Shown in pieces: positions 1 to 64,000 of a stretch of DNA of 64,000 nucleotides. The notes beneath the pieces are model-generated. The model worked only from the letters and a program-made list of their open reading frames with translations. It searched no databases and was not told the DNA's origin. The stretch lies in contig PGZF01000002.1 of the NCBI GenBank assembly GCA_002840125.1, forward strand, positions 372,001 to 436,000. The letters are read 5' to 3'. Numbering within the stretch: position 1 is the stretch's first letter; each line of letters begins with the position of its first letter. The translations under genes were made by a program, and so were the position numbers. This DNA is from Gammaproteobacteria bacterium HGW-Gammaproteobacteria-15. GTDB lineage: Bacteria; Pseudomonadota; Gammaproteobacteria; Enterobacterales; Alteromonadaceae.

Positions 1-666
1 GGTCAGATAGTTGCGCATGCTTTCAATAGAGGCGGCATGCTGCTCTTCTGCTAACTGAGTTCTGCCTTGCAGAAATAATGCTTCAGCATAAAGTAAGCTG
101 TCAGGCTGCACCTGATTAATGATCTCAAGCGCCTGGCTATTATTGCGATTGGCAATAAGTAAGTGCGCCTGGGCATAAATTGCCGCATCGCTGAAGTTGT
201 TTTGTGTTGCCAGTTGGTCAAAAAGTGCTATTGCAGCCTCGGCGTCACCGAGCTCTAACTGAGCCAGAGCTCGGTATACGTCAATATAAACTTGCTGTTC
301 CGGTGGTAGTGTCTCATCAGAAAAGTGCGCCAGCACTGCCTGATAATCACCCGCCTGATAGCTACTGCGAACCAGCGGCAAAGCCACTTTCTGTTTGTCA
401 GTGCCATAACTCAGTGCGCGGGCCAGCTCTTTTTCTGCAGATATACTGTCGCCAATCTGCAACTGGAGTAAACCAAGAGCCAAACGGTATTCTGCATTTT
501 CCGGTTCTTGCTGCACAGCCGATTTTAATTCGATTACAGCAGCGCTGTATTGTTTATTCTGAATAAAGCTCAGCGCATCACTGTAATGCTCTGTTGCGTC
601 TTTACTGCCACAACCGGAAAGCAGCGCCAGCATAACGGCGCTGGCGAGCAGGGTAGTTTTTTTCAT
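1..666 (-). CDS. prsT: PrsT-like TPR lipoprotein of the PEP-CTERM/XrtA system (partial, C-terminus beyond window)
   Basis: Reading leftwards from an ATG at 666, the frame stays open to the window edge (222 codons visible). The start is set by an AAGGAGTG Shine-Dalgarno a few bases upstream. The N-terminus is a lipoprotein signal: a charged MKK, a hydrophobic run, then the lipobox LLSGC with Cys19 as the lipidated residue. The rest is helical repeat sequence with TPR-like units (for example AALxQLELGDAEAAIALFDQL-type spacing). Long TPR lipoproteins of the PrsT family are a known companion of exosortase A loci, and this gene lies at the end of such a locus, 31 bp downstream of the nucleotide-sugar dehydrogenase gene. 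The family name is inferred from architecture and position. Other TPR lipoproteins such as assembly or scaffold proteins are possible. Confidence 0.75.
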   Translation of the reverse strand, partial: MKKTTLLASAVMLALLSGCGSKDATEHYSDALSFIQNKQYSAAVIELKSAVQQEPENAEYRLALGLLQLQIGDSISAEKELARALSYGTDKQKVALPLVRSSYQAGDYQAVLAHFSDETLPPEQQVYIDVYRALAQLELGDAEAAIALFDQLATQNNFSDAAIYAQAHLLIANRNNSQALEIINQVQPDSLLYAEALFLQGRTQLAEEQHAASIESMRNYLT

Positions 667-697
667 AGTTACACTCCTTGTAGCGAAATGGTTTTCG

Positions 698-1942
698 TTA
701 ACCGAAAATGCCTCTGGTATCAATAACAACTTTGGTTGCTACATCTACCGGGTGCAGGGTTTTAAACTGCTTATGGTCGACCAGAACCACCAATACATTG
801 GCTTGCTCTAATGCTTGTGGCAAAGAAGTTAGCTTGTCGTTGTGGTCTGCATACTTTTTCGGTAGCTGTTTAATATTAGGCTCTACCAGCAAAATTTCGC
901 CAATATTGTCTTTTAATAATGACATGGCGATATCCAGCGCCGGGCTTTCACGTAAATCGTCAATATCAGCTTTAAACGCTAAGCCTAAACAGGCTATTAC
1001 CGGCTTTTTAAACTGATCAGCGGCCTGCTTTATTTTATCAATCACGTAAAGCGGTTTACTGTCGTTAATTTCACGCGCCTTGCGGATAATCTGCGCCTGC
1101 TCTGGCGCGGAGTCAACAATAAACCATGGATCAACAGCGATACAGTGGCCACCTACGCCAGGGCCTGGTGTTAAAATATTAACCCGTGGGTGGCGGTTGG
1201 CCAGTTTGATCAGTTCCCAGACATTAATTTTTAAGTGATCACAAATCATCGACAGTTCATTGGCAAAAGCGATATTGACGTCGCGGAACGAGTTTTCTGT
1301 CAGCTTAGCCATCTCTGCTGTGCGGGCGTTGGTTAGTAAACATTCGCCGCGGACAAACAGGTGGTACAGGGCAACGGCTTTTTGCGCACAACGCTCGGTA
1401 ATACCACCAATAATCCGGTCGTTGCTGACCAACTCCTGCAATACCCGGCCAGGTAATACGCGCTCGGGGCAGTGGGCAATAAAAACATCGGCTTTGTCCG
1501 GGTCCTGATGTGGCATAACCAAATCCGGGCGCAGTTCAGCCAGCCAGGCTGAAATTTTATCGGTAGTACCAACCGGAGAGGTTGATTCAAGCACAATAAG
1601 GTTGCCTTTCGCGATAACCGGGGCAATATTTTCCAGCGCAGCCTTGATATAGCTTAAGTCAGGGGTTTTATTTTCTTTAAACGGCGTGGGCACCGCTATC
1701 ATAAAAGCTTCAGCCGGTTCCGGTGTTAAAGATGCCTTTAATTTCCCGGTGGTGACGGCAGCTTGTACCAGCATATCCAAATCAGGTTCGACAATATGAA
1801 TTTTGCCCTGATTGATGGTGTTAACCGCATGCTCTGACACATCAACGCCGAGCACTTCCACCCCACGGGAGGCGATAACTGCGGCGGTAGGTAAACCTAT
1901 ATAGCCCAAACCTATTACTGATACACGGGAAAAACTCTGCAT
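698..1942 (-). CDS. wecC: UDP-N-acetyl-D-mannosamine dehydrogenase (WecC-type nucleotide-sugar dehydrogenase)
   Basis: A cytosolic NAD-dependent enzyme that oxidises C6 of a UDP-amino sugar twice, giving a uronic acid donor (UDP-ManNAcA for WecC). The 414 residues match the family length. The Rossmann motif GLGYIGLP sits at residues 11-18. The conserved TSPVGTT follows near 121-127, and the catalytic cysteine is C267 in GPGVGGHCIAVDPWF. The C-terminal binding domain carries GLAFKADIDDLRESPA. No epimerase gene (WecB type), which would make its substrate, lies in the window, so that precursor must come from elsewhere. It is transcribed leftwards after the acyl carrier protein gene. The general dehydrogenase call is firm; the exact sugar (ManNAcA versus another uronic acid) is inferred from resemblance to WecC. 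Confidence 0.88.
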   Translation of the reverse strand: MQSFSRVSVIGLGYIGLPTAAVIASRGVEVLGVDVSEHAVNTINQGKIHIVEPDLDMLVQAAVTTGKLKASLTPEPAEAFMIAVPTPFKENKTPDLSYIKAALENIAPVIAKGNLIVLESTSPVGTTDKISAWLAELRPDLVMPHQDPDKADVFIAHCPERVLPGRVLQELVSNDRIIGGITERCAQKAVALYHLFVRGECLLTNARTAEMAKLTENSFRDVNIAFANELSMICDHLKINVWELIKLANRHPRVNILTPGPGVGGHCIAVDPWFIVDSAPEQAQIIRKAREINDSKPLYVIDKIKQAADQFKKPVIACLGLAFKADIDDLRESPALDIAMSLLKDNIGEILLVEPNIKQLPKKYADHNDKLTSLPQALEQANVLVVLVDHKQFKTLHPVDVATKVVIDTRGIFG

Positions 1943-2006
1943 ACTGTGTCCTTTATACCTAAGGTTTTACTGTCTGACGCTGTACCATATAAGGCATAAT
2001 GCGATG

Positions 2007-2249
2007 TCAGGCAGCTTGTTTTTGAGTGACGAATTTATTTAACTGGCCAAAGTTTTCAAAGACGTCGGCGGATATTTCATCATCATTAATCTGGATACCC
2101 AGTTGCTCTTCCAGTTCGGTTATTACAGCAATAACTGCCATAGAATCAAACTCAGGAATAGCTCCCAGCAAGGGGGTATCGTCGGTAAATTGTTTATCTA
2201 TTTGCAAGACGGCGCGTAAGATATCAGCGAGAAGTTGCTGGTGTGGCAT
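2007..2249 (-). CDS. Acyl carrier protein, exosortase A locus type
   Basis: An 80-residue acyl carrier protein. The phosphopantetheine attachment serine is S36 in EFDSMAV, where most fatty-acid ACPs have DSL. The flanking helices are acidic as expected (EELEEQLGIQIND-like). It is divergent from the AMP-forming ligase gene at 2406, with about 156 bp between them. ACPs of this type are found beside that ligase and the PLP decarboxylase in a subset of XrtA loci. The cargo is not known. A role in fatty acid synthesis is unlikely given the context, and no fab genes are near. A holo-ACP synthase would be needed from elsewhere in the genome. Confidence 0.85.
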   Translation of the reverse strand: MPHQQLLADILRAVLQIDKQFTDDTPLLGAIPEFDSMAVIAVITELEEQLGIQINDDEISADVFENFGQLNKFVTQKQAA

Positions 2250-2405
2250 AATGCTTCCTTAAAATGACAGGTAGTTCCCTGATTTGCGTAAAAGGGGCCG
2301 CTGCGGTTAAACTACACAGAGTAGATAAATTACAGTCGGATTTTCCGCAAAACTGTTTTATTATTGCACACAAAGGGATAAAAAGTGAAAGGTCTGAAGG
2401 ATACT

Positions 2406-3998
2406 ATGACCAAAAATCTCCACGATATCGTTACCCAGTCTGCTGCACGTTTTCCTAAGCGTCCTGCACTGTACTTTAAAAATACCGCCTTAACTTATGC
2501 TGAACTTGCTTCAGGCGTAACAACAACTGCTGTGCAGTTGCAAGCGCAGGATGTTAAGCGTTTTGATCGGGTGGCGGTGTACCTGCCTAAACAATTTGAA
2601 ACCGTGTTCAGCCTGTTTGGCTGCGCAATGGCCGGTGCGGTATTTGTGCCGGTGAATCCGGGTTTAAAGGCGGCGCAGGTAGCCCATATACTGCAGGATT
2701 GTAATGTCCGGGTGCTGATTACCAGCAAAGACCGGCTGGCGACCCTGGAAGAAGAACTGCATTTGTGCAGTGATTTGCACACAGTGTTATTGACTGACGT
2801 TACTGAAGATATGAGCCCGCTGGCGCATATTCAGCTGAAGTCGTTTTATGCTGACGTCAGCCACAGAACATTGCAGTTATATCCGCATGCAACCGATCAG
2901 GATATGGCGGCTATTTTGTATACCTCGGGCAGCACCGGTAAACCCAAAGGGGTGGTGTTGTCACACCGCAACATGCTGGTGGGCGCTCAGAGTGTCTCCA
3001 GTTATCTTAACAATACAGCCGATGATGTATTACTGGCATTGTTGCCCCTGAGCTTTGATTATGGCCTGAGCCAGCTGACCACCGCGTTTTTAACCGGTGC
3101 CAGTGTTGTGTTGCTGGATTTTTTCCTGGTGCAGGATGTAGTGCGTACGGTGCAGCAGTACGGCGTAACCGGCATTGCTGCGGTACCGCCTTTGTGGGCG
3201 CAACTGGCCAAAGCAAACTGGGTTGAAGGCAGCACCGATACTGTGCGTTATCTGACCAACTCCGGTGGGGCTATGCCACAAGCTTTGCTGCAACAGCTGC
3301 AGCAGGTATTTAATAAGGCTGAACCCTATTTAATGTATGGTTTAACCGAGGCCTTCCGCTCTACCTATTTGCCGCCAGCCGAGCTGGAAAAGCGGCCCGG
3401 CTCTATGGGTAAAGCTATTCCCAATGCCGAGATTGTCGTTGTGCGTGAAGACGGCAGCTTGTGTGCGCCAAATGAGCCAGGAGAGCTGGTGCATCGCGGC
3501 CCTCTGGTTAGCCTGGGTTACTGGAATGCCCCGGATAAAACAGCCGAGCGTTTTAAGTTTGACCCGGTAGCACCTAAAGGTATCCAGCTACCGCAACTTG
3601 CAGTGTGGTCTGGCGATACGGTGCGCTGCGATGAAGATGGCTTTTTATACTTTATTGGCCGGCGCGATGAAATGATTAAAACCTCAGGTTACCGGGTTAG
3701 CCCTACTGAAGTGGAAGAGGCCGTTTATCAACTTAGCCCTGCACTGGTTGATGTAGCCGCCATCGGCGTACCTCACCCTGAGCTGGAGCAAGCCATTCTG
3801 GTGTTATTTGCCTGTAAAGACGGTAGTGAGCCTGACATTGCTAACTGGACAACCCAGCTAAAACGTAGTTTGCCTAATTTTATGCAGCCAAAAGCCTTAA
3901 TTGTGCAGCAGGGGTTGCCAAAAAATGCCAATGGTAAAATTGACCGTAAGCTATTGTCAGAGCAATACCGGGGTTATTTTAATGAGGCATCCAGATGA
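2406..3998 (+). CDS. Acyl-CoA ligase (AMP-forming), exosortase A system-associated
   Basis: An ANL-superfamily adenylating enzyme (about 530 aa) that activates a carboxylic acid as an acyl-adenylate and passes it to a thiol, CoA or the neighbouring ACP. The P-loop-like motif YTSGSTGKPKG is at residues 172-182. The A5 motif YGLTEAFRSTYLP, the A7 SGD (WSGDTVRCDEDGFLYFIGRRDE) and the C-terminal catalytic lysine region NANGKIDR are all present. ATG 2406 is preferred because homologues start at this point and AAGGA lies 5 bp upstream. A GTG at 2385 with its own AAGGG would add seven residues. The stop overlaps the next start by 4 bp (ATGA), implying translational coupling to the decarboxylase. It matches the XrtA-associated ligase family (TIGR03098 as I recall it). 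The substrate is unknown. Confidence 0.88.
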   Translation: MTKNLHDIVTQSAARFPKRPALYFKNTALTYAELASGVTTTAVQLQAQDVKRFDRVAVYLPKQFETVFSLFGCAMAGAVFVPVNPGLKAAQVAHILQDCNVRVLITSKDRLATLEEELHLCSDLHTVLLTDVTEDMSPLAHIQLKSFYADVSHRTLQLYPHATDQDMAAILYTSGSTGKPKGVVLSHRNMLVGAQSVSSYLNNTADDVLLALLPLSFDYGLSQLTTAFLTGASVVLLDFFLVQDVVRTVQQYGVTGIAAVPPLWAQLAKANWVEGSTDTVRYLTNSGGAMPQALLQQLQQVFNKAEPYLMYGLTEAFRSTYLPPAELEKRPGSMGKAIPNAEIVVVREDGSLCAPNEPGELVHRGPLVSLGYWNAPDKTAERFKFDPVAPKGIQLPQLAVWSGDTVRCDEDGFLYFIGRRDEMIKTSGYRVSPTEVEEAVYQLSPALVDVAAIGVPHPELEQAILVLFACKDGSEPDIANWTTQLKRSLPNFMQPKALIVQQGLPKNANGKIDRKLLSEQYRGYFNEASR

Positions 3999-5254
3999 GT
4001 AGTACCCTGAACACAGAAACACGGCCACAAGCGCCGCAGCATGAGCTTATGTCGCAATTTAGCTGTCAGGGCGATAATTTGCTGCTGGGCGGCTTCAGCC
4101 TTACTGCTATTAGCACTATGCTGGGCAAAACCGTGTTTTATGCTTACGACCGCCAAGTTATAAACCAACAGATCCAACGTTTCAGGGCGGCAATTCCTGG
4201 CAGAATTAAGCTGCACTATGCGGTAAAAGCCAACCCATACTGGCCTGTTGTGCAGCATATGCGCCCGTTGGTGGATGGTTTTGATGTTGCATCACAAAAA
4301 GAAATGCTACTGGCATTACAAAGCGGTATGCCGGTAGCCGATATCAGTTTTGCCGGCCCCGGTAAAACCGATACGGAGCTTGCCGCTGCTATTACAGCTG
4401 GCGTAACGCTAAATGTAGAATCGGCCGGTGAGTTGCAGCGTATTTGCCGGTTGGGTGAACAGCATAAGGTCATACCACAGGTAGCACTGCGGGTTAACCC
4501 GGCGTTTGAGCTTAAAGCTTCTGGCATGAAAATGGCCGGTGGCGCTAAGCCTTTTGGTATTGATGAAGATCAAGTGTTTGAGCTACTGACCCAGATTGCC
4601 GCCATGCCGGTGAAGTTGCGTGGGTTTCATATTTTTTGCGGCTCGCAAAATCTAAAAACTGAAGCACTGACAGAAGCACATCAGCTTACGTTTGATCTGG
4701 CGGCTAAACTGGTTGCCGCTTGCCCATACCGGCCTGATTTGATCAATTTGGGTGGTGGTTTTGGTATTCCTTATTTTCCCGGCGAAAAACGGCTTGATTT
4801 ACAGCCTATTGGTTTATCGCTTAAACACCTGCTACAACAATACGAGCAAGCCCTTGCCGGTATAGAGCTGGTAATTGAGCTTGGCCGTTATCTGGTAGCA
4901 GAAGCTGGCGTTTATGCTTGCCAGGTGGTGGATAAAAAAGTGTCGCGGGGCACAACCTATCTGGTGTGTAACGGTGGTTTACATCATCATCTGGCAAATT
5001 CCGGCAATTTTGGCCAGGTGATCCGTAAAAATTATCCGGTAGCTATTGGCAATAAAATGCAGCAAGCTGCTGCTGAACCGGTAACAGTGGTGGGGCCTTT
5101 ATGTACGCCACTGGATATACTCGCAGATAAAGTCAACCTGCCGCAGGCTGACATAGGAGACTGGGTAGTGGTGTACCAGTCTGGGGCTTACGGGCCCACT
5201 GCAAGCCCACAGGACTTTCTTGGCCATGCAGCAGTGGCGGAGATTTTACTGTGA
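3995..5254 (+). CDS. PLP-dependent decarboxylase, exosortase A system-associated
   Basis: A fold-type III (alanine-racemase-like barrel) decarboxylase of 419 aa, related to diaminopimelate and ornithine decarboxylases. K78 in HYAVKAN is the expected Schiff-base lysine. The glycine-rich phosphate-binding motif NLGGGFGIPYFPGE follows in the middle. A late GPLCTPLDIL carries the cysteine that in relatives enters the partner active site, followed by YQSGAYG. It overlaps the ligase gene by 4 bp. The likely product is an amine made from an amino acid, which the ligase/ACP pair could attach to another group. It resembles the family described as TIGR03099. A true LysA role is less likely because the genetic context is entirely exopolysaccharide. 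Confidence 0.87.
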   Translation: MSSTLNTETRPQAPQHELMSQFSCQGDNLLLGGFSLTAISTMLGKTVFYAYDRQVINQQIQRFRAAIPGRIKLHYAVKANPYWPVVQHMRPLVDGFDVASQKEMLLALQSGMPVADISFAGPGKTDTELAAAITAGVTLNVESAGELQRICRLGEQHKVIPQVALRVNPAFELKASGMKMAGGAKPFGIDEDQVFELLTQIAAMPVKLRGFHIFCGSQNLKTEALTEAHQLTFDLAAKLVAACPYRPDLINLGGGFGIPYFPGEKRLDLQPIGLSLKHLLQQYEQALAGIELVIELGRYLVAEAGVYACQVVDKKVSRGTTYLVCNGGLHHHLANSGNFGQVIRKNYPVAIGNKMQQAAAEPVTVVGPLCTPLDILADKVNLPQADIGDWVVVYQSGAYGPTASPQDFLGHAAVAEILL

Positions 5255-5284
5255 TCTTATAACCACTAAACAGAGAACTTCAAC

Positions 5285-6337
5285 ATGGCTAAGGACAGTC
5301 AGATAGGGAAAACCTTATTACTGGCCCTGCTGTTGTTTGTACTGATGGAATTTGTGCTGCAAGTAAGGGCGCAGCTAAAGTTTGGCAATAGCATTCTTAA
5401 CGCCGCCTTTGCTGACAGTGCACAAGCTGTTTCTCTTTTTGTGCAACATGATGGCTATCAGCTGCTGGCACCGGATATCGAATTTGCCGGCAGCAGCATT
5501 AAGGTACAAAGTAATCAACTGGGGCTGCGCTCTGCAGCTGTCGGAGCAAAAACAAGCAGTACTACCAGAGTTATCGCGCTTGGCGCGTCGAGCACTTATG
5601 GTGCTTATGCGGCTACCAACGATGATACTTTTCCGGCGATATTGCAGCGCATCAGCACCGATATGCCGCTTGAGGTCATTAATGCCGGTATACCGGGAAA
5701 TGATATTGGCAGCCAGTATTTGTTATATGCCGGGCAACTGGCGGGCTTGTCAGAAGATGTATTAATTCTTTATTCTGGTTTAAGCAACGATATTGGCCGG
5801 CTGTGTCAGCGTAGCAACAGCGCTAAAAGTTATGCCTTGCCGCAGTTACCAGCACCAAAATGGCTATTAAGCGTGGATTTACTGTTGAAAAACAGCACAG
5901 ATTTACGCTACGTGCCATACAAGCATTCCCCGATGCCTGACCTTAGCCCCTACCTGCAGCAATATGCTGCCTCTCTAAGGCAAATAGTTAATCTGGCGCA
6001 ACAGCGACAGGTAAAAACCATATTGTTTGCGGAAAATTTGCGCTCCTTTCGCAAAGATCAGCCACTGCAGTTACAGCAGCAACTGGCCGCTTCAGCACTT
6101 TATTACACGCCGTGTTTAACAGTCGGACAGTTTTCTGAGGTGTTTGAACAGTACAACCAGGTGCTACAGCAAGTAGCTGCTGAGTTCATTGATGTGCATT
6201 ATGTCAGTTTGTCCGGGCAGGTGCCCGGTGGGCGCGAATACTTTACTGACAGCGTGCATTTTTCAGCTAAAGGTGAGCAGGCTGTTGCTGCTGCGCTGGC
6301 GCAGGTATTAAAAGATACGCGGCAGGTAGCACCATGA
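5285..6337 (+). CDS. Membrane-anchored SGNH/GDSL-type hydrolase or O-acetyltransferase partner
   Basis: 350 aa with an N-terminal membrane anchor (about residues 8-24), then a periplasmic SGNH domain. The nucleophile block is LGASSTYG with S102 as candidate. Block II is NAGIPGND, the Asn block is GLSNDIGR, and the catalytic Asp/His pair is in TDSVHFSAKG near the C-terminus. The stop overlaps the MBOAT gene by 4 bp. In alginate and related systems an SGNH-fold protein works with an MBOAT protein to O-acetylate polysaccharide in the periplasm, so the coupling argues for an acetyl-transfer role. A deacetylating esterase is the alternative. An ATG at 5285 follows AGAGAACTTCAAC, a weak ribosome site. 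Confidence 0.8.
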   Translation: MAKDSQIGKTLLLALLLFVLMEFVLQVRAQLKFGNSILNAAFADSAQAVSLFVQHDGYQLLAPDIEFAGSSIKVQSNQLGLRSAAVGAKTSSTTRVIALGASSTYGAYAATNDDTFPAILQRISTDMPLEVINAGIPGNDIGSQYLLYAGQLAGLSEDVLILYSGLSNDIGRLCQRSNSAKSYALPQLPAPKWLLSVDLLLKNSTDLRYVPYKHSPMPDLSPYLQQYAASLRQIVNLAQQRQVKTILFAENLRSFRKDQPLQLQQQLAASALYYTPCLTVGQFSEVFEQYNQVLQQVAAEFIDVHYVSLSGQVPGGREYFTDSVHFSAKGEQAVAAALAQVLKDTRQVAP

Positions 6338-7725
6338 GTTTTACGTCATTTCAGTTCTACGTGTTTTTAATTGCTTTGGTTATTTTGCTGCGGCTGATTC
6401 AGCACAACGGCCAGAAGAAGATGCTGCTATTGCTGGCCAGTTACTGGTTTTATATGAGCTGGGATTGGCGTTTTGGTGCTTTGCTGTGCGCTATGACAGT
6501 AGTAAATTTCTACTGTGGCCGGTTAATTCGTTACTCGGCAAGGCCCAAAATCTGGCTGGCGGTATCGCTGCTGTTTAGTTTAGGTGTGCTGGGGCTGTTT
6601 AAGTATTTTAATTTCTTTCTTGTTAATCTGGATGCCGTCGCTTCCATGCTGGGCATGTCGTCGCATATTAATATTCTGCATATTATTTTGCCGGTGGGGA
6701 TCTCGTTTTATACGTTTCAGGCGTTGTCGTACACCATAGATATTTATCGCCGGCAGCTGGACCCTGTTGATTCGCTGGCCGACTTTGCACTGTTTGTATC
6801 GTTTTTTCCGCAACTGGTTGCCGGACCAATAGTGCGCGCCAGTTATTTTCTGCCGCAACTGGCGCAGCATATCCCTGCTGACAGCGCTGCACAGCAGGAA
6901 GGGGTTATGCTTATTATCCGCGGCCTGATCAAAAAAGTACTGCTGGCAGATATACTGGCGCTGCATTTGGTTGACCCGGCCTTTACGGACTATGCTAACC
7001 ATTCTTCCGCGTTTTTAGTGCTGGCATTAATAGGTTACAGTTTTCAGGTGTATATGGATTTTTCCGCCTATACCGATATTGCCAGAGGCTGCGCCCGTTT
7101 ACTGGGTTATCAGTTGCCTGTAAATTTTAACCGGCCTTACCTGGCCGACAGTATTTCTAATTTCTGGCAGCGCTGGCATATTTCTATGTCGTCTTTTTTC
7201 CGCGACTACCTTTACCACGGGCTGGGTGGCAGTAAACGCGGTAATGTTTATATCAATTTGGTACTCACCTTTGTTGCCATAGGGGTATGGCATGGGGCAG
7301 GCTGGAATTTTCTGCTTTATGGTTTATGCCATGGCGTGTTGGTTGCGTTTGAGCGCTATATGCGTAAGTACGGCTGGTTTGGCAGTCAAACAGGTTGGCG
7401 CTGGGCGCTCTCAGTGCTAAGAACGTTTTTTCTGGTATGTTTATTAAGGGTAATGTTCAGAGCTGAAGATCTGCATCAAGCCGGAGGGTACCTGCAGGCT
7501 ATCTGGCATAACATGGCATTATCATTTCATCTTACTACTGTCGGTGCCGTTGCGTTACTGGTGGCAGTATTATTGCACCTGATCCCGCAGCATTATATTG
7601 CGTTATGGCAACAACGTTACCTGACCATACCACAACTACTACAGGCTTCAGTTGTCGTACTGTTACTTTACAGTATGCTTATGCTGGGATCGGGCGAAGC
7701 GCCTTTTATTTATTTCCAGTTTTGA
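6334..7725 (+). CDS. MBOAT-family O-acyltransferase (AlgI-like)
   Basis: A polytopic membrane protein of 463 aa with about ten hydrophobic segments. Diagnostic MBOAT motifs are present: PVGISFYTFQALSYTIDIYR near residues 110-130, the FNRPYLADSISNFWQRWHISMSSFFRDYLY block, and GVWHGAGWNFLLYGLCHG containing the catalytic histidine. AlgI-type proteins move an acetyl group across the inner membrane onto a periplasmic acceptor. The start overlaps the upstream SGNH gene (ATGA), and a sulfotransferase gene follows 61 bp later. Together these suggest a decoration cassette for the exopolysaccharide. The acyl group (acetyl versus other) is inferred. Confidence 0.9.
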   Translation: MSFTSFQFYVFLIALVILLRLIQHNGQKKMLLLLASYWFYMSWDWRFGALLCAMTVVNFYCGRLIRYSARPKIWLAVSLLFSLGVLGLFKYFNFFLVNLDAVASMLGMSSHINILHIILPVGISFYTFQALSYTIDIYRRQLDPVDSLADFALFVSFFPQLVAGPIVRASYFLPQLAQHIPADSAAQQEGVMLIIRGLIKKVLLADILALHLVDPAFTDYANHSSAFLVLALIGYSFQVYMDFSAYTDIARGCARLLGYQLPVNFNRPYLADSISNFWQRWHISMSSFFRDYLYHGLGGSKRGNVYINLVLTFVAIGVWHGAGWNFLLYGLCHGVLVAFERYMRKYGWFGSQTGWRWALSVLRTFFLVCLLRVMFRAEDLHQAGGYLQAIWHNMALSFHLTTVGAVALLVAVLLHLIPQHYIALWQQRYLTIPQLLQASVVVLLLYSMLMLGSGEAPFIYFQF

Positions 7726-7786
7726 ACACACCAGTCATTGGAGTGTGAATAACCGGCAACATAGCGCTGTTAATAAGGATATTTTA

Positions 7787-8749
7787 ATGACGAACAAACA
7801 CTGTATTTTGTTATTTGGCATGCCCCGTTCCGGCACTACCTGGCTTGGTAAACTGTTTGATGCACAGCGCCAGACGTACTATTTGCATGAGCCAGACAGC
7901 GTACAGCCGAATATGGCTATTCCGTTATTGTTAAAAGCAGAGGAAGCAACACAGTATCCGCTGCAGTCACAACTTGAGTTATGGTTTGCCAGCAAAGCGG
8001 AAAAAGTTATAGCCTCGCGGCCGTTTTTTGCCAAAGACTACCTAAATCCGCTTAGTTGGCTGTTGTTTCTGGGCAGCGCATACGGCACTAAAATAGCTGG
8101 CCGCTTAGGAGCGCCACGGTTTATTAAGCCATTACGGTTGCAATCTGCGCAGCAACAGATCGTCTGGAAGTCAATCGAGTCGCTTGGCCGCATGGCGGCG
8201 ATTAAACAACTGGTGCCGGCATACAGCATTCATATATTACGCCATCCGTGCGGCCATATTGCCTCTACATTAAAAGGGCAGGACGCCGGCTTATTTGATG
8301 GTGGTTTGCCCATCTGGGAAGATTGGGATCTGTACAGTAAATTACTGCAGCAAAGTGGCGAGCAGCGTTTTAGCCTGGACAGCTTAAAGCAAATGAGTAA
8401 GGAAGAGCGGCTGGCAGTACGCTGGGGTATTATTAATGATTTTGCCCTGGCGCAATGTGCAGGTGACAGCAGCAACATGGTACTGATATATGAAAACTTG
8501 TGTAAAAACCCACAACAGGTGTTGCAGCAGTGTCTGGCATTTTGTGGCTTAAAAGCAGATCAGCAATGCCTGCAATATCTGGCGCAGTCGGTACATGGCA
8601 GCGACAACAGTGCTTATTACAGTACCACTAAAGACCCGTTGCAATCTGCCTATAAGTGGCGCAAACAACTGCCTGATGACGTGCAGCTACGGATAAAAAA
8701 TATCGTGCAGCAGTTTAACGCCGGGCACTATTACCATGATGATTTTTAG
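7787..8749 (+). CDS. Sulfotransferase family protein
   Basis: 320 aa starting at ATG 7787, chosen because AAGGAT lies 7 bp upstream and because the frame before it (open from 7652) runs through the end of the MBOAT gene without similarity. The 5'-phosphosulfate loop FGMPRSGTTWL is at residues 10-20, and the 3'-phosphate motif ILRHPCGHIAST lies near residue 150. PAPS-dependent enzymes of this fold move sulfate to hydroxyls or amines of sugars, lipids or proteins. No PAPS synthesis genes are visible here. It follows the O-acetylation pair in the same direction, so a surface sugar is the likely acceptor. Its stop overlaps the end of the convergent gene at 8746. Confidence 0.82.
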   Translation: MTNKHCILLFGMPRSGTTWLGKLFDAQRQTYYLHEPDSVQPNMAIPLLLKAEEATQYPLQSQLELWFASKAEKVIASRPFFAKDYLNPLSWLLFLGSAYGTKIAGRLGAPRFIKPLRLQSAQQQIVWKSIESLGRMAAIKQLVPAYSIHILRHPCGHIASTLKGQDAGLFDGGLPIWEDWDLYSKLLQQSGEQRFSLDSLKQMSKEERLAVRWGIINDFALAQCAGDSSNMVLIYENLCKNPQQVLQQCLAFCGLKADQQCLQYLAQSVHGSDNSAYYSTTKDPLQSAYKWRKQLPDDVQLRIKNIVQQFNAGHYYHDDF

Positions 8750-10044
8750 TTTGCTGCCAGCTCTTGCTGGCTGTTATATAGCTTTAATGCGTTAATGCGC
8801 CGGGTAATCTCCTGTTCCAGCTGTTTAAAACCTGTGCCGTTATAACCGCCAAGCTGTTGTTGTAATTGTTGTTCAGTCAAACCTTCGGGTAAATCCTGTG
8901 TTGGCGGCATTATCGCTTGCTCAAATGTCAGGCTGTTAAACTGGTTCAACCGTTGCGGCGTTACTGATGCTAAGTGCTCAGCAAAATGGGTTCCGGCTCT
9001 GTCTGCTGCCAGGTCGACAAAGCTGAAGCCCGAGCCTCCACTGTCTCTGTCTGCATCCATAATTTCTTTCAGATTGCCAATTTGCTGTGATAGCTGAGTG
9101 TTACCCAACATTTGCAGCACGGCTGAATACAAAAAGTGCAAGCTGAGGTCACGCCGGCCATTAAGCAACATAGGTGGCATATTCGGTACCTGGTGCAGCT
9201 TTACGTCAGGGTTGGCGTAATAAATAAATCTTTTGTTGGCAAAGGCTACAGCCAGAGCCCAAAGTGCGTTTTTATACTCGGTTTCTAAATCGCTGTTGTC
9301 TGAGCGGTTTATAGCAACAAGTAACAGTTTGTGGGCAAAAAATGCCAGCCGGCGCTCGCGTTTATGCTGGCGTTGTAACTGTTTTAACTGCTGCAGATAA
9401 AATTCAACATCTGCTGCCGCGCTTTGGGCCGGGCCAAAACCAAATGGACGATGAATTTGCGGATGCAGGCTTAGTTTAATCGGGCTGGCATTGGCCGCCT
9501 CAAAATGCAGACGGTTGTTTATCAGCTCGCCTCTGGCGAATAAGGCCAGCAACTGCTGATCTGCCGGTGTGGCAATAACAGTGCGCACCATTAGCTTTAG
9601 CAATGGGTTAGCAACCCAGCCCGGTAGTTTTATTGCGCCCAGTTTGCAGTGTTCAATAGCGAAACCTTTGTCTGATGGCATAAATAAACAGGATGTTTGT
9701 ATACCGCGCCTGGGCCAGCTTAGCGGCAGGTTGGCCTGGCCATGCAAAGCTACGCCAAACGGATTAAGCACACCACTAAACTCTACTTGTGGCAGGGCAT
9801 AGCTGGCCACGTTCATTAGCGCATCCAGCTGTGTTTGATCAAAGATCAGTTTTATATTGCCGCCCGGCTGCGCCAGATGCTGCACCGTGTCAGACAGCAC
9901 ACGCTGCGCCGTGGTAACATCGCTGGCTTCTATAGTACGCTGTGATAACACCGGTTTTGATGTAATAAGAAAAAACAACGCCACGGCAAGCACTGCCAAT
10001 AACACTACGCTGCGCAAAAAATAGCGCGATAACCTGTTTAGCAT
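8746..10044 (-). CDS. Uncharacterised membrane-anchored periplasmic protein
   Basis: I do not recognise this 432-residue protein. One N-terminal hydrophobic helix (about residues 10-28) follows positively charged MLNRLSRYFLR, so most of the protein should be periplasmic. The middle has a long amphipathic, Q/K/R-rich helix (FYLQQLKQLQRQHKRERRL). A conserved-looking glycine and aspartate motif (GGSGFSFVDLAADRAG) lies near residue 345, and the tail is Q-rich and helical. It lies 7 bp downstream of the VanZ-repeat gene, in the operon that begins with hydrolase 2. That points to a role in assembly or export of the same product, but no catalytic residues can be assigned. Confidence 0.7.
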   Translation of the reverse strand: MLNRLSRYFLRSVVLLAVLAVALFFLITSKPVLSQRTIEASDVTTAQRVLSDTVQHLAQPGGNIKLIFDQTQLDALMNVASYALPQVEFSGVLNPFGVALHGQANLPLSWPRRGIQTSCLFMPSDKGFAIEHCKLGAIKLPGWVANPLLKLMVRTVIATPADQQLLALFARGELINNRLHFEAANASPIKLSLHPQIHRPFGFGPAQSAAADVEFYLQQLKQLQRQHKRERRLAFFAHKLLLVAINRSDNSDLETEYKNALWALAVAFANKRFIYYANPDVKLHQVPNMPPMLLNGRRDLSLHFLYSAVLQMLGNTQLSQQIGNLKEIMDADRDSGGSGFSFVDLAADRAGTHFAEHLASVTPQRLNQFNSLTFEQAIMPPTQDLPEGLTEQQLQQQLGGYNGTGFKQLEQEITRRINALKLYNSQQELAAN

Positions 10045-10051
10045 GGAATGG

Positions 10052-12388
10052 TTAAGCCCCTGAACCAGAGAATTTTACATTGCGCCGCAGCGCTAAAGCC
10101 GGAATAAAAAACCAGCACAACAGCCCAAGCAGTGTGATAAACGCCAGGCTGTAGCGCATAAATAATTGCAGCGGAGCGGCATATTGGGTTCTGTCCGTAC
10201 TGAGCAAAAACTGTAGCGCTGAATAAGCTTGCTGGTATTTGACGATAACACTTTCAGTGGCATTTTGCAGCAACCACCAGGACAGTGGCAGCCCAAATAC
10301 GATAAGCAGTGGCAGATATTTCCAGCGGGTGGGCACCGGGGTACAGCACTGCTGAGCTAAATAAGCGGCAAGGCTAAACAACAACATCAGCCACGCAGTC
10401 AGTGCTGTTATGGCAGCCAGGCTGCCGCCGTCTGCCAATAGTTCAACAATATTGTCAGTTGCGGCCATTTTTACTACGGCCAGATACCAGAACAACGCCA
10501 CAGCAGCATTCGCCCCGAGCCATAAAATGGTGGCGGGTATTTTGCTACGGCTGTAAATAAATTGCAGTGCTGCCATACAGTTAAACTGGAACAGGCTAAA
10601 AAAGCCGATAAAACGCAGCATTAGCTCAATGGCCCGTGGCAGCGTTGTTACCGGGGCGCCAACAATGTCATGCAGTGATTCTGTCGGTACGGTGGCATAC
10701 AGCAGCCAGAATATAACCAGGCTCTGCGTAACACACTGTAGTGGGGCCCAGAGGATAAAACGGGCATAGCTGTTAAAGCTCAACACTGCGGGCATAGCCA
10801 GCAGGTATAGCATCAGGCACAAACCAGGAATAGCACTGATATTATCGCTTAGCAGTTCCCGCACATTGTAGGGTAATGCCGGCAACTGGCTTAATAAAAA
10901 CATGACCAGCATTGATACAGCCAAATGGCTGCCGAGCTTTATGTACAACCCTGATGCTGGTTTCGCGGCTATCGGGGTTGATAAGCCAGGTGGTACGGCA
11001 TGGAGGGGATTAACCCCAGCGCTGTCTGGCTGGTGCAGGCGATTAGCGAAAAAAACAGTAAAACCAAAGCCTGCTGCAGCACCACCTATTTGCAGTATGG
11101 CATCGGTAATATCCACAGTTTTACCGGGCAATGCCAGCTGCATGCCCTCGCATAATAATGCCAAGCTAATGACATAAATACTGCCAACAATCTGCAAGGT
11201 TTGTTGCTGCCAGCGCAGTGACAACCTGTGCTGAAACAGCGCCAGTAATACCCCAAGCGGGAGAAATGCCAGCAGTTTTTGCAGCAGTGCAGTAATAGCA
11301 CGGTACTCAGTGCCAAAGTACAGCGACTCCAGCAGCACCTTGCCCTGTGCAGCCTGCAGCCGCTGGTTGATAAAAGCCCAGTCAAAATTAAAGTTAAATG
11401 GATACCAAAACAGCATTAAAAGCAGCAGGCTGTACAGCACAATGGCACCTGGCCACAGTAACCACGGCGTGAGTTTTGCCGTTGGACCGGCAATATTGCT
11501 GGCCGGGCTGCGTTGCCACAAACGCAACAACGTTACGCTAAGCCAGGTGGCTATTAAGGCGCAGAGTACATCACTGATATCGGTAACCCGGCTGTATACA
11601 AACAGCTGGCAAAACTCCAGCAGCAGCGCCAGTAACAGCACCTTACCGTACAGCTTTATGCCAGCCTGCTGTTGCTGCAGATACAACAGCACCGCGATAG
11701 GGCACCACAACAGAATATCGCTGAGGACCGCATAGCCAATGTCGGCAGCCGAGCCGCGGTAGCCCGCAAATGGCAGCAGCACAATACGGCCTTCACGCCA
11801 CTTTTTATACAGCTCTACCGGGCTTAAGGTCAGGTCCAGCGGTAACAGGTTGTACAGGACAAACATAGCAACATAGCCAATTAGCAGGTAAGTAACTACC
11901 GAAGCCTGGCCACGGATAAGCGCCAGCGAAGTTAAAAACTGTTTTAACTGACGGCCTCTGAAGCAGTACAGAATGATGCCCAGCATGGCACCGGTGGCTT
12001 CAGCAATAATATCGTTAATGGACACTGTACGCTGCGGGAAATACAACTGGGTAAACTCTATGCTAACGGCTAAAGCGGCGCAAAACAGCCAGATAACACC
12101 AGCCAGTACCAGATTTACAGCAGTTGCGCCGGGGCGGAAACTAAGCGCACAAAGTAAAAAAGCAAAGGGGACAAACAGCAGAATATTGGCTACCCAGTCA
12201 GCCCGTGAGCGTATGCCAAGCTGCAGATACGGAATTTGCCAAAAGCGTTCTATTGCGTCGTTAAACGGCAGCGCGACATAACGCAAAGGCACCAGGCTGC
12301 CGTAAATAATAAAGGCCAGATAAAGCACACAAGCCAGCAGCAACCATTTGTGCAAAGCGGCTTCGTTGTTCGTGCTGTGCATAAGCAT
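10052..12388 (-). CDS. Polytopic protein with three tandem VanZ-like domains
   Basis: 778 aa, largely membrane-spanning. The VanZ core can be read three times with the same spacing: E111/Q114/R120/D126, E258/Q261/R267/D273, and E414/Q417/K423/D429. Each is preceded by hydrophobic helices of the type ANILLFVPFAFLL. After about residue 450 another 330 residues of transmembrane sequence follow, without the motif. VanZ proteins are single-domain and poorly understood (teicoplanin resistance; many sit in surface-polysaccharide loci). The start at 12388 has GGGAG close upstream; an ATG two codons later is equally possible. It sits between hydrolase 1 and the uncharacterised protein gene in one leftward operon. 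Confidence 0.85.
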   Translation of the reverse strand: MLMHSTNNEAALHKWLLLACVLYLAFIIYGSLVPLRYVALPFNDAIERFWQIPYLQLGIRSRADWVANILLFVPFAFLLCALSFRPGATAVNLVLAGVIWLFCAALAVSIEFTQLYFPQRTVSINDIIAEATGAMLGIILYCFRGRQLKQFLTSLALIRGQASVVTYLLIGYVAMFVLYNLLPLDLTLSPVELYKKWREGRIVLLPFAGYRGSAADIGYAVLSDILLWCPIAVLLYLQQQQAGIKLYGKVLLLALLLEFCQLFVYSRVTDISDVLCALIATWLSVTLLRLWQRSPASNIAGPTAKLTPWLLWPGAIVLYSLLLLMLFWYPFNFNFDWAFINQRLQAAQGKVLLESLYFGTEYRAITALLQKLLAFLPLGVLLALFQHRLSLRWQQQTLQIVGSIYVISLALLCEGMQLALPGKTVDITDAILQIGGAAAGFGFTVFFANRLHQPDSAGVNPLHAVPPGLSTPIAAKPASGLYIKLGSHLAVSMLVMFLLSQLPALPYNVRELLSDNISAIPGLCLMLYLLAMPAVLSFNSYARFILWAPLQCVTQSLVIFWLLYATVPTESLHDIVGAPVTTLPRAIELMLRFIGFFSLFQFNCMAALQFIYSRSKIPATILWLGANAAVALFWYLAVVKMAATDNIVELLADGGSLAAITALTAWLMLLFSLAAYLAQQCCTPVPTRWKYLPLLIVFGLPLSWWLLQNATESVIVKYQQAYSALQFLLSTDRTQYAAPLQLFMRYSLAFITLLGLLCWFFIPALALRRNVKFSGSGA

Positions 12389-12430
12389 CCTGCTCCCTGG
12401 CTTTATTTAACCGAACGGTATCAACAGCAT

Positions 12431-13273
12431 TTACTTTGTGGCTTGCACAAAATTATAGCTTTGTTGCTCAACCTGCTCCCGCCAGCGCGCGCTGGAAAAA
12501 GTATGGCTGGCATCGCTAATAGGGTAGTGCCCGGCATCCCGCAAACATTTGCCCCAGGCTGGGTTGTCGACACATAGTTGCAAGAATTCCTGTGCAGTCA
12601 GATCGTTACCACTGCTTATCAGCAGCACTTTGCCGTTAAATTGCTGCCAGCCACTAAGCATAGCGGCAACATAGTTTTGCTCTGTTACTGTAAGCTGGGC
12701 CGTCGCGGCGACAGTGGTAGTTTTGCTGGCCCGTAATGTCTGCCAGAACGAGCTGATGCTGCGACGCAGCGCCAAACCGCCGCCAAATAGTTTATGCCAG
12801 AATTGCCGGCTTAGCAGGCGCTTTAAATAATAGTGTTTGAGCATGGCTTTGGCGTGGCTTTGCTGCTGGCGCACCCAGGGGTTTAGCAGTATTACACCAC
12901 TGATGCGTGGATCTGGCCGGTTGAGTTTAATCAAAATGGCACTGGCAGCATCGCAAAGGCCCCATAGCACCACCTGTGTTAGCTGCGGGCACTGCTGAAA
13001 AAAAGCATCAATCGCCAGTTCAATATCTGCCGTTTGCTGATAAAACGCGGCTTTACTACCGCTGCTATCGCCCATGCCGGCAGTATCCAGCCGCATTGAT
13101 GGTACGCCCTGAGCCGCCAGATAGCGGCTTAGTTTAACAAACTGCCTGTGGCTGCCAACACGGTACTGTGGCCCGCCAACAATCAGTAATACGCCGGTTG
13201 TTGCCGGGGCCTGATGCACAATAGCGCTTAGCTGATAACTGGCGCCAGCCAGGCTGATGTAGTGTTCAGTCAT
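12431..13273 (-). CDS. Alpha/beta hydrolase 1, exosortase A system-associated
   Basis: 280 aa with an alpha/beta-hydrolase fold: an early VGGPQYRVGSHRQF block, then RLDTAGMGDSSG, then a nucleophile elbow. The elbow reads WGLCDAAS, so C107 occupies the position normally taken by serine. A late histidine follows in DAGHYPISD. The family I match it to (TIGR03100 type) is restricted to XrtA loci and its substrate is unknown. It overlaps the hydrolase 2 gene by 8 bp. A cysteine nucleophile would suit thioester chemistry, for example release or transfer from the ACP at 2007-2249; that is an inference. Confidence 0.85.
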   Translation of the reverse strand: MTEHYISLAGASYQLSAIVHQAPATTGVLLIVGGPQYRVGSHRQFVKLSRYLAAQGVPSMRLDTAGMGDSSGSKAAFYQQTADIELAIDAFFQQCPQLTQVVLWGLCDAASAILIKLNRPDPRISGVILLNPWVRQQQSHAKAMLKHYYLKRLLSRQFWHKLFGGGLALRRSISSFWQTLRASKTTTVAATAQLTVTEQNYVAAMLSGWQQFNGKVLLISSGNDLTAQEFLQLCVDNPAWGKCLRDAGHYPISDASHTFSSARWREQVEQQSYNFVQATK

Positions 13274-14096
13274 GCTGCGCCCCTTCAGTTAAGTATTGCT
13301 GGGTAAGGGCAATAAGTTGCTCTGCGCTGGCCAGCTCTGCCGTTTGCCAGTAGGGTTCGGCCTTTAGCTGGGTATAATTTAGCTGGCAGTGTTGCTGTAA
13401 CTGCTCGCGCATTTTTTGTACCGGTAAGGCCACGGTATCCAGCTGCGATGTTTCCAGCCAGTGTAGTTTTATGTCGTTTAGCTGCGCCGGAGTGTTGCTG
13501 TTGATATCAAGCAGGCTGTGATAAAACGCCGGGCTAATCGGGTAACCGGCAATTTCAATATTTTCACCTTCGCTTAGCTGCAGCTCCAGATCTTTTTGGC
13601 TGATTTTATTGCCTGCCGCCATGGCCTCGGCCACTTTTAACCGTACAAACTGTTGCCAGAATTTACTGACATCAAATACCGGCTGCCATAACACCAGTTG
13701 CTGCACCGGCAAGGGTAAAGTGTGTTTATTCATTAAATCGAACAGTTGTATAACGCCAAAGCGTACCGCAATAAAGTTGATGCTTTGGTAACCCTGTTGC
13801 TGCAACAGCACTAATAACTGGCAGAGATCGTCACGCCAGATGTCTATGCTGGCCTGATCTAAATCAGCGGCGCTGTCGCCGGTGCCATAATTATCCAGCA
13901 TAAAGCAGCTGTAACCGGCCGCAGCCAATTGCTGCATAGCCGCGTTTAGCAGATGACGGGATTTATTCATTTCTTCGGCAAACGGTGGAATAACTATAAC
14001 AGCACTGCCATTACCCTCGCTGTTTTGCAGGGTGCGAAGAAATAACTGCCGCTGATTCAGCTGAATAAAACCGGTACTGAGGTGCTGTTGTTGCAC
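13266..14096 (-). CDS. Alpha/beta hydrolase 2, exosortase A system-associated
   Basis: 276 aa. The signature PPFAEEMNKSRH near residues 37-48 and MLDNYGTGDSA near 67-76 match the second XrtA-linked hydrolase family (TIGR03101 type). Where the nucleophile elbow should be, the chain reads FIAVRFGVI with R112, so neither serine nor cysteine is available. The protein may be non-catalytic, or may use a different residue. It is the first gene of the leftward operon hydrolase 2 - hydrolase 1 - VanZ repeat - uncharacterised protein, and is divergent from the DegT aminotransferase gene. Confidence 0.84.
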   Translation of the reverse strand: MQQQHLSTGFIQLNQRQLFLRTLQNSEGNGSAVIVIPPFAEEMNKSRHLLNAAMQQLAAAGYSCFMLDNYGTGDSAADLDQASIDIWRDDLCQLLVLLQQQGYQSINFIAVRFGVIQLFDLMNKHTLPLPVQQLVLWQPVFDVSKFWQQFVRLKVAEAMAAGNKISQKDLELQLSEGENIEIAGYPISPAFYHSLLDINSNTPAQLNDIKLHWLETSQLDTVALPVQKMREQLQQHCQLNYTQLKAEPYWQTAELASAEQLIALTQQYLTEGAQHD

Positions 14097-14155
14097 TTTG
14101 CCTTCCTTGTGCGTAAACCTGAACAGGCCCTATGATAACCGTTGCGGAGGCGATG

Positions 14156-14174
14156 ACCAAGTTTGTATCTTGGT
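14156..14174. promoter_or_regulatory. Short inverted repeat in the divergent hydrolase 2 / aminotransferase promoter region
   Basis: ACCAAG and CTTGGT face each other across a 7-base spacer in the 168 bp between the two divergent starts. It could be an operator or a chance dyad. No convincing -35/-10 pair could be placed around it. Confidence 0.3.
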
Positions 14175-14264
14175 ACTTTTTGTATTTAGGCAACTATTTG
14201 GGTTGTTGTTTGTGCGGTGGTACTGCTATAGCATAGTGCGGGTGTGAATTCATGGACTGAGTCA

Positions 14265-15314
14265 ATGCCGGTACAATTTTCTGCACCATTAATGGATGCT
14301 AAACATTTCCCGCCTTCGCTGATCAAAGCACAACCAGCCTTTACGTTAACAGGCTGTAGTTTATGGCGATATCCGCTGCCTGTTAACAATGTCAGCACTT
14401 TCAGCCGTGCCAGATATGCACTGGCAGCAGCAGCGTTGCATTTAAAGCATAGCGCGCAGCAAAATACCGTGTTGTTACCGGCGTATCATTGTCCGGCGTT
14501 AGTGGAGCCCTTTATTTATGCTGGTTATAACATTGTATTTTACCCGCAGTTGGCCGATTTAAGCACCGATATTGCTACTTTTATCCACTTACTTACCCCG
14601 CAGGTAACCCATGTGGTAATCGTGCGTTATTTTGGCTTTAGCCAAAATGCTGATGAGCTTATTCAGGCGGCGTTTGCTGCTACCAAAGCCGTAATTGAGG
14701 ATAACGCGCATAGCCTGGCGCATTTCTGGCAAACCTGCGCGACCAAACCGCCAGCTATCAGCGCCAGTGTCAGTAGTATTGCTAAAACTTTAGGTACCGC
14801 AGATGGCGGCGTGCTGTACCTGCCCGGTTATAAAGCGGATACGCAGGTAGCTGCCGGTTTTACTACAGAATTAAAAGCGCTGCGCAGCGGTAACCGGCCG
14901 GTGAACCGCTCCGCTGATGCAGATTTGCGTTATTTTCTCGCCGGTATGCAAACTGCTGATTGTTTACGAGCCAGCCGCTGGCTGATGTTACGCAGTAATT
15001 ATGCAGCCATTAGCAGACAGCGGCGGGAAAATTATCAGTATTTAGCGCAGCAGCTGGAGCGCAGCAGTGCGGGGCAGGTGTTATATCCGATGCTGACAGA
15101 GCATGATGTGCCTTACGTACTGCCGTTTTTACTGCATGACATTCATGGCTTTACGCGATTGCGTCAGCAGCAAATTCAGGTATTGCGCTGGGAAGAGCTG
15201 GCAACAACAGCAACCGGCATTGCCAGCAACTATCAGCAACATTTGGTACAACTGCCGGTGCATCAGGCTTTGTCAAAGCAGCAACTGCAAAACATAGTTA
15301 AGGCAGTAGGCTGA
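14265..15314 (+). CDS. DegT/DnrJ/EryC1/StrS-family aminotransferase
   Basis: A PLP-dependent sugar-aminotransferase fold of about 349 aa. Visible landmarks are LLPAYHCPALVEPF (cofactor-site loop), VIVRYFGF, the aspartate block IEDNAHSLAHF, and the PLP lysine in SSIAKTLGTADGGVLYL. Members usually aminate keto-sugar nucleotides, but this one lacks the standard N-terminal start of that group and is short of typical sugar enzymes. The start is uncertain: GTG 14244, ATG 14265 and ATG 14292 share the frame and none has a clear Shine-Dalgarno. It is alone on the plus strand between leftward operons. A role in making an amino sugar for the polysaccharide is inferred. Confidence 0.78.
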   Translation: MPVQFSAPLMDAKHFPPSLIKAQPAFTLTGCSLWRYPLPVNNVSTFSRARYALAAAALHLKHSAQQNTVLLPAYHCPALVEPFIYAGYNIVFYPQLADLSTDIATFIHLLTPQVTHVVIVRYFGFSQNADELIQAAFAATKAVIEDNAHSLAHFWQTCATKPPAISASVSSIAKTLGTADGGVLYLPGYKADTQVAAGFTTELKALRSGNRPVNRSADADLRYFLAGMQTADCLRASRWLMLRSNYAAISRQRRENYQYLAQQLERSSAGQVLYPMLTEHDVPYVLPFLLHDIHGFTRLRQQQIQVLRWEELATTATGIASNYQQHLVQLPVHQALSKQQLQNIVKAVG

Positions 15315-15344
15315 TTCTGCAAGCTGACAATAAAAGCAGTGTGA

Positions 15345-16349
15345 TTATTTTGGCGCGGGTTTGTGTTTAAAGTTGGCAATAGCGTTCGTCAGCGCCTTTA
15401 GTTTGCCGCGCCATGTCCGCTTATTGCATAGCTGAATACCATAAAGTGTCTGTTTTGCTGACATCCAGTCTTTTTTATAATCGTCATTGCCGGTAAGAAA
15501 ATCTACTGTGTTAACGTTATCCCGGCATATCACATGCTCAAGCAGTGCGGCTGTCAGCACAGTTCCCGGGCTGAAGCGGGTAAAGTCTTTGTTATAAGCC
15601 AGTTTGAAAATGGCTGCCGTTTTGTCGTACACAAACCAGATTTGCGCCGCTATCGGTTCATTGTTGTAGTAAATGACCCCAATGCGCAGGGCATTGATTT
15701 GCCAGTTATGCTGGCATATACAGTCAATAAAGGCCGGAGTGGGTTCAGAACGTTTCCAGCTGTGGTAATACACCTGATGGTAATCAATCAGGGCCTGCAT
15801 CAGTACCTCTGCAGAACCTTCGCTGTATACTTTAACGGTAAAGTTACCGTCTTTATTCATCAGCTCTTGCTTACGTTTCAGCGTATTTTTCAGCTGACTG
15901 GGCCGGCGTTGCCAGTACTGCGCTAAGCTGGTGATATTGGGTTCATACCAGTTTACCGAGTGTTGGTAAATAAAACCCTTAAAGCCTAATGTGGCAAAGC
16001 TTTGGCACCAGGCTTGTGCCTGGTTGTTGTAAAGCGGCAGAATATTAATGTAATCATAGGCTGAGAATATACTGGCGTGTTGTTGCAATGTCTCCGCACA
16101 GGGCAAAGTAGCTATCGGCTGCCCGGCAATACCATAGATTGGCGAGTAGTAATTCGTCATGCTGTCCAGGATATTATCAGGCTGGTTTGGGGTGCTGCTA
16201 AAAAAAGCAAGGCCGGCATGCGCGGTTAAAGGCAGGCTAAAGTTGTGTTTGTTATGGTTTACATGCTCTGCAAAAGCACTGAACCAGTAGTTGCAGACAA
16301 ACACCGGCGGTAAAGCTGAGGGGCTCTGTTGTATGGCTGGCTCTGTCAT
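15345..16349 (-). CDS. BioF2-like GNAT acyltransferase (second of tandem pair)
   Basis: 334 aa. The C-terminal half has the GNAT layout seen in BioF2/FemAB-like proteins: a basic LKNTLKRKQELM helix, then IGVIYYNNEPIAAQIWFVYD, AIFKLAYNKDFTRFSPGTVL (acceptor/CoA-side loop) and a final VDFLTGNDDYKKDWM. Such proteins add acyl or aminoacyl groups to amines. The start overlaps the end of the upstream, related gene by 4 bp, so the two are probably translated together. It is one of three acyltransferases of this broad type in the locus (with 16346-17416 and 35267-36295). The acceptor is unknown. Confidence 0.78.
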   Translation of the reverse strand: MTEPAIQQSPSALPPVFVCNYWFSAFAEHVNHNKHNFSLPLTAHAGLAFFSSTPNQPDNILDSMTNYYSPIYGIAGQPIATLPCAETLQQHASIFSAYDYINILPLYNNQAQAWCQSFATLGFKGFIYQHSVNWYEPNITSLAQYWQRRPSQLKNTLKRKQELMNKDGNFTVKVYSEGSAEVLMQALIDYHQVYYHSWKRSEPTPAFIDCICQHNWQINALRIGVIYYNNEPIAAQIWFVYDKTAAIFKLAYNKDFTRFSPGTVLTAALLEHVICRDNVNTVDFLTGNDDYKKDWMSAKQTLYGIQLCNKRTWRGKLKALTNAIANFKHKPAPK

Positions 16350-17416
16350 GGTTCAGCCACCTCTGCCACGGGTTTTTTCTTCAGTTTTTGCTTTAGCCGG
16401 GTTAATAATTGTAAGGTGTTGCCAAAGATGTTTTCTGCATACACGGTGCCGTTGTAGATAGAGCGGGTGTCGGTGGCCCATTCAAGCTGTTCTGGTGAGG
16501 CGTTAGTATAAAAATCGATTACTTTTACGCTGTGGTTGTCAAACAGCGTATGCAGGATCTGTTTTAACAACAGCCTGCCCAGCGCGAAGCTTTTAAACTC
16601 TTCATCAAAAGTTGTTTTCAGAATAATCAGCATATCGTGTTTGATGCAACATAGCCTGGAGGCCACAAGCCGGTCTTGTATGTAGTATTCATAAACCATG
16701 GCATTGTTCTGCTGCGCCAGCTGATATAAAAAATCGCGGTAGAACTGGCCTTGCCGGTTGCTGGGATGCAGGGCCGTACCGAGTTTACCTTTCCAGCCTT
16801 TAGATTCGATCATGCCGTAGCGATCTACCGCAGACTTAATATGTTGCGCACTACTGATCTGGCGAAAATCGAGTGTTGTATTTTCACGTTGCAGGCGGTT
16901 TTCATAGCGTGACATATTTTTACGCAGGTTTTTTGACCGTAACTGCCAATAGCTGTCGAAGCCGTCTTGCAACTTGATCTGCATATTAGTGGCATAAAAC
17001 GCCTGCTGATGATCATGCAGTACATTGAGTAGCGCCAGATGTTCTGCCGGATCCAGGCTGAGAAAATCGATACGGGCTGCTATGCCCGGTAATGCGCTAA
17101 GTAATGCCGTTACATCTGGTGTAAATGCCGGATTTATTAGCAGCAAACCAACCTGGGCCTGGCTGGGTTTATATAGCTCCCAGATCAGTTTGTTGCGCTG
17201 TCGCAGCAACATCAGACATTGCACTTGCCCCTGCCGGATGGCACGTACCTGGTATAACGGTGTATGGCCAAAATACCCTAATAATGAGGTCAGAAACTCA
17301 GTGCCAAGTAATTGATTATTGCCATGATAGCTATTGCTTAACAGGGTCCAGTCCGCAAAAAACTGCGGATCGTTCATATCAAACAGCTGTACTTGCCAGT
17401 AAACCGGGTCAGACAT
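16346..17416 (-). CDS. BioF2-like GNAT acyltransferase (first of tandem pair)
   Basis: 356 aa, similar in layout to the next gene: SKNLRKNMSRYENRLQRE basic helix, YEYYIQDRLVASRLCCIK, TTFDEEFKSFALGRLLLKQIL, then VIDFYTNASPEQLEWATD. These are the features of the BioF2/FemAB-like GNAT group. It overlaps the polysaccharide deacetylase gene upstream by 8 bp and the following acyltransferase by 4 bp. An N-deacetylase followed by two N-acyltransferases suggests removal of acetyl groups from amino sugars and replacement by another acyl or aminoacyl group; this is inference from order. Confidence 0.78.
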   Translation of the reverse strand: MSDPVYWQVQLFDMNDPQFFADWTLLSNSYHGNNQLLGTEFLTSLLGYFGHTPLYQVRAIRQGQVQCLMLLRQRNKLIWELYKPSQAQVGLLLINPAFTPDVTALLSALPGIAARIDFLSLDPAEHLALLNVLHDHQQAFYATNMQIKLQDGFDSYWQLRSKNLRKNMSRYENRLQRENTTLDFRQISSAQHIKSAVDRYGMIESKGWKGKLGTALHPSNRQGQFYRDFLYQLAQQNNAMVYEYYIQDRLVASRLCCIKHDMLIILKTTFDEEFKSFALGRLLLKQILHTLFDNHSVKVIDFYTNASPEQLEWATDTRSIYNGTVYAENIFGNTLQLLTRLKQKLKKKPVAEVAEP

Positions 17417-18353
17417 GTGCAGGCTTGGTATAGTTGAGGGTTAGCCGGCAGTGGAATTTCAGCGGGCTTTTATCCCAGGGGGTAAAGCGGTTTAGCAAAT
17501 GGGGCGGGGTAGCTGCGGTGCAAATGCCCCAATTAGTAATAACCGCGCTGCTAAAACCGGCTTCGGCAACCAGTTTTACCGTAGTGTCATCAAAATCAGT
17601 ATCTTTCACCCCGTTAGGGTAGGCAAAATGCTGTACAGGTTTGCCCAGCCAGTTTTCCAGCTGCTGCCTGGATTGGCTAATTTCCTGTAACTGCTGTTCT
17701 TCAGGCATCACTTTTAAAATAGGGTGGTTTACCGTATGGGCGCCAATGGTAACGCCGCTGTCAGATAGCTGTTTTATCTGCGCTGGTGACATCATCAGTG
17801 GCTCTTGCTCGGTAGCATTATTTTGCTGATAAAACTGGTCAATTTTTTCCAGCCGCTGCGCTATTGGCAGGTATTTTAATTTTTTCAGCCATTGCTGCGC
17901 TTTACTGCGCCGGTCTGCGGCGTCCGTTAAGGGTAGCTGCGTATCACCCAGTTGCAGCTGCTGGCGCTCAGGTTGTGAAAACAGATAAATCAGCCGGTCA
18001 TTCCACATATTGCTACCCTGGCTGAAAGCCGTGGCAACATACACCGTGGCCGGAATACCGTATTTAGCCAGTATTGGCTGGGCTACTGTCAGGTTATTCA
18101 GATAACCATCGTCAAAGGTAACACACACTGCATTGGCGGGCAGGGTATTATGCTGCAGATGTTGCAACGCATCCTGCAGTGGCAGTGGGGTAAAATAGTC
18201 GCGCAATAAGCGCATTTGCCAGTCGAACACCTCTGCGGTAGGTTCGCTGGGCCGCATTGGATCGGGCTTTGCCAGTACCTGATGATAAATCAGAATACTC
18301 AGCTTATTCCGGCCAAGCAATTTACCGGTAACTTGCAGTATTTTATGCAACAT
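17409..18353 (-). CDS. Polysaccharide deacetylase (NodB homology, CE4)
   Basis: 314 aa from ATG 18353, preferred because GAGG lies 6 bp upstream and because longer versions of the frame only run back through the neighbouring gene. The NodB motif 1 is VTFDDGY (D81, D82), and the metal histidines are in GAHTVNHPIL. A later HFAYPNG and a late AVITNWG complete the fold. It removes N-acetyl groups from polysaccharide amino sugars, or O-acetyl groups from sugars. No signal peptide is evident, so the site of action (cytosolic intermediate or non-classical export) is open. It overlaps the asparagine-synthetase-like gene by 11 bp. Confidence 0.86.
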   Translation of the reverse strand: MLHKILQVTGKLLGRNKLSILIYHQVLAKPDPMRPSEPTAEVFDWQMRLLRDYFTPLPLQDALQHLQHNTLPANAVCVTFDDGYLNNLTVAQPILAKYGIPATVYVATAFSQGSNMWNDRLIYLFSQPERQQLQLGDTQLPLTDAADRRSKAQQWLKKLKYLPIAQRLEKIDQFYQQNNATEQEPLMMSPAQIKQLSDSGVTIGAHTVNHPILKVMPEEQQLQEISQSRQQLENWLGKPVQHFAYPNGVKDTDFDDTTVKLVAEAGFSSAVITNWGICTAATPPHLLNRFTPWDKSPLKFHCRLTLNYTKPAHV

Positions 18354-20142
18354 AACCGGCCTCATGTTGTTGCAGCCACAATTCCAGCGTGACCATAATC
18401 CATACCAGTTCACCATAATAACCCGAATGGCCTTGCTGATAGGTTGCCAGTGCTTTATCAATAAAGCTTGGCTGAATAATATTGCGCTGTTTCAGGCTGG
18501 CCAGGCTGTCTGCGGTTATTTGCTGCAGTTTAGGTTGTTGTTTCATCCATACGCCAAAAGGCAGGCCAAAACCATGTTTGCTTTTACTCAGTGTGGCATC
18601 GGGCAGAAACCCGGTAAAACTGCGTTTGTAGAAATCACGCAGTTTTTGCCCTGGCGCTTTTATACCGGCGCTTACTTTGCAGCTAAAATCGACCACTTCT
18701 TTTTCAAATAACGGATAACGCACTTCAACGCCGGCCAACTGGCACATGCTGCTAACCTTCACCAGATCGTTATCTGCCAGGGTAAATTTCCAGTCCAGAT
18801 ACATCATGCAGTCAACGGCATCAGCAGAGCGGCACGCCTTATAACGTTGTTGCTTCTGTTGTAACGGCAACTGGCTGTCAATATGGGCGATAAACGCCGG
18901 GCAAAACATGTCGTTAATATCAAACCGGTTTAAAAAGTTGTAGCTGTCCAGCCGATCCGGCAAGGCGACTTTAGCCTGGTTAATATAGCTATACGCTTTT
19001 TTCAGCCCCGGCAGTTTTGCGGCCAGGCCGTTGTAGAAACACAGGTCCAGCGATGAGCGCAGTGGACCTGGCAGAGCACGGTAATGTTCAAAGGTTTTTT
19101 GTTTGACGTAGCGCTCATTACCGGCAAATATTTCGTCGCCACCATCGCCGGCTAACAGCACTTTTATACCATCGTCTGCCGCCACTTTGGCACAGATATA
19201 CGCTGCCATTGCAGAAGAGTTACCAAAGGGCTCATTAAAGGCGGCGGCCACGGTGCTAAAATGCTGCGTGATTTCTGCCGGCTGCAGGTAATGCACTTTA
19301 TGTTCGGTGCCGAAATGTTTTGCTGTGATCAGGGCATAGGCTGTTTCGTCGTAGCCTTGTGCTTCAAAACCAATCGAATAGGTTTTTGCGTTCTGACTAT
19401 GTTTCGCCAGCATACCGGCTACTGTTGAACTATCCAACCCACCGCTTAAAAAGGCGGCGCAATCGGGGCTGATATTACGCGCAACAGCTTCGGATATCAG
19501 TTGCTGACATTGCTGCTGTAACAACTGCTGTGGTTCGGTTGATGGGGTGAAATCCGGCTGATAATAGGTTTCGTTATGCAGGCTGCCGTCGGGGCCAACT
19601 GTAAAGGCTACACCCGGCTCCAGCTTTTTGATTTGCTGGTATATGGCGTCAGGCGATGGAATGCAGTGGAAATACAAGTAGTTATAAACCGCTTGTGTAT
19701 CCAGGTTTACGTGGGGGTTATGCTGGCGCAATAACGACAGGCTGTCGCTCAGTACCAGTTGACCTTGCTGTCTGCTGTCGATATAAAAAGGCACAGCGCC
19801 GACATGATCATTTACCATGCTAACGGTACCCTGGTGTTTGTCGACAATGATCAATACAAAGAAACCGGCAATCTGCGGATAAAACTGTTGCGGCTGTTGC
19901 TGATGCAGCTGTAAAAACCATTGTGCGGCATCGCCGGGCAGGTAATCCTGATTATATGGCCTTACCCGGCCCAGCAGGCACACCAGTGTCTGGTCATCTT
20001 CAGCTACCTGCAACGGGCGTTGGCTGAGAATATGCAGTGTATTCAGTGTACCTGTACCGTTAAGGCTAAGCATATAGCTGGGCGGCGTGGTAGTGCCGGC
20101 ATCAGCTGCGGTAGAGGTGTCAGTTCCTGCATGGCGCCACAT
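18343..20142 (-). CDS. Asparagine-synthetase-like amidotransferase without the glutaminase cysteine
   Basis: About 599 aa. The C-terminal synthetase domain is intact: FLSGGLDSSTVAGML (pyrophosphate loop), YSIGFEAQGYDETAYA, LLAGDGGDEIFAGN, and a basic KSKHGFGLPFG tail. The N-terminal Ntn-type glutaminase domain is present in outline (VSMVNDHVGAVPFYI) but does not begin with Met-Cys, and the RGPD motif is absent. It therefore cannot hydrolyse glutamine in the usual way and would need free ammonia or another amine nucleophile. ATG 20142 has AAGGA 8 bp upstream; an ATG at 20178 without a site would add 12 residues. It probably forms an amide on a uronic acid or other acyl group. Confidence 0.83.
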   Translation of the reverse strand: MWRHAGTDTSTAADAGTTTPPSYMLSLNGTGTLNTLHILSQRPLQVAEDDQTLVCLLGRVRPYNQDYLPGDAAQWFLQLHQQQPQQFYPQIAGFFVLIIVDKHQGTVSMVNDHVGAVPFYIDSRQQGQLVLSDSLSLLRQHNPHVNLDTQAVYNYLYFHCIPSPDAIYQQIKKLEPGVAFTVGPDGSLHNETYYQPDFTPSTEPQQLLQQQCQQLISEAVARNISPDCAAFLSGGLDSSTVAGMLAKHSQNAKTYSIGFEAQGYDETAYALITAKHFGTEHKVHYLQPAEITQHFSTVAAAFNEPFGNSSAMAAYICAKVAADDGIKVLLAGDGGDEIFAGNERYVKQKTFEHYRALPGPLRSSLDLCFYNGLAAKLPGLKKAYSYINQAKVALPDRLDSYNFLNRFDINDMFCPAFIAHIDSQLPLQQKQQRYKACRSADAVDCMMYLDWKFTLADNDLVKVSSMCQLAGVEVRYPLFEKEVVDFSCKVSAGIKAPGQKLRDFYKRSFTGFLPDATLSKSKHGFGLPFGVWMKQQPKLQQITADSLASLKQRNIIQPSFIDKALATYQQGHSGYYGELVWIMVTLELWLQQHEAGYVA

Positions 20143-20186
20143 TATGGTATTCCTTACTTTATTACAGTTAACAATCATTGTTTCAC

Positions 20187-21164
20187 TTAATTACTTGCCG
20201 GTATTTTTTTGCGTAAAAACAGTTTATACAACAGCGGCACTGCACATACTGCGCTAAGTAATACCGCTTTACCCAGCCGGTAACGATAGCGAATACAACC
20301 TTTAAACGATACCAGCGCTTTATCTCTGTGGCCTTGCATCATCGCATTATAGCCATAAGTAAAATGCCGGCCGCCCAGATAGTTGTTAACAACTGCCTGA
20401 GATTCGCGTGCGCCGGAAGGGCAGGTAAGGCCGTAGCGTGCCACCGCAGATTCAAGCACCAGCAGGCTGAAGTTTTTCGCATGTACTTTTTTTGTCGTGC
20501 TATCTGGGTTATCACGGTACACCGCATAGGTTTGCGACAGTTTCGCCATTTGATATCGTTGCGATATCCGCAGCCAGAAATCATGATCTTCGCCAATACG
20601 GTAATCCGTATTAAACATGCCAATGTCGTCTATTACTTCCCGGCGTAGTACGGCGGTGATGGTATGAATAACCGAGTCTTTAAGCAGCTTCAGATATAAC
20701 CAACCGCTGTAATAGGCATCCTCAGCTGCGTCAGCCTTGTTGATACCAGCCAACTGGGCTGAGATGTTTTCCAGCGACGTTGCACCATGCCAGATGGCCC
20801 AGCCGCAATAGCATAAACCGATATCCGGATGTTGTTGCAAATAAGATATTTGCGCCGTTAATTTACCGGGTAACCATAAATCGTCACTGTCATTAAAGGC
20901 GATAAACTGCCCGCTGGCGATGCGCATACCGGCATTCCGTGCTGCGGCTGGCCCCTGGTTAGCCTGTTGCAGCACAATAATTTTGTCGCCAAACTGGCGC
21001 AAAATATCAATGCTGTTATCGGTTGAACCGTCATCTACTACTATGACTTCGATGTTGGCGTAATCCTGCGTCAGTACGCTGTCAATCGCTGCTGTAATAT
21101 GTGCGGCGCTGTTATAGCACGGGATAATGACACTGACTAAAGGGCTCGTCATTTCAGATACCAT
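20187..21164 (-). CDS. Glycosyltransferase family 2
   Basis: About 325 aa, GT-A fold. The opening VSVIIPCYNSAAHITAAIDSVL, VIVVDDGSTDNS, NAGMRIASGQFIAFNDSDD (DXD-like metal site) and DHDFWLRISQRY are standard for GT2 enzymes that use UDP or dTDP sugars. The C-terminus has a hydrophobic helix (AVLLSAVCAVPLLYKLF) that could hold it at the membrane. Three in-frame starts (TTG 21176, ATG 21164, ATG 21152) are possible. The first overlaps the upstream gene, and none has a strong ribosome site, so coupling to the pyruvyl transferase gene is likely. Confidence 0.86.
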   Translation of the reverse strand: MVSEMTSPLVSVIIPCYNSAAHITAAIDSVLTQDYANIEVIVVDDGSTDNSIDILRQFGDKIIVLQQANQGPAAARNAGMRIASGQFIAFNDSDDLWLPGKLTAQISYLQQHPDIGLCYCGWAIWHGATSLENISAQLAGINKADAAEDAYYSGWLYLKLLKDSVIHTITAVLRREVIDDIGMFNTDYRIGEDHDFWLRISQRYQMAKLSQTYAVYRDNPDSTTKKVHAKNFSLLVLESAVARYGLTCPSGARESQAVVNNYLGGRHFTYGYNAMMQGHRDKALVSFKGCIRYRYRLGKAVLLSAVCAVPLLYKLFLRKKIPASN

Positions 21165-21165
21165 T

Positions 21166-22071
21166 TCAAATACCAAAGTCCTGCTTAAACTGGTTTACCT
21201 TTTCCTGCAAGCGAGCCGTGTTGTTATTAAATACGGTATTGCTGCTAAGTTGTGGCGCCGTGATATTGGCAATGTCGGCCAGCCTTGCTGCAACCAGATC
21301 TATATGCTGCGCAGGAGATTGCCGTGGTGGTGGCACTCCCCAGTCTGAGCGCCACAACGGCGTATTTTGCAGGCTGCGCTTTAGCATGTTTTTTAGCCGC
21401 ACGGTTTTCTCTGCCGACTGATCACCTCGCCATACCGGCGGAATAGCGGAAAACTCAGCAGTTAGCTGTACCGACTGCAGCCAGTCTTGCCATTTGTATT
21501 CTGATATATGCGGATAGGCTTTTACCGGGATCCAGGGTACGCGAAACGAGTCGGCAAGTATGGCGCCATGCATAGCTTCTGTTAGCAGCAGCTCTGATTG
21601 CCTGATGCCGTCAAAGACCTGCAGAAAAGGTTTTCTCGGATCAAGAAAGTGGATGCCGGCCTGCTGACATACTCTTTCCCAATCACCCAGCCGCGCACTT
21701 TCACAATGCGGCATAAAACTGACTTTATATCGTTTTTCTACGGCAGGGGTATACAGCTGTGCAGATAACGACGCCGGATCAGTAATCGCCAGCTCTGCGG
21801 GTAGTCCCAGTGCCTGAGCTGTTAACGGGCCGCGGACACAGTAGAACTTCCAGTTTGCATTGATGGCAGGTAGCTGGCCATAACCGTGGCCGGAGCCAAA
21901 AACGGTTACCGCCGGTGCCGCTGGAATGCGGTGATTCAGTAGCGTGCCTACACCGACAAACAGCTCGGCTGCATCAGCACGGAAGAAATCCGGGAACAAC
22001 TGCTGCCATAACCAGGGGTTCAGATCGTCGCCGAAATTACCTTCTTTATCTTTAAAATAATAGAGCTGCAA
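21166..22071 (-). CDS. Polysaccharide pyruvyl transferase family protein
   Basis: 301 aa with the family landmarks: GNFGDDLNPWLW near the N-terminus, VGVGTLLNHRI, VRGPLTAQALGLP, ITDPASL, FMPHCES, and TEAMHGAILADSFRVPWIPV near the end. Enzymes of this group put a pyruvate ketal on a sugar from phosphoenolpyruvate. The start is TTG 22071, supported by AAGGA 7 bp upstream. It is flanked by the flippase and a GT2, so it probably modifies the repeat unit before export. Confidence 0.85.
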   Translation of the reverse strand: MQLYYFKDKEGNFGDDLNPWLWQQLFPDFFRADAAELFVGVGTLLNHRIPAAPAVTVFGSGHGYGQLPAINANWKFYCVRGPLTAQALGLPAELAITDPASLSAQLYTPAVEKRYKVSFMPHCESARLGDWERVCQQAGIHFLDPRKPFLQVFDGIRQSELLLTEAMHGAILADSFRVPWIPVKAYPHISEYKWQDWLQSVQLTAEFSAIPPVWRGDQSAEKTVRLKNMLKRSLQNTPLWRSDWGVPPPRQSPAQHIDLVAARLADIANITAPQLSSNTVFNNNTARLQEKVNQFKQDFGI

Positions 22072-22086
22072 AATACTATCCTTGTA

Positions 22087-23520
22087 TCAGAGCCTGAATT
22101 TCAGGGCCTCGTTAAAACGTTCTTTAAAACATAAGCGCAGCGCAAGCGCATAAAACACTGCACCGGCCACTATCATGATCAATAGCCTTGGCAACATAGC
22201 CATGTCGGCCAATACCAGTTGCTGCATGCCATACAGTAACCCCAACATAGCGCAGGATAACAGCAATGGCGGCACAACTGCCCCGATAATTGCCATGCTG
22301 CTGATACCCGCGCGCGAAGCGCATAAGTATACCGCAAACAGGAAAAACAGGGGGGTGGTAATAAGCCAGGATGCTGCCACCGCGGTAATGCCATAGCCCG
22401 AAGCAAAATAAATGGCAATGACGGTCAGCAACAACGAAAAACTGATATGAATAAGGCCGGTAGACGGAAAACCCAGCGCTTTCATCAGCGGTGTAAACAG
22501 GTTTGAAATAATACGCAGTGGTATGGTCAGCAATATTAGCTGTAACGGCAACACAGCATGGCTCCAGTGCTGGCCCAGCACCAGTTGCACCAGCTCATCG
22601 GCAGTAGCGGCAAAACCATAAAATAACGGGAAGCAAAATAACGTAATAATGCGCAGCATATAACAGAATACCTGCTGGTACTTTTGCTTGTCGTGCCCGA
22701 TAGCGGCATACATAGGGTAAGCAACTTCATTAATCAGCGGCATGGCTTTTGTCATTGGCATTAATGCCAGATGCATAGCCACTGCGTAATAGCCAAGCTG
22801 GCTGGCTTCAATAAATCTGGCTGCAATCAGAATGTCGGCTTTCATAAATAGCGTAAACAGTATGCCGGTAGCCATCAGTGTCAGGCCAAACTTTAATGCC
22901 GGCAGCATGCCAGCAAACTGAAACAGTGGCAGGTAAAACCGGCGCAGCGCCAGGTTATAGCCAATAGCGCGGATAAACACCACCACAATATTTGACAGTA
23001 TTAGTGACCAGAAACCAAAACCATAAAAGGCTAACAGCAATGCCAGCGCGCTGCCGCTGAGGGTGGCAGCAAAATCGATTTTAGAGCGGCTTTTAAAATT
23101 CATCTCTCTGGCAAGCAGGTTGGATGACACCGTGATCCATGGCATTACCAGAAACACCGCTGCTGAAACGTACAGCACATATTCCAGTGCCGGTTGCTGG
23201 TAAAAAGCGGCTACAGTGCCAGCAAAACTGAGCTGCAATATGGCAAGGCCGCCGTTTAGCAGCATCAGTAAGCTGAGAATTTTTCTGATGTAAGGCTCGT
23301 CCAGCTGCTTTTGCCGCACCAGAACGTCACCAAGCCCGGCACTGGCAAATTGCAGTGCCAGCATCAGCACCATTTCTGCAATGGCAACTATGCCATAATC
23401 AGCCGGAGTAAGCAGGCGGATAACAAAAAGAGACGAAAGCCAGGTAAACACCTGTGACAGCAGTCGCAAACTCAATGTCCATCTGAAAGCCGTGCGGGCC
23501 CGGCTGGATATGCTATCCAT
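22087..23520 (-). CDS. Oligosaccharide flippase (Wzx/MATE-type)
   Basis: 477 aa with about 12-14 hydrophobic segments. ATG 23520 is preferred because AGAGGA lies about 6 bp upstream; a longer frame to 23586 has no ribosome site. The pattern of the polysaccharide-synthesis/MOP superfamily is visible: RTAFRWTLSLRLLSQVFTWLSSLFVIRLL opening in two parts, LTPADYGIVAIAEMVL, VLVRQKQ, and a final FKERFNEALKF. It should move undecaprenyl-linked repeat units across the inner membrane. It is transcribed leftwards and divergent from the TPR gene at 23679. Confidence 0.88.
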   Translation of the reverse strand: MDSISSRARTAFRWTLSLRLLSQVFTWLSSLFVIRLLTPADYGIVAIAEMVLMLALQFASAGLGDVLVRQKQLDEPYIRKILSLLMLLNGGLAILQLSFAGTVAAFYQQPALEYVLYVSAAVFLVMPWITVSSNLLAREMNFKSRSKIDFAATLSGSALALLLAFYGFGFWSLILSNIVVVFIRAIGYNLALRRFYLPLFQFAGMLPALKFGLTLMATGILFTLFMKADILIAARFIEASQLGYYAVAMHLALMPMTKAMPLINEVAYPMYAAIGHDKQKYQQVFCYMLRIITLFCFPLFYGFAATADELVQLVLGQHWSHAVLPLQLILLTIPLRIISNLFTPLMKALGFPSTGLIHISFSLLLTVIAIYFASGYGITAVAASWLITTPLFFLFAVYLCASRAGISSMAIIGAVVPPLLLSCAMLGLLYGMQQLVLADMAMLPRLLIMIVAGAVFYALALRLCFKERFNEALKFRL

Positions 23521-23678
23521 GCAATCCTCTTGAATTTTTGCCATAACCTTTACGGCAATGCGCCATTCTAACGTCTGGCGCGGCAAAGTTAAAGCCGGAT
23601 GATCAGTAATGCTAAATTGGCCGGATTTTGCTATGGTTAATGCGTTTTCGCTTTTAATGATACTTATCAGGGATGGTA

Positions 23679-24398
23679 ATGATGAAAAAATCCGTTTTTA
23701 TTTATACCGCAGCGCTAATATTACCAACATCTGTGTTTGGTTTTGATTTTACGCCGACGCAGGCTGAGTTCAGTACCTGGGATCAACGTTGCAAACTGGC
23801 ATATTCTGCTACCGGCTCTGCGCGTAAATCCGGTTTGTACCCTAATCAAAGTAAAGCCGACAGTAGCAAGGCGCTGGCCTTTGCCGAATCTGCAGGCGGA
23901 GCCTGGCACTATTGTGCCGGGGTGGTTTACCTTAAACGTGCCGAGTCAAGCTCAGGTAATCTGCGTGAAGCACATTTAAAGCGGGCGCTAAGTGAAATTC
24001 AGTTTACTGCGCGTAATATCAATAAAGACCACAGCTGGTACCCGGAAATTTATATTGATATGGCCAAGGTGTATTTTGAAATGGGCGACAAAAAAGCCGG
24101 TTTTGAGACACTGCGGGGCTTATTAAAAACACATAAAAATAACTCACTGTCTTACACGGCTTTAGCTTATTACCTAAAAAGAAACGGCGATGCCAAAGCT
24201 GCGCTAAAAACCTTGAAACAGGCACCTGAGAATTTGCAGGCAGAATCAGCAGAGTTAAACTACTTTTTGGGCTGGTACTCACTTGATGCCGGGCAGACGG
24301 ATGACGCAGTGCAGTATGCAACCAGAGCCTATCAGCTTGGCTACCCTGTGCCGGGACTGAGAAACAAACTGCAGGCACAAGGCAGGATAATACCTTAA
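23679..24398 (+). CDS. Secreted TPR-like protein of unknown function
   Basis: About 239 aa. The signal peptide MMKKSVFIYTAALILP...SVFG precedes a two-cysteine region (CKLAY, HYCAG), then TPR-like helical pairs (YIDMAKVYFEMGDKKAGFETLRGLL, YTALAYYLKRNGDAKAALKTL, YFLGWYSLDAGQTDDAVQYA). AGGG lies 6 bp before ATG 23679; alternatives at 23673 and 23682 share the frame. It is a monocistron inside the leftward cluster, bounded by a divergent region on one side and a perfect hairpin (24406-24430) on the other. A periplasmic scaffold role is plausible; no function is claimed. Confidence 0.75.
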   Translation: MMKKSVFIYTAALILPTSVFGFDFTPTQAEFSTWDQRCKLAYSATGSARKSGLYPNQSKADSSKALAFAESAGGAWHYCAGVVYLKRAESSSGNLREAHLKRALSEIQFTARNINKDHSWYPEIYIDMAKVYFEMGDKKAGFETLRGLLKTHKNNSLSYTALAYYLKRNGDAKAALKTLKQAPENLQAESAELNYFLGWYSLDAGQTDDAVQYATRAYQLGYPVPGLRNKLQAQGRIIP

Positions 24399-24405
24399 AG
24401 GCTGC

Positions 24406-24430
24406 CTGCGCTTAATGTCATTAAGCGCAG
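24406..24430. terminator. Convergent-gene hairpin, possible bidirectional terminator
   Basis: An 11-bp perfect stem, CTGCGCTTAAT with ATTAAGCGCAG, around a 3-base loop. It starts 8 bp after the TPR gene and lies 24 bp before the stop of the convergent O-antigen-ligase-like gene. T runs are short on both sides (CTTT on the minus strand), so intrinsic termination may be weak. Confidence 0.6.
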
Positions 24431-24453
24431 AGCTTCTACCGCGGAGGTGTTAT

Positions 24454-25803
24454 TTAGTAGGTCAGCTTTGGCCGATAGAGTGTGGTTTCTACTGCTGTAT
24501 CATTTTTGGCTGGCGGTTGCTCCGGCTGATAAAGTTTATATATCGATATTACCGAGACAATGCCGGCCAGGGCATAAAATAAGTCAAAATACGCCAGGCT
24601 AACGTTAGCGCCGGTGACACAAAAACCTATCAGAGACAATGATATTGCTGCGCTGAGTTTTTCGCACCAGAGCTGTTGATGTTTTTTGGCTTTTAACCGG
24701 TTACCTCTGTTTACCCATAACATGCTGGTTAAAATCATCAGAAAGATGCTTAAGCCAACATAGCCGTGATCGCCCAATACCTGAAAATAGATATTATGTG
24801 CGGCTTTAGGGGCTGAACCTTCAGGTATTTCTGGTGTTTCAACCGGGCCAAAAAATGGCGTGAAAGGTGCGTAGCTATGCCACACCAGGTGGTCTGTTGC
24901 ACCCATAAATCCGGCACCTGTAATAGGGTGGTCGCGCGCTATCATAACTGCAATTTTCCAGGCCCATAACCTGCCGATAAAAGAGGCATCATCGGTGGAT
25001 GCAGTTTCAATGGTGCTTTGTCTCTCGCGCCAATGTTCCGGCGTAGACTGATAAGCGGTGGGCAATACAATAATGGCTAACAGGGCCCAAAGCAGTTTAC
25101 GTTTAGACTTCCACCAAAATGCTAAAGCCAGTATTGTCAGGCCAATAAAACCGCCACGCGAACCTGTGCCGACAATAGCAAGAATGTTCATTAACAGCAG
25201 GCCCCACAAACCCAGTTTTAAGTAATGATGCCGGGTGGCGTAGATCAGATAAACGATCAGTGGAATACACATATTAACGGCAACGGCAAAATCGTTACGA
25301 TCGCGGATAGCACCGGCCCGGCCTGTAACCATATGGCCACCACCTGACAGAATAAATTTAACCGACTCCATGGCTGCATAGGAGGAAATGGCCAGCACAA
25401 TTGCCCATATTAAAGTGTCTATATGTAGTTTTTTATTAATAATCAGCGATATAAAGAAGTAAAAAATTAGTACTTTAATAAATTGCTGCCAGTAGTCAGT
25501 TGCGTACGTTGAGATACTGTGCAAGCTGGCAAACGAGGTAATTAATGTCCAGATGCCGAATAGAAAAATCCAGAAACTTATTGAATTAAAAGCAAATGTC
25601 TTTCTTTTTTGCACCACAATATAGGATATAACCGTAACCAGTACTATGGTCAGGTTAAGCCGGAAACTGCTGGAAAAACCAAACGCCCAGTTCGCCGGGG
25701 CCATCAGTGAGATCCATGCCCAGGATGCAATTCCCAGAAATGGCCGTTTAAAGCAGAAATAAATTGCGATAAATAAAAACAGAACCAGTAATAAATCGCG
25801 CAT
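24454..25803 (-). CDS. O-antigen ligase / O-glycosylation-ligase-like membrane protein, exosortase A-associated
   Basis: 449 aa with about 11 hydrophobic segments. The Wzy_C-type centre reads GTGSRGGFIGLTILALAFW, and the large periplasmic loop carries AHNIYFQVLGDHGYVGLS with the usual histidine. The N-terminal RPFLGIASWAWISLMAP is typical of the XrtA-linked group (TIGR03097 type). It could polymerise repeat units or join glycan to protein or lipid. Its ATG shares one base with the stop of the 27-codon gene upstream (TGATG), which implies coupled translation. The polymerase-versus-ligase question cannot be settled from sequence. Confidence 0.86.
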   Translation of the reverse strand: MRDLLLVLFLFIAIYFCFKRPFLGIASWAWISLMAPANWAFGFSSSFRLNLTIVLVTVISYIVVQKRKTFAFNSISFWIFLFGIWTLITSFASLHSISTYATDYWQQFIKVLIFYFFISLIINKKLHIDTLIWAIVLAISSYAAMESVKFILSGGGHMVTGRAGAIRDRNDFAVAVNMCIPLIVYLIYATRHHYLKLGLWGLLLMNILAIVGTGSRGGFIGLTILALAFWWKSKRKLLWALLAIIVLPTAYQSTPEHWRERQSTIETASTDDASFIGRLWAWKIAVMIARDHPITGAGFMGATDHLVWHSYAPFTPFFGPVETPEIPEGSAPKAAHNIYFQVLGDHGYVGLSIFLMILTSMLWVNRGNRLKAKKHQQLWCEKLSAAISLSLIGFCVTGANVSLAYFDLFYALAGIVSVISIYKLYQPEQPPAKNDTAVETTLYRPKLTY

Positions 25804-25886
25804 CAGCTTTTATCCTGCCTGTCAGCCCAATATAACAGGTAGCACACCGCGACTATGGCCGTTAACAGGTAAAAACTGTCGATCAT
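25803..25886 (-). CDS. 27-residue single-pass membrane peptide (previously unannotated-size ORF)
   Basis: Reading leftwards from ATG 25886, 27 codons encode MIDSFYLLTAIVAVCYLLYW followed by a charged ADRQDKS tail. That is one membrane helix of about 17 residues (YLLTAIVAVCYLLYW) with a charged C-terminus. The ATG overlaps the stop of the CapK-like gene as ATGA, and the stop overlaps the start of the O-antigen-ligase-like gene as TGATG. The frame therefore fills the entire gap exactly. AAGG lies 10 bp upstream within the preceding gene. The precise fit at both ends is strong evidence for translation. It may be a small accessory subunit of the ligase or polymerase, or a device to pass ribosomes on. 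No homologue is known to me. Confidence 0.72.
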   Translation of the reverse strand: MIDSFYLLTAIVAVCYLLYWADRQDKS

Positions 25887-27241
25887 ACCGCTGTTACCTT
25901 GCTAATAACGTAGCGATACTTGCCTGATTTTTCTGGTTTTATTTCATCGCACTGTTGCACATCAATGTCCACGTTTTGTCCCAGTCTGGCTTGGAGGCCA
26001 CTGCTGATTTGCTGGCGTATGTCTGCTGGTAATTCGCCCTGCTGCCATACCACCTGCACAGTAGTCAGGCTGAGTGACTCCTGCACAATTTTAAATGCTG
26101 TTATACCATTAATATCGCGCAGAATATAAATCAGTGCCAGGCCGTGCATCATAGTGCCGTCAGCGGCCATAACAAAATCGGTGCTGCGCCCTTCAATCGA
26201 TTCCAGCAGCGGCAAACTGCGGCCACAGCTACAACTTTCTGTCGCGATGGTGCCAACATCGCCGGTACGGTAGCGCACAAAAGGAAATTCCGATGTGGCC
26301 AGGTGGGTAACCACAATTTCTCCGGCCTGCCCGGCAGGCAGCACCTGGCCCTGAGCATCGACTATTTCTACAACAATGTCTTCGTAGGATAAATGCATGC
26401 CGCCGTGTGGACATTGATGGGCAATAAAGCCGGCGTCGCGGCCACCGTAGCCGTTAGCTACCGGCGCACCAAATACAGTGCTTATCAGTTCGCGCTGATA
26501 AGGGTAAAGCCGCTCAGAGGTAACAAATACCACTTTAATGCCCAGATTATCCATAACAATGCCATGGCGCTGTGCTGTTTGGGCCAGTAAGTGGTAAACC
26601 GACGGATAGCCGAACAGCATGCGCGGTTTAACATCGCGTATTTGCTGTAAAAAGCTCAGTAGTTTATCTTCAGTTAAATCAAAGGCCGGTACCAGTTCTG
26701 AGCGAAACAGCCGGTCGCGCCAGATCCGGGCTTTATCCTGAGCATTAAGCTCAATAGGAGAGCCCCAGGCAACAATTTCTTTGTCGCCAATATCCACATT
26801 CCACCAGCGCGTTGCCCGCCATTTGGCAGCAACATCGTGCGATACCCGCTCGTTGCCGAGTAAAAAAATCAACGGTTGGCCGCTGGAACCGCCGGTATTA
26901 AAGCGCTTCAGCTCGCCGGCGTTACCGGCTTTTAGCATAGTAAAATGCTCGCTGATCAGCGCTTTAGTTAAAAAGGGTAGTTTGCTTAAGTCAGCCGCAG
27001 TTTGAATATCATCAGGTGTAAGGCTGTGTTGTTGCATCAAGCTGCGGTAGTAGGGCACCTGCTGGTAAAGCTGAGTAATAAAGCGCTGCAAATTGTGGTT
27101 TTGCAATTGCTGCAATTTTTCCAGTGGTAACCACTGGCTTTGTTCTAACTGACGACGGCGGCGTACACTGTCATGCTTTTTAAAATATTCCTGCAGCGGG
27201 AAAATGACGGCAGAAATAAACCGGGTATAAAGCGCTGTCAT
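25883..27241 (-). CDS. CapK / phenylacetate-CoA-ligase-like adenylating enzyme
   Basis: 452 aa, in the branch of the ANL superfamily that includes PaaK and CapK. Landmarks are the P-loop RFNTGGSSGQPLIF near residue 113, NGYGGRDAGFIAHQC, VRYRTGDVG, and a cysteine pair in ESCSCGRSLPLLE. CapK-like genes are common in capsule and XrtA loci but their substrates are mostly unknown. This is the second adenylating enzyme of the locus, separate from the one at 2406. The start overlaps the end of the glycosyltransferase upstream (ATGA), and the stop overlaps the small peptide gene. Confidence 0.84.
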   Translation of the reverse strand: MTALYTRFISAVIFPLQEYFKKHDSVRRRRQLEQSQWLPLEKLQQLQNHNLQRFITQLYQQVPYYRSLMQQHSLTPDDIQTAADLSKLPFLTKALISEHFTMLKAGNAGELKRFNTGGSSGQPLIFLLGNERVSHDVAAKWRATRWWNVDIGDKEIVAWGSPIELNAQDKARIWRDRLFRSELVPAFDLTEDKLLSFLQQIRDVKPRMLFGYPSVYHLLAQTAQRHGIVMDNLGIKVVFVTSERLYPYQRELISTVFGAPVANGYGGRDAGFIAHQCPHGGMHLSYEDIVVEIVDAQGQVLPAGQAGEIVVTHLATSEFPFVRYRTGDVGTIATESCSCGRSLPLLESIEGRSTDFVMAADGTMMHGLALIYILRDINGITAFKIVQESLSLTTVQVVWQQGELPADIRQQISSGLQARLGQNVDIDVQQCDEIKPEKSGKYRYVISKVTAV

Positions 27242-28326
27242 GCCGGGTGCTCCATGCTGCGTATTGCCGTATTGTAATGTCCGGCTAATTGCCGGCCCAC
27301 AATGTGCCAGTGAAAACGGCTGCTGTTCAGCAGGCCATTTTGCACTAAATGCTGGCGCAGCGCAGAGGACGTCAGCAGCTGTAGTGCATAAGTAAACATA
27401 GCCTGATAATCGCCCGGCTCTGTCAGCAGAGCGTCGGTTTTATCTGTGACTAAACGTGGAATACCGCCAACGTTGGTGCTTATTACCGGCACGCCGCAGG
27501 CCATGGCCTCAATAACCGAGTTAGGCGAGTTATCAACCAGGCTAGTGTTTAGCATGATATCAGCACTGCGGTACAGCTCTGCCATTTGCGTGGTGTCCAG
27601 CCGGCCGGCAAAGCTTACGGCCTGTGTCAGTCCGGCGTGTTGCACCTGTTGCTGCAACTGGGCTAACAACGGGCCGGTACCGGCAATGGTTAACCTTGCC
27701 TGTGGATACCGCTGATAAACCAGCTCAAAGGCTTTTAGTGCCGTAGCCACATCATAAATGGCTTCCAGATTACGGGTAACAATAAAATGCGGGGTGGTAA
27801 CCGGCTCAGCTTTGGGCTCTGCAGCCGGATAAAACAACGTATGATCCAGAACATTCGGCACTATCGCTGATGGCTGATCATAGCTGGCAAATACCTGTTG
27901 TAAAAAAGCAGAAGGCACTAACACTGCGCTGGCGCGACGCAGTGAGAAATGTACTTTGCGCCAACTGGCAGCAAAAAAAGTTTCGGCGTGTCCGCCGCGG
28001 TAATTAACAATAACCGGCTTACGGCGCAGGTAACTTAGCCAGATAGCAGGCGCGGCAAATAAATGCCATGACCAACCAGAGTTAGCCATTATATGTACTA
28101 CTTGTGCTCTGCCAACAGCCTGATACAGATTAATAATATAAGGTATCAGCCTGAACAAAGCACGCAGCCCCACAATGCGGCCGGCAAATGCCGGGCGGTA
28201 AGGCGCATTTACTGCAACCAGTTCAACAGTTGCGCCATCTTGTTGCAACAATGCTTTGAGTTGCCGGGTTTGGTTTGCCATGCCACCAGCTGGCGGCGGG
28301 ATAGGGCCCACCAGACAGATATGCAT
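27238..28326 (-). CDS. Glycosyltransferase family 4
   Basis: About 362 aa with the GT-B opening MHICLVGPIPPPAGGMANQT. It also has the acceptor-side GGHAETFFAAS, SFAGRLDTTQMAELYRSADI and the nucleotide-binding SPNSVIEAMACGVPVISTNVGGIP (the EX7E region). ATG 28326 is chosen because homologues begin with MHICL-like sequence; a GTG at 28347 is possible. It lies 13 bp after the stop of the preceding GT4 gene. It probably adds one sugar of the repeat unit on the cytoplasmic face. Confidence 0.85.
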   Translation of the reverse strand: MHICLVGPIPPPAGGMANQTRQLKALLQQDGATVELVAVNAPYRPAFAGRIVGLRALFRLIPYIINLYQAVGRAQVVHIMANSGWSWHLFAAPAIWLSYLRRKPVIVNYRGGHAETFFAASWRKVHFSLRRASAVLVPSAFLQQVFASYDQPSAIVPNVLDHTLFYPAAEPKAEPVTTPHFIVTRNLEAIYDVATALKAFELVYQRYPQARLTIAGTGPLLAQLQQQVQHAGLTQAVSFAGRLDTTQMAELYRSADIMLNTSLVDNSPNSVIEAMACGVPVISTNVGGIPRLVTDKTDALLTEPGDYQAMFTYALQLLTSSALRQHLVQNGLLNSSRFHWHIVGRQLAGHYNTAIRSMEHPA

Positions 28327-28339
28327 GTTGCTTACGCTA

Positions 28340-29545
28340 TCAGACACGAGCCAGCCTCGTATAAATATCGGCGTAACGGCCCACAGATACCGCCCAGTTG
28401 CGTTCTGTCTGGATAAAATGCAGCGCATTATCAATAATGCTGTCGTTGGTACTGAAGTTTTTTAATGCTCTGACAGCTTGCTCGGCCAGATCATCAATAT
28501 TATCGCGCTGGAATAACCAGCCGGTTTTGGCATGCTCAATCAGCTCCAGGTGGCCGCCAACATCAGATGCCAGCAGCATCATACCTTGCGCCATGGCCTC
28601 CAGAGGTTTTAGCGGCGTGACCAGTTCGGTTAAGCGCATGGCTTTACGCGGATACACCAGTAAATCGACCAGGCTGTAATACTGCATAACATCGCTGTGT
28701 GACACCCGGCCCGGCATAATCACGGCATCATCAAGCTGAAGCTCGCTAACCAGTTGCTGCAACGCCTCTTGTTGTGGCCCGCCACCAACAAGTAACAACA
28801 TCACGTCCGGCACTTTTTGTCTGATCAGTGGCAGGGCCCTGATCAGCAGATCCAAACCTTCATAGGCGTAAAACGAGCCAAGAAACCCCAGCACCGGCTT
28901 GTTTTTCAGCTTAAACTGCAACTCAAGCGCGGCGTTTTTTTCCCGAATAAGCTGAAACTGGTCGGGGTCAACCGCATTGGGGATCACGGTTATTTTTTCT
29001 GCACTGATCCCACGGCTGACAAGGTCTTGCCTTAAACCTTCGCAAATAGTGGTAACAGCATCCGCTTTTTTAGCAACATGGGTTTCCAGTGATTGCGTCA
29101 TGTTGTAGCGCAGATCACCTTCAGTGCAGGTACCATGGTCAACTGCGGCATCTTCCCAGAAAGCCCGTATTTCATACACCACCGGCAGTTTGGCTTTTTT
29201 TGCGGCCCATAATGCGGCCAGGCCGTTTAGTGCCGGCGAGTGCGCATGCAGCACGTCAGGCTTTTCCAGGCTGATAATGTCTAAGATGCGTTTTTTCAGC
29301 GCCAGTACCACGGCCAGCTCTTTTAACACCGGTAAGCGCCAAAACCAGCTGCTGTAAGGCAAAGTACGGTAAAAGCTGAAGCCTTCGGCTTGTTCTGTAC
29401 CTTGCGCTTCGGTTGGATGTTTCGGGCTGGTAACATGGCATGTCTGGTAGCCGAGTTTACGTTGCTGCTGCAAAATAGCACGTGAGCGAAAAGTGTAACC
29501 ACTGTGCAATGGCAAAGAATGATCGAAAATATGCAGGATCTTCAT
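28340..29545 (-). CDS. Glycosyltransferase family 4, PEP-CTERM/exosortase A-associated
   Basis: About 401 aa. The opening MKILHIFDHSLPLHSGYTFRS and the histidine/serine stretch HAHSPALNGLAALWA are hallmarks of the Daro_2409-type GT4 group tied to XrtA (TIGR04063 type). The binding block TELVTPLKPLEAMAQGMMLLASDVGG follows. ATG 29545 overlaps the stop of the amidotransferase upstream by 4 bp, consistent with coupled translation. A longer frame to 29590 reads only through that gene's end. Confidence 0.86.
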   Translation of the reverse strand: MKILHIFDHSLPLHSGYTFRSRAILQQQRKLGYQTCHVTSPKHPTEAQGTEQAEGFSFYRTLPYSSWFWRLPVLKELAVVLALKKRILDIISLEKPDVLHAHSPALNGLAALWAAKKAKLPVVYEIRAFWEDAAVDHGTCTEGDLRYNMTQSLETHVAKKADAVTTICEGLRQDLVSRGISAEKITVIPNAVDPDQFQLIREKNAALELQFKLKNKPVLGFLGSFYAYEGLDLLIRALPLIRQKVPDVMLLLVGGGPQQEALQQLVSELQLDDAVIMPGRVSHSDVMQYYSLVDLLVYPRKAMRLTELVTPLKPLEAMAQGMMLLASDVGGHLELIEHAKTGWLFQRDNIDDLAEQAVRALKNFSTNDSIIDNALHFIQTERNWAVSVGRYADIYTRLARV

Positions 29546-31437
29546 TTGCTGTTGCGCTCCAGGAAGGCGGCGAACATCAACAGGGTCCATAGCGCTGCGC
29601 TGTTATCTTTCAGGGCGCGTTTGTGATCGTCAATCAGCTGCTTTAGCTCGGCAACATTAAAGTAGCCGCTGTTCATCATCACATCTGACAGCAGCTTATC
29701 CTGCAGTTTTTGCTGCAACGGGCCGCGAAACCATTCGGCCAGTGGCACAGCAAAGCCCATTTTTTTCCGATACAGCACGTCATCCGGCAAATGGGGTTCC
29801 AGTGCTTTTTTCAGCGAGTATTTACCCACACCATTTCGCAAATTCGCGCCCGATTCAGCGGTAAAAGCCCACTCAACAAATTTGTGATCCAAAAACGGTA
29901 CCCGCACTTCAAGCGAGTGCGCCATGGATGCGCGATCTACTTTGGTCAGAATATCGCCTACCAGATAGGTTTTCATATCCAGATACTGGGCTATTTTCAT
30001 CGGGTCCAGATGTTTAACCTTATCACCGTGGCGGCGAAACACTTCCAGCGAGCTGTAGCCGTTAAGGCGCTGCTTAAACGCTGTTGAAAACAACCTGTCG
30101 CGCTGGTCCTGGCGTAAAATGGCAATAGAATTGTGGTAACCGGCAACGGTGTCCATCGCCAGCGACTGAAACGTGGTTTTAGCGCGTAAAAAGCGCGGAG
30201 CCCAATCCAGTTTAGGATAAATTTTACCCAGCAAGCCAAAAACCGGTTTTCTTATCGCCAGTGGCAACCAGTTACGAAAACGTTCTTCATTCAGGTGCAG
30301 TTTATAACGACGGTAGCCGGCAAATAACTCATCGGCGCCATCACCGCTTAAGGCTACCGTAACCTGCTGGCGGGCCATCTGGCACACGCGGTAGGTGGGT
30401 ATTGCTGAGCTATCGGCGTATGGCTCGTCGTACAAGTCTGCCAGTTGGTCCAGTAGTTCAAAATCATTCTGGCTAACAATATTTTCATGGTGGTTGGTGT
30501 TATAACGTGCGGCAACCTGTCGGGCAAACTCGGTTTCATTAAATTGTGGGCTGTCAAAACCAATAGAGCAGGTATTAACCGGATCACTTTGCAGGCCGGC
30601 CATCATGGCGACAACGGCGCTTGAATCGACACCACCGGATAAAAAGGCGCCCAGCGGTACTTCTGCTACCAGACGAATATCCACTGCTTCGCGAAATCGG
30701 GTTATTAGCTCTGCGCTCAGTTCCTGCTCTGTTACGGCATGTTGCCACTGCGTGGGTACATCCCAGTATTGTTTGGGTTCACTCAGCTTGGGCTGGCCGT
30801 GCTGCAATAATAACGTATGGCCCGGCGCCAGTTTATAGCTGTGCTGGTAAATAGTGTAAGGCTCCGGAATATAGCCAAAGCTGAAATAATCTTCGATAGT
30901 ACTGTCGCGCAGCGTGGTAATAAAATCCGGATGGTTGCGCAGCACTTTAAGTTCTGAGCCAAAAATAAACTGACCGTCATCAAGCAGCGAGTAAAACAGC
31001 GGTTTAATGCCAAGGCGGTCACGGGCCAGAAACAGGCAATGACGGCTGCTATCCCAGATAGCAAAAGCAAACATACCGCGCAGATGATGCACGCAGTCTT
31101 CACCCCATTCAAGCCAGGCATTCAGAATGGTTTCGGTATCGCCGTTGGTATTAAACTGATAGCCCTTACCAAGTAGCTCCTGGCGCAGCTCACGGTAATT
31201 GTAGATTTCACCGTTAAACACTATACAGGCCTGCGCATTGGCACTTTGCATGGGCTGCGGGCTGCCGGCAATATCTATAATTGATAACCGGCGATGTGCC
31301 AGGCCAACCGTAGGCTGAAAAAAGTAATCTCCGGCGTCTGGCCCGCGGTGCCACTGGCTGTCATTCATTTTGGCCAGAACTTGCGGCTCAGGCGTAGCCT
31401 GGGTTTTCAGCTGATAAATTCCTGCTATACCACACAT
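29542..31437 (-). CDS. XrtA/PEP-CTERM-system amidotransferase (asparagine-synthetase family)
   Basis: 631 aa with both domains intact. The N-terminal glutaminase begins MCGIAGIY with the catalytic cysteine exposed after Met removal. It carries RGPDAGDYF and NGEIYNYRELR. The synthetase domain has FLSGGVDSSAVVAMM, CSIGFDSPQFNETEFA and ALSGDGADELFAGYRRY. The C-terminal MGFAVPLAEWFRG is standard. It should transfer glutamine ammonia to an activated carboxyl group, perhaps a uronic acid. It matches the XrtA amidotransferase family (TIGR03108 type). It overlaps the following GT4 gene by 4 bp and lies 2 bp after the stp2 gene upstream. Confidence 0.9.
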   Translation of the reverse strand: MCGIAGIYQLKTQATPEPQVLAKMNDSQWHRGPDAGDYFFQPTVGLAHRRLSIIDIAGSPQPMQSANAQACIVFNGEIYNYRELRQELLGKGYQFNTNGDTETILNAWLEWGEDCVHHLRGMFAFAIWDSSRHCLFLARDRLGIKPLFYSLLDDGQFIFGSELKVLRNHPDFITTLRDSTIEDYFSFGYIPEPYTIYQHSYKLAPGHTLLLQHGQPKLSEPKQYWDVPTQWQHAVTEQELSAELITRFREAVDIRLVAEVPLGAFLSGGVDSSAVVAMMAGLQSDPVNTCSIGFDSPQFNETEFARQVAARYNTNHHENIVSQNDFELLDQLADLYDEPYADSSAIPTYRVCQMARQQVTVALSGDGADELFAGYRRYKLHLNEERFRNWLPLAIRKPVFGLLGKIYPKLDWAPRFLRAKTTFQSLAMDTVAGYHNSIAILRQDQRDRLFSTAFKQRLNGYSSLEVFRRHGDKVKHLDPMKIAQYLDMKTYLVGDILTKVDRASMAHSLEVRVPFLDHKFVEWAFTAESGANLRNGVGKYSLKKALEPHLPDDVLYRKKMGFAVPLAEWFRGPLQQKLQDKLLSDVMMNSGYFNVAELKQLIDDHKRALKDNSAALWTLLMFAAFLERNSK

Positions 31438-31439
31438 GG

Positions 31440-32597
31440 TTAAGTCTGCATCCTTGTCATTTCATAAAGCTTTTGATATCGCTGCACCATCGTATCTATA
31501 CTAAAGTGCTGATGGCAATGGTTTTTTACCAATTCAGCGTCATAAGTCAGCGCGTCGCGCTGTTGCAGGTAGCGCAGCATGGCATTTGCCAGCTGCTGCG
31601 GGTTGTCTGAGGCTACCAGATTAGTATCAAGCAGGGCTGCCGGCAGTAAATCCGGGTTGCCACCCACGGCAGTGGCAATAACCGGCGTACCTGCGGCCAT
31701 GGCTTCGAGTAAAGTGTTAGAAATTCCTTCTGCCAGAGAGGGCAACACAAATACATCAAAGCGCTGCATTAACTGCGCAACATCCTGCCGGTTACCGGTA
31801 AATATCACCTGAGAGCCTAGCTGCAGGATATCGCGCAGTTGCTCAAGTTCTTGCCGGCAGGGGCCGTCGCCGACAATAATCAGCGCACTTTGGCTGCTGT
31901 ACTGCGGATATTGCTGCAACAGCAAGCTATAAGCGCGTAGCAGCAATGCCTGATTTTTAACGCTGGCCAGGCGGCCTACTGTGGCAAATACAATTGGGTT
32001 AGGCGAAATAGTGCCGGGCGGCAGTGCCAGCTCTGCGGGTAGGGCATGAGCATATTTGCTAGTTTCTACACCGTTACAAATGCGTTCAACCCGGTTTTTA
32101 TTCAGTTTAATAATATCAGTCAGGTAATGCTCAGCTTCAGAAGACAAGCAAATAAAGCGCTGAACAAAGCCTTTGAATGCGCGGCGGATCAGGCGGTTTT
32201 TTTTGTTACAACCGCCGATATCATGACTGTCCCAGCCGTGCTCACCATGCAAACGTAATGGCACTTTACGCCACCAGCCGACAACCTGCAGTTCCAGCGT
32301 TGCCAGATTACGGCTGTGCAGTATGTCAGGCTGCAGGTTTTGCAGCAGCGTATTTAACCGGCCAAAGGTGCCCCAGTCATGCCCTTCAGCTTTGTTCAGA
32401 CAGTGCAGGCTGACATTGTTTGTTTTAATACGCGTTGCAAACTGCGGGTCATGGCCGGTTAGCGTAATAATGCTATGGCGGAATTTGTCCTGTGGTAAAT
32501 GGTTTATCAGGTTAACCAGGCCATTTTCCAGACCGCCGGTGCTAAAGTGCCAGATAAGATGAGCAATATGCACCGGTTGTTGCTGGCGTTCAGTCAT
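31440..32597 (-). CDS. Stp2-type sugar transferase (GT4), PEP-CTERM/EpsH1-associated
   Basis: About 385 aa. The N-terminal HLIWHFSTGGLENGLVNLI and LHSRNLATLELQ are typical of the stp2 family (TIGR03088 type). RLHGEHGWDSHD and the binding block LAEGISNTLLEAMAAGTPVI follow. ATG 32597 has GGAGG 5 bp upstream; an ATG at 32612 would add five residues. It overlaps the end of xrtA by 8 bp. It sits where this family normally sits, next to exosortase, and probably extends the lipid-linked glycan. Confidence 0.88.
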   Translation of the reverse strand: MTERQQQPVHIAHLIWHFSTGGLENGLVNLINHLPQDKFRHSIITLTGHDPQFATRIKTNNVSLHCLNKAEGHDWGTFGRLNTLLQNLQPDILHSRNLATLELQVVGWWRKVPLRLHGEHGWDSHDIGGCNKKNRLIRRAFKGFVQRFICLSSEAEHYLTDIIKLNKNRVERICNGVETSKYAHALPAELALPPGTISPNPIVFATVGRLASVKNQALLLRAYSLLLQQYPQYSSQSALIIVGDGPCRQELEQLRDILQLGSQVIFTGNRQDVAQLMQRFDVFVLPSLAEGISNTLLEAMAAGTPVIATAVGGNPDLLPAALLDTNLVASDNPQQLANAMLRYLQQRDALTYDAELVKNHCHQHFSIDTMVQRYQKLYEMTRMQT

Positions 32598-34053
32598 ATT
32601 GGCCTCCGGCAACAGCCTGCTCCGTAGTCGTTTGGGTTTGTGACAATAAGGCTGCTGCCTGCTGTAACACTGCCAGGTTCTGCTCTGATGCTATCCCATT
32701 AACGGATACAGCAAAAATATAAGCACTGGACTGATCATCCGCCAGGTAACTTAAGGCCTGGCGTACTTTTACTTCCAGCTCGGGTACTACCCGTTGTTCG
32801 TCAATCTGGTACCAATACAGCACTGTGCGTTGTTCATTCGTCAGGCTTCTTAGCTGTAATATGGCACTGTCGGCGTCGATAATACGTTGTTGTACCTGCC
32901 AGCGTTGTTTATCAAACAGGTTGTTCTGCCAGTTAATCAGCTCGCCATTTTGTTGTTTATTACCATAGCGGGCGACGAAATATTCGGTGCCGGCAGTATC
33001 CTGCGCATGGCTCTGGGCCAGACTGTTTATAAAGTTGATACCCCAGTTACTTTTTTCTACCGGCTGACTGGCAAAAGGCATGGCAAGGTTGTGTATTGCT
33101 GCGGGTTCTGCCATCACGTTTAACGACAAGCGGTAGCTCAGGGTTAGCGCAATAATTGCACTGGCCAGAAACAACATTGATGGTCTGGTTTGTAAACTAA
33201 AATGCTGTTTGCTGCGCCGTTCAAGCTGCTGGGTAGGATCTGAAAATCTTGCCCCCAGCCAGAAACCGGCTATTAATACCAGGCCGAAAAACAGCCAGCC
33301 ATACAAATAATGATCAGCACCAAAGCCAAAGCGCATATCGGTTTTTTCACCGATGTAAACCAGCATAAAAGCGCGTACACCATTGGCCAGCACAGATAAC
33401 AAGGCCATAAACACCACAAAACTGACTTGTTTCCAGATTTTGTTGTAGTGCAGGTAGGCAAATAGCGCTGAAATAGCCAGTGATGCGATCAGAAAACGTA
33501 AGCCTGAGCAGGCTTCTGCCACTTCAAATAAACCTACCGGGGTGGCGAGGTACAGCCCTTCACGGTAAACCGGAATACTGACAGCCTGTAACATCACTAC
33601 GGTGAGATCGGCGGTAATGTTCTGTAAAAACGGCGATAACTCTTCGCCAAAAGGTACCAGAAATATCAGATATGCGATGGCAAACCAATGCAGACGACTG
33701 TTGGTATTACCCAAAGCCAGCCATAGCAACGCCTGTAGCGACATTACGGCAGCAATATGCATCAGCAGGGCAATATCTGCCGCGTAGCCAAACAGCCAGA
33801 TTAATTGCAATAATATTAAACCAAGAGCCGGCAGCCATAACCAGTAACCGGCGGCTGAAGGCGTGATAAGCGATGTTTTGGCACGATAAAAAAAATACAG
33901 GCAGATGGGCAGGATCAGGTAGCAATGATTATAAGTTGCAGAGCTGCGCCACACCCGCTCCATATCCAGCCAGGTTGAGCCGTAAAGCACAATATAAGCC
34001 AGGCTGATCACAGCAAGCAGCAAAACGTTGGCCTGGCGGTTAAGGGCAGTCAT
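32590..34053 (-). CDS. xrtA: Exosortase A fused to an EpsI-like domain
   Basis: 487 aa from ATG 34053 (GGAG about 8 bp upstream). The exosortase part (about residues 1-290) has eight or so transmembrane helices. It carries the catalytic triad of the family: C182 in VAEACSGLRF, R227 in ANGVRAFM, and H248 in FGADHYLYGW. XrtA cleaves C-terminal PEP-CTERM tails of exported proteins and probably joins them to a glycan or lipid. Residues from about 300 to the end form a periplasmic EpsI-type (DUF3485-like) domain. The exosortase-EpsI fusion is known for XrtA. It overlaps stp1 by 4 bp and stp2 by 8 bp. Confidence 0.93.
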   Translation of the reverse strand: MTALNRQANVLLLAVISLAYIVLYGSTWLDMERVWRSSATYNHCYLILPICLYFFYRAKTSLITPSAAGYWLWLPALGLILLQLIWLFGYAADIALLMHIAAVMSLQALLWLALGNTNSRLHWFAIAYLIFLVPFGEELSPFLQNITADLTVVMLQAVSIPVYREGLYLATPVGLFEVAEACSGLRFLIASLAISALFAYLHYNKIWKQVSFVVFMALLSVLANGVRAFMLVYIGEKTDMRFGFGADHYLYGWLFFGLVLIAGFWLGARFSDPTQQLERRSKQHFSLQTRPSMLFLASAIIALTLSYRLSLNVMAEPAAIHNLAMPFASQPVEKSNWGINFINSLAQSHAQDTAGTEYFVARYGNKQQNGELINWQNNLFDKQRWQVQQRIIDADSAILQLRSLTNEQRTVLYWYQIDEQRVVPELEVKVRQALSYLADDQSSAYIFAVSVNGIASEQNLAVLQQAAALLSQTQTTTEQAVAGGQYD

Positions 34054-35270
34054 GCCGGCAGCTCCGGATGGATAAAGCTGTTTAACCGTACTAACGTTTG
34101 TTGCCAGGTAAAATGCTGTAAAATCCACTGCCGGTTGGCAGAGGGCGTTGAAGTGCGATCCAATTGCTTTTTGCAAGCGCGGATAAAGCTATCTACACCA
34201 TCGGCAATTACCGCATCTTCGCTGGCAGGCGCATTAATGCCTTCCATGGCCATGGCACTGCAGACTACGGCCTTGTTCATTGCCATTGCTTCAAGCACTT
34301 TATTCTGTATACCGCGCGCTATCAGCATAGGTGCTACCGCAAAGAGGGCGTGGCTGATATAAGGGCGTACGTCATTTACCCGGCCGGTAACAATTACACC
34401 CGCTTGCTGGCTAAGAGCCCGGACTTCTGTGCTGGGCTTGCCACCGACTATCATAAAGTGTAACTGCGGGTATAACTGTTTCAGCCGTGGCCAGATGTTT
34501 TGACAAAACCAGCATACTGCATCTACATTGGCCCAGTAATCCATGGCGCCGGTAAATACAATATACTGCTCAGGCAATGTATGTTCTGCGCTGCGATCTG
34601 GAATATCAGGTGAGAAATAGTCAGTATCAACGCCATTTAATACACTGTGTACTTTGTGCTGCAGCTCAGCAGGCAGCATGGCGCGAAATGCACTGGCTTC
34701 GTCGTCTGAAACAAACAGGCTGCTGTTAAAGCGCTGACAAATCTGTTTTTCGTATTGCAGCAGTAACCTGGCCTCACGCTGATAAAACCAGCGTTTTACA
34801 CCGCGTGATTTTTCGGCGTATTGGCGCCATTTATCTGAATCAATATCAACAAAGTCGATCACTCTGCTCAATTGCTGATAGTCAATTTTATCGACGTACT
34901 GAGCCATAGAAGAGGAGTACACCAGTACCTTTTCAATCTTATATGAGCTAATCGTGGTTTTTACCCAGGCTGCCATAGTCAGGCTGAAATAGTAGGGCAG
35001 GGTAATGGCCTGATTATTAATAAAACCGCGCAAAGCGCACAGCTTTGCCTGCCACTTGGCTTGGTTCACACAAAATACCGTGGCGCACCACTGGCTGAGT
35101 GTATCTATATACTGCCGGTCAAAAGGATCATCGATAAAACAGCCCAGATGTACTGTGTAATGCTGGCTTAGCGCTTTCATTAAATTAAATGAGCGGATTT
35201 TATCGCCCTTATTTGGCGGATAGGGAATACGGTGTACCAGTAACAGCAAATCCGGCTTAGCGGCTGTCAT
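34050..35270 (-). CDS. Stp1-type sugar transferase, PEP-CTERM/EpsH1-associated
   Basis: About 406 aa beginning MTAAKPDLLLLVHRIPYPPN. The motif PYPPNKGDKIRSFNLMKAL is the signature of the stp1 family (TIGR03087 type). FVDIDSDKWRQYA, FTGAMDYWANVDAV and the C-terminal PMLIARGIQNKVLEAMAM block follow. ATG 35270 overlaps the FemAB-like gene's stop by 4 bp; a longer frame to 35333 runs only inside that gene. The gene is directly upstream of xrtA, as in other XrtA loci. Confidence 0.9.
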   Translation of the reverse strand: MTAAKPDLLLLVHRIPYPPNKGDKIRSFNLMKALSQHYTVHLGCFIDDPFDRQYIDTLSQWCATVFCVNQAKWQAKLCALRGFINNQAITLPYYFSLTMAAWVKTTISSYKIEKVLVYSSSMAQYVDKIDYQQLSRVIDFVDIDSDKWRQYAEKSRGVKRWFYQREARLLLQYEKQICQRFNSSLFVSDDEASAFRAMLPAELQHKVHSVLNGVDTDYFSPDIPDRSAEHTLPEQYIVFTGAMDYWANVDAVCWFCQNIWPRLKQLYPQLHFMIVGGKPSTEVRALSQQAGVIVTGRVNDVRPYISHALFAVAPMLIARGIQNKVLEAMAMNKAVVCSAMAMEGINAPASEDAVIADGVDSFIRACKKQLDRTSTPSANRQWILQHFTWQQTLVRLNSFIHPELPA

Positions 35271-36295
35271 CCCAGGTACCTCGACAGGGCCGGCCCAATC
35301 CACTGGCTTACTGACAGTGGTAGTTTTTGCCACAGCCGGATAAACAGCTGATACTTCGGATTATTAGGGCTCAGGTTCGGCAAGTGTTGGGCGGTGATCA
35401 ATTTATACTGGTAATGTAGTTCTGTCGCTTCCATGCCCCAATGTTTTTTATATTGATAGGCGCCAGACTCCAGTTTGCTGCGGCCAAAGTCATAGCGCTG
35501 ACAGTTTTTATCCAGCCTGGCATGGCACATCAGCTGGTAGTACATATAGTCATTACTTTTTAGTGATTTAGCTTCACTGATGCCGCCACCATAATAAGGC
35601 AACACTTCACCTTTATAATAAAAACTCAGCACTGAAGATACCGGTTGCTGATCTTTACGCACGGTCAGAATTTCTGTCTGCGCGGGAAATACCTGCATAA
35701 TTTTTTGGAAAAAAGCCTTGCTGAATACCGGAGTACCCAGATTACGTACGCTTTCTGAATAGGTTTGGTAAAAATCGTTTGGGTTGGTGTCCAGCGTATA
35801 CTGCAAGGGTTCGTTCAACGCATGACGGATCACCGCACGTTGCTTTTTCTTTACGTTAGCCAGGATCTGCTCGGCTGTTTCAGCCAGCTCACAGGCAAAG
35901 TAAGCGTGCTGGCTGCGGGTGGTAAAGTCGTTGTCCTGCACGGTTTTATAACGCAGTTCAATATGTTTTACCTGCAGTGAGGTGGCAAGTTTTACCGCTT
36001 CCTGCTCCAAAAAACGCTTAACAGCTGGCTCGCCAACCGCACCGCCATAAACACAAAATGGCGTAGACACCAGCGCATCGCCAAACAGCATACTTTTAAC
36101 GCGGGCCAGCGGCAGCACACCAACAATCTGGTTATTTTGGGTGGCATACAGGTAATAGCAACGATGACCGGCATCGGCAATAATTTGTTGCCAGCCAGAT
36201 AAGTGAAAAAAGGTGGCTTCGTCGCTGGCTGTTACAAAATTATCCCACGCCACTGCTTGCTCGTCCCTGAGCGACAATGTATTCAGTTGATACAT
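35267..36295 (-). CDS. FemAB-family XrtA/PEP-CTERM-associated protein
   Basis: 342 aa. FemAB-like acyltransferase fold with SDEATFFHLSGWQQII at residues 23-38, then VKKKQRAVIRHALNEPL, FYKGEVLPYYGGGISEAKSLKSNDYMYYQLM and FDFGRSKLESGAYQYKKHWGM-type sequence (here YDFGRSKLESGAYQYKKHW). These match the XrtA FemAB group (TIGR03019 type). Classical FemAB proteins transfer amino acids from tRNA to peptidoglycan; the substrate here is unknown. ATG 36295 has AAGGGAA 6 bp upstream. It lies 15 bp after the deacetylase stop. Confidence 0.88.
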   Translation of the reverse strand: MYQLNTLSLRDEQAVAWDNFVTASDEATFFHLSGWQQIIADAGHRCYYLYATQNNQIVGVLPLARVKSMLFGDALVSTPFCVYGGAVGEPAVKRFLEQEAVKLATSLQVKHIELRYKTVQDNDFTTRSQHAYFACELAETAEQILANVKKKQRAVIRHALNEPLQYTLDTNPNDFYQTYSESVRNLGTPVFSKAFFQKIMQVFPAQTEILTVRKDQQPVSSVLSFYYKGEVLPYYGGGISEAKSLKSNDYMYYQLMCHARLDKNCQRYDFGRSKLESGAYQYKKHWGMEATELHYQYKLITAQHLPNLSPNNPKYQLFIRLWQKLPLSVSQWIGPALSRYLG

Positions 36296-36310
36296 CCGGT
36301 TCCCTTCTGT

Positions 36311-37159
36311 TTAAGCAAAATACGGTTGATATACTTCTTTGACGCTACGCCACTGATAGTCTTGCAGCAAGCGCACCAGTTTAGCTTCCATGCGGTTTAA
36401 GTTAGTGTAGTGTCTGAATTTTGATTTAAATGGTGCTTGTTCAAATCGTGGCTGATGCGGATCTATTTCCCACGGATGAAAATAAAACATATAAGGTGCA
36501 TCACTTTGCTTCAGATAGCTGTCGATACACTTTTTGCTAAGCCAGTATGGCAACAGGCGAAAATACCCCCCACCTGCTATGGGCCACTGCTTACCAACTT
36601 TATTTAATACAGGCATCGGGCATTCCCAAATGCCTTCGGCCCGTTTATAGGGTTGTTGCGGCCAATCCGGTGTGCCATATAAATCGTGCACAACAGGGTA
36701 AGTACTGGAGCTATAGAGGTATCCTGCCTGCTGGAGTACATCAAACGCCCATTCATTGGTTTTACCAATAGAAAAGCTCGGTGCACGGTAACCAACCACT
36801 TCGGCGCCGGTAATGTCTTCCAGAATGGCCTTAGCCCGGCTGACATCCTGCAAAAATTCAGCTGCAGTTTGCACAGACGCTTTGGCATGAGCATAACCAT
36901 GGCTGGCAACCTCATGGCCGGCGGCGTGAATTTGTTTTACCAGTTGCGGATAGCGCTCTGCTACCCAGCCCAAAATAAAAAAGGTGGCTGTGGCCTGATG
37001 TTTATCAAACTGTTGCAGTAAAATTTCAGTGTTACGTGCTACACGTTGCGGAAAATCAGGCCACTGTGCCGGAGACACAGTGGCATCAAACGCTGCGACA
37101 TGAAAATAATCTTCAACATCTACAGTAAGCGCATTACTTCTTAACCGTGCATACTGCAT
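36311..37159 (-). CDS. XrtA-system polysaccharide deacetylase
   Basis: 282 aa, CE4 fold. The N-terminal LTVDVEDYFHVAAF carries the metal-binding aspartates. ATFFILGWVAERYP, HEVASHGYAHAKAS with the metal histidines, GYRAPSFSIG and FYFHPWEIDP follow. It belongs to the PEP-CTERM deacetylase group (TIGR03006 type). It should remove acetyl groups from amino sugars of the polymer. It is the second deacetylase of the locus (the other is at 17409). ATG 37159 has AAAGGA about 11 bp upstream. It lies 5 bp downstream of the sugar-transferase gene in one operon. Confidence 0.9.
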   Translation of the reverse strand: MQYARLRSNALTVDVEDYFHVAAFDATVSPAQWPDFPQRVARNTEILLQQFDKHQATATFFILGWVAERYPQLVKQIHAAGHEVASHGYAHAKASVQTAAEFLQDVSRAKAILEDITGAEVVGYRAPSFSIGKTNEWAFDVLQQAGYLYSSSTYPVVHDLYGTPDWPQQPYKRAEGIWECPMPVLNKVGKQWPIAGGGYFRLLPYWLSKKCIDSYLKQSDAPYMFYFHPWEIDPHQPRFEQAPFKSKFRHYTNLNRMEAKLVRLLQDYQWRSVKEVYQPYFA

Positions 37160-37164
37160 TGGTA

Positions 37165-38574
37165 TTAACGTCCTTTGCCAAAAAGTACAATTTCTACGGT
37201 TCTGACAAGAATCATCAAATCCAGCATCAGGCTGCGATGTTTAATGTAATACAGGTCAAATTTGAGTTTTTCCTGTGCATCTTCAGCGGTAGAGCCATAA
37301 GGATATTTAAGCTGAGCCCAGCCTGTCAGGCCTGGTTTAACATTATGCCGCTGATTGTAATACGGGATGTCTTTGGCCAGTTGATTAACAAACTCTGGCC
37401 GCTCAGGTCTTGGCCCGACAAAACCCATATCACCGGATAACACATTCAATAACTGAGGCAGTTCATCTATACGGTATTTGCGGATGATCCGGCCTACACG
37501 TGTAACCCTGTCATCGTCTGCAGTTGCCCAGCGGGCACCGTTTTTCTCAGCATCAGGCCGCATACTGCGAAATTTAACAATATAAAATGGCTTGCCGTCA
37601 TATCCCACTCTTATCTGGCGGTAAAATACTGAAGCACCGGTTTTGCGGCCGTCTTCCAAATATATAAGTAAGGTGGTAATTAGCATAATAGGCCAGGTAA
37701 CAGCCAGTAGCAGAATAGCTAATACGACATTAAGCTTGTAATCGAGATTGGTTTTAAAGCGCTGATTTAAATCCAGGCCGTTGGCATAGATAACCCAACT
37801 CGGGTAAATCAGGTTCACTGCAATCTGACCTGTTTCACGCTCGATAAAATCAAGGATCTCGATAACGTCAATACCACGTGTTTTGCATTTAAATAAATGC
37901 TCGACAGGTAACATATTGCGCCGTTCGTCACAGGCAATAACTAACTGATCAATGTTGTGTTCAACCACATACTGATACAGGTCGTTTTTATAGTCGAATT
38001 TTGCCAGCTTATGCTCAGCGATACCGGCGTCTTTATCGCCCTCGATCGGCGTAAAGCCGACAATTTCAAAATTGCGCTTATCAACATTACGTCGCATGCG
38101 GCGCTCTATAATGGAAGCCCGCTCACCAGCACCTAATATTAACACCCGACGTCTGCTGATGCGGGTAATGTCGTTATAGTGAAAGAAAGCGCGAAATGCC
38201 GATACGCTGATCGCAGAAAACACAGAGGCAGCTGCCAGATACAGCGTACTGATATGCAATACGGAGAACAGCTGAAAAATAATCAATTCAAGCAAAATTG
38301 CGTTAAACAGCAGAGTAATAACAACGCGCTTGATGATACCTTTTTGACCTTCGCGCAGTTTCTGGTCATACAGACCCACTGACAAAGCGCACAGCATTAC
38401 TGAAGCCGCAAATAGCGCAGCATTAATCAGGCGGTGTTCAAAAGATACAGGAGACAGGTAATAACTGTAGGCATAGCTGGCAAGTAAACTGGATAACACT
38501 AACAGTACTAATTCACCCAGTAAAAACAGCTTGTCTGCAATCGTATTTCGTCCGTAACGACTTGCTTTACTCAT
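37165..38574 (-). CDS. Initiating sugar-phosphate transferase, PEP-CTERM-associated (EpsB/WbaP-like)
   Basis: 469 aa from ATG 38574 (AAGGATG 6 bp upstream). The N-terminal part has four to five membrane helices and a Rossmann-like domain (VLILGAGERASIIERRM, VIACDERRNM). The C-terminal catalytic domain has YDGKPFYIVKFRSM, KYRIDELPQLLNVLSGDMGFVG and PGLTGWAQL. It loads the first sugar-1-phosphate onto undecaprenyl phosphate, starting repeat-unit synthesis. It is the first gene of the long leftward operon and is divergent from the export operon at 38760. Confidence 0.92.
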   Translation of the reverse strand: MSKASRYGRNTIADKLFLLGELVLLVLSSLLASYAYSYYLSPVSFEHRLINAALFAASVMLCALSVGLYDQKLREGQKGIIKRVVITLLFNAILLELIIFQLFSVLHISTLYLAAASVFSAISVSAFRAFFHYNDITRISRRRVLILGAGERASIIERRMRRNVDKRNFEIVGFTPIEGDKDAGIAEHKLAKFDYKNDLYQYVVEHNIDQLVIACDERRNMLPVEHLFKCKTRGIDVIEILDFIERETGQIAVNLIYPSWVIYANGLDLNQRFKTNLDYKLNVVLAILLLAVTWPIMLITTLLIYLEDGRKTGASVFYRQIRVGYDGKPFYIVKFRSMRPDAEKNGARWATADDDRVTRVGRIIRKYRIDELPQLLNVLSGDMGFVGPRPERPEFVNQLAKDIPYYNQRHNVKPGLTGWAQLKYPYGSTAEDAQEKLKFDLYYIKHRSLMLDLMILVRTVEIVLFGKGR

Positions 38575-38759
38575 AACGACATCCTTGTTGCATCCATTGC
38601 ATTTAGCTATCACCACCACCGAAAAGGTCGATGAGGCAAAACCAAGCGCACTAATTATACTATTTCTACAGCAAAACAAAAATTAAATTTTCAATTTTTA
38701 CATCACAAGGGTAATTTTTTAAGTTATATTATCAGGGCGTCAGTAAAAGGAAGAGTAAT
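38575..38759. promoter_or_regulatory. Divergent AT-rich intergenic region between the two core exopolysaccharide operons
   Basis: 185 bp, markedly A+T rich around 38665-38735 (AAATTAAATTTT, TTTTTTAAGTTATATTAT). Both core operons start from its ends. A TTTACA/TATATT pair can be seen for the rightward operon, but its 22-bp spacing is too wide for a standard sigma-70 promoter. It probably holds both promoters and perhaps regulator or nucleoid-protein sites, but I cannot place them with confidence. Confidence 0.45.
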
Positions 38760-39395
38760 ATGATGGCTACACCAGCGAAAGGATATTGCGGTTTAACGTT
38801 GATTTTAGGTCTGTTTTTAGCAGGTTGCAGCAGCAACCCTACGTTGCCACCGGCAACGGTGCAAAACTCTTTGACTACCTCCGTTGATAATTACCAATAT
38901 CTTATCGGCCCAAATGACACTGTTGGCATTTTTGTCTGGCGAAATCCGGAACTGTCCGGCACTTTTATCGTCAGGCCGGATGGTAAAGTATCGACTTCTT
39001 TGGTTGAAGATGTTCCCGTCAGCGGTAAAACGCCAACTCAGGTTGCCCGTGATATGGAGGCAATTCTTAGTAAATACATCCGTGATCCGGTTGTAACTGT
39101 GTCGGTAACCAATTTTGTTGGTCCATACAGTGAGCAGGTGCGGGTAATCGGCGCAGCTGCCAACCCTCAGGCTATCAGTTATCGTCAGTATATGACGGTG
39201 CTTGATCTGATGATTGCAGTTGGCGGCTTAACTGAATTTGCTAACGGTAACGGTGCCAAGCTGGTAAGAACCAAAGATGGCCAGCAAATAACATTTAATG
39301 TCAGGCTGGATGACCTTATCCGCGATGGTGAAATTGCTGCCAACGTAGATATGTTGCCTGGCGATGTAGTAATTATTCCGGAAGCATGGTTTTAA
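38760..39395 (+). CDS. XrtA-system polysaccharide export lipoprotein (Wza-like)
   Basis: 211 aa. The lipoprotein signal ends in LFLAGCSS with C23 as lipidation site. The export domain follows: YQYLIGPNDTVGIFVWRNPELSG, FIVRPDGKVSTSLVEDVPVSGKT and DPVVTVSVTNF. A SLBB-like region with VIGAAANPQAISY and MLPGDVVIIPEAWF ends it. It should form the outer-membrane/periplasmic export channel. It is shorter than E. coli Wza, as usual for the XrtA family (TIGR03027 type). AGGAAGAG is close to ATG 38760; an ATG three bases later is equally possible. It starts the rightward operon with the chain-length and kinase genes. Confidence 0.92.
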   Translation: MMATPAKGYCGLTLILGLFLAGCSSNPTLPPATVQNSLTTSVDNYQYLIGPNDTVGIFVWRNPELSGTFIVRPDGKVSTSLVEDVPVSGKTPTQVARDMEAILSKYIRDPVVTVSVTNFVGPYSEQVRVIGAAANPQAISYRQYMTVLDLMIAVGGLTEFANGNGAKLVRTKDGQQITFNVRLDDLIRDGEIAANVDMLPGDVVIIPEAWF

Positions 39396-39434
39396 GCAGC
39401 GCGGATACGCTGGTTAAGGTTCAGGGAGTGACTG

Positions 39435-41030
39435 ATGAAAGAACTGCAACAAGCGATTGAGCAGGTACGCACCTATATTCAGGGTGTGTGGCTGCGTAGA
39501 CGCTATATCGTAATTACCGCCTGGCTGATTTGCCCGGTAGGATGGGTATATGTGTACAACATGCCGCCCACATTCGAAGCTAATGCTAAGTTATATGTAG
39601 AAACCAGTACTGTGCTGGAACCTTTGCTGCGAGGCCTTGCCTTGCGAACCAATTCTGAAGATGAAATTAAGCTGATGGCGCGCACCCTGCTAAGCAGGCC
39701 AAATCTGGAGAAAATTGCCAGAGCGACCGATCTTGATATTCAGGCCAAAGACGAAAAAGCTTTTGAAGACCTTATCAATACCCTGCAAAAGCAAATAAAA
39801 ATATCGGCGTCCGGCCGCGAAAATATTTACGTTATTGCTTACAACAACCCGCAGCCACAAATGGCGCTTAAAGTCGTGCAAGAAACGCTGAACAACTTTG
39901 TTGAAGGCCGGATAGGCTCAAGCCGTGCTGATTCTCAAACCGCAGAACGTTTTTTAACTGATCAGATATCAGATTACGAGCGCCGCCTGATCGAAGCTGA
40001 ACTGCGGTTGTCAGACTTTAAAAAGCACCGGATGAATATGTTGCCGGGTAATCAAAGTGATTACTACAGTCAAATCAGTGACGAAAAGAAACGCCTGGAA
40101 GAAGCTAATCTGGCTCTTAAAGAGCTGGAAACCCGGCTGGCGTCATCTAAAAGCCAATTGCTGGGTGAAGAGCCGGTATTTGGCGTTATGCCGTATTCCG
40201 GCAGTGCGAACAGGCCAGCTACCCAGTTTGATGAACGTATAAAAACGTTACAGTCACAACTGGATAATCTGCTGATCCGCTACACTGAGTTTCATCCCGA
40301 CGTGTTGGAAACCAAGCGCTTACTTACGCAGCTGGAACAACAACGTGACACTGAATTTGAAGCATTGGCGCAAATGTCGTCAGAAAATCCGGGCCAGAGC
40401 AGCAACCTGAACCAGAATGCGGTTTATCAGGAGTTGCGCATCAGTGTGTCACGGTTGGAGTCTGAAGTGGCTTCTACCCGGGTGCGGGTGCAGGCTTATC
40501 AGGACCGGGTTACTACACTGGAAAGCAGGCTTAATCTGATCCCTGAGATTGAAGCTGAATTTACCGGCCTGAACCGCGACTATGATATTACCAAATCTAA
40601 GTATGAAGCTTTACTGGCCCGAAGAGAGTCAATGGAGCTGTCCCGCCGTGCAGATGCATCATCTCAGGATGTGCAGTTCAACGTGATAGAGCCGCCACGC
40701 GTACCCTTAACGCCGTCAGGACCAAACCGGGGACTATTTTACTCGCTGGTGCTGTTAGTGGGGCTTGGTGCAGGAATATTTATGGCGTTTGTACGCAGCC
40801 TTATTTCGCCTGTATTAACAAGCGCTTTGCAATTACAGAGCATAAGTGATTATCCGGTATTTGGTGTGGTATCTCATACAGATAAACACGCTATTCTAAA
40901 ACAGGTGCGATTGCATTTTCTGTACTTTGCCATGCTAAGTGGTGGCTTATTGCTATGTTATGCCGCATTGTTAAGCAATGAAGTGCTGTTTGGCCGCTCT
41001 GCCGAGCTGTTGTTGAGGGTGATCCGGTGA
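39435..41030 (+). CDS. XrtA-system polysaccharide chain-length determinant (Wzz-like)
   Basis: 531 aa. A first transmembrane helix (ITAWLICPVGWVYVYNM) and a C-terminal pair (YSLVLLVGLGAGIFMAFV and LHFLYFAMLSGGLLLCYAALL) bracket a long periplasmic coiled-coil region (about residues 170-410). The N-terminal Wzz segment reads PPTFEANAKLYVETSTVLEPLLRGL. A proline-rich IEPPRVPLTPSGPNR precedes the last helices. It controls polymer length with the kinase encoded by the overlapping next gene (ATGA-type 4-bp overlap). It matches the XrtA chain-length family (TIGR03007 type). Confidence 0.92.
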   Translation: MKELQQAIEQVRTYIQGVWLRRRYIVITAWLICPVGWVYVYNMPPTFEANAKLYVETSTVLEPLLRGLALRTNSEDEIKLMARTLLSRPNLEKIARATDLDIQAKDEKAFEDLINTLQKQIKISASGRENIYVIAYNNPQPQMALKVVQETLNNFVEGRIGSSRADSQTAERFLTDQISDYERRLIEAELRLSDFKKHRMNMLPGNQSDYYSQISDEKKRLEEANLALKELETRLASSKSQLLGEEPVFGVMPYSGSANRPATQFDERIKTLQSQLDNLLIRYTEFHPDVLETKRLLTQLEQQRDTEFEALAQMSSENPGQSSNLNQNAVYQELRISVSRLESEVASTRVRVQAYQDRVTTLESRLNLIPEIEAEFTGLNRDYDITKSKYEALLARRESMELSRRADASSQDVQFNVIEPPRVPLTPSGPNRGLFYSLVLLVGLGAGIFMAFVRSLISPVLTSALQLQSISDYPVFGVVSHTDKHAILKQVRLHFLYFAMLSGGLLLCYAALLSNEVLFGRSAELLLRVIR

Positions 41031-41977
41031 GTATTATTGAAAAAGCCATAAGAAAACAGTCTGATGTATCTGGCAAGCAGGCGGATACTACATTGGAGCG
41101 TGCACAGCAGGTAGCTGCACCGGATAGTGATGTAACACTGCAGCAAGAGGTTTCAGCGCCAAGACGAGAGCCGACATACAAGGCTATAACAGAGGACAGC
41201 GTCGCTGCAGAAAATCGTACCGCAACAGAAGATTTTCAGGGGCATAAGCCTTCGGTCACGCTGGACCTGAAAATACTGGAACAGAAAAACTTTGTTTCGT
41301 TGTCCAGTGAGCGTCGTCTGATCAATGAAGAATACCGCGTTATTAAACGCAAACTTATCAGCAATGCGTTTGGTGCACTGAGCAGTACGTTAAAGCATCC
41401 CAATCTGATCCTGGTTAGCAGCTCAAGGCCGGGGGAGGGGAAAACCTTCTCAGCGATCAATTTGGCTCTTAGTATTGCACTGGAACAGGATAAGACAGTA
41501 TTGCTGGTAGACAGTGATGTACTGCGCCCCAGTGTATCAAAAACGCTTAATATTCATCATGATATAGGTCTGACAGATTATTTGCTGTCAAGTGAGATTA
41601 AGGTGTCGGATATTATTCTGAGCACCAATGTCGACCGACTGAAGATTATCACTGCTGGCCGGCCACATCACTTGTCCACGGAATTACTTGCCAGTGAACG
41701 TATGCTGATGCTGGTAAATGAATTTGCTTCACGTTACTCAGATCGTATTGTTATTTTTGATGCGCCACCTCTGCTGGGCGTTAATGAAACTGCTGTAATG
41801 GCCTCTATGTGTGGTCAGGCGGTTGTAGTAGTAGAAGAGAATCATTCTAAGCTGGCAGAAATAGAACAGGCAGTGGCATTATTACCTAAAGACATTGCGA
41901 TTGGATTTTTGATTAACAAGGCACACCGTAATCAGGGTAAAGGTTACGGCTACGGTTATTATTATGGCGCGGGCTAA
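41027..41977 (+). CDS. XrtA-system tyrosine autokinase (BY-kinase)
   Basis: 316 aa, cytosolic ATPase domain. Walker A is SSRPGEGKTFSA at about residues 133-143. Walker A' is LLVDSDVLRPS near 159-169. Walker B is IVIFDAPPLLG. The C-terminus ends in a tyrosine-rich GKGYGYGYYYGAG, the usual autophosphorylation cluster. BY-kinases of this type pair with a separate Wzz-like protein, here the preceding gene. The tyrosine tail is encoded within the 14-bp overlap region with the next gene. It matches the XrtA kinase family (TIGR03018 type). Confidence 0.92.
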   Translation: MSIIEKAIRKQSDVSGKQADTTLERAQQVAAPDSDVTLQQEVSAPRREPTYKAITEDSVAAENRTATEDFQGHKPSVTLDLKILEQKNFVSLSSERRLINEEYRVIKRKLISNAFGALSSTLKHPNLILVSSSRPGEGKTFSAINLALSIALEQDKTVLLVDSDVLRPSVSKTLNIHHDIGLTDYLLSSEIKVSDIILSTNVDRLKIITAGRPHHLSTELLASERMLMLVNEFASRYSDRIVIFDAPPLLGVNETAVMASMCGQAVVVVEENHSKLAEIEQAVALLPKDIAIGFLINKAHRNQGKGYGYGYYYGAG

Positions 41978-43592
41978 AACCGTATTGCACCATCCAGCCA
42001 AATTAACACCGCTGGTTACTGCTATTGCTGCATTGCTGGCACCTGCACAGGTGCTATCGGCAACAACAGAGATTAAACCTGAAATAGAAACCCGTACCTA
42101 TGGTTACTGGCTCAGAGACGAACAGGCTGGTGGTGGCCTGGACAAAGGGATGGCTGCTTTACTGAAACCTTCGGTTGCTATTAACCTTACCGGTAAGAAT
42201 GCTTCTTCAGCACTGTTTTTACAAAATGAATCAGTATGGTATGACGACTCGCAACGCTCACATAAAAGCCTGGATAAATATAGCTGGCGTAATATGTTCA
42301 ATGCTTACGATAATCGTGTCAGCCTGGGTTTAAGTGCTGATTCAGGCTACCGGATCCGTGACTCACGCAATGGCGTGTTCTCCGATATTATTACCGGTAC
42401 TGAAAATCTGTCTAAAACCAGCAATTATGGTGCTAATTTAAATTTACGCACGTTACAAACGGCTGATGTGAATGCTCAGCTTGGCCTGGCTTACAACAGG
42501 CTAAGTTCCAGACAGCCTGAATTGCAGGATGATTTAGGTAGTTTTGACAATGATACGTTAAGCAGCTTTCTCGCGCTTGGCAGTGCACAACGCCAATCAC
42601 CACTGTTTTGGCAGTTATCAGCAAACTACAATAAAACCGGGCGTCAGGGCAGCAGAGGGGACTTTGTCAGTAAACGGACCAGTGCTACAGCTGGTTTACC
42701 ATTGCTGCCGAGTTTATCGATGATAGTGCGTGGCAGCTATGATGATAACGACAATACCTCGGGTTATGCCAATGAGTTTAAGTCATATGGTGCGGGCCTT
42801 GAGTATCAGTTTGGCCATTCATCACGAATAAATGTTACGCAAAACTGGGCAACGCGCTCTGTTGGTGAGCAGCAGCAAGATATTGACGAGAATTATCTTG
42901 CTGCTGAAGTTTTTCTGGCACCAACGCGAAGAACGTCTTTGTCATATAGTCTTGATCGGCGCTATTTCGGCCGTAGCTCGAATTTGCAGGGGCAATACAA
43001 TCTCAGATTTTTGTCGCTAAGGTTGTCTGTTCGCGAAGATGTGCAGACATTATCTTCTTTTGACCAGATTATTGAAGATCTTGGTATTTTTGTCTGTCCG
43101 GACGGTGCCGCTCAGTTTACAGACTGTTTTCGGCCGCCTACAAATAACTATCAGTTAGGTACCGGAGAATCGTTTCGGCAGCTATTTAATGCAGAGCTTG
43201 AGCTTAGCGAGGAGTTGATTAAGCGACGAACTGCGGCAATGACAATAGGCTACAATAAAAACCGCTTGGCGTTGAGTGTAGTGCTCAGCCGCAGTGAAGA
43301 TGAGTATGTTGAAACCGAGCGGCAAAATAATCGTAACGCTTTTTCTGTTCAGTCATCCTGGAAGTTATCAAAACACTCCAGCTTGCTATTGAATAGCAAC
43401 TATTACGATATTAACTATCTGACCGATGAGCGCGAAGACAAAAATTTATCGGTAGAAATGGGCATTAAGCGCCAGTTAAATGAACATTCTGACATCAAAG
43501 CTATGCTAAAACGTATCAGCCGCAACTCATCAGTAGACAGCTTTGATCTTACCGAAAACAGAGTCTGGTTAAGTTATACGATACGCCTGTAG
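41964..43592 (+). CDS. PEP-CTERM-associated outer-membrane beta-barrel protein (TIGR03016-type)
   Basis: 542 aa. A signal sequence (VTAIAALLAPAQVLSA) is followed by long amphipathic beta segments with alternating polar and hydrophobic residues, and a C-terminal strand ending VWLSYTIRL. That architecture fits an outer-membrane barrel. Proteins of this kind lie beside the kinase and the ExeA-like ATPase in XrtA loci. It overlaps the kinase gene by 14 bp. No Shine-Dalgarno is seen before ATG 41964, so coupling to the kinase gene is likely. It may be the outer-membrane secretin-like partner for polymer export; function not proven. Confidence 0.86.
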   Translation: MARAKTVLHHPAKLTPLVTAIAALLAPAQVLSATTEIKPEIETRTYGYWLRDEQAGGGLDKGMAALLKPSVAINLTGKNASSALFLQNESVWYDDSQRSHKSLDKYSWRNMFNAYDNRVSLGLSADSGYRIRDSRNGVFSDIITGTENLSKTSNYGANLNLRTLQTADVNAQLGLAYNRLSSRQPELQDDLGSFDNDTLSSFLALGSAQRQSPLFWQLSANYNKTGRQGSRGDFVSKRTSATAGLPLLPSLSMIVRGSYDDNDNTSGYANEFKSYGAGLEYQFGHSSRINVTQNWATRSVGEQQQDIDENYLAAEVFLAPTRRTSLSYSLDRRYFGRSSNLQGQYNLRFLSLRLSVREDVQTLSSFDQIIEDLGIFVCPDGAAQFTDCFRPPTNNYQLGTGESFRQLFNAELELSEELIKRRTAAMTIGYNKNRLALSVVLSRSEDEYVETERQNNRNAFSVQSSWKLSKHSSLLLNSNYYDINYLTDEREDKNLSVEMGIKRQLNEHSDIKAMLKRISRNSSVDSFDLTENRVWLSYTIRL

Positions 43593-43606
43593 TTGCAGGC
43601 GTATCG
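43579..43606. terminator. Perfect hairpin at the convergent ends of the barrel-protein and ATPase genes
   Basis: 11-bp stem CGATACGCCTG / CAGGCGTATCG around a 6-base loop that contains the TAG stop of the barrel gene. No long T run follows on either strand. It lies exactly between the two convergent genes, so a bidirectional transcript end is likely. Confidence 0.58.
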
Positions 43607-43623
43607 CTGTTGTTATACGTGGT

Positions 43624-44625
43624 TTATGATTCTTTATTATCTCTGCTGTTGAGTAATTGCTGCTGTCGTTTAAGCAACACATCCAGCTCTTTTGCCATGC
43701 GGATTTTTTGCTCCAGCGCACTGTCAAGCACCGCCGATAATTCACTTAGCATGCTCTGAGTTGATGCTGTCTGGGGCTGCTGCACTTGCATCACAGGGGC
43801 TGACGGTTGCTGGTTGGCAATTTCTTGTGACAACTCTTCCAGCACGGTTTTGACATGCTCTGCGGTAATAACCGGGCACTCTTCTAAATAACCAAATAGC
43901 AGTATTCTGTCCATTACGGTATTAATTTTTCGTGGTATGCCGCGGCTATGCTGCTGAATGAGGGCGAAACAGGCATCTTGCAAGATACCGGCGTTGCCGC
44001 CAGCTTGCAGCAAACGGTATTGGATATAGGCTTTGGTATCTTCAATCTGAAATGCTGACAGGTTGGATGATGCGATAATCCGCTGGCGAAACTGCTCCAT
44101 ATTTTCGGCCTGAATAATCGCATTTAATTCATTTTGGCCCAGCAGGAAACTTTGTAACAGGGGTTTACCATTGAGCTGAAAATTAGACAGCATACGCAGC
44201 TCTTCAATAGAAGCCAGTGGTAAGTTTTGTGCTTCGTCTACCAGCAGCAGTGCTCTGCGATGCTGGGAATGCAGGCGTTTAAGATAGCTGTAAATGGCAT
44301 CAAGATAGCTGGCTTTAGTATGCTCGGTTACCACCAGATTAAAACAGGACGCAATCATCCGAATAAGATCGTCAGGTTCCAGTTTTGACGTGACAATCTG
44401 TTTGGCAATAATTTCATCCTGATTCAACTGACTTAACAGTTGGTTGGCAATAGTGGTTTTTCCGGTGCCGACATCGCCGGTGATGACAATAAACCCCTCG
44501 CCCTGACTTAGGCCATACTGTAAATAGGCGAGGGCGCGTTTATGCAGTTTGCTGGCATAAAATAAATTCAGGCTTGGTGTGAGCTGGAATGGCCGTTCCT
44601 TTAACCCGTAGTACTTTTCGTACAT
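43624..44625 (-). CDS. XrtA-associated AAA ATPase (ExeA-like)
   Basis: 333 aa. Walker A is GDVGTGKTT at residues 50-58. Walker B is ALLLVDEAQNLP. A sensor region RIIASSNLSAF and HSRGIPRKINTVMDRILL complete the ExeA/AAA layout. The last 80 residues hold a Q-rich linker and a predicted coiled-coil. ATG 44625 has AAGGA 8 bp upstream. It belongs to the XrtA ATPase family (TIGR03015 type) but is encoded on the strand opposite to the kinase operon, unlike in many XrtA loci where these genes run together. Confidence 0.9.
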   Translation of the reverse strand: MYEKYYGLKERPFQLTPSLNLFYASKLHKRALAYLQYGLSQGEGFIVITGDVGTGKTTIANQLLSQLNQDEIIAKQIVTSKLEPDDLIRMIASCFNLVVTEHTKASYLDAIYSYLKRLHSQHRRALLLVDEAQNLPLASIEELRMLSNFQLNGKPLLQSFLLGQNELNAIIQAENMEQFRQRIIASSNLSAFQIEDTKAYIQYRLLQAGGNAGILQDACFALIQQHSRGIPRKINTVMDRILLFGYLEECPVITAEHVKTVLEELSQEIANQQPSAPVMQVQQPQTASTQSMLSELSAVLDSALEQKIRMAKELDVLLKRQQQLLNSRDNKES

Positions 44626-44973
44626 AGTGAAAATCCTTTTTAGAGTAACGCAGGTCTTATATACCGCGCTTACAGCTTATCTGATGTGCCTTAGTTTATA
44701 CAAAAAACAGCCATAACACGATGCTGACAGGCAAATGCAGTAGCGTTTTTTCTGTTTAGCTGTGGCTGGCTTCAGGCAACATAGTTAAACCCTTCGCTAA
44801 GCTGTTATAAAGTCTGTAATTTCAACAGTTTTTGCCTGTAAATTCAGCATTGCGTTTAAAAAATGCCCGAACGATAAAAGCTGCTGAAAAAACTGTTGAC
44901 ACATTTTCAGTGGCACCCTAGAATGCGCCCCGTGTTCAGCGCTAACGCAGGTTAGCAAAAAACACAAAAGTGT
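44626..44973. other. Intergenic region between ATPase gene and tRNA cluster
   Basis: 348 bp with no supported gene. It carries the tRNA promoter (44896-44924) at its right end. The rest includes poly-A/T stretches and the likely promoter of the leftward ATPase gene, which I could not place. An antisense open frame here is the usual artefact of a tRNA-Ala complement. Confidence 0.7.
44896..44924 (+). promoter_or_regulatory. Near-consensus sigma-70 promoter of the tRNA operon with GC-rich discriminator
   Basis: TTGACA at 44896-44901 and TAGAAT at 44919-44924 are separated by exactly 17 bp. Immediately after lies GCGCCCCG, a GC-rich discriminator of the kind that gives stringent (ppGpp/DksA) control to stable-RNA promoters. 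The first tRNA begins 49 bp after the -10 box. Confidence 0.88.
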
Positions 44974-45049
<76 letters not shown>

Positions 45050-45063
45050 AGATTTTTTCGTGC

Positions 45064-45139
45064 GTCCCCTTCGTCTAGAGGCCTAGGACACCGCCCTTTC
45101 ACGGCGGTAACAGGGGTTCGAATCCCCTAGGGGACGCCA
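45064..45139 (+). tRNA. tRNA-Glu (anticodon TTC), copy 1
   Basis: 76 bases with encoded CCA. Acceptor stem GTCCCCT/AGGGGAC, anticodon stem CCGCC/GGCGG around CTTTCAC (anticodon TTC), T-arm AGGGGTTCGAATCCCCT. It lies 14 bp after the tRNA-Ala. Confidence 0.97.
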
Positions 45140-45171
45140 ATTAATCTGCAATTTTGAATGAATGTCTTTGC

Positions 45172-45247
45172 GTCCCCTTCGTCTAGAGGCCTAGGACACC
45201 GCCCTTTCACGGCGGTAACAGGGGTTCGAATCCCCTAGGGGACGCCA
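45172..45247 (+). tRNA. tRNA-Glu (anticodon TTC), copy 2
   Basis: Identical in sequence to copy 1, separated from it by 32 bp. Same anticodon TTC and encoded CCA. Confidence 0.97.
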
Positions 45248-45276
45248 CTTCATCATTCATTGTCATCTGTTACTGT

Positions 45277-45352
45277 GTCCCCTTCGTCTAGAGGCCTAGG
45301 ACACCGCCCTTTCACGGCGGTAACAGGGGTTCGAATCCCCTAGGGGACGCCA
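45277..45352 (+). tRNA. tRNA-Glu (anticodon TTC), copy 3
   Basis: Identical to copies 1 and 2, separated from copy 2 by 29 bp. The downstream 84 bp before tesA show no clear intrinsic terminator. Confidence 0.97.
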
Positions 45353-45436
45353 CTTCGCGTCATAGCACTAAATCACCAATACACATCCGCTAACAAACTC
45401 ATCCTTGAGTCTTTACCTATTCTGTTTCAAAATCCA

Positions 45437-46027
45437 TTAGTCTGTTTTTAACGCGGCCAATAACTTGCCGACAAATTCGCTAATCAGCGGCTGCGCTTTG
45501 CTGTTCGGATGTATGCCATCCGGCAGCATGAGTTCACTGTCAACAGCAATGTCGTCCATAAAAAACGGCCAGAGGGTTATTTGGTGTTTTTCTGCCAGTT
45601 GCGGATATAAATCACTGAATTGCTTGCCGTAACGTGGTCCATAGTTTGGCGGAATGCGTATTTGCATTAACACCGGCACGGCATTACTCTGCAGTATCAG
45701 TGCAATAATGTTGTTCAGGTTCGATTGCACAGTATCAATGGCAAAACCGCGCAGGCCATCGTTACCGCCAAGCTCAATTAATACCGCGTCTGGTTGATGT
45801 TGTTTTAACAGTGCGGGTAAACGCGCCAATCCGCCAGCGGTCGTTTCACCGCTGATGCTGGCATTAATCAGCTGCCAGTCTTCCTGTTGCTGTTGTAGCA
45901 GGTGAGGCCAGCCCTGTTGTTGTTGCATGCCATAAGCTGCACTGAGGCTGTCGCCCAGGATCAGTAATTTTTGTGCGAAACTGGCCTGACTGAAGAATCC
46001 GATTAACAAAATTAAGAAAATACGCAT
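45437..46027 (-). CDS. tesA: Periplasmic arylesterase / thioesterase I / lysophospholipase L1 (TesA)
   Basis: 196 aa. Signal peptide MRIFLILLIGFFSQASFA, then an SGNH hydrolase: block I ILGDSLSAAYGM with the nucleophilic serine, block III LGGNDGLRGF, and the Asp-His pair in PDGIHPNSKAQ. Length and motifs fit TesA. Its ATG shares bases with that of the divergent ABC gene, the two starts overlapping in CATG. The same divergent tesA/ybbA arrangement exists in E. coli. Substrates are probably acyl esters and lysophospholipids. Confidence 0.93.
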   Translation of the reverse strand: MRIFLILLIGFFSQASFAQKLLILGDSLSAAYGMQQQQGWPHLLQQQQEDWQLINASISGETTAGGLARLPALLKQHQPDAVLIELGGNDGLRGFAIDTVQSNLNNIIALILQSNAVPVLMQIRIPPNYGPRYGKQFSDLYPQLAEKHQITLWPFFMDDIAVDSELMLPDGIHPNSKAQPLISEFVGKLLAALKTD

Positions 46028-46733
46028 GATGAAAATACCTGAAGTTCATATTAAAGCGGTTAACCTGGCTAAGAGTGTCAAAGTTACCGATGGTTCACTC
46101 ACTATCCTGCATGATATCAGTTTGACTATCAATCGCGCTGAGACAGTTGCTATTGTCGGTGCTTCCGGCTCTGGTAAATCAACATTGCTCAGTTTACTGG
46201 CCGGGCTGGATGTGCCTACGGCAGGTGAAGTACATCTGGCCGGACATACTTTACACACTTTGTCAGAAGATCAGCGTGCGGCAATCCGCGCCAGAGATGT
46301 TGGCTTTGTATTTCAGTCTTTTTTGTTATTACCCAGCCTTACTGCGCTGGAAAACGTTACTTTGCCAGCCGAGCTTGCCGGCGATAAACAAGCAAGACAG
46401 CGTGGGCTTGAATTGCTGCAGCAGGTTGGGTTGGCACAGAGGGCGCATTTTTATCCGGCGCAATTATCCGGTGGTGAGCAACAGCGTGTTGCAATTGCCA
46501 GGGCATTTATTACACGGCCTGCAGTACTGTTTGCCGATGAGCCTTCAGCAAACCTTGATGCTACAACAGGGCGTAAAATTGAAGATTTACTGTTTAGTTT
46601 AAATGCTGAACAGGGCACTACACTGGTGTTGGTAACGCATAATGATGAGCTGGCAGCCCGCTGCCAGCGGCAATATCGTATGCAAGCCGGGCGTTTTGTA
46701 ACAGCAAATGAGGAAATGGCTCATGTGGGCTAG
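46026..46733 (+). CDS. ybbA: ABC transporter ATP-binding protein (YbbA-like)
   Basis: 235 aa. Walker A GASGSGKST near residue 40, Q-loop VFQSFLLLPSL, signature LSGGEQQRVAIARAF, Walker B AVLFADEPSANLD and a switch histidine in VLVTHNDE. It resembles YbbA of E. coli, the ATPase partner of YbbP. ATG 46026 and ATG 46029 share the frame; neither has a strong ribosome site. The promoter must lie within the start of tesA. The stop at 46733 lies inside the permease gene. The transport substrate is not established. Confidence 0.92.
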   Translation: MMKIPEVHIKAVNLAKSVKVTDGSLTILHDISLTINRAETVAIVGASGSGKSTLLSLLAGLDVPTAGEVHLAGHTLHTLSEDQRAAIRARDVGFVFQSFLLLPSLTALENVTLPAELAGDKQARQRGLELLQQVGLAQRAHFYPAQLSGGEQQRVAIARAFITRPAVLFADEPSANLDATTGRKIEDLLFSLNAEQGTTLVLVTHNDELAARCQRQYRMQAGRFVTANEEMAHVG

Positions 46734-49209
46734 TATTGCCTGGCGCCTGTTCTGGCGTGAACTGCGTCGCGGCGAGCTGTGGGTTATCGCTTTTGCTTTG
46801 TTCCTGGCGGTGGGTTCAGTGGTGAGCCTCAGTGGCATTACGCAAGGTGTGAAAAGTGCATTGATGCAGCGCAGTGCCCAGTTTACCGCTGCAGATAAAG
46901 TTCTGCGTTCCAGTCAACCGTTTGATATGGCAGTGATAGAACTTGCGCAGCAGAATAACCTGGCAACGGCGCAGCAAATGCAGTTCGATTCTATGCTGTT
47001 CGCCGGTGACAGTATGCAGCTGGCCACAATAAAGGCGGTTAGCGACAGCTACCCGCTACGTGGAGAGCTGTTACTTAAGGCGTCGGCAGATATCAACTCT
47101 GGTGACTATGCCAGCCTGATACCCGGTACGGTTTATGTTGAAGAACGCTTGTTTAATTTACTGGGTATAGCACCGGGCGATCAAATTGAAATAGGTATGC
47201 TAAGCCTTACCGTGAATGGTGTTATTGCGAATGAACCTGATGCGCCACTAAGCGTTTTTGGTGGCTCGCCACGCGTACTGATGCACCTGGATGACGTGAG
47301 TGCAACACAAATTGTGCAACCGGGTAGCCGTATTGGTTATCGTTATTTATTTGCCGGTGCCGCTTCAGATCTTGCCAGTTTTGAAACACAGATGACACCA
47401 CAACTGACTGCACATCAACGCTGGCAGGATATGGACCGCGAATCAGCTATTGGCAGCGCACTGGAACGGGCCGAGCGCTTTTTGTTGCTTGCAGGCTTGC
47501 TGGGGATTGTTCTGGCAGCTTGTGCCGCTGCTGTCGCTGCGGGGCGTTATAGCCAGCGCCATACCCAGTCGGTAGCCGTAATTAAGGCGCTGGGGGCCAC
47601 TACAGCGCAAATCAGACTTATTTATGGCAGCCACTTGTTGCTGGTTGTTATGTTCAGTCTGTTGTGCGGTGCTATTGCCGGACAGCTAACCATTGAAGCT
47701 GCGCAGTGGGGCATTACGCAGTTTCTTAGCGATTACAGAGCAGAGTTTAGTTGGCGGCCATTGTGGCTGGGCATATTAACCTGTGTAATTTGCGCCTTGT
47801 TGTTTGCTGCCCGGCCGATGTGGCGGTTGTCTCAGACTGCGGCGATTGATGTATTAAAACAGCCGGTAATAAATCTGGGGCTGGATAAGCTGCAACTGGT
47901 ATCTGGTGCCGTAGCGATCTGGGGCTTAATGTGGTTGTTTAGCGGTGAATTTATCTTAAGTATTGGCTTGTTTGCACTTTGCGGCTTATTTGCCTTACTG
48001 TTGCTGGCTGGTGCCAGCTTACTGGTACGGCTGGCAAAACCGGTAGCTGCCGGACAAAGCAGTGCCAGACGTCTGGCTTTGGCCAACTTGCGACGCCGGC
48101 TTTGGGCAAATAGTTTTCAGTTAATTACGTTCAGCCTGGCTATTTTTCTGGCATTGTTATTATATTTTCTGCGGGCAGAATTAATTGGCCAATGGCAGCA
48201 GCAGATACCGCCAGGGGCGCCAAACCAGTTTTTGGTTAATATTACTGAACAGCAACGCAACGACCTGAACCAGTTTGCTGCGCAACATTCGTTGCAGCTG
48301 GACAGTTATTATCCGGTGGTGCGTGGCCGCTTAGTATCGATTAACGATGAACAGCTGCAGGAAGAAGCCACTAAAGAAGATCGTAGCCAGCAGCGTGTTG
48401 GGGTGGGGCGTGAGCTAAACCTGACCTGGCTGTCAGAGCTGCCAGCCAATAATCAAATCACGGCAGGCAACTGGTTTGACAGCAACGCCACTGCACAGGT
48501 GTCGGTTGAAGCTGAGCTGGCTGAACGGCTGGCGCTGAAACTGGGCGATTCGGTGGTGTTTTCTATTGGTGGTGAGCCGCTGAGCGCTCAGGTAAGCAGT
48601 ATCCGTAAAGTGGACTGGAATAGTTTGCAGCCTAATTTTTACATGATTTTAAGCCCGGACTTGCTGGCCGATTTTCCCGCTACCTATATCACGGCATTTT
48701 ATCTGGAGGCTGAGCGTAATCAGTTACTAAACCAACTGGCGCGTTTAATGCCAACGGTAACAGTGATAAGCGTAGATAATATTATAAAACAGGTAAACGA
48801 TATTATTGAGCAGGTAACAGTGGCACTAAGTTTTATTCTGGTGATTATTTGTCTGGCCGCCGGATTAGTGCTGGTGGCTCAGGTACAGGCCACGCTGGAG
48901 CAACGTGAGCAGGAGCTGGCCATTTTACGCACTTTAGGTGCCCAGTATGCGTTCTTGCGTAATGCGCTGATACTGGAGTTTGCTTTGCTGGGGGCAATGG
49001 CGGGTTTATTTGCCACTATTCTGGCGGAGTTGATGCTGGTGATAGTACAGCAACGCGTGTTTAACTTGCCATTTCAGCTGCATTACACCTTATGGTGGCT
49101 TGGGCCTGTACTGGGTGTTGTAACAGTAACTTTACTGGGGTGGTGGCAGCTAAAGCGTCTGCTGCGCATCCCTGGTGCCCAGTTAATGCGCAAAGTGCTG
49201 CAGGGTTAA
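46723..49209 (+). CDS. ybbP: FtsX-family ABC permease (YbbP-like)
   Basis: About 828 aa. One N-terminal membrane helix (VIAFALFLAVGSVVSL), a large periplasmic domain, two blocks of three or four helices around residues 260-460, and a second FtsX block at the C-terminus. This layout (two FtsX permease domains in one chain) is that of YbbP. ATG 46723 has GAGGA 9 bp upstream and is preferred over ATG 46708. It overlaps the end of the ATPase gene by 11 bp. The stop overlaps the end of the convergent yfcH-like gene. Confidence 0.91.
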   Translation: MWASIAWRLFWRELRRGELWVIAFALFLAVGSVVSLSGITQGVKSALMQRSAQFTAADKVLRSSQPFDMAVIELAQQNNLATAQQMQFDSMLFAGDSMQLATIKAVSDSYPLRGELLLKASADINSGDYASLIPGTVYVEERLFNLLGIAPGDQIEIGMLSLTVNGVIANEPDAPLSVFGGSPRVLMHLDDVSATQIVQPGSRIGYRYLFAGAASDLASFETQMTPQLTAHQRWQDMDRESAIGSALERAERFLLLAGLLGIVLAACAAAVAAGRYSQRHTQSVAVIKALGATTAQIRLIYGSHLLLVVMFSLLCGAIAGQLTIEAAQWGITQFLSDYRAEFSWRPLWLGILTCVICALLFAARPMWRLSQTAAIDVLKQPVINLGLDKLQLVSGAVAIWGLMWLFSGEFILSIGLFALCGLFALLLLAGASLLVRLAKPVAAGQSSARRLALANLRRRLWANSFQLITFSLAIFLALLLYFLRAELIGQWQQQIPPGAPNQFLVNITEQQRNDLNQFAAQHSLQLDSYYPVVRGRLVSINDEQLQEEATKEDRSQQRVGVGRELNLTWLSELPANNQITAGNWFDSNATAQVSVEAELAERLALKLGDSVVFSIGGEPLSAQVSSIRKVDWNSLQPNFYMILSPDLLADFPATYITAFYLEAERNQLLNQLARLMPTVTVISVDNIIKQVNDIIEQVTVALSFILVIICLAAGLVLVAQVQATLEQREQELAILRTLGAQYAFLRNALILEFALLGAMAGLFATILAELMLVIVQQRVFNLPFQLHYTLWWLGPVLGVVTVTLLGWWQLKRLLRIPGAQLMRKVLQG

Positions 49210-50099
49210 CCTTGCAGCGCTTTTAGTGCATCGGATAGTTGAGAGTATTTAAACGCAAAACCGGCATGTTGCAGTTTTGCCGGTATAACCCGTTGGCCGG
49301 TCAGTAGCAGATCGGCCATTTCACCCAACATAAGTTTAAGTACAAAGGCCGGCATTGGTAGTATAGCGGGGCGGTGCAATACCTTGGCCAGTTGCTGGCT
49401 GAATTCCGCATTGGTTACCGGGTTAGGGGCAGTAGCGTTAAATGGGCCGGTTAAGGTAGGGTGTTGCAGCAAAAAGTCTGTTAAACGCAGCATGTCTTGC
49501 AAATGCACCCATGACATATACTGCTCACCGTTGCCAATACGGCCGCCCAGGCCGAGTTTAAATGGGAGCAGCATCTTTTTTAACGCTCCACCTTCGTTTG
49601 CCAGCACTATACCGGTACGCAATAAGCAGACGCGGGTATTGGCAGATTGAGCCGCCAGCGCCAGTTGTTCCCAGCGCTGGCATAGCTCAGATGAAAATTC
49701 AGCATGAAACGGCTGGTAATCTTCATCAATAAACTGTTGCTGCTGACGGCCATAAATACCGATAGCAGAACCGCTGATCAGTACCGACGGCGGTGTGCTG
49801 GCGGCATTAATCGCGCCAACCACTTGTTCTGTTATTGCCCAGCGGCTGTCACATAGCAGTTGCTTTTGCGCATCACTCCAGCGTTTACCAACGATAGGTT
49901 CTCCAGCAAGGTTTATCACTGCATCAATCTGGTTAAAATCAACCTGCTGTAATGACTGAACCGTGCGTACCTCAGGCCCCAGTTGCTGTTGAGCTTGGGC
50001 TGGATTACGTGTTAGCACGATCAGCTTATGTTGGTTAAGCCAGTGTTTTACCAGCGCAGAGCCAATTAAACCGGTGCCGCCGGTTAGTAAAATATGCAT
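49206..50099 (-). CDS. yfcH: TIGR01777-family NAD(P)-binding epimerase/oxidoreductase (YfcH-like)
   Basis: 297 aa. SDR fold with ILLTGGTGLIGSALVKHWL at the N-terminus and VINLAGEPIVGKRWSDAQKQLL, which is distinctive for the family. The active-site Ser/Tyr region reads LISGSAIGIYGRQ. A late FNATAPNPVTNAEFSQQLA completes it. E. coli yfcH is also adjacent to folX, so the pairing supports the call. Substrate unknown. Confidence 0.9.
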   Translation of the reverse strand: MHILLTGGTGLIGSALVKHWLNQHKLIVLTRNPAQAQQQLGPEVRTVQSLQQVDFNQIDAVINLAGEPIVGKRWSDAQKQLLCDSRWAITEQVVGAINAASTPPSVLISGSAIGIYGRQQQQFIDEDYQPFHAEFSSELCQRWEQLALAAQSANTRVCLLRTGIVLANEGGALKKMLLPFKLGLGGRIGNGEQYMSWVHLQDMLRLTDFLLQHPTLTGPFNATAPNPVTNAEFSQQLAKVLHRPAILPMPAFVLKLMLGEMADLLLTGQRVIPAKLQHAGFAFKYSQLSDALKALQG

Positions 50100-50144
50100 A
50101 GATACACCTTGCTGACAACGCTGAAGACAACTTCAGTATAGAAG

Positions 50145-50510
50145 TTATTTATTCAGCGACAGGGTAAGCGATACGGAATCGGCAAAACGCAGTGCGTGTG
50201 GTTTATCAATTTCTACTTCGGCATAGCGCACTGAAGGATGCTCCGCGGCAATAGCCAGCACTTCTGCTGTCAGTTTTTCCAGTAAAGAAAAACGTTGTTG
50301 CTCCACCAGAGCGATAATTTTTTTAGTAATAGTGCGGTAATTAAGCGCCTTGTCCATATCGTCAGTGTTGGCAGCATCATTAGCGCTGTAATGAATTTTT
50401 GCGTTAATGACAACATCTTGCTTATTGTTTATTTCTTCGTCTTTAATACCAATATAGGTACGTAAACGTAAATTTTTAATTTTTATTACAGCAGGGTTAT
50501 TCAGTTCCAT
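50145..50510 (-). CDS. folX: Dihydroneopterin triphosphate 2'-epimerase (FolX)
   Basis: 121 aa, very close to E. coli FolX in the stretches [30 protein letters not shown] and [13 protein letters not shown]. The DHNA-aldolase fold is present; DEEINNKQD and the late [19 protein letters not shown] place it nearer FolX than FolB. It epimerises dihydroneopterin triphosphate, with side aldolase activity. It lies 45 bp upstream of the yfcH-like gene, in the same order as E. coli. Confidence 0.93.
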
Positions 50511-50564
50511 CGGGTGGTATCCAACTCAAATTAGACAGTCTAGTATGCTATTACGCCTGGTTTG

Positions 50565-50585
50565 CCCGGCGCGATCAACGCCGGG
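50565..50585 (-). terminator. GC-rich stem-loop downstream of the PhoQ-like kinase gene
   Basis: CCCGGCG and CGCCGGG form a 7-bp perfect stem with a 7-base loop, 17 bp beyond the kinase stop. On the minus strand it is followed by CAAACCAGG, without a T run, so factor-dependent termination or RNA 3'-end protection is more likely than intrinsic termination. Confidence 0.42.
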
Positions 50586-50601
50586 ACACCGCAGAGTGTA
50601 T

Positions 50602-51909
50602 TTAGTTAAATTTTACACTAAAACGGGCGCCGCCCAGCGGGCTATCATCTAATACCAGTTCACCGGAATAAGATTCAACCAGCTCGGCAACAATAGCCAA
50701 CCCTACGCCATGGCCTTCGCGATAGGTATCCAGCCTAGTGCCGCGCTCAAACAGCTGTTTACGTTTTGCTACCGGTACGCCCGGGCCATCGTCTTCAACA
50801 CAGAGGCTGAACGGATTTTGGCGGATAGTGACATAAACCTGATGCCGGCAGGCTTTACTGGCATTGTCGAGCAGATTGCCAAGAATTTCCATTAAGTCTG
50901 TTTCATCACCGCGAAATACCGCATTAGTCGCGCAATCTACGGTAAAAGCGACATTCTTATCACGGTAAATTTTCTGCAGTGCAGAGGTAAGCTTCTCTAT
51001 TAATGGTTTAACCGTAATTTGTTTTTTCCAGATATCCTGGCCTGAACTGCTGGCACGTTTTAGCTGGTGTTCAATCATGGCGGTAATACGGTCAAGCTGC
51101 TCTTTAAGCTCAGGTTGCTGGCTAAGAGCAGAGGTTTGTAACACTGCAACCGGCGTTTTCAGCGCGTGAGCCAGATCACTGAGGTGATGGCGGTAACGTT
51201 GCTTTTGCCGATTTTGGTTTTGCAGCAGTAAATTTAAGTCTTCTTTAAGAATACTCAGCTCAGCAGGATAGCGGCCGGTGAGTTGCTCCTGGCTGCCATT
51301 TTCGACCCGGCGGATTTCATGATCAAGCCGCGACAGCGGTTTTGTCGTCCAGTAATAGGCCAGTAGCATTAACAATAACAGCATAATACCTATGCCGATA
51401 AACCACTGAATTAATGTAGCGCGAAATGTTTTTTGCGGGGCTATCAAACGTTCATGTGTTTGCACCACATGCATACTCAGCGGCCGGGTATAATCTTCGG
51501 CATCAAATAACAACGAGATCGACAAAATCCAGTATTGCATACCGTGTTGAGTAACCGAGCGGAATAAATGCTCACCTGGCGGCAGCTCTTCGGTTGGAGG
51601 CACAAAATGCTGGTTCAGTGACGAGTCTGACTGCCAGACTAAGTCTTGTTCATGGGTAATAAAAGCGCTCAGGCCAGAGTCAGGCCGGTAAAAATCCGGT
51701 GCCAGAGTATTGTTGATTAGCTCAACTTTGTCTTCTGAAACACTAAGTTCAGATAACATAGCGTACATATGCACTTCCAGCTTCTGTTCTGTGTTAGTTA
51801 GAAGCTGGGTGTAAAATGCACGATCAATTGCCAGAAAAGAGCTGGGAAGCAGCAGCAATAGCAAAAAAATGCTGATCAGCAGTTGCCTCAGCTTTAATGA
51901 CAGCGTCAT
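50602..51909 (-). CDS. phoQ: Sensor histidine kinase, PhoQ-like
   Basis: 435 aa. Two membrane helices (LLISIFLLLLLLPSSFLAI and FIGIGIMLLLLMLLAYYW) flank a periplasmic sensor of about 130 residues. The H-box DLAHALKTPVAVLQTSALS resembles E. coli PhoQ's HSLKTPLAVL. NLLDNASKACR, EDDGPGV and GHGVGLAIVAELV form the ATP site. It starts 1 bp after the response-regulator stop. It probably senses divalent cations or envelope stress; the ligand cannot be read from the sequence. PhoQ is the best match, but similar kinases with PepSY partners exist. Confidence 0.82.
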   Translation of the reverse strand: MTLSLKLRQLLISIFLLLLLLPSSFLAIDRAFYTQLLTNTEQKLEVHMYAMLSELSVSEDKVELINNTLAPDFYRPDSGLSAFITHEQDLVWQSDSSLNQHFVPPTEELPPGEHLFRSVTQHGMQYWILSISLLFDAEDYTRPLSMHVVQTHERLIAPQKTFRATLIQWFIGIGIMLLLLMLLAYYWTTKPLSRLDHEIRRVENGSQEQLTGRYPAELSILKEDLNLLLQNQNRQKQRYRHHLSDLAHALKTPVAVLQTSALSQQPELKEQLDRITAMIEHQLKRASSSGQDIWKKQITVKPLIEKLTSALQKIYRDKNVAFTVDCATNAVFRGDETDLMEILGNLLDNASKACRHQVYVTIRQNPFSLCVEDDGPGVPVAKRKQLFERGTRLDTYREGHGVGLAIVAELVESYSGELVLDDSPLGGARFSVKFN

Positions 51910-51910
51910 A

Positions 51911-52588
51911 TCAGGCTACTGTCATTGTGAAGCGATAGCCTCTGCCACGCAGCGTCTCTATTGGCTTGGTTTCACCATCAGGGTCCAGCTTTTTACGTAG
52001 CCGCAGCACAAAAACTTCAATAACATTGCTGTCCAGATCAAAGTCCTGATCATAAATATGCTCAGTCAGCTCTGTTTTGGATATAACCTTATTAGGGTTA
52101 AGCATGAAGTATTCCAGCACCTTATACTCGTAAGCGGTCAGGTTTATTTCTTCTTCACGAACCCAGACCTGCTGCGTTCGGCTATTCAGAGCAATAGGGC
52201 CTGCAGACAGTGTCGGTTCCGGCTGTCCGGCAGCACGGCGGATTAACGCGTTGCAACGGGCAAGCAGTTCTTCGGTATGAAAGGGTTTGGTCAGGTAGTC
52301 ATCAGCCCCAGCATCCAGGCCTTCAACTTTTTCCTGCCAGCTGCCGCGGGCGGTCAGCACAATAATAGGCGTTTTCAGCGCTTTTTGTCTGGCTTTGCGG
52401 ATCAGTGTCAGGCCATCCATTTTTGGCAGGCCGATATCAATAATTGCCAGGTCGTAGGGGTATTCAGACAACTTGAACCAGCCATCATCACCATCAACCG
52501 CAACGTCAACACTGAACTGTTGTTGCTGCAGTTGTTCTTTTATTTGCTGAGCCAACAGGTTTTCATCTTCAACAACTAATAAACGCAT
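51911..52588 (-). CDS. phoP: OmpR/PhoB-family response regulator, PhoP-like
   Basis: 225 aa. Receiver domain with acidic pocket VVEDEN, phospho-aspartate in LAIIDIGLP, TARGSWQEK and the switch lysine in DYLTKPF. The C-terminal winged helix has NLTAYEYKVLEYFMLNPNKV and TLRGRGYRF. TARxSWQxKVExLxAGADDY matches PhoP of enteric bacteria closely. It overlaps the PepSY gene stop by one base, giving an operon PepSY - regulator - kinase. Confidence 0.85.
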   Translation of the reverse strand: MRLLVVEDENLLAQQIKEQLQQQQFSVDVAVDGDDGWFKLSEYPYDLAIIDIGLPKMDGLTLIRKARQKALKTPIIVLTARGSWQEKVEGLDAGADDYLTKPFHTEELLARCNALIRRAAGQPEPTLSAGPIALNSRTQQVWVREEEINLTAYEYKVLEYFMLNPNKVISKTELTEHIYDQDFDLDSNVIEVFVLRLRKKLDPDGETKPIETLRGRGYRFTMTVA

Positions 52589-52845
52589 TAATTTCCTTCC
52601 CTTTGCACCTGGCCGGAACGGCCATCAACTAATACTGTTACCACACGGCCATCAGATTGTAACACCCTGATGCGATAATTTTGTTGTTCGGTCTGCACTT
52701 TGACGATTTTACCCGGATATCTCTGCTGGGCCAGTGTTGCTGCTTGTTCTTTTGTCACAGCAGGTCGTTTGGGCGATGTCATTGCCGCTGTGGTAGCACT
52801 GAACAGCAGTGCAGTTATGATCAGAAGTACCTTAGTGCGAAGCAT
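52588..52845 (-). CDS. Secreted PepSY-domain protein
   Basis: 85 aa. Signal peptide MLRTKVLLIITALLFSATTAAM, then a short PepSY module (VTKEQAATLAQQRYPGKIVKVQTEQQ, IRVLQSDGRVVTVLVDGRSGQV). It is the first gene of the operon with the PhoP/PhoQ-like pair and shares a base with the regulator start. PepSY proteins near two-component systems are thought to modulate the kinase or be its output; that is inference. Confidence 0.83.
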   Translation of the reverse strand: MLRTKVLLIITALLFSATTAAMTSPKRPAVTKEQAATLAQQRYPGKIVKVQTEQQNYRIRVLQSDGRVVTVLVDGRSGQVQREGN

Positions 52846-53204
52846 TGTTCTCTCCAGAATGTATCAGCGGTACTGTACCGAACTATTAATTCAGCGGCAA
52901 TCATCAATGTGTGTCAAAGACTTATCTTTGTTTTTTCACCACACATCAGCACCTATTTTAAGCTCCTGCATGCAGCTTAGTGGCGCATGTCTTAATTAGC
53001 GCTGAATGTTATTGCTGGCAAAATTGAAATAAAGTTAATTAATATTTGCAAATGTGAATTTATTGGCTAATTTAAAAGTGTTGGCATTTATAGATCTCCG
53101 ATGCTGATTGGGTTGCCTGCCTGCCGGAATAATGCCAACCGAGGTGTGGCAGGCTGTAGTCGAGGGAGTCTTCAGGGATAGGAGAGCACTTTAAGGATGA
53201 AACG
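52846..53204. other. Intergenic region, divergent promoters of PepSY-PhoPQ and comEA-like genes
   Basis: 359 bp. The left part must carry the PepSY-PhoPQ promoter; no clear PhoP direct repeat is seen. The right part has a possible leader for the comEA-like gene with overlapping stems: GGTTG/CAACC (53111-53115 with 53136-53140) and GCCTGCC/GGCAGGC (53115-53121 with 53148-53154). No gene is supported. Confidence 0.5.
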
Positions 53205-53519
53205 ATGAAAAAATTAGCTATTGCTGTGGGTATGACATTATTAACGTTAGCGGCTAATCAGTGTCTGGCACAGACACAACCTGCGGCTGAGGTTACCAAG
53301 GCCAGCGCTGCTGCGCATAATGTACAAAAAGTAAATATCAACAATGCCACTCTGGAACAACTCGATGCAATTCCTGGTTTGGGTAAGAAAAAAGCTCAGG
53401 CTGTGCTCGATCATATTGCTGAGAACGGCCCGATTAAAGATCAGGCACAGTTAACTCAGGTAAAAGGTATTGGCGATAAACTGGCGACCAAAATTGGCCC
53501 TTATCTGAGCTACAACTAG
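53205..53519 (+). CDS. Secreted helix-hairpin-helix protein, ComEA-like
   Basis: 104 aa. Signal peptide MKKLAIAVGMTLLTLAANQCLA and a short A/E/K-rich linker precede a double HhH module: VNINNATLEQLDAIPGLGKKKAQAVLDHI and LTQVKGIGDKLATKIGPYL, the two GxG hairpins of ComEA. It probably binds DNA in the periplasm during uptake. TTAAGGATG lies upstream of ATG 53205. The gene stands alone. Confidence 0.87.
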   Translation: MKKLAIAVGMTLLTLAANQCLAQTQPAAEVTKASAAAHNVQKVNINNATLEQLDAIPGLGKKKAQAVLDHIAENGPIKDQAQLTQVKGIGDKLATKIGPYLSYN

Positions 53520-53527
53520 CCCGGTGT

Positions 53528-53557
53528 AGCCCTTGTGATTAGTCTCCAAGGGCTTTC
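53528..53557 (+). terminator. Rho-independent-type hairpin after the comEA-like gene
   Basis: AGCCCTTG and CAAGGGCT form an 8-bp stem around an 11-base loop, followed by TTCATTT. It begins 8 bp after the comEA-like stop, and its right half lies inside the last codons of the convergent EAL/HDOD gene (stop at 53539). Confidence 0.6.
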
Positions 53558-54759
53558 ATTTGCTCGTTCGCCCATTGCACTGCCGTATGATAGGCATCTG
53601 GTACTTTATCTGGCGGTAACTGCAGCATGTTTATCGCCTGATTAGCCTCTTGCCACTGGCCTTGTTCATAAAACTGGATCAGGGTAATGTATTCAGACAA
53701 TACACCTTGTCGCAGTACCAGCGCATCTTTAATTTCCCTGGCCAAAGGCAGTTTGCTCATTACGCTGTCTATAGGCTCGTCCAGTATTGCATCCATCAGC
53801 GACATCATGCCGGTAAGAAAGGCTTTGGCGGTATCTACTTTGCCATGCAGTTCGGCAATACCTTCGGCAAAACGGGCACGGGTCATCGATAAACGCATTA
53901 GCTCTGCCGGTTTATCACTGCTGATTTGAGAGGTGAATAATAAAGACAAAAATTTCTTCAGCTCAGCCTGGCCCAATACCACCAGCGCCTGCTTTATGGT
54001 TTCAATTTCTGAGCGGCGTTTAAAAATAGTCGAATTGCTATAACGGAGTAACTTGTATGACAGATGTACATCACGCTGAAATACCTGAGTAATTTTACCA
54101 AGGTCCAGATCTGATTTAGATGTTTCATACAGCAATTCTGCCAGTGTCATCTGTGCCGGTGACAAGGCCTTGCTTTGCATCATTTCGGGTTTGGAGAAGA
54201 AGTATCCCTGGAAGTAACTAAAGCCAAGGTCAAGGGCGACCTGAAACTCTTCGTTAGTTTCTACTTTCTCTGCCAGCAACTTAATATGCGGAAAATCAGC
54301 AATGGCTTGCTTAATGTCGATAATAGTAGCGGTTGAGGTAGAACGAAAATCGATCTTTATAATGTCGATAAAGGGATAAAAATGCCGCCACACCGGCTGA
54401 TGAATATAATCATCCAGGGCCAGCAAATAGCCTTTTTCTTTTAAATCCTGGCATTCGGCCAGTAAGCGTTTACCTGGTTGTATGGTTTCCAGTATTTCTA
54501 CTACAACCTGCTCTTTGGGTAGCATGCTGGGATATTTTTTTTGCAGCGTATCCAGCGTGAAGTTAATAAAGCCGGGCTTATCGCCAAGAAAATCATCTAA
54601 GCCAAAACTAAACTGGCTGCCTTCAACCATGCGTGACGTTGCTTCGTCACCATCCATGTCCGGGAATACATTTTCAAGGCCGTCGCGAAATAACAACTCG
54701 TAGGCATACAATTCTTTATTACGGTTAAGAATAGGTTGGCGGGCCGCATAAAAATACAT
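53539..54759 (-). CDS. EAL/HDOD domain signalling protein (YuxH/CdgJ-type)
   Basis: 406 aa. The N-terminal EAL domain (about residues 1-200) has YELLFRDG, FINFTL, EILET, ALDDY, IKIDF, LLAEKVET and FQGYFFSKP, so many of the metal-binding residues remain readable although the EAL triplet is ELL. The C-terminal HDOD domain (about 205-400) has LSYKLLRYSNSTIF and IKQALVVLGQAELKKFLSLL. Such proteins regulate motility or second-messenger output. Whether it hydrolyses cyclic di-GMP cannot be decided from sequence. Confidence 0.87.
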   Translation of the reverse strand: MYFYAARQPILNRNKELYAYELLFRDGLENVFPDMDGDEATSRMVEGSQFSFGLDDFLGDKPGFINFTLDTLQKKYPSMLPKEQVVVEILETIQPGKRLLAECQDLKEKGYLLALDDYIHQPVWRHFYPFIDIIKIDFRSTSTATIIDIKQAIADFPHIKLLAEKVETNEEFQVALDLGFSYFQGYFFSKPEMMQSKALSPAQMTLAELLYETSKSDLDLGKITQVFQRDVHLSYKLLRYSNSTIFKRRSEIETIKQALVVLGQAELKKFLSLLFTSQISSDKPAELMRLSMTRARFAEGIAELHGKVDTAKAFLTGMMSLMDAILDEPIDSVMSKLPLAREIKDALVLRQGVLSEYITLIQFYEQGQWQEANQAINMLQLPPDKVPDAYHTAVQWANEQMKALGD

Positions 54760-54812
54760 AGACGTCTGGTCTCATAAGGAAACGCTGAATTTGTAATTTA
54801 GCAAAGAATCGT

Positions 54813-54848
54813 CAGCCGGGGATACAATTTTTTATTGCTTCCCGGCTG
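54813..54848. terminator. Long-loop stem downstream of putP
   Basis: CAGCCGGG and CCCGGCTG form an 8-bp stem with a 20-base, T-rich loop between the end of putP and the start of the EAL/HDOD gene. On the minus strand the bases after it are ACGATTC with a weak T run, so it is a tentative putP terminator. Confidence 0.35.
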
Positions 54849-54869
54849 ATCTGCAAAAAGTAAATACTT

Positions 54870-56381
54870 TTACGCCTGTTTCAGTTTAACCAGCATCTGT
54901 TCAAACAGCTGTTTTACTTCAGCAGAAGGCTGCTTTGTTAGTTTACTGACCAGAATAATAGTTACAGTGCTGATAATAACACCTGGTACAATTTCATATA
55001 CCACACTACTTAATGTATCGCCGTTTTCAAATACCGGTACGAAAATCCAGAATAGAACGGTTGCAGCGCCGCTGACTATACCACTTAATGCGCCGGCAAA
55101 AGTCATACGTTTCCAATACAGGCTAAGCACTACCAGCGGACCAAAAGCTGAACCAAAACCGGCCCAGGCATTACTTACCAGCTGCAGAATAGAGCTGTCT
55201 CTGTCATACGCCAGCACAATGGCAACCATGGCTACCGCCAGCACAGACAAACGGCCAACCATAACAAGCTCATGCTGGCTGGCATCGCGTTTAACAAAGG
55301 TTTTGTAGAAATCTTCTGTCAACGAACTGGACGTTACCAGCAGCTGTGATGAAATTGTACTCATAATCGCGGCCAGAATTGCCGCCAGCAAAAAGCCGGA
55401 AATTAACGGGTGAAACAAAAACTCAGAAAACACGATAAAAATAGTTTCAGGATCGCTTAATGTCATTTTGGTATTGGCAACATAAGCTATACCCACCAAG
55501 CCTGTCATTACCGCACCAATTATAGTCACCAGCATCCAGCTCATGCCGATCCGGCGCGCAGCTTTAATATCTTTGACTGAGCGTATCGCCATAAAGCGCA
55601 CAATAATGTGTGGCTGGCCAAAATAGCCAAAACCCCATGACAATAAAGAGATAATACCCAGAGTTGATAAGGCTTGAGCTGTTTCTGCGTTAGTAAAGGG
55701 GTCGATATAGTCAGCGTTAAGCGCTGTAACCTGCGAAAAAACTGAGCTTAAACCGCCTAGATGATCAATAGCGACCACGGGCACCAGGACCAAGGCAACA
55801 AACATTATACAGCCTTGCACAAAGTCGGTGATGCTAACTGCTAAAAAGCCACCAAATAACGTATATGCCACCACAACACCGGCGGTTACGTACAGGCCGA
55901 GTTCATAGCTTAAACCGAACGAGCTTTCAAAGAGTTTACCTCCGCCAACTACACCTGATGAAGTATAAAGCGTAAAGAAAATAACGATAACAACAGAGGA
56001 TACAATACGCAGTAAGCGGGTTTTGTCAGCAAAGCGGTTTTCAAAATAATCCGGAATGGTAATCGAGTCGTTTGCTACTTCAGTGTACACCCGTAGCCTC
56101 GGGGCAACGATAAGATAGTTAAGATAGGCGCCAACAAGTAAGCCTACTGCGATCCAGGCGCTGCTGATACCAGACAGATACATAGCGCCTGGCACGCCTA
56201 GCAGCATCCAGCCGCTCATATCGGATGCCCCCGCAGATAATGCAGTAACACCAGGGCCCAGTTTGCGGCCACCGAGCATATAGCCTGAAACATCATCGCT
56301 GGATGTTTTGTAACCGTATAAACCTATCGCCAGCATGGCAATAAAATATATTCCCAATGAAATAATTGTGCCTGTTTCCAA
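54870..56381 (-). CDS. putP: Sodium/proline symporter (PutP)
   Basis: 503 aa, 13 hydrophobic helices of the SSS family. The PutP hallmark YMLGGRKLGPGVTALSAGASDMSGWMLLGVPG lies at residues 34-66 in two readable halves, and GFGYFGQPHIIVRFMAI follows later. It imports proline with sodium across the inner membrane. The start is a TTG at 56381, with AAGGAG about 8 bp upstream; an ATG in the first helix would lose conserved residues. No putA gene is near in this window. Regulation is suggested by repeats upstream (56427-56452). Confidence 0.94.
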   Translation of the reverse strand: METGTIISLGIYFIAMLAIGLYGYKTSSDDVSGYMLGGRKLGPGVTALSAGASDMSGWMLLGVPGAMYLSGISSAWIAVGLLVGAYLNYLIVAPRLRVYTEVANDSITIPDYFENRFADKTRLLRIVSSVVIVIFFTLYTSSGVVGGGKLFESSFGLSYELGLYVTAGVVVAYTLFGGFLAVSITDFVQGCIMFVALVLVPVVAIDHLGGLSSVFSQVTALNADYIDPFTNAETAQALSTLGIISLLSWGFGYFGQPHIIVRFMAIRSVKDIKAARRIGMSWMLVTIIGAVMTGLVGIAYVANTKMTLSDPETIFIVFSEFLFHPLISGFLLAAILAAIMSTISSQLLVTSSSLTEDFYKTFVKRDASQHELVMVGRLSVLAVAMVAIVLAYDRDSSILQLVSNAWAGFGSAFGPLVVLSLYWKRMTFAGALSGIVSGAATVLFWIFVPVFENGDTLSSVVYEIVPGVIISTVTIILVSKLTKQPSAEVKQLFEQMLVKLKQA

Positions 56382-56426
56382 AACAGTTTCTCCTTATTAA
56401 GCTGCTCTGAGCTTTAGTTAACCCGC

Positions 56427-56452
56427 GGCTAACCAAAAAACGGTGGCTAACC
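56427..56452 (-). promoter_or_regulatory. Direct repeats upstream of putP
   Basis: The octamer GGTTAGCC (minus strand) occurs twice at an 18-bp interval, 46 and 64 bp upstream of the TTG start. A related GGTTAAC follows closer to the gene. Direct repeats on nearly two helical turns suggest a regulator site, but no family is assigned. Confidence 0.35.
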
Positions 56453-56481
56453 CAAAAATGGGCTCAACCAAAATGCAGTAC

Positions 56482-56507
56482 AAAAAAATACCTGATACGG
56501 GATCAGG
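56482..56507 (-). terminator. Rho-independent terminator of the MoxR/Bat operon
   Basis: On the minus strand, CCTGAT-CCCGT-ATCAGG forms a 6-bp stem with a 5-base loop, followed by TATTTTTTTG. It sits about 100 bp beyond the BatD stop, before putP, and has the classic stem plus T run. Confidence 0.75.
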
Positions 56508-56540
56508 CTGAGTTAACGTATTTATGCTAACAAGTTGCGT

Positions 56541-56572
56541 GCATGCTTACCAGCGTTAAACGGTAAGCATGC
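56541..56572. repeat. Perfect 11-bp inverted repeat between BatD and the operon terminator
   Basis: GCATGCTTACC and GGTAAGCATGC flank a 10-base loop. No T run follows on either strand. It may stabilise the 3' end of the operon mRNA or be a REP-like element; a single copy is seen in the window. Confidence 0.55.
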
Positions 56573-56608
56573 CAGCAGGGCGGGTAAAGTGTGCTAAGCG
56601 GTAAACTG

Positions 56609-58267
56609 CTATTGCGGATAAAGGGGTTGCAGGCTGTCTGAAGCGCCGGCCTCTTTTCTGCCTGCATCATATTGCTGCCAGGCTTGCCATAGGTGCTCAC
56701 CTTGCCAGGCGTTGCTATTACCATACAGCGTTGCATTGAGTTTAATAAGCTGGTTTTTGAGTTCGGCCGAGTGAATATAAGCACTCATCTCAGTTAGCGA
56801 CTGACAACGTTTGTCCAGCTGCTGATGAGCAAAGCGCAATAGCTCTGCTTTAGCGGCAGTGGCATCGCCTTGTTTGCAGGCGCGTTTAAGTTCAGAGCTG
56901 TTAAAGCGTACCCGGCTTTGTGTTTGCGCGGCAGGCCTGACGGGGGCTTTTAACCGCCATAACACATAACTACCAAGCAGGGTCAACAGCCAGACAGCCA
57001 GCAATAAACTGCTTATATAGTTCCATTGCCATGGTGAGGCTTCGCTGCTGCTGGCTGGTGTTGCTAAAGGCGGGGCAACATTCAGCGCAGGCGATATAGT
57101 TGTGGTTGGCTCTGCAGCGCCGGCAATAGCCGCAACACGCAATGTGCGGGCGGGCAGGCGGGCATGTTCAAGTTTATTGGTCTGGCTGTTCCACCAGGCT
57201 AAAGACACCTCCGGCAGCTCCAGTTCTCCTGCCGTGTTAGCAATGACTGCGGTGGTAAAAATCTTTTGTGCCACCAGGCGGCCATTACGTTCAGCACTTT
57301 TAGCCTGGGGCTGCTCCTGGTATAGCCGCAGGCCGTCGGGAAAACCCTGGGTTAAATCGGGTAACTGGTTCTCTGCTACGTCTACCGCAGATAACGTAAT
57401 AATGCGGGTCACCGGTTCGCCTTGTTTTAACCCGGTGATATCCGGGCTCCACTCTTCGGTTAATGTGACCAGGCCGGCTACCAGCCAGTTGCCGGGAAAA
57501 TTAGCCGGAATGGCATTCACCACTACATCTATCGGTTCGGCTTGCTGCACTACCGTTTTAGTGCGGGCAAAATAGTTATAGCGGGCGCTGTCCCGGTCTA
57601 TCATTTCACCGCTGAAGGTAGGCGGAGTGATAGTAAAGCTGCCACTGCGCTGCGGTGTAATAGCGTAGCGGCGGGTAATAGTGCGGTAGCGAATGCCGTT
57701 AACCAGTTCAGTGCCTTCGGCATCCTGACCAACCTGCATAATACTGGCGCCGTCCATTTGCGGCTCTGATAATGAACCGCGCTGTAAATCACCGTTAAAA
57801 TAAATGGTTACCTGATAATAACTCAATTGCTGCACGTACAACTGTTGCTGCTCGATACTGCCTTGCAGGAACAGTTCGGTATTGCTGCTGTTGTTATTCT
57901 GTGCCGTTTCGTTAAGCACCTCTAAGCTGATAGGTTTTGTGCTAAGCCCCTGTAGCTTGAAAGCCGGTATGGTATAGCTGCCGGCTTTTTTAGGTAACAG
58001 CACAATTCTCCAGATGGTACTCTGGCTCGACTGGCCGTTAATGATCTGGGTGCTGGTACTTACCGATGGCACCATTACAGTAAAATCCTGCTCCAGCACT
58101 CTGAAATTAATGGCATCGGCTGCAACTCTGGCGTTAGCCGTAACTTCCAGCGTAACGGCTTCACCGCGCAAGGCCGGGTTTTTATCAACGCTGGCGCTAA
58201 GCTGTGTCAGCGCCTGTAACGGTAAACTCAGCAGCAGCACGGCTGCCAGCAGAACACCTTTTACCAT
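56609..58267 (-). CDS. batD: BatD-like protein (oxygen tolerance/stress operon)
   Basis: 552 aa. Signal peptide VKGVLLAAVLLLSLPLQALT, a long periplasmic part of Ig-like beta repeats (for example LQQLYVQQLSYYQVTIYFNGDLQ region), one membrane helix near residue 425 (SSLLLAVWLLTLLGSYVLW) and a cytosolic tail. This is the BatD layout. It is the last gene of the operon, overlapping the VWA/TPR gene by 7 bp. The role in envelope stress is known for the family but the mechanism is not. Confidence 0.87.
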   Translation of the reverse strand: MVKGVLLAAVLLLSLPLQALTQLSASVDKNPALRGEAVTLEVTANARVAADAINFRVLEQDFTVMVPSVSTSTQIINGQSSQSTIWRIVLLPKKAGSYTIPAFKLQGLSTKPISLEVLNETAQNNNSSNTELFLQGSIEQQQLYVQQLSYYQVTIYFNGDLQRGSLSEPQMDGASIMQVGQDAEGTELVNGIRYRTITRRYAITPQRSGSFTITPPTFSGEMIDRDSARYNYFARTKTVVQQAEPIDVVVNAIPANFPGNWLVAGLVTLTEEWSPDITGLKQGEPVTRIITLSAVDVAENQLPDLTQGFPDGLRLYQEQPQAKSAERNGRLVAQKIFTTAVIANTAGELELPEVSLAWWNSQTNKLEHARLPARTLRVAAIAGAAEPTTTISPALNVAPPLATPASSSEASPWQWNYISSLLLAVWLLTLLGSYVLWRLKAPVRPAAQTQSRVRFNSSELKRACKQGDATAAKAELLRFAHQQLDKRCQSLTEMSAYIHSAELKNQLIKLNATLYGNSNAWQGEHLWQAWQQYDAGRKEAGASDSLQPLYPQ

Positions 58268-60075
58268 TGTTCATCAACTCCCTTGGGCAAACGCTGTTGT
58301 TGGCGTTTTAAATACTCTAAATACATTTTATTGCGTAGCAGCAGGGCAGGGTCGTCCTGCACTTTACGCAGCAGATTATCCAGTTGCTGTTGCTCTTCGG
58401 GCGTGGCATTAGGCCAGGCCTCATGTACCGCTTGCTGCTGTTGCTGTTCAGCCTCATCAGCCTGGGCATCTTCTTCTGCCTGCATTTGTTGCGGTTCAGG
58501 TTGCTCTTGCTGCTCAGCTTCAGTATTTTGCTGTTGTTGCTCGCTTTGTTGTTGCTGCGATTCGCTGTTGGCATCAGCATCAGCATCGCTCTGTGAGCTG
58601 TCGTCGCTTTGCGATTCGCCATCAGCATCTTGCTCTTGTTGTTTATCGCCGTCCTGTTGCTGTTGATCCTGCTGTTCTTGTTGCTGTTTTTCCTGTTCCT
58701 GCTGTTGTAGCAGCTGTTGCATTAAATCAGCATTTTGCTGCGCCGGAGCAAAGTCTTTATTGTGCTGCAAAGCCTGCTGATAAGCCGTTAATGCTTCATC
58801 ATAGCGTTGCTGCTGTGCCAGGCTGTTACCCAGATTATGCAGGGCATCCGCGCCGGGGTTTTGCTCTGCTGCCTGACGAAACGCCTGTTCTGCAGACGAA
58901 TAGTCACCACTACGGTAGGCGGCATTGCCTCGCCACAAAGGATCATTAAACTTTTGCTGTGCTGAGGCAAAGTCACCACTGGCATAATCTTGTTTGGCTT
59001 GCTGTTGTTTGGTTTGCCATAAGTCGCGCCATTCCACGGCATCTGCCTGATAGGGCAACAACATTAAGACACCCAGGCTGAGCAGGCTGCTGAATTTACG
59101 TTGTAACAAAAGCAGTGGTAATAATAACCAGACCAGATAAACAGCATTGTCCTGCCATTGGTCCCCCTGAATTTGCTTGCCTGTATCTGCCTGATCCAGT
59201 GCGGAAAGCGCCGGTAAGTTAAGCAGATCATCCAGCGCACTAGCCGAAGCAGTAGCCTGTGCATAAACACCGCCGCTGCGTTTAGCCAGTGCGGCTAATT
59301 GGGCTTGGGGCAGTTTGGGCACCACTACTGCACCTGTAGCACTTTTAAGCAGTTCGCCACTTTCCAGTTTAACCGGTGCGCCGGCTTCAGTACCAAAACC
59401 TAACACTGACAGCCGGTGTGGCCAGTTATTCAGTAAATCCTGCATCTCACGTAAACTGTTATTGTCAAAACCATCAGTAAAAACCACCACATCGCCTCTG
59501 ACATAACCGGCCTGGCGCAGCAGTTTATCTGCCTGCTGCAATGCGGCCAGTAAATTAGAGCCCTGTACCGGCATAATTTCGGGTTTTAAATCGGGGATCA
59601 GTAAACGGATATTATTATGATCCGGCGTCAGCGGCGAAATAATAAACGCATCGCCGGCAAAGCTGAGCAGGGCCAGTTCGCCTTCTTTTAACTGCTCGGT
59701 AAAGTCCAGTGCGGCAAAGCGCTGTTGGGTCAGCCGATCGGGCGCCATATCGGTAGCACGCATCGATAAAGACATATCCAAGACTAATACAGTGGCTTTT
59801 TTCAGCGCAAATGCCGGTTGCGGCAGTTTTTGCCAGCTGGGGCCTGCCAGTGCCAGTGTAGTGGTAAGCCAGCACAGCACCAGCAATGGCAATGCCAGTG
59901 GTTGTTTCTTTATCAGTAGCTGGCCGCCGAGTAATACCTGTTGTAAATGCGGTGCAATAAGGCTGTGCCAGGGGCTTTGCTCGCGGCGGTAATAATACAA
60001 CAATACAGTAAACAGCAGCACCGGCAACGCGGCGAGTAACCATAAGGGGCGTAAAAAGTGAAAATCAGCCAGCAT
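58261..60075 (-). CDS. VWA and TPR fusion protein (BatB/BatC-like)
   Basis: 604 aa from ATG 60075 (GGAG 9 bp upstream). Two N-terminal membrane helices, then a VWA domain with MIDAS VLDMSLSMRATD and FTDGFDNNSL, then another helix and TPR units (AAYRSGDYSSAEQAFRQAAE, NLGNSLAQQQRYDEALTAYQQAL). About 100 residues near the end are almost wholly Q, E, D, S and A. BatB and BatC are separate in some genomes; here they are fused. It overlaps the BatA-like gene by 11 bp. Confidence 0.88.
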   Translation of the reverse strand: MLADFHFLRPLWLLAALPVLLFTVLLYYYRREQSPWHSLIAPHLQQVLLGGQLLIKKQPLALPLLVLCWLTTTLALAGPSWQKLPQPAFALKKATVLVLDMSLSMRATDMAPDRLTQQRFAALDFTEQLKEGELALLSFAGDAFIISPLTPDHNNIRLLIPDLKPEIMPVQGSNLLAALQQADKLLRQAGYVRGDVVVFTDGFDNNSLREMQDLLNNWPHRLSVLGFGTEAGAPVKLESGELLKSATGAVVVPKLPQAQLAALAKRSGGVYAQATASASALDDLLNLPALSALDQADTGKQIQGDQWQDNAVYLVWLLLPLLLLQRKFSSLLSLGVLMLLPYQADAVEWRDLWQTKQQQAKQDYASGDFASAQQKFNDPLWRGNAAYRSGDYSSAEQAFRQAAEQNPGADALHNLGNSLAQQQRYDEALTAYQQALQHNKDFAPAQQNADLMQQLLQQQEQEKQQQEQQDQQQQDGDKQQEQDADGESQSDDSSQSDADADANSESQQQQSEQQQQNTEAEQQEQPEPQQMQAEEDAQADEAEQQQQQAVHEAWPNATPEEQQQLDNLLRKVQDDPALLLRNKMYLEYLKRQQQRLPKGVDEQW

Positions 60076-61057
60076 GTTTAAATACTCCACGCCAGTATAT
60101 GTTGCGGGCTGCCAGCACAAATGACAGCAACAGCGCCAGCGCCAGCGGCCAGTGCAGCAGGCTACGCTGTGGCCGGTAGGTTACGCTGTCGCGCTCTATC
60201 GGTTCCAGTTGGTCTATCAGTTGGTAAATCTGGTTTAGTTCATTCAAATCGCGGGCCCGGAAGTAACGGCCGCCGGTTTCGCTGGCCAGCCGGGTTAATA
60301 AGGCTTCGTCCAGATCTTGCGATGGGTTAATCATGCGCCGGCCAAATACGCTTTGCTGCATCATTTGCTCTGCACCGACACCGACGGTGTGAATTTTCAC
60401 CCCGGCGGCTTTGGCCAGTTGCAGGGCTTCCAGCGGTTGAATATTGCCGGCAGTATTGGCGCCGTCGCTGAGCAAAATAAGCACTTTATTTGAGCTTTCA
60501 TAAGTATTCAGCCGTTTTACCGCCAGGCCGATGGCTTCGCCAATAGCGGTGCGGGTGCCCACCAGGCGTAACACACTGTCATCCAGCATTTTTTGCACGG
60601 TGATTAAATCAAATGTCAGCGGTGTTTGCTGATAAGCGGCATCGGCAAATAAAATTAAACCAATTCGGTCACCCTGACGACGTTTAATAAAGTCGCTGAC
60701 CACCAGTTTCACCGCGTCCAGCCGGTTAATGCTCTGGCCCTGATGCTGCATGTCAGCAATTTCCATTGAACCGGATAAATCCAGGGCCAGCATCAAATCA
60801 CGCCCCTGCTGTGGCAAAGACACCGGCTCACCCAGCCAGCGCGGTTGGGTGGCAGATACCACCAGTAATAGCCAGATCAGCATTGCCAGTACCGAGCCTA
60901 AACTGAACCAGCTACGATCAGCCTGCTTATCAGATGAGGCCAGTTTAGCCAGGGCGGGCAGGGTTAAAGCGGCTTCAGAAGCTGCACGGCGTTTTAGCCG
61001 CAGTAATAAAGGTGCCAGCGCCAGCAGTGCCAGCCAGGGGTAACCAAAATCAAGCAT
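60065..61057 (-). CDS. VWA-domain membrane protein (BatA-like)
   Basis: 330 aa from ATG 61057 (GGAGG 6 bp upstream; longer frame to 61147 only runs back through the neighbour). A short N-terminal membrane pair (FGYPWLALLALAPLLLRL and SVLAMLIWLLLVVS), a VWA domain with LALDLSGSMEIAD and LSDGANTAGN, and a C-terminal helix (LALALLLSFVLAARNIYW). It overlaps both neighbours, so tight translational coupling is likely. Confidence 0.88.
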   Translation of the reverse strand: MLDFGYPWLALLALAPLLLRLKRRAASEAALTLPALAKLASSDKQADRSWFSLGSVLAMLIWLLLVVSATQPRWLGEPVSLPQQGRDLMLALDLSGSMEIADMQHQGQSINRLDAVKLVVSDFIKRRQGDRIGLILFADAAYQQTPLTFDLITVQKMLDDSVLRLVGTRTAIGEAIGLAVKRLNTYESSNKVLILLSDGANTAGNIQPLEALQLAKAAGVKIHTVGVGAEQMMQQSVFGRRMINPSQDLDEALLTRLASETGGRYFRARDLNELNQIYQLIDQLEPIERDSVTYRPQRSLLHWPLALALLLSFVLAARNIYWRGVFKHAG

Positions 61058-61538
61058 TGGCAGCCTCCGTGCTGTTGGTTGCGATAGTTTGTGCTTTACC
61101 GCGATAGCTACTGAGCCAGGCTTTGGCAAACTGGTAAAATTGCTCATTAGCGCTGCTGTCGCTACCCACCTGATACAGCAGGCGGGTCAGATCCGGTAAG
61201 GGCTTACTGTGTTGCTGCGCCAGCCAGCTTTGCCATTGCTGTACGGGCATCGTTAGCGCCGGGTGCAATGGCTGATAATGTTGCAGCACCCGCTTTAGCA
61301 GTTGGTTAATTTGTGCCGCTGCATCGGGTTCAATTGATATCTGCTCCAGCAGCTGTAAAGCCTGGCGCCTGGCGGCAAAATAACGCCAGCGCTTATACAA
61401 CCGCAACACCAGATACGCCAGGGCAGCAAGTCCTGATATCAGCAGCAACCACCAGAGCGGCGCCAGCGCAAAGCCCGTTTGCAGAGCAGGTTCACTGATA
61501 TCGGCAAGCTGGTCTAACGGCGAGTGTGTATCAGCCAT
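61050..61538 (-). CDS. DUF4381-family membrane protein
   Basis: 162 aa with one transmembrane helix near residues 27-46 (LAPLWWLLLISGLAALAYLVL) and a cytosolic helical domain (ALQLLEQISIEPDAAAQINQLLKRVLQHY). DUF4381 proteins are regular members of MoxR/Bat operons. It overlaps the DUF58 gene by 8 bp and the next gene by 8 bp. Function unknown. Confidence 0.85.
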   Translation of the reverse strand: MADTHSPLDQLADISEPALQTGFALAPLWWLLLISGLAALAYLVLRLYKRWRYFAARRQALQLLEQISIEPDAAAQINQLLKRVLQHYQPLHPALTMPVQQWQSWLAQQHSKPLPDLTRLLYQVGSDSSANEQFYQFAKAWLSSYRGKAQTIATNSTEAANA

Positions 61539-62475
61539 ACCACTTTCTCTCTAATTGGCTTAGTACCGGCTCGGCAGCGCTAACCGGCAACCATTTACAG
61601 CCAAGCTGGCTGATATGCTGCTGCAATAGCTGCCGGGCATTTTGCTGCTGACTGGCATAGCGTTGTTTTAGTGTGCTACTGCCAAGTTCGATATAGCCGG
61701 TGTCAGTGCCGTCACTTACCGCGGCAATGCCATGGCTATTTACCGGTAGCATTAAATCCAGCGGATCGCTGATAGGGCAGCAGGTTACTTCGTTGTGCTG
61801 GCGAATGGCGCGAATATGGCGCAGGCCATCATCATTGAAATCGTTAAAGTCAGACAACAGATAAACCAGGCTGCCGGGGCGCACCAAACGGCGTAACTGG
61901 CTGAGTGCTTCGTTTAAACTCAGGCCACGGTTACCGCTGCTGGTTTGATGCACTTCTGTTAACGCATGAAAGTAACGCAGCACACCATGGCTGCGGCTAT
62001 GCGGTTTCAGCTCAAAGTGTTGCTGCTGGCTAAATACCAGGCCGCCGAGTTTGTCGCCTCGTTGTTTAACATGCCAGGCAATCAGCGCGGCTAAGTGCGC
62101 AGCCTGTACCGACTTAAACAGTAAGCTGGAGCCAAAGCGCATGCTATTACCAAGATCGGTCAGAATAAATACCGGCCGCTCTTTTTCTTCGCGAAACAGC
62201 TTAGTATGTACTTTGCCGGTGCGGGCAGTAACACGCCAGTCAATGGTGCGCACATCATCACCGCTCTGGTAATGCCGTACTTCATCAAACTCCATGCCAC
62301 GGCCTTTGCTTTTGGCCAGATAAGTACCTGCCAGTTTGCTTTGAATTGCCATACCGGGGGTTAAATTAAGCACTTTGGTATAACGCTGATACCACAGCAG
62401 TTCTGTCAGGCCAGGTGCAGTGCCGTTAGTGCCGTTTTGTGCCAGCCATTGCTGGGCAGACAACTGAACGCTCAT
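61531..62475 (-). CDS. DUF58-family protein
   Basis: 314 aa. The central signature AGTYLAKSKGRGMEFDEVRHYQSGDDVRTIDWRVTARTGK is split in residues 47-86: KGRGMEFDEVR and DWRVTART are diagnostic. A VWA-like ILTDLGNSMRFG follows. It is the second gene of the operon, 1 bp after the MoxR stop. It probably works with the AAA ATPase on envelope targets; the role is not established. Confidence 0.88.
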   Translation of the reverse strand: MSVQLSAQQWLAQNGTNGTAPGLTELLWYQRYTKVLNLTPGMAIQSKLAGTYLAKSKGRGMEFDEVRHYQSGDDVRTIDWRVTARTGKVHTKLFREEKERPVFILTDLGNSMRFGSSLLFKSVQAAHLAALIAWHVKQRGDKLGGLVFSQQQHFELKPHSRSHGVLRYFHALTEVHQTSSGNRGLSLNEALSQLRRLVRPGSLVYLLSDFNDFNDDGLRHIRAIRQHNEVTCCPISDPLDLMLPVNSHGIAAVSDGTDTGYIELGSSTLKQRYASQQQNARQLLQQHISQLGCKWLPVSAAEPVLSQLERKWYG

Positions 62476-62476
62476 A

Positions 62477-63430
62477 TCAGGCAGACGGCACCAGACGCAG
62501 AATTTCGCTCAGTACATCATCAGTGGTGATGCCTTCCGCTTCTGCGGCATAGGTCAGAATTAAACGGTGGCGCAGGGCGTTATGAAATACAGCCTGAATA
62601 TCATCGGGTGTGACAAAATCACGGCCCGCCAGCCAGGCTTTGGCCCGGGCACAGCGTTCTACGGCAATAGTGGCACGCGGGCTGGCACCATAGCCAATCC
62701 AACTGGCCAGTTTATCGCTGTATGCTTTAGCATTACGCGTTGCCATTATCAGCTGCACTATATAATGTTCCAGGCTTTCAGCCATATGCAGTTGCAAAAT
62801 GGCTTTACGTGCAGCAAAGATATCGGCCTGACTGATGGGCGACACCGCAGCCTGTGTGCCAGATAGTGCTTCGCCGCGGGTTAATTTCAGTATCGCCAGT
62901 TCAGTAGCGGCATCCGGGTAATCGACTTTTAAGTGCAGTAAAAAGCGGTCGAGCTGGGCTTCAGGCAGGGGGTAGGTGCCTTCCTGCTCCAGTGGGTTTT
63001 GTGTCGCCATAACCAGAAACAGCTCTGGCAACGGGTAAGTTTTGCGACCAACGGTAACCTGTTTTTCAGCCATCGCTTCAAGCAGTGCAGATTGCACTTT
63101 GGCCGGGGCACGGTTTATTTCGTCAGCCAGAATAATATGATGAAACAGCGGGCCGCTTTGAAATTCAAACTGGCCGGTTTCCGGGCGGTAAATGTCGGTG
63201 CCGGTTAAATCGGCCGGTAATAAATCCGGTGTAAACTGAATGCGGTGAAACTGGCCTTCAACGCCATGCGCCAGCGCATTAACGGCGCGGGTTTTGGCCA
63301 GCCCCGGTGGGCCTTCTACCAGTAAATGACCATTAGCCAGCAACGCCAGCAATATTCCCTCAGTAAGTTCAGATTGACCCAGTACCTGGCTGTCCAGATA
63401 GGCCTTTAAGCCACAAAACGCATTTACCAT
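62477..63430 (-). CDS. MoxR-family AAA ATPase
   Basis: 317 aa. Walker A VEGPPGLAKTRAV near residue 38, Walker B IILADEINRAP, sensor 1 MATQNPLEQEGTYPLPEAQLDRF and a C-terminal helical lid. MoxR ATPases act as chaperone-like partners of VWA proteins, which are encoded in the same operon. It is the first gene; the promoter lies in the 199 bp shared with divergent fadI. Confidence 0.92.
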   Translation of the reverse strand: MVNAFCGLKAYLDSQVLGQSELTEGILLALLANGHLLVEGPPGLAKTRAVNALAHGVEGQFHRIQFTPDLLPADLTGTDIYRPETGQFEFQSGPLFHHIILADEINRAPAKVQSALLEAMAEKQVTVGRKTYPLPELFLVMATQNPLEQEGTYPLPEAQLDRFLLHLKVDYPDAATELAILKLTRGEALSGTQAAVSPISQADIFAARKAILQLHMAESLEHYIVQLIMATRNAKAYSDKLASWIGYGASPRATIAVERCARAKAWLAGRDFVTPDDIQAVFHNALRHRLILTYAAEAEGITTDDVLSEILRLVPSA

Positions 63431-63536
63431 AATGTTATCTGTCTTAATTAATTGGATTTATTGGTTGTTTTATCGCCATTGGCCGAAAAAACGGGCTAGG
63501 CTAAGACGTTATAACCTAAATATGGTTCCGTTTGCA

Positions 63537-63554
63537 TTAAAACAAGTGTTTTAA
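63537..63554. promoter_or_regulatory. Perfect palindrome upstream of fadI, PsrA-like
   Basis: TTAAAACA and TGTTTTAA face each other across AG. The core AAAC-N4-GTTT fits the published G/CAAAC-N2-4-GTTTG/C PsrA type. It lies 76-93 bp before fadI, where a -35 region could be (a TACAAT -10-like hexamer is at 63572-63577). PsrA represses fatty-acid oxidation genes in several gammaproteobacteria. Confidence 0.5.
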
Positions 63555-63589
63555 TTTTCAGCGACTGTCGTTACAATCGATCGCAACAA

Positions 63590-63606
63590 TACAGGTCAGA
63601 CCTGTA
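63590..63606. promoter_or_regulatory. Perfect palindrome upstream of fadI, FadR-like
   Basis: TACAGGTC-A-GACCTGTA is an 8+1+8 inverted repeat, 24 bp before the fadI ATG. The GGTCnGACC core is that of FadR operators (E. coli TGGTCnGACCA type). It would lie just after a start site set by TACAAT at 63572, a suitable place for repression. Confidence 0.6.
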
Positions 63607-63629
63607 ATATTGATAACAAGAGGAACATT

Positions 63630-64000
63630 ATGAGCTCGCCAATTAAACTTACCACCCGCCAGGGCGACCGAATCGCCATAGTCAGCGGCCTGCGTACACC
63701 GTTTGCCAAACAGGCGACTGAATTTCATGGTGTTTCTGCACTGGATTTGGGCAAACTGGTGGTAAACGAGCTGCTGATCAGAAGCGAGCTGGATGTAAAA
63801 TTAATTGAGCAGGTGGTGTATGGTCAGGTAGTACAAATGCCCGAAGCGCCCAATATTGCCCGCGAAATTGTACTGGGCACCGGTATGAATGTGCATACCG
63901 ATGCATTTAGTGTTACGCGGGCCTGTGCCACCAGTTTCCAGTCTGTGGTCAGTGTGGCTGAATCGATGATGGCCGGTATTACCCAAATTGGTTTAGCGGG
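63630..64000 (+). CDS. fadI: Fatty-acid oxidation thiolase, FadI (partial, 3' end beyond window)
   Basis: The first 123 codons are visible. The N-terminal [20 protein letters not shown] and [19 protein letters not shown]-type stretch (here [12 protein letters not shown]) are very close to E. coli FadI. The nucleophilic cysteine is in [13 protein letters not shown] 63630 has AGAGGA 5 bp upstream. FadI is the beta-ketothiolase subunit of the FadIJ complex; fadJ would be expected downstream, outside the window. Confidence 0.94.

Follow-up and report, generated by a model that had tools for sequence, protein, structure and literature searches.

Five genes located in the window, the whole stretch of 64,000 nucleotides that was analysed, are proposed to build an amine-bearing acyl group on a dedicated carrier protein and to pass it on, whereby the conversion of aspartyl-ACP into beta-alanyl-ACP is the best reading (probability roughly 0.6) and GABA-ACP the main alternative. 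Sequence and distribution document the families of the five genes, their conserved residues and their co-occurrence, while aspartate as the substrate and beta-alanine as the product stand at about even odds. The features are as follows.

2007..2249, minus strand: standalone acyl carrier protein (ACP) of 80 aa (PF00550, 29.5 bits, cut-off 20.8)
2385..3998, plus strand: AMP-forming ligase, TIGR03098 (726.7 bits, cut-off 592.35)
3995..5254, plus strand: BtrK-like PLP decarboxylase, TIGR03099 (591.9 bits, cut-off 478.45)
12431..13273, minus strand: hydrolase 1 (hyd1), alpha/beta hydrolase, TIGR03100 (296.9 bits, cut-off 168.45)
13266..14096, minus strand: hydrolase 2 (hyd2), alpha/beta hydrolase, TIGR03101-like (188.6 bits, below the cut-off of 202.75)
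32590-34176 of the window: XrtA (TIGR03109, 295.7 bits, cut-off 208)

This inventory bears out the first-pass annotation, which had listed an ACP, an AMP-forming ligase overlapping a PLP decarboxylase (the overlap of the reading frames is 4 bases) and two hydrolases, and had given the family numbers TIGR03098-03101 correctly, with hyd2 matching its family below cut-off. Hyd2 is called TIGR03101-like because this family is its sole and best match, because it lies beside hyd1 and because it keeps the family Arg. The ligase starts with GTG, and an in-frame ATG follows 7 codons further on. With XrtA above cut-off nearby, the window contains an XrtA/PEP-CTERM locus. The stretch between decarboxylase and hydrolases encodes a GDSL/SGNH protein, an MBOAT protein, a sulfotransferase, a protein matching neither Pfam nor NCBIfam and a further one containing three VanZ stretches; the acetylation and sulfation genes were rightly placed there, but they are not conserved with the set. 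In a neighbour survey of 100 loci that covered MBOAT, SGNH, VanZ and the unmatched protein, these were found near the decarboxylase in just 5, 2, 11 and 1 loci, respectively, and none of the five intervening genes keeps its position among close relatives; they were rejected as members. In one relative (L055) the hyd1 reading frame begins about 10 bases past the decarboxylase end, tail to tail. Open frames of 938 (L008), 993 (L019) and 981 aa (L028) looked like ligase-decarboxylase fusions, a reading that was rejected since the ligase sits in another frame at these three loci.

Concerning the ligase, a PDB search with its pocket segment returned VinN as best match (E 1.1e-23; next protein 4.9e-14), which is the best single-domain solved relative; the full-length search placed multi-domain synthetases on top, and the VinN alignments were taken from the pocket-segment query, whereby the PDB entries behind the matches were identified via a table in PMC11253843 and VinN residue numbers were assigned by counting along the chain as numbered in the printed alignment (offset 16). 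The alignment runs without gaps across the loop, the length of which is kept in 94/94 ligases. VinN D230 corresponds to D225 (codon 3057-3059) and VinN R331 to R325 (codon 3357-3359), with Asp and Arg, respectively, in all 94 distinct members. VinN S299 is S293 here (Ser in 66/94, Thr in 28) and VinN F231 is Y226 (aromatic in 67/94, Ala in 27), those ligases with Ala at the aromatic position nearly always having Thr in place of S293, too. Of the VinN-type features the window ligase thus has D225, Y226, S293, R325 and the loop length, and it lacks K330, which is replaced by F324, a Phe in 94/94 distinct members; K518 is likewise present in 94/94. The constant F324, together with the change of the aromatic residue to Ala in 27/94, implies that the ligases may not all share one acid. 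Among the other AMP-binding regions of the same genome, TNS was found in 0/16 and an Arg at the R331 loop position in 0/15 scorable regions, and an aromatic residue after the Asp in 0/13 NRPS domains. According to PMC11284099, the standalone ACP VinL receives 3-methylaspartate from VinN, FlvN uses aspartate, and pockets of this type are described as taking beta-amino acids or aspartate.

The ACP, which among PDB sequences matches 2lki best (E 1.9e-13), carries its attachment Ser36 (codon 2142-2144) within a DSM motif, and this Ser is present in 58/58 distinct family members. Within a sample of 229 genomes of the class, with statistics uncorrected for relatedness, the ACP family (threshold at least 60 bits) was found in 26 genomes, each of which belongs to the 29 that have the decarboxylase. 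The 3 decarboxylase genomes lacking it are incomplete assemblies; restricted to genomes with a completeness of 90% or more and a contamination of no more than 5%, the count is 24/24. In 10 of the 26 genomes having both, the ACP lies on a different contig; it is visible near only 57/100 loci and near 46 of the 70 flanked by 8 kb or more on either side, and hyd2 and the ACP are adjacent in 33 of 42 loci having both. Hyd1 and hyd2 occur in an identical set of 21 genomes, again all within the 29 decarboxylase genomes. The claim that ligase, ACP, decarboxylase and hydrolases form one acyl-activation and carrier module is sustained by these distributions. The same ligase pocket is also found in 4/31 ligase genomes without TIGR03099, hence the ligase can work without this decarboxylase; no decarboxylase was found next to the ligase among 10 neighbour proteins at L149, L151 and L152 in these genomes.

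Among PDB entries, BtrK matches the decarboxylase best (E 4.5e-69), with the best entry titled diaminopimelate decarboxylase for a named enzyme of this kind (DAPDC) being 3c5q (E 1.2e-32), and the TIGR03099 profile likewise ranks BtrK first with 368 bits, the two kinds that follow scoring 251 and 239. The PLP lysine K78 (codon 4226-4228) is Lys in 99/99 distinct members. CTPLD, likewise present in 99/99, corresponds to CTPED in BtrK and replaces CE[ST]xD, which is found in 7/7 LysA sequences; the LysA signature segments CE[ST]xD and DAAMNDL are both missing from the decarboxylase, and the genome encodes a separate LysA (L002, TIGR01048, 505 bits). PMC11284099 reports that VinO decarboxylates 3-methylaspartate only as thioester. 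That decarboxylation happens on the carrier is regarded as likely.

As for the hydrolases, the first-pass annotation had placed Cys107 and Arg112 at the nucleophile position, which was confirmed in sequence, in structure models (pLDDT 87.3 for hyd1 and 90.0 for hyd2) and family-wide. Hyd1 possesses an intact Cys-Asp-His triad of C107 (codon 12953-12955), D224 and H257, conserved in 43/43, 42/43 and 42/43 distinct members, so that the earlier idea of it acting on a thioester is compatible with its sequence. In hyd2, R112 (codon 13761-13763) replaces the nucleophile and is Arg in 42/42 distinct members. Hyd1 is proposed to be an acyl-Cys transferase or thioesterase and hyd2 a conserved pseudoenzyme serving as its non-catalytic partner. 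The fold matches are general lipases and esterases (TM about 0.6), which fit transfer and hydrolysis alike, and that hyd1 performs transfer rather than simple hydrolysis is put forward tentatively, at somewhat less than even odds.

In the suggested pathway, the ligase would act on the side-chain carboxyl of an amino dicarboxylic acid, most likely on the beta-carboxyl of L-aspartate, and load the activated acid on the ACP. Next, the decarboxylase would strip the carrier-bound amino acid of its free alpha-carboxyl, yielding beta-alanyl-S-ACP. The two hydrolases would then remove the acyl group from the ACP, whereby hyd1 is expected to take it onto Cys107 and hand it on to an acceptor with hyd2 as partner during transfer, the acceptor probably being an exopolysaccharide sugar or an amine on the exopolysaccharide. 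The pathway as drawn up in the first-pass annotation is in part supported; its step of a decarboxylase separately supplying an amine is not supported, given that the closest solved relative BtrK acts on an ACP-bound amino acid, that the diaminopimelate decarboxylase signature is missing and that the decarboxylase co-occurs with a dedicated ACP and not just with the ligase.

A decarboxylase using a free amino acid, with the freed amine being acceptor or ligase substrate, would suit a fold family rich in such enzymes (DAPDC, ornithine and lysine decarboxylases), but is quite improbable given its BtrK-like residues and given that the ACP follows the decarboxylase: of the 31 genomes with the ligase, 25 contain both, 2 the decarboxylase only, 0 the ACP only and 4 neither at the threshold of at least 60 bits. 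Somewhat less improbable, though still unlikely, is a route of the BtrI/BtrK type, in which the ligase would load glutamate via the gamma-carboxyl and GABA-S-ACP would be the product of the decarboxylase. BtrK, which the PDB lists as L-glutamyl-[BtrI acyl-carrier protein] decarboxylase, itself acts on gamma-glutamyl and not beta-aspartyl, which counts against aspartate; against glutamate stand a loader resembling VinN instead of a BtrJ-like ATP-grasp ligase and the substrate range described for VinN-type pockets. There is scarcely any likelihood that the ACP serves an N-acyl amino acid synthase (TIGR03694), a family encoded close to many PEP-CTERM loci, and that the ligase is a fatty-acid ligase. 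A TIGR03694 gene does lie 7.2 kb before the ACP in the same genome (G000:C2:366071-366772) and another about 270 bases from hyd1 in genome G107, and a link of such synthases to PEP-CTERM systems is cited in PMC7293339; TIGR03694 is, however, above cut-off in 9/29 decarboxylase and 8/21 hydrolase genomes, the latter not differing from the remainder of the 29 (Fisher 0.37), and the amino-group Asp is kept in 94/94 ligases.

Returning to carrier-bound aspartate, the last step could also be read differently, the hydrolases being housekeeping proteins, i.e., a thioesterase clearing misloaded ACP and its structural partner, with transfer left to a different enzyme, for instance the FemAB-like TIGR03019, which is present in 20/21 hydrolase genomes. 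Both hydrolases are absent from 8/29 decarboxylase genomes, hence the core works without them. A clearing enzyme would, on the other hand, not be expected to track XrtA, which occurs in 18/21 hydrolase genomes and in 0/8 decarboxylase genomes without hydrolases, and Cys nucleophiles are often selected for transfer; this reading is considered somewhat unlikely. A further idea takes up that sortase A joins proteins to a pentaglycine amine. Here, a glycan or lipid carrier would receive the beta-alanyl group of the ACP by way of hydrolases 1 and 2, and the cleaved PEP-CTERM protein would be linked to the free amine of this group by exosortase A. For archaeosortase, archaetidylethanolamine has been proposed as a comparable amine acceptor. 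The idea is given a very faint chance: 27/45 XrtA genomes in the sample lack such a decarboxylase and genome G139, from the same family, contains XrtA and no module, hence the beta-alanyl amine would be at most one of several acceptors.

No product or mutant of these families was found in the literature searched, most subscription papers lying outside it, and PMC1569441 and PMC9850573 contain no occurrence of the ligase, decarboxylase or hydrolase terms. The set adjoins surface polysaccharide genes, and its chemistry is probably one known from antibiotic pathways and not from bacterial surface polymers. If the proposal holds true, one testable reaction sequence would cover four families so far hypothetical together with a carrier protein lacking a name, carrier-bound amino acid decarboxylation would be extended beyond antibiotic pathways to the cell-surface polymer loci of many Gammaproteobacteria in the broad sense, and the polymer would be predicted to bear an amine-bearing decoration open to detection. 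The loci include those of floc and biofilm formers such as Zoogloea, Thauera and Accumulibacter.

In NCBIfam, the families of this set are the hypothetical equivalogs TIGR03098, TIGR03099, TIGR03100 and TIGR03101, so far named for their association with XrtA alone, whereas 11/29 decarboxylase genomes lack XrtA above cut-off. The closest parallels come from the biosynthesis of vicenistatin (VinN/VinL/VinO) and of fluvirucin B2 (the FlvN pathway), which likewise combine an AMP-forming amino acid ligase, VinN-like in the module, with a standalone ACP and a PLP decarboxylase that acts once loading is done; the module ligase keeps D230, R331 and the loop length of VinN, and VinO and FlvN are likened by description. 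Differences are the Phe at K330 and the aromatic residue missing in 27/94 ligases, the VinK-type transferase, which was not recognised among the five genes, and the destination, as the antibiotic pathways feed a polyketide synthase, a use the module is without, sitting in exopolysaccharide loci with two hydrolases. Butirosin biosynthesis (BtrI/BtrK) provides the closest solved decarboxylase, which acts on an ACP-bound amino acid and has CTPxD and GGxHHH in common with the one described here; its loader BtrJ is an ATP-grasp ligase in contrast to the AMP-forming ligase of the module, and its substrate is gamma-glutamyl. Finally, in the archaeosortase system ArtA, PssA and PssD, which is distantly akin to XrtA sorting, the decarboxylase PssD was speculated in PMC7157517 to likewise provide an amine-bearing group, there on a lipid serine head group and, unlike the module, with neither ACP nor ligase.

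All five genes that the first-pass annotation had placed in the window, encoding an ACP, a ligase (TIGR03098), a PLP decarboxylase (TIGR03099) and hydrolases 1 and 2, were found where it had located them. The ligase frame shares four bases with that of the decarboxylase, and hydrolases 1 and 2 share eight. The window spans C2:372001-436000 in a genome (G000) of 4.68 Mb. Between its decarboxylase and the Rheinheimera lutimaris protein the identity is 80%, so that the source organism is probably related to Rheinheimera or Arsukibacterium. Further features of window and genome are the following.

10052-12388 (-): a single 778-aa protein with three VanZ stretches
15345-17416 (-): an adjacent GNAT/FemAB-like protein pair without curated family; similar genes lie near some related cassettes, e.g., at loci L036, L044, L045, L057 and L061
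18343-20178 (-): an asparagine-synthase-like protein, its nearest family (TIGR03108) matched far below cut-off (235 versus 817 bits)
25883-27241 (-): a second AMP-forming ligase, PaaK/FlxY-like, under all curated cut-offs
32590-36295, after the five genes: genes for XrtA, a FemAB-like TIGR03019 protein and glycosyltransferases of the same system
44974-45352 (+): four clustered tRNA genes, one of them for Ala and the others for Glu
G000:C2:366071-366772, 5.2 kb ahead of the window start and near the XrtA locus: a TIGR03694 N-acyl amino acid synthase
G000:C1:1440293-1440958: the genome's second TIGR03694 copy (the two score 242 and 181 bits)
G000:C1:1481439-1495160 and C7:517620-540954: long open frames with NRPS adenylation domains

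Each family was searched against the same 229 class genomes, with thresholds of E 1e-100 for the decarboxylase, at least 60 bits for the ACP profile and at least 130 bits for hydrolase 2. The decarboxylase was identified in 29 genomes (27 above the TIGR03099 cut-off) and the ligase in 31, 27 genomes being common to both; the decarboxylase occurs without a counted ligase in G158, which holds a divergent one, and in G164, at a contig edge, while G077, G120, G204 and G212 (loci L149-L152) possess the ligase with TIGR03099 matches of LysA level only. The ACP was found in 26 genomes, every one within the 29, and the three decarboxylase genomes devoid of it (G008, G038, G164) are 75, 81 and 87% complete. 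Outside the 29, the top ACP score is 48 bits (G045), and ligase-only G212 reaches 40.5 bits. As a consequence of this co-occurrence (hypergeometric 2.8e-31; Fisher 4.8e-4 inside ligase genomes; both ignoring relatedness), the ACP is seen to accompany the decarboxylase rather than the ligase alone. ACP and decarboxylase reside on separate contigs in 10 of the 26 genomes, some of which contigs may be chromosomal neighbours.

Gene order was surveyed in 100 loci, i.e., 20 genome regions plus the 80 best among the at least 574 found in named genomes, with two pairs representing the same contigs (L043/L117, L034/L099). Here, the ACP is present in 57 loci, or in 46 of the 70 whose flanks extend 8 kb or more to either side, and the whole-genome ACP search explains much of the remainder. 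Ligase and decarboxylase are adjacent in 89/95 loci, hydrolases 1 and 2 in 41/41 (same strand), and hydrolase 2 and ACP in 33/42; in the Rheinheimera type the ACP adjoins the ligase instead, and L054 carries one ACP of each placement. In the nine loci where the hydrolase cassette lies away from the decarboxylase (L156-L164), the ACP adjoins the cassette in all nine, with a weak score in L162.

Hydrolase 1 occurs in 21 genomes, all within the 29 (hypergeometric 1.6e-23, relatedness ignored), and hydrolase 2 in the identical 21; five more genomes, outside this set, give lower-scoring hydrolase 2 matches (82 to 123 bits). Among the 29, and with relatedness ignored, XrtA above cut-off occurs in 18/21 genomes with hydrolases versus 0/8 without (Fisher 3.8e-5), TIGR03019 in 20/21 versus 3/8 (0.0025) and TIGR03694 in 8/21 versus 1/8 (0.37). 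XrtA above cut-off is absent from 11 of the 29 decarboxylase genomes, and 27 of 45 XrtA genomes lack the module, which is thus an addition to part of the XrtA systems. Both hydrolases were modelled as confident alpha/beta hydrolases (pLDDT 87.3 and 90.0), whose best fold matches, lipase 9h0z and myristoyl-ACP thioesterase 1tht respectively (TM 0.62 each), are general in kind. Cys107 of hydrolase 1 is found in 43/43 members, D224 and H257 in 42/43 each, and hydrolase 2 has R112 in 42/42 and no His at the final triad position, which is W250 in 39/42. We infer that hydrolase 1 would transfer the acyl group through Cys107 with hydrolase 2 as its partner, a thioesterase function of hydrolase 1 being a possible alternative.

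As a PLP decarboxylase requires a free amino group and a free alpha-carboxyl, a carrier-bound substrate would have to be loaded through its side-chain carboxyl. The best reading of the module is that the ligase would load an amino acid in this way, yielding beta-aspartyl-ACP, which the decarboxylase would convert to beta-alanyl-ACP; conversion of gamma-glutamyl-ACP to GABA on the ACP ranks second. The top PDB match of the window decarboxylase is BtrK (E 4.5e-69), titled L-glutamyl-[BtrI acyl-carrier protein] decarboxylase, followed by 6knh (2.8e-48), which we take to be SbnH, and diaminopimelate decarboxylases (best 1.2e-32); a 19-member family profile gave 368, 251 and 239 bits respectively. 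In a FastTree phylogeny (19 family members, seven LysA, BtrK and 6knh) BtrK adjoins the family, with 6knh and LysA further out. For vicenistatin, PMC11284099 describes VinN loading 3-methylaspartate on the standalone ACP VinL and VinO decarboxylating it only as thioester; it also names aspartate as the substrate of FlvN.

In the full-length ligase search the multi-domain LgrA tops the summed score, yet its best domain reaches 153 bits versus 232 for 3wvn, and with the pocket segment 3wv4 and 3wvn rank first (E 1.1e-23; next protein 4.9e-14). Both entries are VinN according to a table in PMC11253843, which assigns D230 to the amino group and further lists bulky F231 and S299 together with a loop that is shortened by one residue and carries K330 and R331. 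These align without gaps to D225, Y226, S293, F324 and R325 of the window ligase. D225, F324, R325 and K518 are invariant in 94 distinct ligases, while position 226 holds Y (67 ligases) or A (27), and position 293 S (66) or T (28). The combinations (93 ligases, window excluded) are 64 YTS, 21 AAT, 6 ATT, 1 YSS and 1 YTT; since both positions change together, the family may comprise two substrate types. The A226/T293 pocket, possibly of different substrate, occurs, e.g., in L077, L087 and L109 (Zoogloea) and in L101 and L111 (Accumulibacter). The ligases of G077, G120, G204 and G212 have an unchanged pocket, in genomes with no confident ACP. As controls served the 16 other AMP-binding regions of the window's genome, 13 of them NRPS domains: TNS is absent from all 16, the pocket D is retained in 12/13 NRPS domains, an aromatic residue follows it in 0/13, and R occupies the loop position in 0/15 aligned regions (L145, misaligned there, was left out), NRPS domain L134 having R one residue further on.

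Compared with VinN, the ligase family thus keeps D230 and R331, whereas K330 is replaced by F324. The decarboxylase family possesses K78, CTPLD and H332, each in 99/99 distinct members; BtrK carries CTPED and GGMHHH, whereas LysA has the signature CE[ST]xD with DAAMNDL instead, found in 7/7 LysA compared, including that of the window's own genome (TIGR01048, 505 bits).
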